A stretch of 29,080 bases of DNA. Source: Chrysochromulina parva. Its lineage: Eukaryota; Haptophyta; Prymnesiales; Chrysochromulinaceae. Numbering within the stretch: the first letter of the stretch is position 1; each line of letters starts with the position of its first letter. Position numbers and translations under genes: made by a program. The stretch is from NCBI GenBank assembly GCA_002887195.1, contig PJAB01000348.1, positions 1 to 29,080 on the forward strand. Direction: 5' to 3'. The notes below the pieces were generated by a model. That model searched no databases and had not been told where the DNA came from. It was given only the letters and a program-made list of their open reading frames with translations. Shown piece after piece: positions 1-29,080 of this stretch.

Positions 1-97
1 TCGTGATCCGGTGGCGTTCAAAATGACCAAGCACATCCTGCGTGCGGCGGAGTTCTTGCGCGATCTCGTAGCTCGTCTGGTGGTTGAAGTGCGACAC
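1..97 (-). other. Coding-like fragment at the left edge
   Basis: After a TAA at 98-100, the minus strand reads 32 open codons including HFNHQTSYEIAQELRRTQDV and LGHFERHRIT, which look like a natural helical protein. The pattern faintly resembles the region between the HxxR and LGH boxes of tyrosine recombinases, but the Arg is a His and the spacing is about four residues short. It could equally be more of the retrotransposon tail or unrelated flank. It is cut by the window edge. Confidence 0.25.
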
Positions 98-146
98 TTA
101 CCGGGGCGTGTGATGGTTGCATCTGCCGCCGCCGCGACTGCGTGCG

Positions 147-1106
147 TCACCGCCGTCCCTCCCCGCCGACGTTGTCCTGGCTGTTCCCGTGCTTGCCACT
201 GTCGCGCGGCGTGTGCGAGATGCGCGATGGCGTGTCTCTGGTCGTCCATGGCCTCCGCGTCCGCGGCGGCGCCCCACAATCCGCCCCCACGTCGTGCGGT
301 TTCGCGTATCGCCGCGGTCGCCGCCCGTCGGTTGCCTTCCCTGTTCCCTTCGAGGGACTGCTGGTGCGCTCTTCGCTCGGAGCCCCCGGCCCGACGGATC
401 CCAGGAAGCATTCCGGTCGCGCGCTGGGTCGAAACCTTTTGGCCGGGGATCGCTCGTCCGCCTCCGCCGCTGCGTACGCGCCCTCGGCGTTCGTGTCGGC
501 CGCTGTATCGTGTTCCGGGAGCGCCTGCGCCCATTCGATCACCGCCTGCGCCGTTGCCCCCGTCGCCGCCCGTGCCGAGGCCGCTATCCATTCCGCGTAC
601 GCCCTGTCCACGGATTGTTGTCGTGCTTCCCTTTCGTTTGCGGGCGCTTCAAGGGATGTTGCGTAAACGTCCATCACTGCCGCCCACGCCCACGCGGCCT
701 CTGCCTTTTCCGCGAGGGCGGCGCGTGCACCCGGCGTCTCGGACCCGTCTGCCGTCGCCCCGTCCGCGCGTGCCGCGGCCGCGTGAGCTTCCGTTGCTGC
801 GAGTCGCGCGCCTTGGGCGTTGCCGGTTCCAGGCCCCATGCGCGCCGCTGTGCGCTCGGCGACGATCGGGGGTCGAAACCATCCCTCCCCGAGTTCCTTG
901 GCCGCTTCGGTGAGGATGTCCTGGATGGGGCGCGCCCCGACAGATAGTGGTGCTTTCGTTGCGAGCCACAGTGCGCCGCGTGCGCCCCCGAGCAGGCCCT
1001 TGATATGTTGCTCGATGGTGGGCTCCCCGTCCTCGAGGTGCTGTTCCCGAGCCGCGCGCATCTTCGTTGTCAGCCCCGGCGCCATGGCCCTGGGCGCCGT
1101 CCCCAT
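147..1106 (-). pseudogene. Retrotransposon polyprotein, extreme C-terminal segment in a third frame
   Basis: A further frame change around 1070-1120 is needed to enter this 319-codon stretch. It is Ala-rich and helical (MRAAREQHLEDGEPTIEQH, GLLGGARGALWLATKAPLSV), ending in a basic tail. Evidence that it is real: VMDVYATSLEAPAN here resembles MADVYAWAIRAPAN in the main frame (near 6600), so the two frames share a repeated module. Which of the last 100 residues are truly coding cannot be judged in such GC-rich DNA. Confidence 0.6.
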
Positions 1107-1700
1107 CGCACGGTTCCGTCATTGTATTCGAGAAGATACTCCGTGCCACGGTACTCGTTGCCCCCCGCGCTGAGGACCTCGACGGCGTGTACCTCGGCCG
1201 GCCGCTCCCTTGGGCCCGGGCGTTGAGCCGATGCCCATTCGTTCTCTTCCGGTAGTAATTGTTGTAGTAGGGTGCGATACTCCTGAGCCTCCGCCGTCGT
1301 GAGCTTTGCTCCGATCCTGCGCCCCCCGACGATGCGCCCTCCGCGGCCCAGATACTCGCCCAGGTCCTTTTCGCTGCGCCATCCGCCGTCGTCGGCGAGA
1401 AAGTGCCTGCGCAGGGTGCCGCCGAGTCTGGCCAGGCGCCTGCCGTATGTACGCCCTTCCCTTTCCCAGATCGGTGCGTCCGCGCCCAGGGGGTCCTCCG
1501 GCATTCGGTAGTTGGGCGCGAAGGCGTCGGCGCATCCGCTACCCATGGTACTCGAGCTCGTGCGCACTTTGGCGGTCTGCAGATAGAGCTGCCACGCTTC
1601 AATGATGCCTTCCTCCGTGAGCGTGTCGTGGATCCACGTCGGGTTCCACGCGGCACACGTGCCCCCGTGGAGGGTCGCCACCCCCATCTCCAGAACTCCT
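1070..1700 (-). pseudogene. Retrotransposon polyprotein, C-terminal segment in a second frame
   Basis: This frame picks up where the main frame stops looking coding, near a run of five G on the minus strand (about 1680-1690). It reads as a normal protein: EMGVATLHGGTCAAWNPTW, then WRSEKDLGEYLG, then YRGTEYLLEYNDGTVRWG before a stop. A Trp-containing helical stretch like WRSEKDLGEYLG is common downstream of LINE reverse transcriptases. The segment EYLLEYNDGTVRWG loosely resembles a chromo- or tudor-like beta strand; that is only an impression. A one-base indel near 1690 would join it to the main frame. Confidence 0.7.
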
Positions 1701-4700
1701 TGGCCAATCTGCTTGTGACGGCCACGTGTGCCGGAGCCGTCTCGGGCATGTTGATGGCGCGGTCCACTTCCACCACGAGCGCCGCGGCCGCGTGTGCCCA
1801 CGTGATTGCCATGCCGAGTCCAAGCGGTCGCGGCGCGTGCGCGAGCCTACGGGATGTGCGTTCCCCTGCGTGCCCCATGCGCGCGAGCCCGCGTCGTTTG
1901 GCAACGTCAATCGTTTCGCACGCCTTTCTGCCTATTGGGAAAGCGGCGCCGTAGTACGCGACGACCGTGGTGGTTGCGGCGTCGACCGTGTCAATGAATT
2001 CCTCCGCCGTGAGGACGCCGAGGCGTGAGAGCGCGCTTGCAATACCCCCGCACCGATGCGTGACCACCTGTCGGGCTATCGCCCACTCGGCCTTGGGCGT
2101 TTGCCGGATCCCGAGGTGTTTGTAGTAGCCTTGTACCTTCGGCACCGCTCTGCCATCGATGAGTCTGATGGTCACGTCGTCGCCTGCCTCCGCCCACTGG
2201 CCATCGCGCCACTCGCTGCCCATCCATCCGGTCTTGTCGCCCGTCGGGATGCCCTTAGCGTCCACGTCGATTCCGACAGTGAAACCCAGGACGCGCGCCA
2301 TCGCTGAGCTAACCGTGAAAGCCTGTTGGAGGGCGCGGAGGGAGTCCACGACGAAGGCGCCGTCATCTGCGAACCATCCTTGTGGAGTGCGGGTGCGTTG
2401 GACGCCGCGTGGAGCCACGAACTGAAATCCCGCGACTAGCCATTCCACGGCGCGCGTCTCTATGGCGAGTGGTATCATACTTCGCATGGGCGCGATAGAA
2501 TCGCCTTGACCGTTGCCTACGTAGGACTCCGTGCCGTGGGTGATGCCCATCCCCGAGTCGTAGCGGACCACGAGAGCCTCATGGATAGCCATGATTAGGT
2601 CGGTGACGGAGGTGGGCACGCCGAATCTTGCTTCAACGACCCTTTGGGCCCGTCGCACGCATGACTGGAAAAAGCCCCCTTTGTCAACGAAGCCGCAGTA
2701 CCAACCCTTCCGTTCCGACGCCGCCTCTTCCTTGGTCAGGCCGAGCCATAGAGCCGTGGTCGTGGCCGCCCCGCGTTCCCGAAATCCAGTGTTGGCCTCC
2801 GGTTGAACGTGCTCCTGTAGTTCCACATAGTGGGACGCCACCGCGTTGGCGCACAATTTGAGTGAGTGCGGCTGCAGGCAGATGTCCCGTCTTTTGCTGA
2901 GCACGTCCAGTGCTTTGCCGGGTTTGGTAAGGAGCAAGATAATGCAATGCCTCCACCCCGGCGGCGCTGCTTCGCGTATAAGTTCCACGGCGACGCGCCT
3001 TTCCTGTGGGTTGCGTGCTCGTTCCAGCGCGTCGGCGGCGACGAGTACGTCCGCGGCAATGTCCCGCAGTGTCGTCGCATAGAGTTGTCGCGTGGCGTTG
3101 CTGGCACGGGCCACCCAGATGCCCGAGAACCCGCCCACCCCGACCCCTTGTCGTGCCCTGAAGCGTTGGAGGCCGCGATCGATACCGTCGTTCGTGATGA
3201 GTATCGTCATCTCCTTCCTCAAGGCGTCGATGAGAGGCGGGTATGATGCCGTGTGGATCGTTTCCCACGGGTCGTAGGCCGCGTCCGGTGCCACTGCCGT
3301 GTCCTCGTGCCATTGTGCCCACGACGCTCGCAATCGCTCCTCGTGCATCGCGCGCGCCTCGTCCGCTGCTGCGATTTCCGCGTCCTCCCGCCGCTCGTGT
3401 ACTGTGTGTGGCCACGGCGCCGGCAGCCCTGCTACTGCCATGCGCTCTTGCGCGATCAAGGCGCCCGCCGCGCTCGCCCCCCTCTCCTGGTGCATGACAA
3501 CGCTTTCGTCGTGGATCGCGTGGAGCACCTGCCCCGTTCCCGTCTCCGCGACAGTAGCGCCCGTGCGTCTAATAGTGCGCATGCCCGGCCGATCGAGTCT
3601 CGGCGCGGTCCGTTTGCCCGCGAGCGCCGCTTTCGCCCTGCCGACTGCCCGAAAGCATTCCCACCGCGGGTCGCGCCCGTCCTCGACCGCTTTTCTGATG
3701 TCCTCGAGGAGGCGAGTACGCACCCGATCCGAGTCCATCGCCCCAGTGGTCACCGCGCCCTCGTACTTGTCCCGCGCTTGTAAAAACCTGCTGCGGCACG
3801 CCTCCCGTAGTGCGCTCCGCCGCGGCGCCCCCGATGTCGATTTCCGTATGGCGCCGCGCACCAACTCGTCGCGCGCTGGCGCATCTCCGAGGACGTCGGC
3901 GCAGTTGTCCGTTTTGAACATCGGGTGCGTGTCGGGGAAGTACTTCGAGCCGTCGCAGATGCGTAGCCATCTGCGCCATCTTAGCATCTGCGCGTGTAAG
4001 CGTCCGATTTTGGTGCCTTGTTGGGGACCCGTTTTGCTGCTTACGTCCTGTATGTCGGTCACCAGACCCTTGAGCGCCCCCTCGATGGCCCCCAGTCTAC
4101 GCGCCGCCAGCCCGAACGATCCGATCCCCTTCTGATCGACCTTTCTCTGGTGCTCGTCGTCGGCTCCGGCCGCCGCTTTCGTCGCCGTGTCTTCTTCCTT
4201 CGCGTTGAAGACACTCCATTCGTCCTCGTCCATGGGCGGTACTTGCGGTTCCCGCCGTTCCCATTCTTCTTCCATCTCCTCCGCATCGGCGGTGCGCAAC
4301 GCGAGGCCGAGCTGGAGTGAGTGGTGCCCGTGTGCGCCTGCCGTGTCCCCCGCGAGCCCGTCCGCTCCGGCCCCCACTTCCGCGGCTGACCTGCTGGCCA
4401 GGCCCGAACTGACGAGCCAGTGATCGATGGTCGTCTGCGGCCCCCCTTCCCCCGCGCTATATGTGGGCTCGTCGTCACCGACGCTCACGCGGCAATTTTC
4501 CGCGCACAGCGAGTCCAGCCACGCGTTGTACTCGTTGCTACCAGTGGCTTTGCGTGCATCGAGGGCGTCCGCGGACTGTGCTTGCAGGTCGCCTCCAATC
4601 GCAATCTCATCGCCGTCCTCGTCGGCCTTGTCAATTGCGTGTTGTATTTGCGCCCTGACGGATTCCAGTATGGCCGCTTGCCGTGCATTCGGATTGCCGC

Positions 4701-6232
4701 GTCTCGTGGGGACGTATGCGTTGACGACGATCAGTTCCGTGCCGTCTGCGCGTATGCGCACCCTCGCTCGCTGCAGCCGTCCCGGCACGAGTACCTCGAT
4801 GCCCGTCAGCTCCACCGTCGCGGTGTTCCACCACATCAAGATGCCTGCGAATGTGTCATCCTCGGGTGCGGGCGACGTGGCTACGCTCCACCCCGAGAAT
4901 TCCCCGCATGTGAGCGCTTGCGTGACGCGCGAGCTGAGCCCTTCCGGATCCCGTACTGGAAGGTGTGTTTCCTGGAGGAGGACGATGTCGTTGTTGGCGG
5001 CAAGGGTGTGCATCGTCCTCCAGAGCCGGGCGTCAGCCTCCCAGGACAATGCGGATGTGTCCTGGCTGTCCAACGCCGTCGCCATTCTGCGGACGCCGGG
5101 CATCGCCGCTGTCGCTTCTCGGAGTCGCATGACGATCCCCCCGTGGTTGAGCGTGACCATGTGGGCGTAGGAGCTGCCCCCTTGCCATCGTCGCTGGGCT
5201 TCCGCGAGTGCCGCCTTGGCCTCGGAGTCGCTGATTGCTAGGCCCTTGCACTTCGCGGCGCTCTGCATGTGTGTGATCGCATCTTCTCCCCACTCCCCGG
5301 TGATTGCGTAGGCCCGCTGTGCCATCGCCACGAGCGCTTCCTTGCCCTTGGGCGAGTCCTCCGGGCGTTCCCGTTGTCGTGCCTGCCAAGGCGCCCTCCG
5401 AAGGTCGGCCTCCGAAACCGTCACCGTCGCCATGTCCTCCCCGCGGTATGCAGTCCATGTGGCCGCGTCCTCTCCGCCGTTGTCGTGAGTCCGCCCCAGT
5501 AGTAGCACGGCGCTAGGGGTGTTGGTCGTCTCGGACTCCCCGGACTCGGTTCGATCCGTACCGGTAGTGCGCGCTGCTACTGCCACGTCCCCTGCTGAGT
5601 AACCGCGCGCGGTGAGTAGGTGCACCACCGTGCCCGGGACATCGACCTCGTAACTGGCGCCGGAGCCGTCGAGACGCACTGTCCAGTCACCTCGCCCGGC
5701 GCTACGTATGACCGTGCCCGTGGTGCCCTCCGCCCAATCGCGGTGTCGTTGCGCCGTCGTCGCCCCCTTATTGCCGCGTAGCTGCACGCCGTCGAACGGC
5801 CAGACATGTTGTGTTTGTTCTGCCGTCGTGTCCGCTTCCGTGATGTTCTCTCTGGTGGGCCCGTGGGCATACTCGACGCCACGCCGTAACCGGACATGAT
5901 CTGCGAAGGCCTGCTTCAGCATTGCGGTCGTGTACGCACCGTCCGCGTGTCCGCCTCCCGCTTCTTGGAGATACGCTCGCAACGCCGCTTCGTCGAAGCG
6001 CGTGGCGCGCTCGGTGTCGCTGAGGACGGTCGACACGAATCTGGCGATGGCTCGCGCGTCCTGGGGTCGGACGCCTCTCGTGACAGTGTACCCTTCTTCC
6101 TGCATAGTCCGCGTGGCCCGAGCAATTTCAGAGGCTGTCCATCGTCCGGCCGTCGGGTCCGCCGGCCTTTCCCGCGGGTGATCTCGCGATTGGCGCACTG
6201 GCAGCTTCCCCTGCGCGTTGGCCGTCATGGTC

Positions 6233-6472
6233 GGTTCGTTTCCCGATGGTCCCGCGCCGGATGGCGCCGCTGCTGCGAGGCGGGGTATGAACGTGATGGC
6301 GGGCGCCGTGCCGACAGCGTGTCGGACCGGTGCTAGCTGTGCGATCGCCTCTGTCCGGCTGAGAGTGACGCCCTGTCGCACGAGGCGCAGGAGGGAGTGG
6401 GCGTCCGCGTCCTTGGGCGCGAAGATTGCCTGCCATGGTCCGTTTAGCCCTATCCTCGTCGCCGTGATGATG
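6233..6472 (-). repeat. Internal module of retrotransposon protein, copy 2
   Basis: Second copy of the module at 7895-8132, about 550 codons further into the same frame. Most substitutions are conservative and no gaps are needed, which suggests both copies were kept under selection as protein after an old duplication. Confidence 0.9.
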
Positions 6473-7069
6473 AGCGCCCCTTCGCCGTCGCATGCTTGCG
6501 CAGTCGCTGTCCTCCAGGCTTGGACCGCGCGTTCCAGCGCGCGGGTGCCGCTTGGGTCCGTGCCGAGCACCAGCACATTCGCGGGGGCGCGAATGGCCCA
6601 TGCGTACACGTCCGCCATCGTCGCTCGCGCCGCCCACGTCGCTGCCCCGTGCCATAGGGCAATGTTAAGGGCGACCATGTTGAGGATACTCGTGCGACGC
6701 CGTGATTCTTGGCGATGGCGTAGCATCTGTGCGATCATCGTGGCCAGCCACCCCCCGCCTCCGTGTCCCCGGTCGCCGTCGTGTTGGTCGCTGTCGTCGG
6801 TGCCCCGCCCGCCTTGGCCATCGCCCCCGGTACCCCGGTCGTCCCCCCTGTAGGACCCGCCGTCTTCCGTCCATATCGCCATCGGCGCCGCGTCCCGTGC
6901 GGCCGCCCGTTCCGGTGTCCCGGTGTGCTGGTCTGCCTGTGGGCGGGATGGGCGTCGAGGTGTACGGTGCGTCCTCGGGTTGCCGATCTCTACCGCCGCC
7001 AGTTGCATCAATGTGAGTAGTGTCCGGAGGATGCCAACCCTTTTCTCCGTCCGTCTCGGGGTTTTGGCG

Positions 7070-7660
7070 CGTCCGCGATCATCGCCGCCGCCGTCGCCCT
7101 CGCCGTTGTTCGCGCTCGTGCCTCGCCCACCTGCGCCCGCGTCGTTCGCACCCGTTGCGCTGCGACTGCCGTCGCCGCCGCCGCCGCCGTACCTGTCGTC
7201 GCCGCCGTCGCCGCGGCCGCTGGCGCAGCCGAACGTGATGTTGGCGCCGCCACCGGCGCGGCCGTTGCCGCTGCTGCCGCCGCATCCGCCCTCCTCGCCT
7301 TCGTCGCCGCTGCCCCCGTCCCCGCCGCGGTCGTTATTACCTGCGCTACCGTCGCCGCCACCGCGCTTGAATGCGATACCGCCTCCGTTGCTGTCGTTGC
7401 CGTTGTAGCCGCCGCGGCTACCTCCGTCCTCGTCGCTGCCGTGTTTCCTGCCACCCCCGTCCTCGCCGCTGTCGCCGTCGCCGTCGCCGCCCCCCTCGTC
7501 GCCCCCGCCGTCGTCGCCGTCTCCGCGGCTTTTGCTGTCGCCGTCCTCGTCGTCCCCCGCGCCGCCGCCGCTTCCGCCGCCGCCGCGGTCCCCGGGGCCG
7601 TCGTCGCCGCCGCTGCCGCCTTCGCCGTCATCGTACTCGGTGTCGATGCCGCCTCCGTTG
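7070..7660. repeat. Imperfect GCC/GTC-type triplet low complexity
   Basis: Dense CCGCCG/CCGTCG triplets on the plus strand. Read on the minus strand they give Gly/Asp/Asn/Ser runs within the retrotransposon frame. A similar block lies at 8150-8530. Such DNA keeps all six frames open, so long open frames on the plus strand here are not evidence of genes. Confidence 0.85.
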
Positions 7661-7894
7661 GTGCCGTCGCCGAGGCTGCCGCCGCTGTTGCCAGTGGCGA
7701 GAGTCGGCGGCGCCGTCGGGGTCTGCGTAGCCCTATTAACCTCCGTCGCCTCGCGCGTCCCGGGTCTGTCAGCTGTGCTCGCGCGGCCGCCGTCGCCGTC
7801 GCGGTCCGCACCCATGCGTTCGCCCTTCCCCTCGCGTTCGCCCGCGCTCGTGCTCGCGCCGCTGGTCGCGTGGATCCCCGCCCCCGGCACTGTG

Positions 7895-8132
7895 TCGGCA
7901 GGCTCGTCGTGGGAGGGCCCTGCGCCTGTGGGCGCCGCAGCGGCAAGGCGGGGTATGTACGTAATAGCGGGCATCCCGTCGATGATGTGTCGGACTGGTG
8001 CAAGGCGCGCGGCCGCCTCCCCGCGGCTCAGGGACACGCCACTTTGCACCAATCGTAGGAGTGAGTATGCGTCTGCGCCCTTGGGTGCGGCGATCGTTTG
8101 CCATCGACCGTTCAGTCCGATGCGCGCCGCCG
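7895..8132 (-). repeat. Internal module of retrotransposon protein, copy 1
   Basis: About 80 residues running from ARIGLNGRWQTIAAPKGADA through PAITYIPRLAAAAPTGAGPS. The same module recurs at 6233-6472 as ARIGLNGPWQAIFAPKDADA through PAITFIPRLAAAAPSGAGPS. The DNA is also clearly alignable. I do not recognise the domain. Confidence 0.9.
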
Positions 8133-8149
8133 TGGGGACCGTATTCCCA

Positions 8150-8530
8150 TCGCCGTCGTCCGCGCCGTCGCCGCCGTCGCCTCCGCCGCCGCCGTCGCCT
8201 CCGTCGTTGTCGCTGCCCCCGCCGCCGCCGTCGCCGCCGCCGCCGTCGCCGCGGTGGAAGCTTGTGGCCCCAGTGTCGTCACTGCCGTCGCACCTACCGC
8301 CGCCGCCCCTGCCGCCGCCACCCCCGCCACTGCCGCCCCTGCCGCCGTCGCTGTCGCCTCCGCCGTCTGGTCCGCCGTGGACCTCACCGTCGCCTTCCAC
8401 GCCGCGCCCGCCTCCTCTGCCGTAGCTGCGGCCATCTCCGTGGCAGTCTCCCCCGCCCTCTTCGCCGCAGCCGCCATCCCCTCCGTCGCGGTCATGGGCT
8501 CCGTTGTGGGCGTCCCTGCCGCCGCCGTCG
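8150..8530. repeat. Second imperfect GCC/GTC triplet block
   Basis: Same composition as the block at 7070-7660, giving a Gly/Asp-rich run on the minus strand near the N-terminus of the retrotransposon protein. Confidence 0.8.
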
Positions 8531-8718
8531 CCGCCGCCGCTTGTGTCGCCGCCGTAGTCGCAGCGATCGTCCGGTTCGTTGTCCTCGGCCTCGCTGTTGG
8601 GTGGTGACGGTGGCGCGCTCGGTGGCCCCGTCGGCTCTCGCGGTGGTCGCGGCGTACTCGGTTGGGTCGGCGAGGGTGTGCACGTTCCGATGGTGCCGTC
8701 GTTCGAAGATGGACACAA

Positions 8719-9197
8719 CCTGCAACAGTTTAGGTTAGTCCAAGGGGGTTAGTCCGGTCACACCCATTCGGGTTTTTTGGAAATGAGCCCTACATGAACC
8801 ATCATGTCCGCGGCGCTCGACTTGCTGCGGTGCGTCAATGCTGGCCCCGCAGCGGCTCGCCACGCTCGCGCGGCTTCTCTAGCGCCCGGGCGACCGTATC
8901 CGCGGACCGCGGGCTCGTACACAGCCGGGTTCGCAGCACGACTTACTACGTCAGTTTTTTAGGGTTGTACACACTACACTCGACTTGTTGACACTTGTCC
9001 AAGTACCAAGAGGCTCTCACGTCTCAGTCTCACGCCCCCCGCGGCGCTCGCAGCAGAAAAGTTGATTTGGTGCACTCTCAGCCTCTTTGAGCCGCTCGCC
9101 TCTCGGCAGTGTGAAAGGGATCTTATATTCGAACCTTATCTGGGATGCACTGCTGCGCTGCTCAATGTCCAATGTGCATTTGTGCGCGTGGCGGCGC
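8719..9197. other. Non-coding: retrotransposon 5' side and 3' flank of the UPF0598 gene
   Basis: No gene is supported here. Just upstream of the retrotransposon frame (minus strand) lies ACTAACCTAAACTGTTGCAG followed by GT, a good-looking branch point plus 3' splice site. The octamer GTTAGTCC occurs twice on the plus strand near 8734-8756. The rest shows nothing recognisable. Confidence 0.5.
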
Positions 9198-10079
9198 TCA
9201 TCTCCCAACACGGCGCAGCGCGACGTCCTTCCCGCCCCATCGCAGCAAGACCTCTTCCGTGCCGTCGGCAGCCTCGCGTAGCTCGCAGCACTCGAGGAGC
9301 TGCTGCGCCGTCGACGACTCGAGCAGCGCCATCAGCTCGAGGGCGCGCGGCCGCGCGCCGACCTCGTCGACAGCTTTGGTGGTGCACGGATGGAACAGTT
9401 GGCCGTCGTAGCTAAGCTGAAGCGAGGCTGGCTCGAAGGCCGTGGTGACGCTCGGCGCAAGGTCGCCATCCGGACACAGGAAGCGCAGCTCGCCCTCGCG
9501 AAGGTCGTTGAAGACGATAGGCGCCACCGCACAGCTCGTAAAGTAATGCTCGTGCGCTCGGCGCGAGAGGAAAGGAAAACGCTCCTGATGCAACCCGGTC
9601 GCATTCGGCTGCATGTGCCCGAAGAAGTAATCGAGCGTGCGCGGATCGCGCATCTCGCCGTCGTGCTCGTCGAGCCGGTGCAGCTCCTTGCGCCACAGCC
9701 GGCCGCGCGAATCCACGTGGAAGAAGTAGTGCCGCCTGCGGTTGAGCTCGTCGGTCTGCGACGTGTATGGGCTGTTGAACTCGATCCAGTTCTTCCATGC
9801 CTCGCGACCGCGGTAGCGTTTGGGCGTGCCGTCCGGCCACGTGTCGGAGGAGTAGTTCTCGGCACTCACTTCGGCGGCCGCGGCCTGCGCCTCGACCTCT
9901 GCACGTTCGGCGGCCTGCTTCTCGACCTCTGCAACCGAGTGCCGCAAAAGCGACACCTGGCCGCGCTTGGCATCACAATATGTCCGCAGGTGTGGTCGCT
10001 TGGCCCACCGCGCCGCGGTCGCGTTAACGCGGCTCGACAGGGCGACGCATCGAGTGAACACTTGCCGAGTCGCTCGCAT
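9198..10079 (-). CDS. UPF0598 family protein (C8orf82-like), probably mitochondrial
   Basis: A 293-residue protein of the uncharacterised UPF0598 family, represented in human by C8orf82. The family core is clear from about residue 113 on: HYFFHVDSRGRLW, DPRTLDYFFGHMQPNATGLH, FPFLSRRAHEHYFTSC, APIVFNDL, then a FEPASLQLSYDGQLFHPCTT stretch and a C-terminal LLRWGGKDVAL. The first ~35 residues are Arg-rich with few acidic residues (MRATRQVFTRCVALSSRVN), as in a mitochondrial presequence, followed by an Ala/Glu helix. I chose the ATG at 10079; the frame is open 21 bases further up but only to a TTG. Intronless. It is divergent from the endosulfine gene, with 247 bp between the start codons. The biochemical function of the family is not known to me. 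Confidence 0.86.
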   Translation of the reverse strand: MRATRQVFTRCVALSSRVNATAARWAKRPHLRTYCDAKRGQVSLLRHSVAEVEKQAAERAEVEAQAAAAEVSAENYSSDTWPDGTPKRYRGREAWKNWIEFNSPYTSQTDELNRRRHYFFHVDSRGRLWRKELHRLDEHDGEMRDPRTLDYFFGHMQPNATGLHQERFPFLSRRAHEHYFTSCAVAPIVFNDLREGELRFLCPDGDLAPSVTTAFEPASLQLSYDGQLFHPCTTKAVDEVGARPRALELMALLESSTAQQLLECCELREAADGTEEVLLRWGGKDVALRRVGR

Positions 10080-10326
10080 AGAAAGTGTCAAGCAAGACAA
10101 GTCAGGGGGTGTGAAAGTCTGTCAGTCAGTTTCGTCGAGGAAGTCAAGAGGCTTGCGTGGTTTCTCGGGTTTCGGCGTCAGCCGCGTGGTAAAAAGGTAG
10201 ATTAATTCCAACGGTCAAGTTCAGTCAACGGTTCCAAAACTGCCGCCGGGAAAATCCTTCCAGGGTACAACAGGTGCTCGGAAACGCTCACGTGGTGCAC
10301 GCCGCCCTCCATCCTCGGCCTAAGCA
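10080..10326. promoter_or_regulatory. Shared divergent promoter region, UPF0598 and endosulfine genes
   Basis: The 247 bp between two outward-facing start codons must hold both 5' leaders and promoters. No TATA box or other defined element was recognised. The call rests on gene arrangement only. Confidence 0.4.
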
Positions 10327-10701
10327 ATGCCGGAAGCTCACTGCGAGCAAGACAAGCGCCGGGCAGCACCCCTGCCAAAAGCGCCCATTGGTCTCAAGGG
10401 CAAATCGCTGCTTCCGCGCCCAATTAAGCGTTTCGACTCCGCCGACTATTTCCTACAGCAGCACATGGAGAAGCAGCGCGCGGAGCTGCACCAGCCGCAC
10501 ATGCCGGTCGAGCCGACAGTCGAGGAGCACACAGGCTGCTCGTCCTGCTGCAGCTCCCGGCCCGCCAGCTCAGAAAGCGAGCGCACAGGCTACGAGGACG
10601 TTCCGATGCCCCCACCAGCGCCGACACGCCAGCTCCACAGCAGCAGCCTCCACAGGGGCACCGGTTTGACCGGATTCACGAATGCCAACTCGAGTGGCTG
10701 A
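10327..10701 (+). CDS. ENSA: Endosulfine/ARPP19/Igo family protein, PP2A-B55 inhibitor
   Basis: A 124-residue, disordered, Ser- and Pro-rich protein. The diagnostic element is KRFDSADYF at residues 34-42, matching the FDSGDY core conserved from yeast Igo1/2 to human ENSA and ARPP19. In those proteins the Ser (here Ser38) is phosphorylated by Greatwall/Rim15 kinase, turning the protein into a tight inhibitor of PP2A-B55 and thereby promoting mitotic entry or quiescence. Upstream KGKSLLPRPIKRFDSADYF has the usual basic and Pro residues. The C-terminal half (Cys-Cys-Ser-Ser and Pro runs) is not conserved. Intronless; ATG at 10327 is the only sensible start. Function is inferred from the motif; a Greatwall kinase is not in this window. 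Confidence 0.86.
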   Translation: MPEAHCEQDKRRAAPLPKAPIGLKGKSLLPRPIKRFDSADYFLQQHMEKQRAELHQPHMPVEPTVEEHTGCSSCCSSRPASSESERTGYEDVPMPPPAPTRQLHSSSLHRGTGLTGFTNANSSG

Positions 10702-11009
10702 GCGAGGGGTGGCTACACGCTACGTGGTGTGTCATGCGTGCGCGTGAATGCGTGAGAATGTGCGTCCGTTGGCCACGATTGGAATAGCTTCCACCTCTTC
10801 CGGTGTGATTTTTCACTTTTCAGTTAGAATCGCGTTGCTGTAGCTTTTGAAATCATTCTGTAGTGTTGCAAGTGCCAGCAAGGACACGCGCATGCTGCAT
10901 AGTCCTTGGATAGTCCGGGTTTGTCCTAGCGCAGCGTGTTTACTAAAAGGAGTTTGAGAACTCGTCAATAAGGAACTCGTATCTCGTTCACCCGGTTACT
11001 CAGTACCGC
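10702..11009. other. Convergent intergenic region
   Basis: Contains the 3' flanks of the endosulfine gene (plus) and of the SET-domain gene (minus). It is more AT-rich than the genes (TTTTTCACTTTTCAGTTAG near 10808). No gene, RNA or repeat was recognised. Confidence 0.5.
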
Positions 11010-12636
11010 TCAACTTCTCCGCGACCAGTCGCACTGACGGCTCTCCCAGGCCTGCAGCTCGTCGAGCGGGAGAGCGTCCAGCTGCGGGTAGACTGCAGGC
11101 GAGGCGGCTGCAAGCCGCGCGGCCAGCGCCGCCGAGGCCACGTCGTGCGCAACGTCGGCGGCATCCTCGAGGGCGTCGGCCGCTTCATGCATCGCCACGC
11201 GTAATGACGCGAGCAGTCGCCGGCGGCTCAGCCGAAGGCGCACGAGTAAGGCGCCCCGCTCCGAGAGTGTATCTCGGGCGAGCTCGGAGAGTTTGTCGCG
11301 AGAGCAGCTCTCGAGCAGGCGTTCATCCGCGCGGATGCCGGCCTCCTCTGCGTCCCTGTCGGAAGCCCCGCCCCCCCATAAGGCCTCTTCGATGGCCGCG
11401 GCGACGCGAGCGATGGCGCGCGCCGCGGCCGCCTCGCCTCCGACCGAGCTCCCCGCCAGAAGCACCTCGAGCGCACGGAACAGCGCCGTGTCGGGCGCCG
11501 TCGCGCGCAGCGCGAACGGTTCGCTCGGCGCCTTGCCGTTGAGGACCTCGTGCCCAGCCAGAGCTTCCACAGCCGCCTCCCAGCCCGCCTGCGGCGATTG
11601 GCCTCGCAGCTCCGCCGGCGTCACGGCGAGCACGTCGGAGATCGTCACCTCGATTTCGTCAAAGGGAGAGGGCTGCGGCACGAAGCCGTAGTAGAGCGCA
11701 AAGTGCGCATTCGTGTGCTCGCCGTATGTGATGGTCACCGGCTCACCGGCGCGCAGCGGCTGGGCCGCATGCAACCGAATCGTAGGCTCGCCGTTGCGCG
11801 CGATTCCGAAGGCGTACCTGACGTCACAGGCGATCAGAGGCGCTCAGGATTGAACCTGGAGGCACTCAGACGCAATCACGAGGGTGCACATGGCGGAGGG
11901 GATGCTCTCATGATTGGCAATGTCATCAGACGCACTCAGACGCAATCACGAGGGCATACATGGCGGAGGGGATGCTCTCATGATTGGCAATGTCAAGCAG
12001 CGGCACAAGCAGCCGGCGCACGCCGTGCTCGCGCGTGGTGAGGCGCAGGCAGCGACTCCATACGAGCTCGAGCGCATCGCGGAACTCGTTCGCCGATGGG
12101 AACGTGGCCATCAGCTTGTCGTCTTCGTCCGCTGCCTCCGCTGCCTCCGCAGCCTCGCGTGCGAGCCAGTATTGCTCGTCGAGCCAGAAGAAGGCCTCGC
12201 CGGCCTTTTGCGCGACGCTCGGATCGCTCGCGAGCGCGAGCTCCTCGGCGTCGCAGCGGATGGGCAGCGCGGGGGGTGTCACGGGCCAGCTCGCAATGAA
12301 GGGGTCCTCGGGATCAACGCGCCTTCGCTCCAGCACTGCGAGGGCGAGCTGCACATTCCATGGCAGTTGCGACGTCCAGCGCGGAGCAGCCCCGGGCAGC
12401 CGCGGCGTGGTCTCATCGCTGCCGTCAACGTCTGAGATGGTGAGGGCGAGCGGCACCTCCAGCAGCACATCTCCAACTCTGGCGTCCACATTGGCGACAA
12501 GGCCACGCAGACCGTGGTCGTCCACCGCACGTACCAAGCTGCCGCCGCCGTGGTTGCAGACCCAGGTGACCAGTGCTGTGTTGACCTCGACGTGGCCGAT
12601 TCTTGGATAGAGGTTCAGGAGCAGGAGCGCCAACAT
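11010..12636 (-). CDS. SET-domain protein, SETD3/SETD6/Rubisco-LSMT type
   Basis: Two exons, 12636-11960 and 11817-11010, give 494 residues. The split SET domain typical of this class is visible: near the N-terminus TWVCNHGGG, then GLRGLVANVDARVGDVLLEV (residues about 42-61); then LVPLLDIANHE (210-220, the conserved DxxNH box); then after the splice ITYGEHTNAHFALYYGFVPQ (255-274, the SYGxxxN...YGF post-SET box). The C-terminal ~200 Ala-rich residues fit the Rubisco-LSMT substrate-binding domain. Such enzymes methylate Lys (or His, as SETD3 on actin) in non-histone proteins; the substrate here is unknown. The splice restores ATG-TAC-GCC across the junction exactly where the SET motif demands continuity. 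Divergent from the DHHC gene. Confidence 0.87.
11818..11959 (-). other. Intron of SET gene with flanking direct repeat
   Basis: 142 bp, GT-AG. Intron begins GTATGCC and the downstream exon begins GTACGCC. Inside the intron lies a second copy of the last exon bases. The intron ends GCCTGTGACGTCAG. Phase and SET motif both support the boundaries. Confidence 0.88.
11862..11994 (-). repeat. 63-bp direct duplication across the exon-intron border of the SET gene
   Basis: Copies at 11862-11924 (wholly intronic) and 11932-11994 (exon end plus intron start), offset 70 bp, nearly identical except around the donor GTATGCC, which is GTGCACC in the intronic copy. Confidence 0.95.
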
Positions 12637-12803
12637 CCCGCTCCAAGTTACAGCGCCCCCCTCACTGCTCGCGCCGTTGCGGGGCCCCTCACGAGGCGGC
12701 GGCGGCCAAAAGGCGCCATTTTTGAACTTGACTTGACTTGATTTCTTGACTTACGCGTCTCTTTTCATGTGTGGCTTTGGCAGAAGCGCACAGAACCGAG
12801 AAC
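12637..12803. promoter_or_regulatory. Divergent promoter region, SET and DHHC genes
   Basis: The 167 bp between two outward-facing start codons. It contains a CTTGA-rich stretch near 12725-12752 (AACTTGACTTGACTTGA then TTCTTGACTTA), the only AT-richer block. Promoter role is inferred from arrangement. Confidence 0.4.
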
Positions 12804-13787
12804 ATGGAACGAGAAGCGCCTGCGGACTTGAAGCCTGCCGATGTCATCCCACACGCCGAGTCCGCCGCGCCAGTGGACATGAGGCCTATAGAGATAACCA
12901 CACACGAGGCCGCACCGTGTCGTTGCTCGCCGTGCAACGGTGGGCGCGCGGCTGCCGCACCGACACCTCTGATCGTGCTGGGCCTCATCGGCTTGAACTA
13001 CATCCCGCTCGTGCTCTTCTTGCTCGACCAGCAACTCGACGGCGGCCGCGTGGTTTCGATCGTGTTCTTCCACCTATTCCTGATACTGCTGCTGCTCGCC
13101 TACTTCATGGCGATGTGCACCGACCCGGGCGTGCCACCAGTTGAATGGCAGCGGAAGATGCAGCAAGCGGCGGCACGCGGCGAGAGCGTGCAGGTGTGCC
13201 GGCGCTCCGGGCTGTACAAGCCGCCGCGCTCCCACTACGATTCAGTCACCGAGCGGCTGACGCTCAACATGGATCACTTCTGCCCTTGGGTCGTCAACAC
13301 CGTCGGGTTTTACAATCGGAAGTTCTTCATCCTTTTCCTCGTCTACACGAACCTGACGCTGCTCGTGGCGGTGGTGACGCTCTTCTCGCAGGCGTGGAGT
13401 GCCTGGGACTGGCTACAGGACGCCTCCGGCGCGCAGCGGCGCTGGTTTTCTCCCGGCATCGTCAACACCGTCATCTACGTCGCCGCGATCGTGATCGATG
13501 TGGTGCTGCTGTGCATGCTGATCCCGTTCATGCAGTTCCACCTGCGTATGGCGGCGCGCAACGAAACGACGATCGAGGGGTACACGAACTCCAAGTATGA
13601 CGTCGGCGCCCGAGGCAACCTGCAATCCGTCTTCGGTCGCGAGCTCTGGACGTGGCCGTTACCTCTGTACTTTCACGGGCCGGACGGCGACGGCTTGCAT
13701 TGGCCCACGACAGACAGCCTGAGGGAGAGCCGCACAGTGGTGCCGCGCGCGACGAGCACACTGCCAGTACGCAGTAGCGCCGCCTAG
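12804..13787 (+). CDS. DHHC-type protein S-acyltransferase with degenerate zinc finger
   Basis: A 327-residue multi-pass membrane protein. Hydrophobic segments lie at about 55-75, 83-103, 174-192 and 222-243, two on each side of a cytosolic Cys-containing loop, as in DHHC palmitoyltransferases. The active-site box reads MDHFCPWVVNTVGFYNRKFF (from 156), so the nucleophile Cys is kept although DHHC has become DHFC. After TM4 come NETTIE (TTxE box) and NLQSVFG (PaCCT-like box), both family hallmarks. Most zinc-ligand Cys/His residues of the normal finger are missing: only the first Cys of the CxxC pair remains (VCRRSG), and the HHC box reads HYD. Start: the frame is open upstream only to a GTG, so the ATG at 12804 is used. 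Intronless. It would attach fatty acids to Cys of membrane-associated proteins. Confidence 0.9.
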   Translation: MEREAPADLKPADVIPHAESAAPVDMRPIEITTHEAAPCRCSPCNGGRAAAAPTPLIVLGLIGLNYIPLVLFLLDQQLDGGRVVSIVFFHLFLILLLLAYFMAMCTDPGVPPVEWQRKMQQAAARGESVQVCRRSGLYKPPRSHYDSVTERLTLNMDHFCPWVVNTVGFYNRKFFILFLVYTNLTLLVAVVTLFSQAWSAWDWLQDASGAQRRWFSPGIVNTVIYVAAIVIDVVLLCMLIPFMQFHLRMAARNETTIEGYTNSKYDVGARGNLQSVFGRELWTWPLPLYFHGPDGDGLHWPTTDSLRESRTVVPRATSTLPVRSSAA

Positions 13788-13803
13788 CCTGCCGGGCTAG
13801 GCG
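13781..13803 (+). other. Perfect 9-bp stem-loop overlapping the DHHC stop codon
   Basis: CGCCTAGCC, loop TGCCG, then GGCTAGGCG. The TAG stop lies in the left arm. It could form a stable RNA hairpin at the end of the message. Confidence 0.8.
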
Positions 13804-13956
13804 TTCACAAATAGCCCTCGCGAAGCTCGCGTATACATTGTATACATGTATGTGCGCTCTCTCTGAGCCAATCTGATGATGAGAAGGCCGAAATCCAGGA
13901 CGTAGACACATGGGCATGCGAACCTAATAGTGGTTCCCGAGTGCTATTCACTGTGA
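13788..13956. other. Short intergenic region between DHHC and TTLL genes
   Basis: Holds the right arm of the stop-codon hairpin and a palindromic AT-rich block, GTATACATTGTATACATGTA at 13831-13850. It must contain the 3' end of the DHHC gene and the promoter of the TTLL gene. Confidence 0.5.
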
Positions 13957-16386
13957 ATGGACGGCTCCGCTCGCCTGCTTTCGCAGCCGGTGGTCACGAC
14001 CGTAGTGCGCCGCCATCGGATGCCTGCGCTGGGTGGTGGCGCGGCTGCGGAGGAGGATGCGGACGGCGCACTTGTGGTGAGGGTCGGCGAGGGCTCGCCA
14101 CCGCTCATGCTGGAGGTCTGGGAAGGCAAGGGCTACCGCGAGTATGACGAGGAGAAAGCAGACGGCAAATGGGACGTCTATTGGAAAGGGTGCCGCTTCT
14201 GTGCGTCTGAGTACAAGCAGGCCACCCCGCAGCAGCGAATCAACCACTTCCAGAAAACGTCGGAGATCACCAAGAAGGATGCGCTGCTGCGCAACCTGCG
14301 CCGCATGAAGGCCATCCACGGCGCCGTCTACGCCTTCTCTCCTGAGACGTATATCCTTCCGACCGAGTGGACGACGCTCGTGCGCCGCGTGGAGAGCATG
14401 CCCGTGGCGGAGCGGCCGATCTGGATCCTCAAGCCGACCGACTCGAGCCAGGGGCGCAAGATCTTCATCATCCGCGATCTGGCCGAGATCTCGTACGGCC
14501 ACTTCTCGGCTTCGATGTTGAGCGACGAGCGGCCGGCGAGCGACCCAGATCGCGACCCGAAGCTGGATGACAAGGGGCGTGCGATCGCGACGGAGCTGGA
14601 CATGTCCACCACGCTCAAGATGCTCAAGTCGCGCCTCAACAAGACCGTGACGCCCTGCGTCAAGTTCACAGAGATGCACGTGGTGCAGCGCTACATCGAA
14701 CGACCTCTCTGTTTTCGAGGGTTCAAGCTCGACCTGCGGATCTACGTGCTGCTGCTCTCGGCGCAGCCGCTGCGCGTGTACTGGTTCTGCGACGGGCTCG
14801 TGCGCTTCGCCACGCAGACGTACAATCTTGCCAATCTCGATAACTCGTACGCTCACCTCACCAACTGCTCCATCAACAAGCACTCGAGCGTCGGCGCGGC
14901 TGGCTGTAAGTGCCCTGATGGCCTCTGATTGCATCCCTCATCAGGCCAAGCACTCGAGCGTCGGCGCGGCTGGCTGTAAGTGGTCTATGAGGCGCTGACG
15001 GGCGCTGATGGGCGTTGATTGCGGCGCGGCTGGCTAGTCCATGAGGCGCTGATAGCGCTGATTGCCTCCCTCATCAGGTAAGTGGTCGATGAGGCGTTTC
15101 CTGTCAGAGCACCCGGATCACCCGCTCAACTCGGCGCTTCTATGGACGCGCATCCGCGCCATCGTCAACCTCACGATGCTCTCGATTGCGCCGTCCATCA
15201 CGGACAATGGAGGCTGCTTCGAGCTGCTCGGCTTCGATGTGATGATCGACGAGCAGTCCAAGCCGTGGCTGCTCGAGGTCCATTGCCCTGATGGCCTCTG
15301 ATTGCATCCCTCATCAGTCCAAGCCGTGGCTGCTCGAGGTCAATTGCCCTGATGGCCTCTGATTGCACCCCTCATCAGGTCAATTGCTCGCCCGCGCTCG
15401 GCGTCGACTGCGCCGAAGACCGCGTGGTGAAAGAGCCACTGCTGAGCGATCTCGCTGATCTCCTCGCGCTCCAACGGCTCCAGCAGGGCTTCAGCTCTTC
15501 CACCCCGCGCGCTGCCGCCTCGCTGCCCGCCGGCGCCGGCGCGCGTGCGGCACGCAGTACACGCCGGCCGTTGGGGGCGCTCAGCACGGCGCCGGCGGCG
15601 GCGGAGGAGGACGCCGTACTGAGCGATCGGCGGCGCGCGGCGGCGGCGGCCGAGAGGGTGACGAACCTTCCCGAGCGCCTTCCCGAGCGCGTCGGCGGCT
15701 ACCAACTGATCTTTCCCTTCAGCCCCATCACGCGCCGCATTGGGCACAGCCTCGCGGGGCAGGAAGGCATTGTCGTGGCGGAGGTGAAGGCCGACCTGCA
15801 GCGCGCGGCCGAGTGCGCGGCGGCGCCATCGACGGCTGCTCAGGGCGACGCGTGGACCTCAGTCGACGTGATGGCGCTGCCGACGGGTACGTCAATGCCC
15901 AGTATGGCGCTTCCGACGGGTGGGTTGCCCAGTATGGCGCTGCCGACGGGTGCGCCGCCCCGGCCGCAGTCTGGGAAGGCAAGAGCCAGCACCAGCAGCG
16001 CGAGCAGCACCAGCACCAGAACCAGCTGCAACAGAACCAGCAGCAGCAGCAGCAGTACCAGCAGCAGCAGCAGCAGCAGCAGCAGCGCCAGCACCAGCAC
16101 CAGCACCAGCGCCAGCATGAATAGCGCTGTGAAGGAAGCGCATCGCCTCGTTGATGAGGCCGCCAGTCACATCGCGAGTCTCAAGACGATCCTGGACCAC
16201 GGCTCGTTACCCCCACTGCCCGATTCATTGGACGCGGAACCGCAGCATGACGACCCGACGAGCGCCGTGATGAGCGTCGCGGAGCGGCAGGATGACGACC
16301 CAAATAAGGATGACGACCCAAAGGCGGCGAAGAAGAAGCATGCCAGCGCCGTGATGAGCGTCAGCAGCACCAGCAGCACCACCAGA

Positions 16387-16431
<45 letters not shown>

Positions 16432-16731
16432 TCACCGGCGGCGCTCATCGCGGCGCTCGGCGCGAGCCGCGCAACGGAAGTCGCCTCTGGCCGTGTGGAG
16501 ATGCAACGAGATGCAACGAGATGCGACGAGATGCGACGAGATGCGACTACTAGCTTGCTCGTCGATCGTGCCAAACTTCGCGCCACGGAGCGCCATGATG
16601 AGCGCCTTGCCGCAGAGGGGCGCCACACCGCTGATGGGCTTCGTCATCGGGCGGGCTCGAGCAGTCCCAACGACTTCCAGAAAGCCTTGGCGGAGTATAA
16701 GCGGCAAAATCGAGGCACTAGTCGCAGTTGA
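13957..16731 (+). CDS. Tubulin-tyrosine-ligase-like protein (TTLL), probable polyglutamylase
   Basis: Three exons, 13957-14905, 15078-15277 and 15379-16731, give 833 residues. The TTL ATP-grasp domain is clear: WILKPTDSSQGRKIFII (ATP-binding Lys159 region), VQRYIERPLCFRGFKLDLRI, LDNSYAHLTNCSINKH, KWSMRRFL, and GGCFELLGFDVMIDEQSKPW continuing as LLEVNCSPALGVD, the metal-binding end. It looks closest to TTLL2/TTLL9-like glutamylases, which add glutamate chains to tubulin tails of axonemes and cytoplasmic microtubules. Both introns are placed by this conservation and phase. The C-terminal ~440 residues are low complexity: three MALPTG repeats, Ser/Thr run from CAG repeats, poly-Gly, and two SAVMSV units. 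The end NDFQKALAEYKRQNRG looks natural. Repeat-derived parts of exon 3 could in reality be unspliced intron. Confidence 0.88.
14906..15077 (+). other. TTLL intron 1, repeat-built
   Basis: 172 bp. Begins GTAAGTG, and the next exon begins GTAAGTGG. It contains a 35-bp copy of the preceding exon end (14948-14982 versus 14878-14912), a later partial copy, and the 3' module CTGATTGCCTCCCTCATCAG. Splicing joins codons TGT-AAG-TGG, keeping the TTL motif. Confidence 0.9.
14915..14944 (+). repeat. 30-bp intron cassette, copy 1
   Basis: Starts CTGATGGCCTCTGATTGCA and ends TCCCTCATCAG. The six-base ends CTGATG and CATCAG are inverted repeats. Other copies at 15288-15317 and 15349-15378 differ by at most one base. 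Confidence 0.95.
15288..15317 (+). repeat. 30-bp intron cassette, copy 2
   Basis: Identical to the copy at 14915-14944. It follows GTCCATTGC, i.e. exon-derived sequence. Confidence 0.95.
15349..15378 (+). repeat. 30-bp intron cassette, copy 3
   Basis: One T-to-C difference from the other two. Its final CAG is the acceptor of intron 2. Confidence 0.95.
15876..15958 (+). repeat. MALPTG coding repeat in TTLL exon 3
   Basis: ATGGCGCTGCCGACGGGT-like unit three times (one with TT for CTG change), giving MALPTG three times with short spacers. Confidence 0.85.
16029..16090 (+). repeat. CAG/AGC trinucleotide repeat in TTLL exon 3
   Basis: Near-perfect AGC repeat with a few interruptions, translated as a Ser/Thr run in the TTLL frame. 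Confidence 0.95.
16386..16432 (+). repeat. GGC microsatellite (poly-Gly) in TTLL exon 3
   Basis: About 15 uninterrupted GGC triplets. Confidence 0.95.
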
Positions 16732-17377
16732 AGCCCTCCGCACACCAGGCCACTTGTTTTGGCTTGCCTTGACACTTGCCACGCAGTAAGGCCACAGGGA
16801 CGCAGTAAGGCCACAGGGACGCATGACGCATCTGGCATGTTGCATGAGTGGCATGTAGAGTGTCTAGCTATACGTCGCGTGGTTCCCACGCCGAGCGCCG
16901 TGATGAGCGTCGTGATGAGCGCCGTGATGAGCGTCGCGTGGTTCCCACGCCGAGCGCCGTCCCGCGTCCCGGGTCGCGCGGTTCTGGCCGGTTACGTTTA
17001 GGCATGTCGGTTGTCGCATTAATGGAGTTACGAACGAACGAACGGAAAAGCATCCCGTCGATGCGCGCTTCGCGGCGCCGACATCCGACCGATCGTGCCA
17101 TCCGACAAGCGAGCCTCCCGTGTGGGTCGGACGTCAGGTGTGTCGTCTGTCGTGTGCCTCGAGCGCGCGAGCCACAGCCACCGCGCCCGGTTGGAGACAG
17201 CCGCGTATCGACTGGCATATACGTTTTTTAGCGCCGCGGTCGAGTCATCTACCGAAAAAAACACGCACCTGTGTGTATGCCGTGCGTGCAGCTGCATCGC
17301 ACTCGTGGGACACGGATGGGCAAGGTGCGCCTCCATCGGTCTTAACGTACGCGAGAACGTACACAGTGGTTCGGTCG
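16732..17377. other. Convergent intergenic region with minisatellite
   Basis: Lies between the TTLL stop (plus) and RBM8A stop (minus). A 19-bp unit with GTAAGGCCACAGGGACGCA occurs twice near 16786-16823. A 29-bp repeat containing GCGTGGTTCCCACGCCGAGC lies at 16873-16901 and 16932-16960. AGCGCCGTGATGAGCGTC occurs at 16894-16911 and 16918-16935 and also inside the TTLL exon. No gene recognised from 16961 to 17377. Confidence 0.6.
16873..16960. repeat. 29-bp direct repeats flanking a GATGAGCG minisatellite
   Basis: Two identical 29-bp copies, offset 59 bp, separated by GATGAGCG(T/C)C(G) units. The arrangement (duplicated flank around short repeats) copies that of the introns, but no coding sequence was recognised here. 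Confidence 0.9.
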
Positions 17378-17932
17378 CTAGCGCCGACTGGCGCCGCCAT
17401 GGCGCGACGGGCCCGCGCGGAACGCCCAATCGACATGAATCGGCTGGCCCATGATGACGGCGCCATCCATCTCGTCGATGGCGCCCTGCGCCTCGCTCTG
17501 GTTCGCATACTCGATGAGCGCGTAGCCCTTGACGAAGCCCGTCCGCCGGTCGAGGTTGAGGTGAAGGTTGCGGATGTCGCCAAAGTCGGCGAACTTATCG
17601 TGTACGTCCTCCTCCTGGGCCTCCTCATGAACCCCAGTCACAAAGATGATCCAGCCTTCGACCGACTTGAGCGGTCCGCGCGTGCTGCCCTTGGATTGGA
17701 TCGACTCGAATTGCTGGTCTGACCCTGTCATTGTGGTTGCTGACGAGCCCATGGCGCCACGACCCTTGACGCACCGGCCCGCGGCATCGGTCGCCTTGGC
17801 CTTGCCTCCCGCAGGAGCTCCGCCACTGCTGCTGCTTCCTGCGGCTTCTGTGGATGCCGCTCTGGCCGCTGCGGACGTCGGCTCGTCTGCCGGCAGATCT
17901 ATCTGCTCGTCAAAGTCAACCTCTTCAGCCAT
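17378..17932 (-). CDS. RBM8A: RNA-binding protein Y14/RBM8A, exon junction complex core
   Basis: A 184-residue protein with one RRM. RNP2 is WIIFVTGV (about 94-101) and RNP1 is GFVKGYALIEY (132-142). The flanking stretches HEEAQEEDVHDKFADFGDIR, HLNLDRRTG and MGQPIHVDWAF match Y14 orthologues from plants to man nearly word for word. Y14 pairs with Mago in the exon junction complex, which is left about 24 nt upstream of spliced junctions and acts in mRNA export, localisation and decay. The N-terminus is acidic then Ala/Ser/Gly-rich; the C-terminus ends GPSRHGGASRR, basic as in orthologues. The ATG at 17932 (MAEEVDFDEQ) is chosen because the frame extends upstream only to a GTG. Intronless. Confidence 0.97.
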   Translation of the reverse strand: MAEEVDFDEQIDLPADEPTSAAARAASTEAAGSSSSGGAPAGGKAKATDAAGRCVKGRGAMGSSATTMTGSDQQFESIQSKGSTRGPLKSVEGWIIFVTGVHEEAQEEDVHDKFADFGDIRNLHLNLDRRTGFVKGYALIEYANQSEAQGAIDEMDGAVIMGQPIHVDWAFRAGPSRHGGASRR

Positions 17933-18221
17933 GAGCGCGATGTCCAATTTCACGCTGCTGCCCGCACGAGCGTCGTACTATTGTAAAGTGGCCCAGCACG
18001 GCGATGCGTCGCAGGCAGTTCACGCCGCGTCGGTGTGAATTTGATCCGCGCTGCACCGCACGCAGGCGAACGGGCCTGTCCCGCTCAAAAAGGGTAGCTG
18101 GTTTGGGGTCAGCCCACAATGGTCCAACATCCGCTGGTGCTCACGCCGCCGGCTTGCATTCAAGCAGCTCAGCCACCTTGTGATCGCGCATGCCTTCCAG
18201 ATTCCACCTTCACAACACTCC

Positions 18222-18965
18222 TCAAAAGCTCTTCGTATCACGCATCTCGCGCACGCCGCTCAACATCTTCTCCCGCAGCCGGTAGGTCCCCCTGAGGTGC
18301 TCTCGCACGTCGCGCATGTCGTGCAGCCTGCGCAGCAGTAGCAGCAGCTGGCCAAGCTCGCGATCGTCCCGGTCGCCGAAGAAGGGTAGGATGGGCACCG
18401 CATTGTCCGGCTGCAGCATGCACGAGGCCAAGTTGTCATCGACGAGCACCGTGCGCTCGAGCGGCCGCCCGAGCCGAGTCAAGTCCTTTGCGAGCGCGGC
18501 ACTGATTGGCGTGCAATGCTCGCGCCAAAGCAGTCGAGTACCGAAGAGCGCGCCGTCGGGGTCGAGGAGTGTGGCGCATTCGCGCACGTAGCCCTCGACG
18601 GCAGACGAGTAGAGCACGAGCTCGCACAGCTTGCTGGCCTCGCCCAGGAAGTCGTCGAGTAGAGGGCGCTTGTACACGCGGACGGGGAATTCAAGGTAGG
18701 GCAGCTCGAACTCGTGATCGGGCGCGGGCATCATGCGGCCGCGCCTCATCAGCTCTGCGTGGGCTGCCTTTGCACGCGCTGCCTCCGGCCCGACGGACTC
18801 CCGAAACCTCGGCGGATCCACATCGGCGTTCGTGGCATGGAGCAGGCAATCATCGACATCGAGGCAGACCGTGAGCTTCGGTAGTGGTGACGACGTCGAC
18901 GCGCTGAGCGGTGGCAGGAGACCGCTGGCGGACGTGGCGATCGCGCGGCGAAAGCGCGTCCGCAT
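18222..18965 (-). CDS. FCP1/SCP-like HAD phosphatase (NIF domain)
   Basis: A 247-residue protein with the FCP1/SCP (NLI-interacting factor) phosphatase fold. Motif I is LDVDDCLLH (residues 35-43), where the family norm is DxDx(T/V): both Asp are present but the next position is Cys. Then VYKRPLLDDFL, ELVLYSSAVEGYVRECATLL (the YTAxxxxYA-type box), and RTVLVDDNLASCMLQPDNAV with the motif III Asp pair, then FFGDRDDREL. The N-terminus MRTRFRRAIATSASG is basic and Ser/Ala-rich, compatible with an organelle presequence, which would suggest a Tim50-like place rather than nuclear CTD phosphatase; that is a guess. Intronless, same strand as RBM8A with about 290 bp between. Confidence 0.82.
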   Translation of the reverse strand: MRTRFRRAIATSASGLLPPLSASTSSPLPKLTVCLDVDDCLLHATNADVDPPRFRESVGPEAARAKAAHAELMRRGRMMPAPDHEFELPYLEFPVRVYKRPLLDDFLGEASKLCELVLYSSAVEGYVRECATLLDPDGALFGTRLLWREHCTPISAALAKDLTRLGRPLERTVLVDDNLASCMLQPDNAVPILPFFGDRDDRELGQLLLLLRRLHDMRDVREHLRGTYRLREKMLSGVREMRDTKSF

Positions 18966-19165
18966 CGTGTCCCTGTGAATGATTCACACACTGAGATGTA
19001 AGTTCCGAACTTTGTGCAGACACGGATTCTCTCGCACGCCCGGCTATTGCGGCCAATCGTCGTCCTCGACCATGAAACTCTCACTCAAAAATTCTCCAGC
19101 CGCTACATGCTTTATACGACTGTCTGCTTACATGCTTTATACTGCAGCTTTATACGACTGTCTGC
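18966..19165. other. Short intergenic region with 23-bp direct repeat
   Basis: Copies of a 23-bp sequence (CTTTATACGACTGTCTGCTT plus ACA) lie at 19110-19132 and 19148-19170. The second overlaps the stop codon of the UxaA-domain gene. Confidence 0.85.
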
Positions 19166-19376
19166 TTACAGGCTGCAGCCCCCTCCGCGCGGTATCTGGA
19201 AGTCCACATTGAGCGCGCTGTCGCGGTAGACGAGCGGCGTGTACTCCCCCGAGGCGAGCTCGCTCATCCTAATTAGGATCAGGCGCAGCCACTCGGAAGG
19301 CTCCCCTTCCACAGGCAGCACGATGTCTGCCACTGGCGCACCCGCCACTGCTCGTGCGCCGTCGTCGTCGGTCACG

Positions 19377-19414
<38 letters not shown>

Positions 19415-22400
19415 CTCGGCGGCCGCACGCGCCGTGTCGAGCGCCACGCTGAGCAGCGGAAGCAGGGGGTGGCCGGACGGCATGGGTGCGCCACGCGCAC
19501 ACCACGCGAGCGCCATGTGCACGCCGGTCCCTCCCACACCAGATAGGATCTCGACGAACCGCTGCGAGGGCGTCGCCATCACATGCAGCCCCCCGCCGCT
19601 GTGCGCCTCGGACGAGGGCGCGAACGCGCCGTCTTGAGCGCGCCGTCTTGGGCATGCGGCGAAGCTCAGCGTGGCACGCGCCGTCTCGGCGAGCGCGCCC
19701 TCGAGGAACGCCGTGTTGAGCAGTAACGGACTCCCCTCAGGGATCACCACGAGCCCTCGGCGCGCCATCAGGCTCGTCAGCTGCGCGAAGACGAGCGCCA
19801 CCCGATCGGGCAGCAGCGCCGTCGTGGGCGTATGAGCGCCGTCGTGAGCATGGGCGGGCGCCGCGCCGTCGTGGGCGCCGCCGCCGCCGCCCTCGAACGC
19901 ACTCGGTGGCGCGCCGTCGTGAGCACTCGGCGCCGCGCCGTCGTGAGCACTGGGCGGCGCGACGAGCAGCGCGACGCCCAGGCGCAGCAGCTCCGCGTCG
20001 ACCCGTGCCGGCGCCGTCGTGGGCACGCGGCTACGGAAGAAGGCTGCGACCTTGGCCCGTGCAGCCGCGATGCCGCCGTCGGCCTGGAGCGAGGCCCATC
20101 CGAAGGTAATGAGGGAGGCAATCAGCATGCACTCAGAGGCCATCAGCATGCAATCAGAGGTGATCAGGTCACCTGGAGCGAGGCCCATCCGAAGGCCTGC
20201 CGATCAGCGCCGTCGGCCTCGATCAGGCTCGCGAAGTAATCGTTGTGCGTCTTCTCGCACCTGCTCGAGCGCGCAGGGTGGCATTCACAGGTGGCATTTC
20301 ACAGGTGGCATTCACAGGTGAAATTCACAGGTGGCATTTCACAGGTGACACTCCGGCGGCACTCAAGGGTCAGACACTCAAGGGACAGTCACTCAAGAGG
20401 CACTCACAGGTGACACCCACTCCGGCGCAGAGTCCATCGCACTCGCACACAGGCGCCGTCCCGAGCGCGCACCCGTGCTCGAGGAGGAGCGCATGCGCGA
20501 CGAGCGGCGAGCGCAGGTGGCCCAAGAGGGTGATGGCGCCCAAGCGCTCGTCTGAGAGGCCGCAGCCCTCTGTGTGGGGGAGCGCGACGAAACGCACCGG
20601 CGGCGAGCTCGCAATCTCGGAAGATTTCTCGGAGGGCGTGTACTCCTCTTGCAGCGCCGCCGCGAGCGATCTCGCAATCTCGGAGGAGCACAAGCTTGTG
20701 GGGAGGATCAACGCCACCGACTCTGTAGGGGGCGGCATCATCTCGTCGAGGGGATGGCGCACGCTCAACACGACGCTCGAAGCCGTGCCCAACACGACGC
20801 TCGAAGCCGTGCCCAACATGACGCTCGAAGCCGTGCCCCCGTGCGTCTCCGTGCTGGCCGTGCTCGTCACCGAGCTGGCCGCGCGGCTCAACACGGCGCC
20901 GTCGGAGGCTGGGGCACCCGTCGCCGCCGAGAGATCATCCGAGATTGCAATCTCCGTGTGCGCGGCTGGGCGTGCGAGGCCCTTGTACAAGGGCGGAGCG
21001 GCGAGCACGGCAGAGGCCGAGGCAGTTAGGTTGGCTAGTTGGAGGGGAGGGCAGGCCCATGAGCCCAGAGGTCCACTCACCTGATGAGGGAGGCAATCAG
21101 CATGCACTCAGGGAGGGCAGGCCCATGAGGTCCACTCACCTGATGAGGGAGGCAATCAGCATGCACTCAGGGAGGTCCACTCACCGCGCCCGCAGGCGCC
21201 GTCCCGAGCAGCGGCGAAGAAGCGAAGCCGTTGTACCTGATGAGGGAGGCAATCAGACGTCATCAAAGGTTCATCAGTGCCAATCATCCCAAGTGGAGTT
21301 GTACCTGATGAGGGAGGCACCCAGAGGCAATCAGAGGTCATCTACGTACTGCGAGTCACGCTCGGTAGTCGCCCTCTGAACGGCCGCCAAGTTTGGATCA
21401 ATCTCCCAATTGCGCCAGATCTGGAGCTGGTATTGGCCTGCGGTTTCGCCACGTGTTCGCAGCCCCGAGGCTACGGCCAGCGTTTGTTGGAAGAGGTGCT
21501 CGGCGCGCTCGGACGCGCTTAGGGTGGGGTTGGCCGCGTCCACGTCCATGTCCTTCGCCATGAGCTGGTACCTGATGAGGGAGGCCATCAGAAGTCATCA
21601 GGGGTCATCAGAGGTCATCAGGAGAGATCCGCCATGAAGGCGCACCTGATGACGGGGGCCATCGGAGGCCATCAGGGGATGAGGGAGGTCATCAGAGGCC
21701 ATCCGGTACCCTGATGAGGGAGGCCATCAGAGGCCATCAGAGACGATGAGAGGCGCTCCGAGGCAAAGAGGGCCAACTGATAGCACTCAATAGCACTCAA
21801 TAGCAATCAGATCCAATAGCCAACTGATAGCACTCAATCGCACTCAATAGCACTCATTAGCACTCAATAGCACTCATTAGCACTCAATAGCACTCATTAG
21901 CACTCAATAGCACTCATTAGGCCAATAGCACTCATTAGGCCAACTGATAGCACTCAATAGCACTCGATCGCAATCAATAGCCATCAGAGGCCATCGGAGG
22001 CCATCAGTGGTCCTCACCGGCGCGAGGTGACCTGATGACGATGATCATCACAGGTCATCAGAGGTCATCAGAGGCCCTCAGTGGTCCTCACCGGCGCGAG
22101 GTGGAGACGATCTTGATGGTCGGCACGAAGGGGAAGTTAGTGATGGAGCCGTTGCCCGTCGTGAAGTAGATGACGTTACAGCCGGTAGCCACTTGGCCGG
22201 CGATGGACTCGAGATCGTTACCTGAGGAGTCCACGAAGCAGTTGCGATCGATGGCAATCGATGGCCATCAACGGCCATCAAAGGCCATCAAGGGAGATCG
22301 ACTCGAGATCGTCACCTGGCGAGTCCATGAAGCAGTAGCCCGCCCCCAAAGTCCCCGCGCCGTGCCGGGCGTCGCCCTCGGCAGGGACTGCCTCGGGGAC

Positions 22401-24683
22401 TGCCCGTGGTGGCGGCAGCGGCTCGCCGTACCTGCAATCAGATGCAATCAGATGCAATCAGACGCGATGAGATGCAATCAAAAGGTCATCAGAGGCATCA
22501 TCAGAGAGATCATCAGAGGCGTCATCAGAGGCGTCATCAGGAGGCGATTCGCGTACTCGACCACGTGCTCCAGCCGGCACTCAGATGCAATCAGATGCAA
22601 TCAGATGCAATCAGAAGGCCATCAGCGCGTACTCGACCACGTGCTCCAGCCGGCACTCAGGATGCCTTTTCATCGCCGCCCCGAGGGACTTGAGGGCAAT
22701 GTTGTAGAGCCCGCGGAACAGGTTGCCGCCTGAAGGATTTCCCTCCGCCGAGGCACCGTGCGCGTTCGCGTAGTTGTGGAAGCGGCCGACGAGATCGACG
22801 AAGCGCCGCGCGGTGTGATAGTCGCGCACCGACTGGAGGACGTACTGCTCGGCCCCGATGAGCTCGTCAGTTTCGGCGAGGACCTGCATGCAGGGCCATC
22901 AGTCGCAATCAGCCGCAATCAGTCGCAATCAGCCAGTCATCAAGATTCGCAACCAGCCCGGCTCTCCGCACGAGGGGTTCGTCAGTTTCGGCGCGCACCG
23001 CCGCGCCTCCCGCCTCGATGAGCAGTTTGGATGCCGCCGCGACGAGCGGGTTAGCCGCGGTGCCTACAATACGAAATGGTGTCCACCAGATTGCAATCAG
23101 CCGCAATCAGTCGCACTCAGCCGCACTCAGCCAGAAGGTGCCGATCATATTGCAATCAGTGGTCGTCCGAGGGCAATCTGAAGGCAATCTGAAGGCAATC
23201 TGAAGGCAATCAGAGGTCAATCAGAGGTCAATCAGAGGTGGATCAGAGGGCACTCAGAGGGCACTCAGAGGGCACTCAGAGGGCACTCAGAGGGCACTCA
23301 GAGGGCACTCAGAGGGCACTCAGAGGGCACTCAGAGGGCACTCAGAGGCAATCGGAGCGCAATCAATCGCAATCACCCGAGAAGGCATCCGAGCCACCGC
23401 ACTGCTGCGCGACGATGAGCGACGAGGCGGCGCATGGTACCCTAGCCATGGCACGCAGTGGCGGCAGCAGCGACGTGGCCGTGCTCGCCGCAGCGCTCAG
23501 TTCGGCGCCGAAATCACGCAGGCGGAGCCGGAGCACGGTGGGGCTGAGGGCCGCGAGGTCCTTGGCGCGTCCGGCGGTGGCGGCTGCGGCGACGAGCCTC
23601 TCGTACGAGAGTCCCGCGCCTGCCTTCGCCGCGGCCACGTCAGCGTCAGTTTCGAGCACGAGCGCGGCGCCCACGTTTGGATGAAGGAGGAGGCCGAGGA
23701 GCGTGCGTACCTGATGAGGATGGTCATCAGAGGTCATCAGAGGTCATCAGTGATCATCAGAGGTCATCAGTGGTCATCAGTGGCTCGAGGAGGAGGCCGA
23801 GGAGCGTGCATACCTGGGAGAGGCCCTCGGTCGTCATGTGTGAAGACCCTTCGCAAGTCATCAGAGGTCATCAGAGGTCATCAGACGTCATCAGACCCTT
23901 CGCAATTCATTGCAATCCATCGCACCCACGCAATCCATCGCAATCAAGGTGGATTCGAAATCCATCGCAATCAAGGTGGCGCACCAGGAGGGTTTGGTTT
24001 CGCGCCGCGCTCGCGTTCGCGCTGCCGCCATCCTCAGTGTGAGGCAGCGCGACGGCGCCGTCGAGACCGCCGTGCGGCTCCTCGCGCGCGGCTGGCGCCA
24101 CGCGTCGCTCGAGCGCGCGCGCGAACGCGTTGCTGCGCGACGAGAGCGGCAGGATCACGAGGTAGTTGCGCGTGCCGACACCGCGGCTCGCGGGCGCGCG
24201 CACGAAGCCATCGAAGGTGGCGTCGAGGCGGTGGAGCGGCACGGGCGGGCCGGGGACGAAGCTCGCCTCGCTGAGCGCTGCCGGCTTCACGTAGTCGGCG
24301 AAGTTGGGCGTGAAGCCCGGCTCGAGGCCGCGCGGTAGCAGTGCGGCGATCACCTTGGCATTGCGCAGCCACTCGCCGGGCGCGATGGGCCGCAAGGCCT
24401 TGCCAAAGGGCTCGCCCCACGAGGTGATGAGCTCGCCGAGGGCGATGGGCGCCACGGCGAAGCGGTGGCCCTCGAGCACGCGCGCGCTCAGCCGGATGGT
24501 CGTGCTCGCGTGGGAGATGAGCTGGCCCGCCTCGAGGTCCTCCTTGGCGATGGCGGCGTTGTCGAGCGGCGCAGGCAGCTGGGCGACGGTGTCAAAGGCG
24601 AGCGGAACGGCCGAGGGCGGCGGCGTGAGAGCGGAAGCCGGGGTCGACGATCTTGGCTCCTCGTACGCGAGTTTGATCGGCAT
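19166..24683 (-). CDS. Tandem UxaA-domain sugar-acid dehydratase (altronate/galactarate dehydratase family)
   Basis: Eleven exons: 24683-23985, 23710-23377, 23063-22999, 22883-22633, 22431-22316, 22221-22092, 21571-21350, 21236-21185, 21080-20473, 20260-20173, 20083-19166. Phases close at every junction, giving 1,160 residues. Residues about 40-115 are a SAF domain. Then comes a UxaA core: [13 protein letters not shown] (168-180), LPHTEDGG (213-220), [80 protein letters not shown] and [15 protein letters not shown] second, diverged UxaA-like part follows from about 744: [26 protein letters not shown] (790-798), [42 protein letters not shown], and [11 protein letters not shown] at the C-terminus. 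The family dehydrates hexarates/altronate with a metal. I recall long bacterial homologues of similar plan; substrate unknown. Confidence 0.86.
19380..19414. repeat. CCG microsatellite in UxaA-gene last exon
   Basis: About 11 CCG triplets, read as poly-Gly on the minus strand. Confidence 0.95.
20084..20172 (-). other. UxaA-gene intron 10
   Basis: 89 bp. Donor GTGACC. The acceptor CAG is the end of a 22-bp copy of the previous exon end (CTTCGGATGGGCCTCGCTCC plus AG). The joint gives [12 protein letters not shown]. Confidence 0.9.
20261..20472 (-). other. UxaA-gene intron 9
   Basis: 212 bp. Donor GTGCGCGC, next exon GTGCGAGA. Filled with CACCTGTGAATGC-type units. The joint gives [12 protein letters not shown]. 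Confidence 0.85.
20280..20365. repeat. Tandem CACAGGTGGCATTT units in intron 9
   Basis: About six imperfect copies of a 13- to 14-bp unit (TTCACAGGTGGCAT) on the plus strand. Confidence 0.9.
20765..20839. repeat. 24- to 25-bp coding repeat in UxaA-gene exon 9
   Basis: ACGACGCTCGAAGCCGTGCC-type unit three times, giving [12 protein letters not shown] repeats in the linker between the two UxaA-like parts. Confidence 0.9.
21081..21184 (-). other. UxaA-gene intron 8
   Basis: 104 bp, two tandem ~59-bp units, each ending CTGATTGCCTCCCTCATCAG. Intron start and next exon share GTGAGTGGACCTC exactly. Confidence 0.9.
21237..21349 (-). other. UxaA-gene intron 7
   Basis: 113 bp. Donor GTACGTAG, next exon GTACAACG. 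A second CATCAG-GTACAAC pair lies inside. Ends with CTGATTGCCTCCCTCATCAG. Confidence 0.85.
21572..22091 (-). other. UxaA-gene intron 6, longest, array-filled
   Basis: 520 bp. Starts GTGAGGACC and ends GGCCTCCCTCATCAG before GTACCAG. It contains a second copy of the exon end plus donor (ACCTCGCGCCGGTGAGGACC) and long arrays of ~10-bp units. Direct flanking repeat is only GT. The joint gives [12 protein letters not shown]. Confidence 0.85.
21775..21970. repeat. Array of AATAGCACTC / ATTAGCACTC units
   Basis: About 15 or more imperfect 10- to 11-bp units (plus strand) in intron 6 of the UxaA gene. Confidence 0.95.
22222..22315 (-). other. UxaA-gene intron 5
   Basis: 94 bp. Intron start and next exon start share a 20-base block with two differences (GTRACGATCTCGAGTCSATC). 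The end copies the exon end, GTGGACTCCTCAG versus ATGGACTCGCCAG. The joint gives DSPGNDLESI. Confidence 0.92.
22432..22632 (-). other. UxaA-gene intron 4
   Basis: 201 bp. Donor GTACGCG and next exon GTACGGCG. A 28-bp copy of the exon end (CTGGAGCACGTGGTCGAGTA region) sits inside, followed by CTGATGACG and CTGATTGCAT repeats. The joint gives [10 protein letters not shown]. Confidence 0.9.
22884..22998 (-). other. UxaA-gene intron 3
   Basis: 115 bp. Its first 20 bases match the next exon's first 20 except for two bases (both end CGCCGAAACTGACGA). The joint gives [18 protein letters not shown]. Confidence 0.9.
23064..23376 (-). other. UxaA-gene intron 2, with 11-bp minisatellite
   Basis: 313 bp, donor GTGATTGCG, acceptor TTTCGTATTGTAG. 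The only intron here with a TAG acceptor and no obvious flanking repeat. Filled with CTGATTGC-like units and nine 11-bp units. The joint gives [15 protein letters not shown]. Confidence 0.85.
23248..23350. repeat. Nine tandem copies of an 11-bp unit
   Basis: Unit GGGCACTCAGA (plus strand), perfect across copies, inside intron 2 of the UxaA-domain gene. Confidence 0.97.
23711..23984 (-). other. UxaA-gene intron 1
   Basis: 274 bp. Starts GTGCGC; next exon starts GTACGC. Inside, after CTCTCCCAG, is a copy of the next exon's first ~24 bases (GTATGCACGCTCCTCGG...), then CTGATGACC repeats and the end CATCCTCATCAG. The joint gives [19 protein letters not shown] donor elsewhere in 23905-23985 cannot be fully excluded. 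Confidence 0.75.
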
Positions 24684-24715
24684 GTCGCGACAAGGGGTCC
24701 GCACAGTTGGTCCGC
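24684..24715. promoter_or_regulatory. 32-bp gap between two divergent start codons
   Basis: The UxaA-domain gene starts leftward at 24683 and the next gene rightward at 24716. Unless one true start is further inside, the two 5' leaders must overlap. No promoter motif was recognised. Confidence 0.45.
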
Positions 24716-26292
24716 ATGGAAGAATGTCGTGACGAAATCGACGACATCGAAGTTCGCAACACCGATTTTCAATGGCTCTCCACTTTCGTCTCAACGCTCC
24801 GGTCAATGCCACCTTCCTCCGGCTACTCCGGCACGGGCTCCGGCTCCGGCTTCAGCCACGACTCAGGCGCGTCGGGCGACGAGGATGCACCGCCGTGGGC
24901 GACTCCTCGGTCATCCGCGCGCTCGGCGCCTCGCCCGGCGGCCGCTGCCGTCGCGGCTCCGCCACCGAAGACAGCGCCCGGCCCACCGGCCGCACCCGCG
25001 CCTCCTGATTCACCGTCAGCGTATAGCGGGTACAGCGAGTACAGCGGGTACAGCGGGTACAGTGACCGCAGCGTGGAGCCCTCGCCGCAGAAGCCAGCAG
25101 CCGCTGCCGCCAAGGCAGCGCCGTGGACGGAGCCATCGCCGCAGAAGCCTGCGCCGCCGCGCCCGCCGCGCCCGCCCGAGGGCGCGCCGGCGCCGCTGCC
25201 GGCGGACGCGTACACGGACCGTGGCTACTCGGAGTGCTCGGACTACGAGAGCCAGCAGCTCGCGTACGAGGAGCGTGCCATCAACTGGGAAGAGGAGATG
25301 CTCGAGGCACAGGCGGAGGCGCAGGTGCGGGCCGAGGAGGCGTGCTGATGGAGAGTGCTGATGGGTCACTACTGGCCATCAGAGGTGCTGATGGAGTGCC
25401 TCTGATGGTCATCACCGAGTGCCACCGAGTGCCCGAGATGGCGCCCGTGATGGCTCTCACTCGCACACTAATTCACACACACACACTCACTCTCCCTCTC
25501 TCCAACGCGCAGGCGCGTGCTGATGAAGAACTCATCGAGGAGCGCATCGCCGACGCGAAGAACCTCTTCAGCCACAGCAAGCTGGGCGCTGTCCTGGGCG
25601 GCGCCCCATCTCCGCTGGCCTTTAAGGCCGCCCAAGACAGCGCCTTTAGGGCCGGGCAGAGTGCATCCGCCGCGGTGCCGCCCAGGACAGCGCCCATGAT
25701 GGAGGCGGTGGAGGCAACGGACGCGAAGGTGCTCGGCACGGCGCCGCCACAAGCAGCCGGCGCGGCGGCGAAGATGCTCAGTACGGCGCCTCCACAGACG
25801 ACGTTCACAGGCCCTCGCACCGCGAGTGCCACGAGCGCCGTACCGGGCGGATCGGCTGCATCGGAGCACGCGGCGGCGGCGGCCAAGGGCAATCCGACCA
25901 GCAAGCTCCCCCCGAGCGCCGTACCGGGCGGGTCCGACGACGAGTACGAGTACGAGGACGAGTACGAGGAGGACTCGGAGGACGGGTCGCCGGCGCCAGC
26001 CGCCAAGGGCGCGGCATCACTCACAGCAGTGCCCAAGACGGCGCCGCCGCCAGCCGCCAAGGGCGCGGCATCACTCACAGCAGTGCCCAAGACGGCGCCG
26101 GCGCCAGCCGCCAAGGGCGCGGCATCACTCACGACATCGAGTGGAGTGGCCCAACGGGGAGCGACCGTGCCCACGACGGCGCCTGACGCCGCGCCCTCGT
26201 CTGCTCGAAACTCCGACTCCGACTACGACGAGTACTCGGACTCGTACTCGGACTCCGCCCGCGACGACGCGGACAGCGAGCGGGCAATGATG

Positions 26293-26326
<34 letters not shown>

Positions 26327-27345
26327 AGTCGGTGGCGGCGCCGCCGCCACCGCCGCCTCAGCCGCCCCCGCCGCCGCCGCCGCCGCCTGGGCAGTCGGTG
26401 GCGGCGCAGCGTGCCACGGCGGCAGTGGGCGCGGCGGCTCTCGCGGCGGCCGCTGCAGCCGCCGCCCAGCAGCGCGCTGAGCGTGTCAACGGCCGCACCG
26501 CCTCGGGCAATACCCTGAGCCGTGAATTGCCGTCGTTCACACCGGTAGGCGCTCCGAACGACGGGCTGCGCACCGGTGTGAACGACGGGCTGCGCACCGG
26601 TGTGAACGACGGGCTGCGCACCGACTTGCACTCGCGCTCGGCGACAGCGTCGGCTAAGGGGCGCGGCGGTGAGAGCCACCGGCGTGAATATTCACAGCGG
26701 GGCTTTGGATATGACGAGGGCTCTCGCGAGGGCTCGAGATTGCATTCTCGAGAGGGCCCAAGATTGCAATCTCGCGAGGGCTCGAGATTGCATTCTCGCG
26801 AGGGCTCAAGCGCGCGTGAGGTGGCGGCCCTGTCGGAGCGCGCGTCTGAATGGCTCCCTTCACAGACCCCATCGGCGCGCTCTCTGCAGCAGAGCCTTGA
26901 GAGCGCCAGTGCCGCGAACGGTGCCCGCGCGGACGAGGAACAGCGACGAGCAGCCGCGCTCACGTACGTGCCGCTGCCATCGCGCCCGTTGGGTCCCTCC
27001 ACCGAACTTCTCGATGAGCGCGTCCTGAGCGTGGCCAAGCAATTCGGGGGCGAATGGCTCAGCGAGAGCGCGCGACGGTTCCAAGCGGCGGCGGCGGCGG
27101 CGCACCAGGCACTCCAACGGCAAGAGGAGACGTTACGTCGCATGCAATTCGCAGCGGCGCGCATGCATGCCGAGATGCACGGGAAGGAGCTGCCCGCCGA
27201 CGGCTGGGATCGCGTCGTCCCTGAAAGGCAGCCGAGGCCGGTGAAGCCCACAAGGTGGCCCGATGCAGCCGCGGCGACGGAGCTCTCGATGAAGCGCCTC
27301 GTCGCCATGCATGCGGCCACGCGACGCGGCCGGCTCTCACTGTGA
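24716..27345 (+). CDS. Large low-complexity protein of unknown function
   Basis: Two exons, 24716-25324 and 25513-27345, give 813 residues; not recognised. The N-terminus MEECRDEIDDIEVRNTDFQW looks like ordinary protein. Then come YSGYSEYSGYSGYSDRS repeats, Pro/Ala segments, and an acidic helix (INWEEEMLEAQAEAQARADE) that continues smoothly across the intron into ELIEERIADAKNLFSHSK. After this are DEYEYEDEYEEDSED, three AAKGAASLTAVPKTAP-like repeats, polyproline, three NDGLRTG repeats and SREGSRL repeats. The last ~170 residues are better ordered: LLDERVLSVAKQFGGEWLSE and an Ala/Gln helix RRMQFAAARMHAEMHGKELP. The composition suggests a disordered scaffold or cytoskeletal protein; that is inference only. 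If the ATG at 24716 is not used, the next is at the MPPSSGYSG stretch. Confidence 0.65.
25325..25512 (+). other. Intron of the unknown low-complexity gene
   Basis: 188 bp, donor GTGCGGGCC, acceptor CTCCAACGCGCAG. GCGCAGGYGCG is present at both borders. It contains CTGATGG units, then a CACACACA and CTCTCCCTCTC tract near the acceptor. It joins AEAQ to ARADEEL. Confidence 0.85.
26293..26396 (+). repeat. CCG microsatellites encoding polyproline
   Basis: Two CCG-rich tracts ([11 protein letters not shown], then PPPPPPP) in the unknown low-complexity gene. Confidence 0.9.
26537..26630 (+). repeat. 24-bp coding repeat, GVNDGLRT
   Basis: GTGTGAACGACGGGCTGCGC-type unit in three tandem copies (first copy diverged at its start), encoding NDGLRTGV. 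Confidence 0.93.
26725..26815 (+). repeat. SREGSRL coding repeat
   Basis: Four units of TCTCGMGAGGGCTCGAGATT type with inverted symmetry (TCTCGAGA), encoding SREG(S/P)RL(H/Q). Confidence 0.93.
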
Positions 27346-27714
27346 TGACCGAGATGAGAGGAGAGGGTGGGGTCACGTTGTATTTCACTCAAGGACACCT
27401 GCAACTTGCAACCGGACCACACCCGAAAGCGAATCATATTTACAAATTGCGACGCGTTTGACTTTGTGTACCGGTTCTTTGTAGCCCGAGCGAGCGAGTA
27501 CTCAGTACTGGCCTACTTGTGTTGACCGAGCTCCGAGGGGTGCGGGACCCGGCGCTGTCATTTGTGTGGTGAGCGGGGCGGACCGCGACGAAACTGACTG
27601 CTGTTGCTGCAAAAAACCAACCCGCGCGTTCACGATCACACGTTCTGAGCGGGCAGTAACAGCGGTTGTCGCGTCTGTCGTGTTAACGTTCACACGTCAC
27701 GGTTCACGCGAGAA
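27346..27714. other. Intergenic region upstream of the VOC gene
   Basis: Follows the stop of the low-complexity gene. It contains a mildly AT-rich patch (GAATCATATTTACAAATTGC near 27431) and otherwise nothing recognised. Likely holds the 3' end of one gene and the promoter of the next. Confidence 0.45.
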
Positions 27715-28566
27715 ATGCGGAGAGTCGCACGTCGTCGCGTTGCGACCGCCGCTGGACGCGAGCCGACATTCCCGGCTCTCCTTCGATTAAGTCTACCTGG
27801 GAGCCTGGCTGCGTGGGAAGCCGCCGGTTTCGCCCGCAACGGAGATGACGACGATATAGCGCTTTCAATCGGCGGCGTGGACCTCGGTGTTGGTGGTGGA
27901 GATGCGGTTCGGTTGCCCTCATGGGGATGGCGGGACGGCCCGCGCACGCGTCGTGTGGCCTCGTCCACAGACCACTCGCCATGCTGGGGTGGAATGGGGT
28001 CCGATCATTTCATCGAAGTCAATGTCGCTGGAGTTGCTACATCGATTGATGACCTTGATGACACTGAGAATGCAGAGCATCAGGCGGTGCGTGCGAGCGT
28101 GGCGGTGCCGCACCCAAACGGGGCTCTCGGCCTCTATTCATTGTGCGTCACCACGCCCGATTTCGAGGGCACGATCAGCGCACTGCAGCAGAGCGGCCTG
28201 GCGTTGCGACGCGTGCGCAGGCCAGACGACGCGACCTCGGGCGGTCGCCCCATGGCGTTCTTCAAGTTCGGTGCACCACCAGGCCGAGATGTGATCCTTG
28301 AGCTGGTCGGCCCGGGCGCCTCGGACGGTGCGGCCAAGGCCATGGAGCACATGGGCTTCTCGATGGGCGAGCACGCCATGATCGCTGGGCTGGTCGTGGA
28401 GGTACCTTCGATATCGCCGATCGCCAGATTACTCGGCCTTCAGCTGCTTGGTGCCGAGCGCGACGCGGCGCAGGGTCACGGCCGGCGCATTGCGCCACTG
28501 AAGCACAAGGCTGCGGGATTGCCGCTACCGCTCGCGTTCATCACGCCTTCAACCGGCTCGCAGTAA
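27715..28566 (+). CDS. Glyoxalase-like (VOC superfamily) protein
   Basis: 283 residues. The C-terminal two-thirds fits a VOC/glyoxalase-like domain: GMGSDHFIEVNVAGV (about 93-107), LYSLCVTTPDFEGTISALQQ, SGLALRRVRRPDD, MAFFKFGAPPGRDVILELVG, then the second half AMIAGLVVEVPSISPIARLL, GRRIAPLKHKAAGLPLPLAF. The pairing of a D-H strand with an LELVG strand and the terminal plALAF-type strand is typical of metal-binding VOC proteins such as isomerases, dioxygenases and glyoxalases. Substrate cannot be told. The first ~90 residues are Arg-rich then Gly/Asp-rich (MRRVARRRVATAAG), possibly an organelle transit peptide. Intronless; ATG at 27715. Confidence 0.75.
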   Translation: MRRVARRRVATAAGREPTFPALLRLSLPGSLAAWEAAGFARNGDDDDIALSIGGVDLGVGGGDAVRLPSWGWRDGPRTRRVASSTDHSPCWGGMGSDHFIEVNVAGVATSIDDLDDTENAEHQAVRASVAVPHPNGALGLYSLCVTTPDFEGTISALQQSGLALRRVRRPDDATSGGRPMAFFKFGAPPGRDVILELVGPGASDGAAKAMEHMGFSMGEHAMIAGLVVEVPSISPIARLLGLQLLGAERDAAQGHGRRIAPLKHKAAGLPLPLAFITPSTGSQ

Positions 28567-28812
28567 TGAGTAAACCGGTCGCTCCAAACTCTCCCGTCGC
28601 GCACAGCTCCCCATGCAAGCCCGCCGCCCGTCTTGTCGAATCCCCCAGTGTGTGTTTCGTCGCAGTCTGTGAAGCTAGAAAGCCCAAAGTCTCTACTAGG
28701 GACCCTAGTACGAGCTTGTCAAACCGCTCCGCGGCGATCGCTTATTCTTTTTTGAAAAACCCGAGCCGTTCGCGCGCGGAGCCGGCCGCTCCGAGCCACT
28801 CAGAAACAGAAG
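28567..28812. other. Intergenic region before the right-edge gene
   Basis: No gene recognised. It contains TTATTCTTTTTTGAAAAAC near 28742 and the first half of the 39-bp repeat. Likely promoter and leader of the right-edge gene. Confidence 0.4.
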
Positions 28813-28817
28813 ATGCC
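28779..28817 (+). repeat. 39-bp direct repeat, copy 1
   Basis: Begins GAGCCGGCCGCTCCGAGCCA and ends AAACAGAAGATGCC. Identical to 28942-28980. Each copy ends with an ATG. Confidence 0.97.
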
Positions 28818-29080
28818 TTTAGTAAGTTTACACTCACAAAGGCCCCCAGAACAAGACACATAACACAAGGGAGGGAAGGGAGGGAGAGCGAAAACCTGAG
28901 GAGGCGCCGTGTCGGCTCCCCGGAGAACCTGTTCTCCCACAGAGCCGGCCGCTCCGAGCCACTCAGAAACAGAAGATGCCAGCATCTAACCCGGGCACGC
29001 GGAGCGTGACCAAAGAATCTCGGGCGCGCAGTGCGGGCGCGCCTTTAAAGAACCCCAAGCGCGCGGCGAAGGATGCCGCG
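28813..29080 (+). CDS. Partial gene, basic protein cut by the right edge
   Basis: Two readings are possible. The simple one starts at the ATG at 28976 and gives 35 codons to the window end: MPASNPGTRSVTKESRARSA then GAPLKNPKRAAKDAA. The spliced one starts at 28813 with ATG-CCT-TTA, skips 28822-28942 (GTAAGT...TTCTCCCACAG) and enters the same frame, adding MPLSRPLRATQKQK. The Lys/Arg/Ala/Pro-rich N-terminus would suit a nuclear or chromatin protein, but the family cannot be named from so little. Confidence 0.35.
28822..28942 (+). other. Candidate intron between 39-bp direct repeats
   Basis: Donor TTTA-GTAAGT and acceptor CCTGTTCTCCCACAG are both good. It contains GGGAGGGAAGGGAGGG. The open frame continues across the joint. 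No protein homology supports it. Confidence 0.4.
28942..28980 (+). repeat. 39-bp direct repeat, copy 2
   Basis: Identical to 28779-28817, offset 163 bp. It contains the simple start codon of the right-edge gene. Confidence 0.97.

What the first reader, a model, noticed from the sequence alone, without database searches (positions are those of the whole stretch)
11818..25512. Introns flanked by direct repeats of exon sequence: introner-like elements or intron gain by duplication
Fourteen introns were rebuilt in four genes, using protein motifs and phase. In about 12, the first bases of the intron repeat the start of the next exon: GTAAGTG, GTCMATTGC, GTAYGCC, GTGAGTGGACCTC, GTRACGATCTCGAGTCSATC and others, 4 to 20 bp; in intron 10 of the UxaA gene the copy is of the upstream exon end. 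So one splice site is exon-derived and the other comes with the inserted DNA. This is the signature expected of introner elements with target-site duplication (known in Micromonas and Aureococcus) or of intron gain by tandem duplication. That nearly every intron of a 20-kb stretch shows it implies massive, recent gain.
Basis: partly seen in the sequence, partly recalled or inferred. Interest (0 to 1): 0.9.

Follow-up and report, generated by a model that had tools for sequence, protein, structure and literature searches.

The report
Retroposon-like elements that become introns
In this genome, probably that of a haptophyte alga, hundreds of copies of a short repeated piece of DNA, most of those sampled lying between two copies of the same stretch of neighbouring sequence, are likely mobile elements that turn into new introns where they insert, which would matter because how genomes gain introns is still poorly known.

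Summary
Of the 14 introns, 12 hold a copy of adjoining exon sequence above chance (11 strong, 1 weak); the narrower pattern (intron start = next exon start) holds in 7. Homologous proteins support 11 of 14 junctions. Most intron bodies belong to one dispersed family: arrays of ~10-bp units, often ending in CTGATNRCCTCHCTCATCAG, which has 824 exact copies in 45 Mb (reversed control 0), 526 followed by GT and 126 by GC. Of 67 GT-followed clusters sampled, 51 carry a copy of the downstream sequence on the element's other side (null 17/804). Single-unit copies are 8-41 bp long, median 20, longer than the 3-9 bp reported for transposon introners. The 3' end is fixed, the 5' end ragged. I read this as retroposon-like introner insertion with long, variable target-site duplications: the upstream copy gives the donor, the element (or the downstream copy) the acceptor. 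Tandem duplication of units looks secondary. Splicing and the enzyme are untested. The family is clustered: 200 kb from 20 large contigs hold 5 arrays, the window 15.

The parts
11818..11959 (-). Intron of a SET-domain-like gene (GT..CAG), with 36-nt copy of the upstream exon end and start copy GTAYGCCYTCG
   Evidence: reading frame only, SET naming by eye (no Pfam match)
14906..15077 (+). TTL intron 1: 7-nt start copy, inner 19-nt copy of next exon start, 29-nt copy of upstream exon end; ends CTGATTGCCTCCCTCATCAG
   Evidence: 7 residues fewer than relatives just upstream
15278..15378 (+). TTL intron 2: lies in a tandem repeat of 61-bp units; start copy GTCMATTGC
23711..23984 (-). UxaA intron 1; inner 26-nt copy of next exon start
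23064..23376 (-). UxaA intron 2; 11-bp array, no exon copy (counter-example)
22884..22998 (-). UxaA intron 3; 28-nt diverged copy of next exon start
22432..22632 (-). UxaA intron 4; 28-nt copy of upstream exon end inside
22222..22315 (-). UxaA intron 5; ~47-nt duplication across the junction: copy of next exon start at its 5' end and of upstream exon end at its 3' end
21572..22091 (-). UxaA intron 6; several arrays, 12-nt copy of upstream exon end
21237..21349 (-). UxaA intron 7; two units, weak 7-nt inner copy
   Evidence: frame only
21081..21184 (-). UxaA intron 8; two units, 13-nt start copy GTGAGTGGACCTC
20261..20472 (-). UxaA intron 9; no significant exon copy (counter-example)
20084..20172 (-). 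UxaA intron 10; perfect 23-nt copy of the upstream exon end forms its 3' end, donor comes with the insert
25340..25512 (+). GC-AG intron of the gene at 24.7-27.3 kb; copy of next exon start offset by 2 nt
   Evidence: frame only
15058..15077 (+). Exact copy of the 20-nt element terminus; three more on the minus strand at 21081-21100, 21140-21159, 21237-21256
   Evidence: 11 matches to CTGATTGCCTCCCTCATCAG with up to 3 mismatches, 0.01 expected
19166..24683 (-). UxaA (altronate dehydratase-like) gene that hosts ten of the introns
13957..16731 (+). Tubulin-tyrosine-ligase-like gene that hosts two introns

Best explanation
Most of these introns hold members of a dispersed family of short tandem-repeat elements lying between two direct copies of target sequence, and these elements are likely introners inserted by a retroposon-like, target-primed copying step that would duplicate some 8-47 bp of the target, so that the upstream target copy is predicted to supply the 5' splice site (GT or GC) and the element, or the downstream copy, the 3' splice site. 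Shown by sequence: the dispersed family, its shared 3' end (CTGATNRCCTCHCTCATCAG), its ragged 5' end, the flanking direct copies, the excess of GT and GC right behind the element, and the absence of the UxaA-1 to -6 and TTL introns from relatives. Inferred: that these sequences are spliced as drawn; that the repeated CTRAY-like sites serve as branch sites; that the step is RNA-mediated (the element ends exactly at a 3' splice site, as an excised intron RNA would, and is cut short towards its 5' end, as target-primed reverse transcription leaves it); that insertions which do not splice cleanly are removed by selection; and that the [copy + element] units multiply afterwards by slippage or unequal exchange between the direct copies, which could also delete an intron precisely.
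For: 824 exact copies of the 20-mer in 45 Mb, 0 of the reversed pattern, against 15 in the bacterial/archaeal genome collection (257 billion bases by the tool's description) and 1 in IMG/VR; by eye none of these 16 lies in an array. 526 are followed by GT and 126 by GC, 652 of 824. Direct copy score >=8 in 51 of 67 GT-followed clusters, 17 of 804 swapped pairs; score >=15 in 36 of 67, 0 of 804. In 39 single-unit insertions the copy is 8-41 bp plus one at the 45-bp cap, median 20, 17 perfect. Over all 60 copies before GT or GC, 27 perfect, 95% identity. Information at the 5' end <=0.21 bit per position. Independently of the end motif, 18 of 20 arrays found in 229 kb lie between direct repeats, 3-4 of 18-19 after swapping the right flank (by eye 11 of the 18 are unique sequence, 2 tandem units, 5 array-internal). 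The copy starts within -3..0 of the element's CAG in 31 of 69 clusters; 20 more match the whole CTCATCAG, which I read as tandem units. UxaA and TTL relatives on contigs of 37,670, 350,942, 392,696 and 490,650 bases have uninterrupted frames across these sites. CTRAY sites 77 against 46.9 +/- 5.2 shuffled.
Against: No transcript was available, so splicing is inferred. No partner retrotransposon was found: of five reverse-transcriptase matches, the two on contigs covered by the listing (C34, C103) have no copy of the 20-mer on the contig. 16 of 67 GT-followed and 8 of 17 GC-followed clusters show no copy of score >=8. In one search, 18 of 69 copies start elsewhere than the model predicts. The shared 3' end could partly reflect selection for a working branch site and acceptor, and the sample was drawn by it; the ragged 5' end could partly reflect array slippage. 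UxaA-10 carries its own donor, which a simple truncation model does not predict. UxaA-2 and UxaA-9 have no copy. The frame test is not discriminating: joined 34 of 45 open, unspliced 6 of 45, random joins 63%.
Confidence: 0.5

Rival explanations
1. Staggered double-strand breaks were filled in and joined around short templated DNA: fill-in makes the direct copies, and filler copied from other introns makes the body.
For: Variable duplication length, secondary internal repeats and nested events are what the Daphnia neointrons show (passages of PMC4202315); diverged copies as in UxaA-3 and UxaA-5.
Against: Filler would hardly end at the same 20 nt 824 times; in Daphnia the repeats shared with an adjacent exon are 4-12 bp, here median 20.
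Confidence: 0.2
2. Non-autonomous DNA transposons (MITE-like introners) with a target-site duplication, as in Micromonas, Aureococcus and Symbiodinium.
For: Dispersed short element, direct duplications, co-opted donor as in Symbiodinium family 1; short inverted CTGATG/CATCAG in some copies (by eye); MITE duplications of 10-15 bp are mentioned in PMC7789003.
Against: No conserved 5' end and duplications not of fixed length; introner duplications are given as 3-9 bp.
Confidence: 0.15
3. Intron gain by tandem duplication of exon segments that contain AG|GT, with later growth of a minisatellite in the spacer.
For: UxaA-5 and other duplications span the junction; tandem units of [exon copy + body] recur.
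Against: The terminus is shared to the base at hundreds of loci and the sampled bodies are not exon copies.
Confidence: 0.1
4. Minisatellites that arose inside old introns, the exon copies being chance or junction slippage.
For: 10-11-bp arrays are low in complexity, and UxaA-2 is an array intron without a copy.
Against: 51 of 67 against 17 of 804; introns absent from relatives.
Confidence: 0.04

Closest known systems
Introners of Chrysochromulina sp. TARA_PON_109_MAG_00232, family 5 (Gozashti et al. 2022, PMC9860276; results part 1 read, and a passage)
   Same: Haptophyte host (that Chrysochromulina is one is recalled; the window's TTL is 66% identical to Prymnesium parvum); duplications, no terminal inverted repeats.
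   Different: There 4-bp duplications, element carries the 5' splice site and co-opts the 3'; here 8-41 bp, mostly the reverse.
Introners of Symbiodinium microadriaticum, family 1 (same paper)
   Different: There 4-bp duplication and clear terminal inverted repeats; here neither.
Daphnia pulex neointrons from staggered breaks (PMC4202315, passages)
   Same: Exon repeats at opposite intron ends, internal repeats, nested events.
   Different: Repeats 4-12 bp, and no dispersed element family in the passages I saw.
Amoebophrya introners (PMC7789003, passages)
   Same: Repeated introns with direct repeats at exon boundaries.
   Different: There 3-5 nt direct repeats plus 8-20 nt inverted repeats, many with non-canonical sites; here GT/GC-AG and no conserved inverted repeats.
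Fungal introner-like elements attributed to reverse splicing (as described in PMC9860276 section 8)
   Same: RNA-level spread is a candidate for both.
   Different: Those lack duplications; these have long ones.
SINE/LINE-type retroposons (recalled, no call)
   Same: Fixed 3' end, ragged 5' end, variable target-site duplications.
   Different: No partner LINE with a matching tail found; body is a repeat array only.

Membership tests
Introner (PMC9860276 definition) | Many introns of one genome share sequence | tested here: met
   824 copies of the 20-mer, 652 of them before GT/GC; intron status of most is inferred
[quoted passage not shown]
   3' end yes; the 5' part of each intron is locus-specific copy, then ragged
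Introner (PMC9860276 definition) | Not a low-complexity family (manual filter, section 17) | tested here: not met
   10-11-bp repeat arrays; such families would probably have been filtered out of that survey
Introner (PMC9860276 definition) | Removed by splicing | not testable with these tools
   No RNA; homologues only
DNA-transposon (MITE) introner | Short duplication of near-constant length (3-9 bp) | tested here: not met
   8-41 bp in single units; 37 of 39 over 9 bp, though copies under score 8 were not counted
DNA-transposon (MITE) introner | Terminal inverted repeats | tested here: not met
   No conserved 5' end in 46 elements
Target-primed retroposon | Duplications of variable length | tested here: met
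Target-primed retroposon | Fixed 3' end, truncated 5' ends | tested here: met
   the sample was chosen by the 3' end
Target-primed retroposon | 3' tail shared with an autonomous element | tested here: inconclusive
   2 of 5 reverse-transcriptase contigs could be judged, neither has the 20-mer; 3' ends not obtained
Staggered-break repair intron (Daphnia type) | Exon repeat at the opposite intron end | tested here: met
Staggered-break repair intron (Daphnia type) | Repeat 4-12 bp, insert not a dispersed family | tested here: not met
Tandem genomic duplication intron | Intron wholly derived from the duplicated exon | tested here: not met
   Bodies (median 58 nt beyond the copy) are mostly the dispersed family
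Reverse-spliced introner-like element | No target-site duplication | tested here: not met

The most novel reading that the evidence does not exclude
Excised introns themselves are the retroposing RNA: a reverse transcriptase starts at the free 3' end of a spliced-out intron (...CTCATCAG), copies its branch-site array into a nicked exon, stops before the old donor, and the long target-site duplication makes a new donor each time. This would be an RNA-mediated class of introners that carries target-site duplications and is invisible to surveys that drop low-complexity introns.
Probability: 0.3. Interest if true: 0.9.

Novelty: new variant of a known kind. Interest (0 to 1): 0.7.

Why it matters
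Where new introns come from is a long-standing question. The survey of introners that I read puts most of them down to DNA transposition, gives duplications of 3-9 bp and removed low-complexity families by hand. A repeat-array element with long duplications and retroposon-like ends would be a different route, one that such a survey would probably miss, and its young copies (27 of 60 perfect) make insertion, splicing and precise loss testable by strain comparison.

Tried and rejected
Chance: rejected by swapped-pair nulls. Pure tandem duplication: rejected as the primary event, kept as a secondary one. General AG|GT direct repeats in the 200 kb from the 20 largest contigs: with left-maximal repeats AG|GT was 1 of 360 (1.1 expected) and AG|GC 7 (2.2 expected) (this test misses cases where the exon also ends in G); with anchored repeats AG|GT was 11 (4.2 expected, rank 21 of 256 classes) and AG|GC 17 (8.4 expected, rank 30), in few loci and mostly satellite-like by eye. 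So a modest excess, not a genome-wide rule. Open-frame test: not discriminating at 63% G+C. Window retrotransposon-like ORF as the driver: one other relative only (72%), and no copy of the 20-mer in window 1-2000. Virus and prokaryote matches: judged chance, no arrays by eye. One search tried a pattern that led nowhere. Naming the host by 18S rRNA failed because the search machine did not answer.

Rows dropped before counts: L001-L005, and L028 because it overlaps L010; 98 clusters, 94 with enough flank. The loci were not drawn at random: L026-L085 are GT-followed places from the list in contig order (not every listed place was fetched, and some regions also hold non-GT copies), L086-L105 are non-GT places; L006-L025 and the window, 6 of the 94 clusters, are independent of the motif. 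Copy length was capped at 45; values of 45 come mostly from tandem units. In one search, 45 of 60 were usable. In one search, 46 of 49 entered the information profile. In one search, 41 of 49 bodies were used (15-120 nt).
Full report
What was checked. The window is C348:1-29080 of an unnamed 45.07-Mb assembly in 2199 contigs; 200 kb taken from its 20 largest contigs have 63% G+C. I rebuilt the 14 introns (ten in UxaA, two in TTL, one in a SET-like gene, one at 25.3 kb). UxaA-1 to -6 fall at ungapped places in an alignment with 18 homologues, 17 at UxaA-6. TTL-2 does so with the full-length homologues; at TTL-1 the downstream side is conserved, but the window protein lacks 7 residues just upstream. 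UxaA-8 to -10 fit the sequence of P0001 by eye. SET, UxaA-7 and the 25.3-kb intron rest on frame alone.

The local pattern. 12 of the 14 introns hold a copy of adjoining exon sequence above the nulls. In seven it is at the intron start and repeats the next exon (one with a 2-nt offset); in seven there is a copy of the upstream exon end (some introns have both). UxaA-7's 7-nt copy is weak, and UxaA-2 and -9 have none. UxaA-5 joins the two forms: a ~47-nt stretch across the junction stands on both sides of the array, so that both splice sites come from the exon. UxaA-10 has a perfect 23-nt copy of the upstream exon end as its 3' end, and its donor comes with the insert. These are what one insertion with a target-site duplication gives, depending on where the duplicated stretch falls relative to the splice junction.

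The element. Most bodies are arrays of 10-11-bp units related to CTGATNRCCT, often closed by CTGATNRCCTCHCTCATCAG. That 20-mer has 824 exact copies in the assembly and none of its reversed control; a shorter form with GT, CCTCNCTCATCAGGT, has 969 and none. The bacterial and archaeal collection gives 15 and the viral collection 1, without arrays by eye. GT follows 526 copies and GC 126. Units and terminus contain CTRAY, the form of a branch site (the consensus is recalled); 41 bodies hold 77 such sites against 46.9 +/- 5.2 in shuffles, and 32 of 41 hold at least one.

Test beyond the window. From 98 clusters in the fetched loci and window I used the 94 with enough flank. Of 67 followed by GT, 51 have an upstream copy of the downstream sequence with score >=8 (null 17 of 804) and 36 with score >=15 (null 0 of 804). 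Of 27 not followed by GT, 13 do (null 33 of 324); 17 of the 27 are followed by GC and 9 of these have a copy. In 39 single-unit insertions the copy is 8-41 bp plus one at the 45-bp cap, median 20, 17 perfect; over all 60 copies before GT or GC 27 are perfect and identity is 95%. The score floor hides copies shorter than 8. A scan that ignores the end motif found 20 arrays in the 200 kb plus the window; 18 lie between direct repeats, against 3-4 of 18-19 when the right flank is swapped; by eye 11 of the 18 repeats are unique sequence, 2 tandem units and 5 array-internal. The copy starts within 3 bases of the element's CAG in 31 of 69 clusters, 20 more match the whole CTCATCAG (tandem units, as I read them), and 18 start elsewhere.

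Ends. Directly behind the upstream copy the sequence carries at most 0.21 bit per position over 20 positions; the 20-mer at the other end is fixed because the sample was drawn by it, and the 20 positions before it carry up to 1.0 bit. So the 3' end is defined and the 5' end is not. This speaks against terminal inverted repeats and for copying that starts at the 3' end, but array slippage could blur the 5' end too.

History. The UxaA protein falls in a clade with P0001-P0009, apart from the other 29 rows of the tree, whose named members are bacterial (100/100). P0006 and P0009, on contigs of 37,670 and 350,942 bases, run uninterrupted across UxaA introns 1 to 6, and P0001 (76% identical) is one frame of 1040 residues on a 3807-base contig whose source (DNA or cDNA) is unknown. 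For TTL, P0132 and P0134 on contigs of 392,696 and 490,650 bases are uninterrupted at both sites, while P0121 (96% identical over 76% of the query, 81 member sequences) ends by reading into TTL intron 1 at the same place, so that the intron is present in a close relative. A named relative, Prymnesium parvum at 66%, makes a prymnesiophyte haptophyte likely.

How it most likely works. An RNA ending at a 3' splice site, possibly an excised intron, is likely reverse-transcribed into a nicked exon. Staggered nicks would leave the 8-47-bp duplications; the upstream copy's GT or GC becomes the donor and the element's branch-site-like array and CAG the rest. Insertions that do not splice cleanly would be lost, which would explain why 79% of termini stand before GT or GC. 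Later, exchange between the direct copies would multiply units (five in a row in L035) or delete the intron. Splicing, the RNA step and the enzyme are inferred. Two of five contigs with reverse transcriptase could be judged for a copy of the 20-mer and neither has one.

Against a wider claim. In the 200 kb from the largest contigs only 5 arrays occur, against 15 in the window. Direct repeats at AG|GT in general are modestly over-represented there: 11 against 4.2 expected, rank 21 of 256 classes, in four loci, and 1 against 1.1 in the stricter test. The window is a dense spot; 'nearly every intron' does not extend to the genome on this evidence.

Known and new. Of Gozashti et al. (PMC9860276) I read the outline, results part 1, sections 8, 17 and 23, and passages: 3-9-bp duplications, a filter against low-complexity families, and a Chrysochromulina family with 4-bp duplications and the opposite splice-site use. 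Daphnia (PMC4202315, passages) has 4-12-bp exon repeats; Amoebophrya (PMC7789003, passages) 3-5 nt with inverted repeats. Rogers and Bendich (PMC11782384, outline and abstract) report repeats of 4-30 bp, mean 11.4, near the borders of each of 213 introns of all classes, so that long repeats near introns have been proposed before. PMC12768974 and PMC12730881 were seen in passages only and do not describe this form there. Six searches listed up to 20 titles each; among those I saw no report of array-type introners with long variable duplications. Only open-licence papers are held.

Noticed in passing
window 649-8748 (-): A 2699-residue open frame that by eye resembles a non-LTR retrotransposon (endonuclease- and reverse-transcriptase-like motifs); no Pfam match; its 3' 2 kb have one other relative in the assembly at 72%.
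   Followed up: partly
window 19166-24683 (-): Altronate-dehydratase-like gene in a likely alga; the named homologues listed are bacterial, the nearest (unnamed) sequences form their own clade: possible old transfer from bacteria.
   Followed up: partly
L035, L034, L037, L048, window 15254-15378 and 21063-21175: Tandem multiplication of whole [exon copy + element] units inside one intron, each unit with its own donor- and acceptor-like ends.
   Followed up: partly
window 23169-23365: An 11-bp array of 18 copies inside UxaA intron 2, an array intron with TAG acceptor and no exon copy.
   Followed up: no
L092 and L096: Elements with 24- and 18-nt duplications that begin with GA and CC: possible GA-AG introns or unspliced insertions.
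   Followed up: no
L012 2869-3001 and its reverse strand: Tandem 66-bp units of the same kind with TAATGAC arrays and TGACAG ends, hinting at a second element type.
   Followed up: no
window 15986-16431: Long CAG-type and GGC repeats coding for Ser/Thr/Gly runs in the TTL gene's last exon.
   Followed up: no
window 9198-10121, 12750-13787, 17378-17977, 18222-18983: Open frames with DUF4505, DHHC, RRM and NIF-phosphatase domains, next to the intron-dense genes and without array introns that I saw.
   Followed up: no
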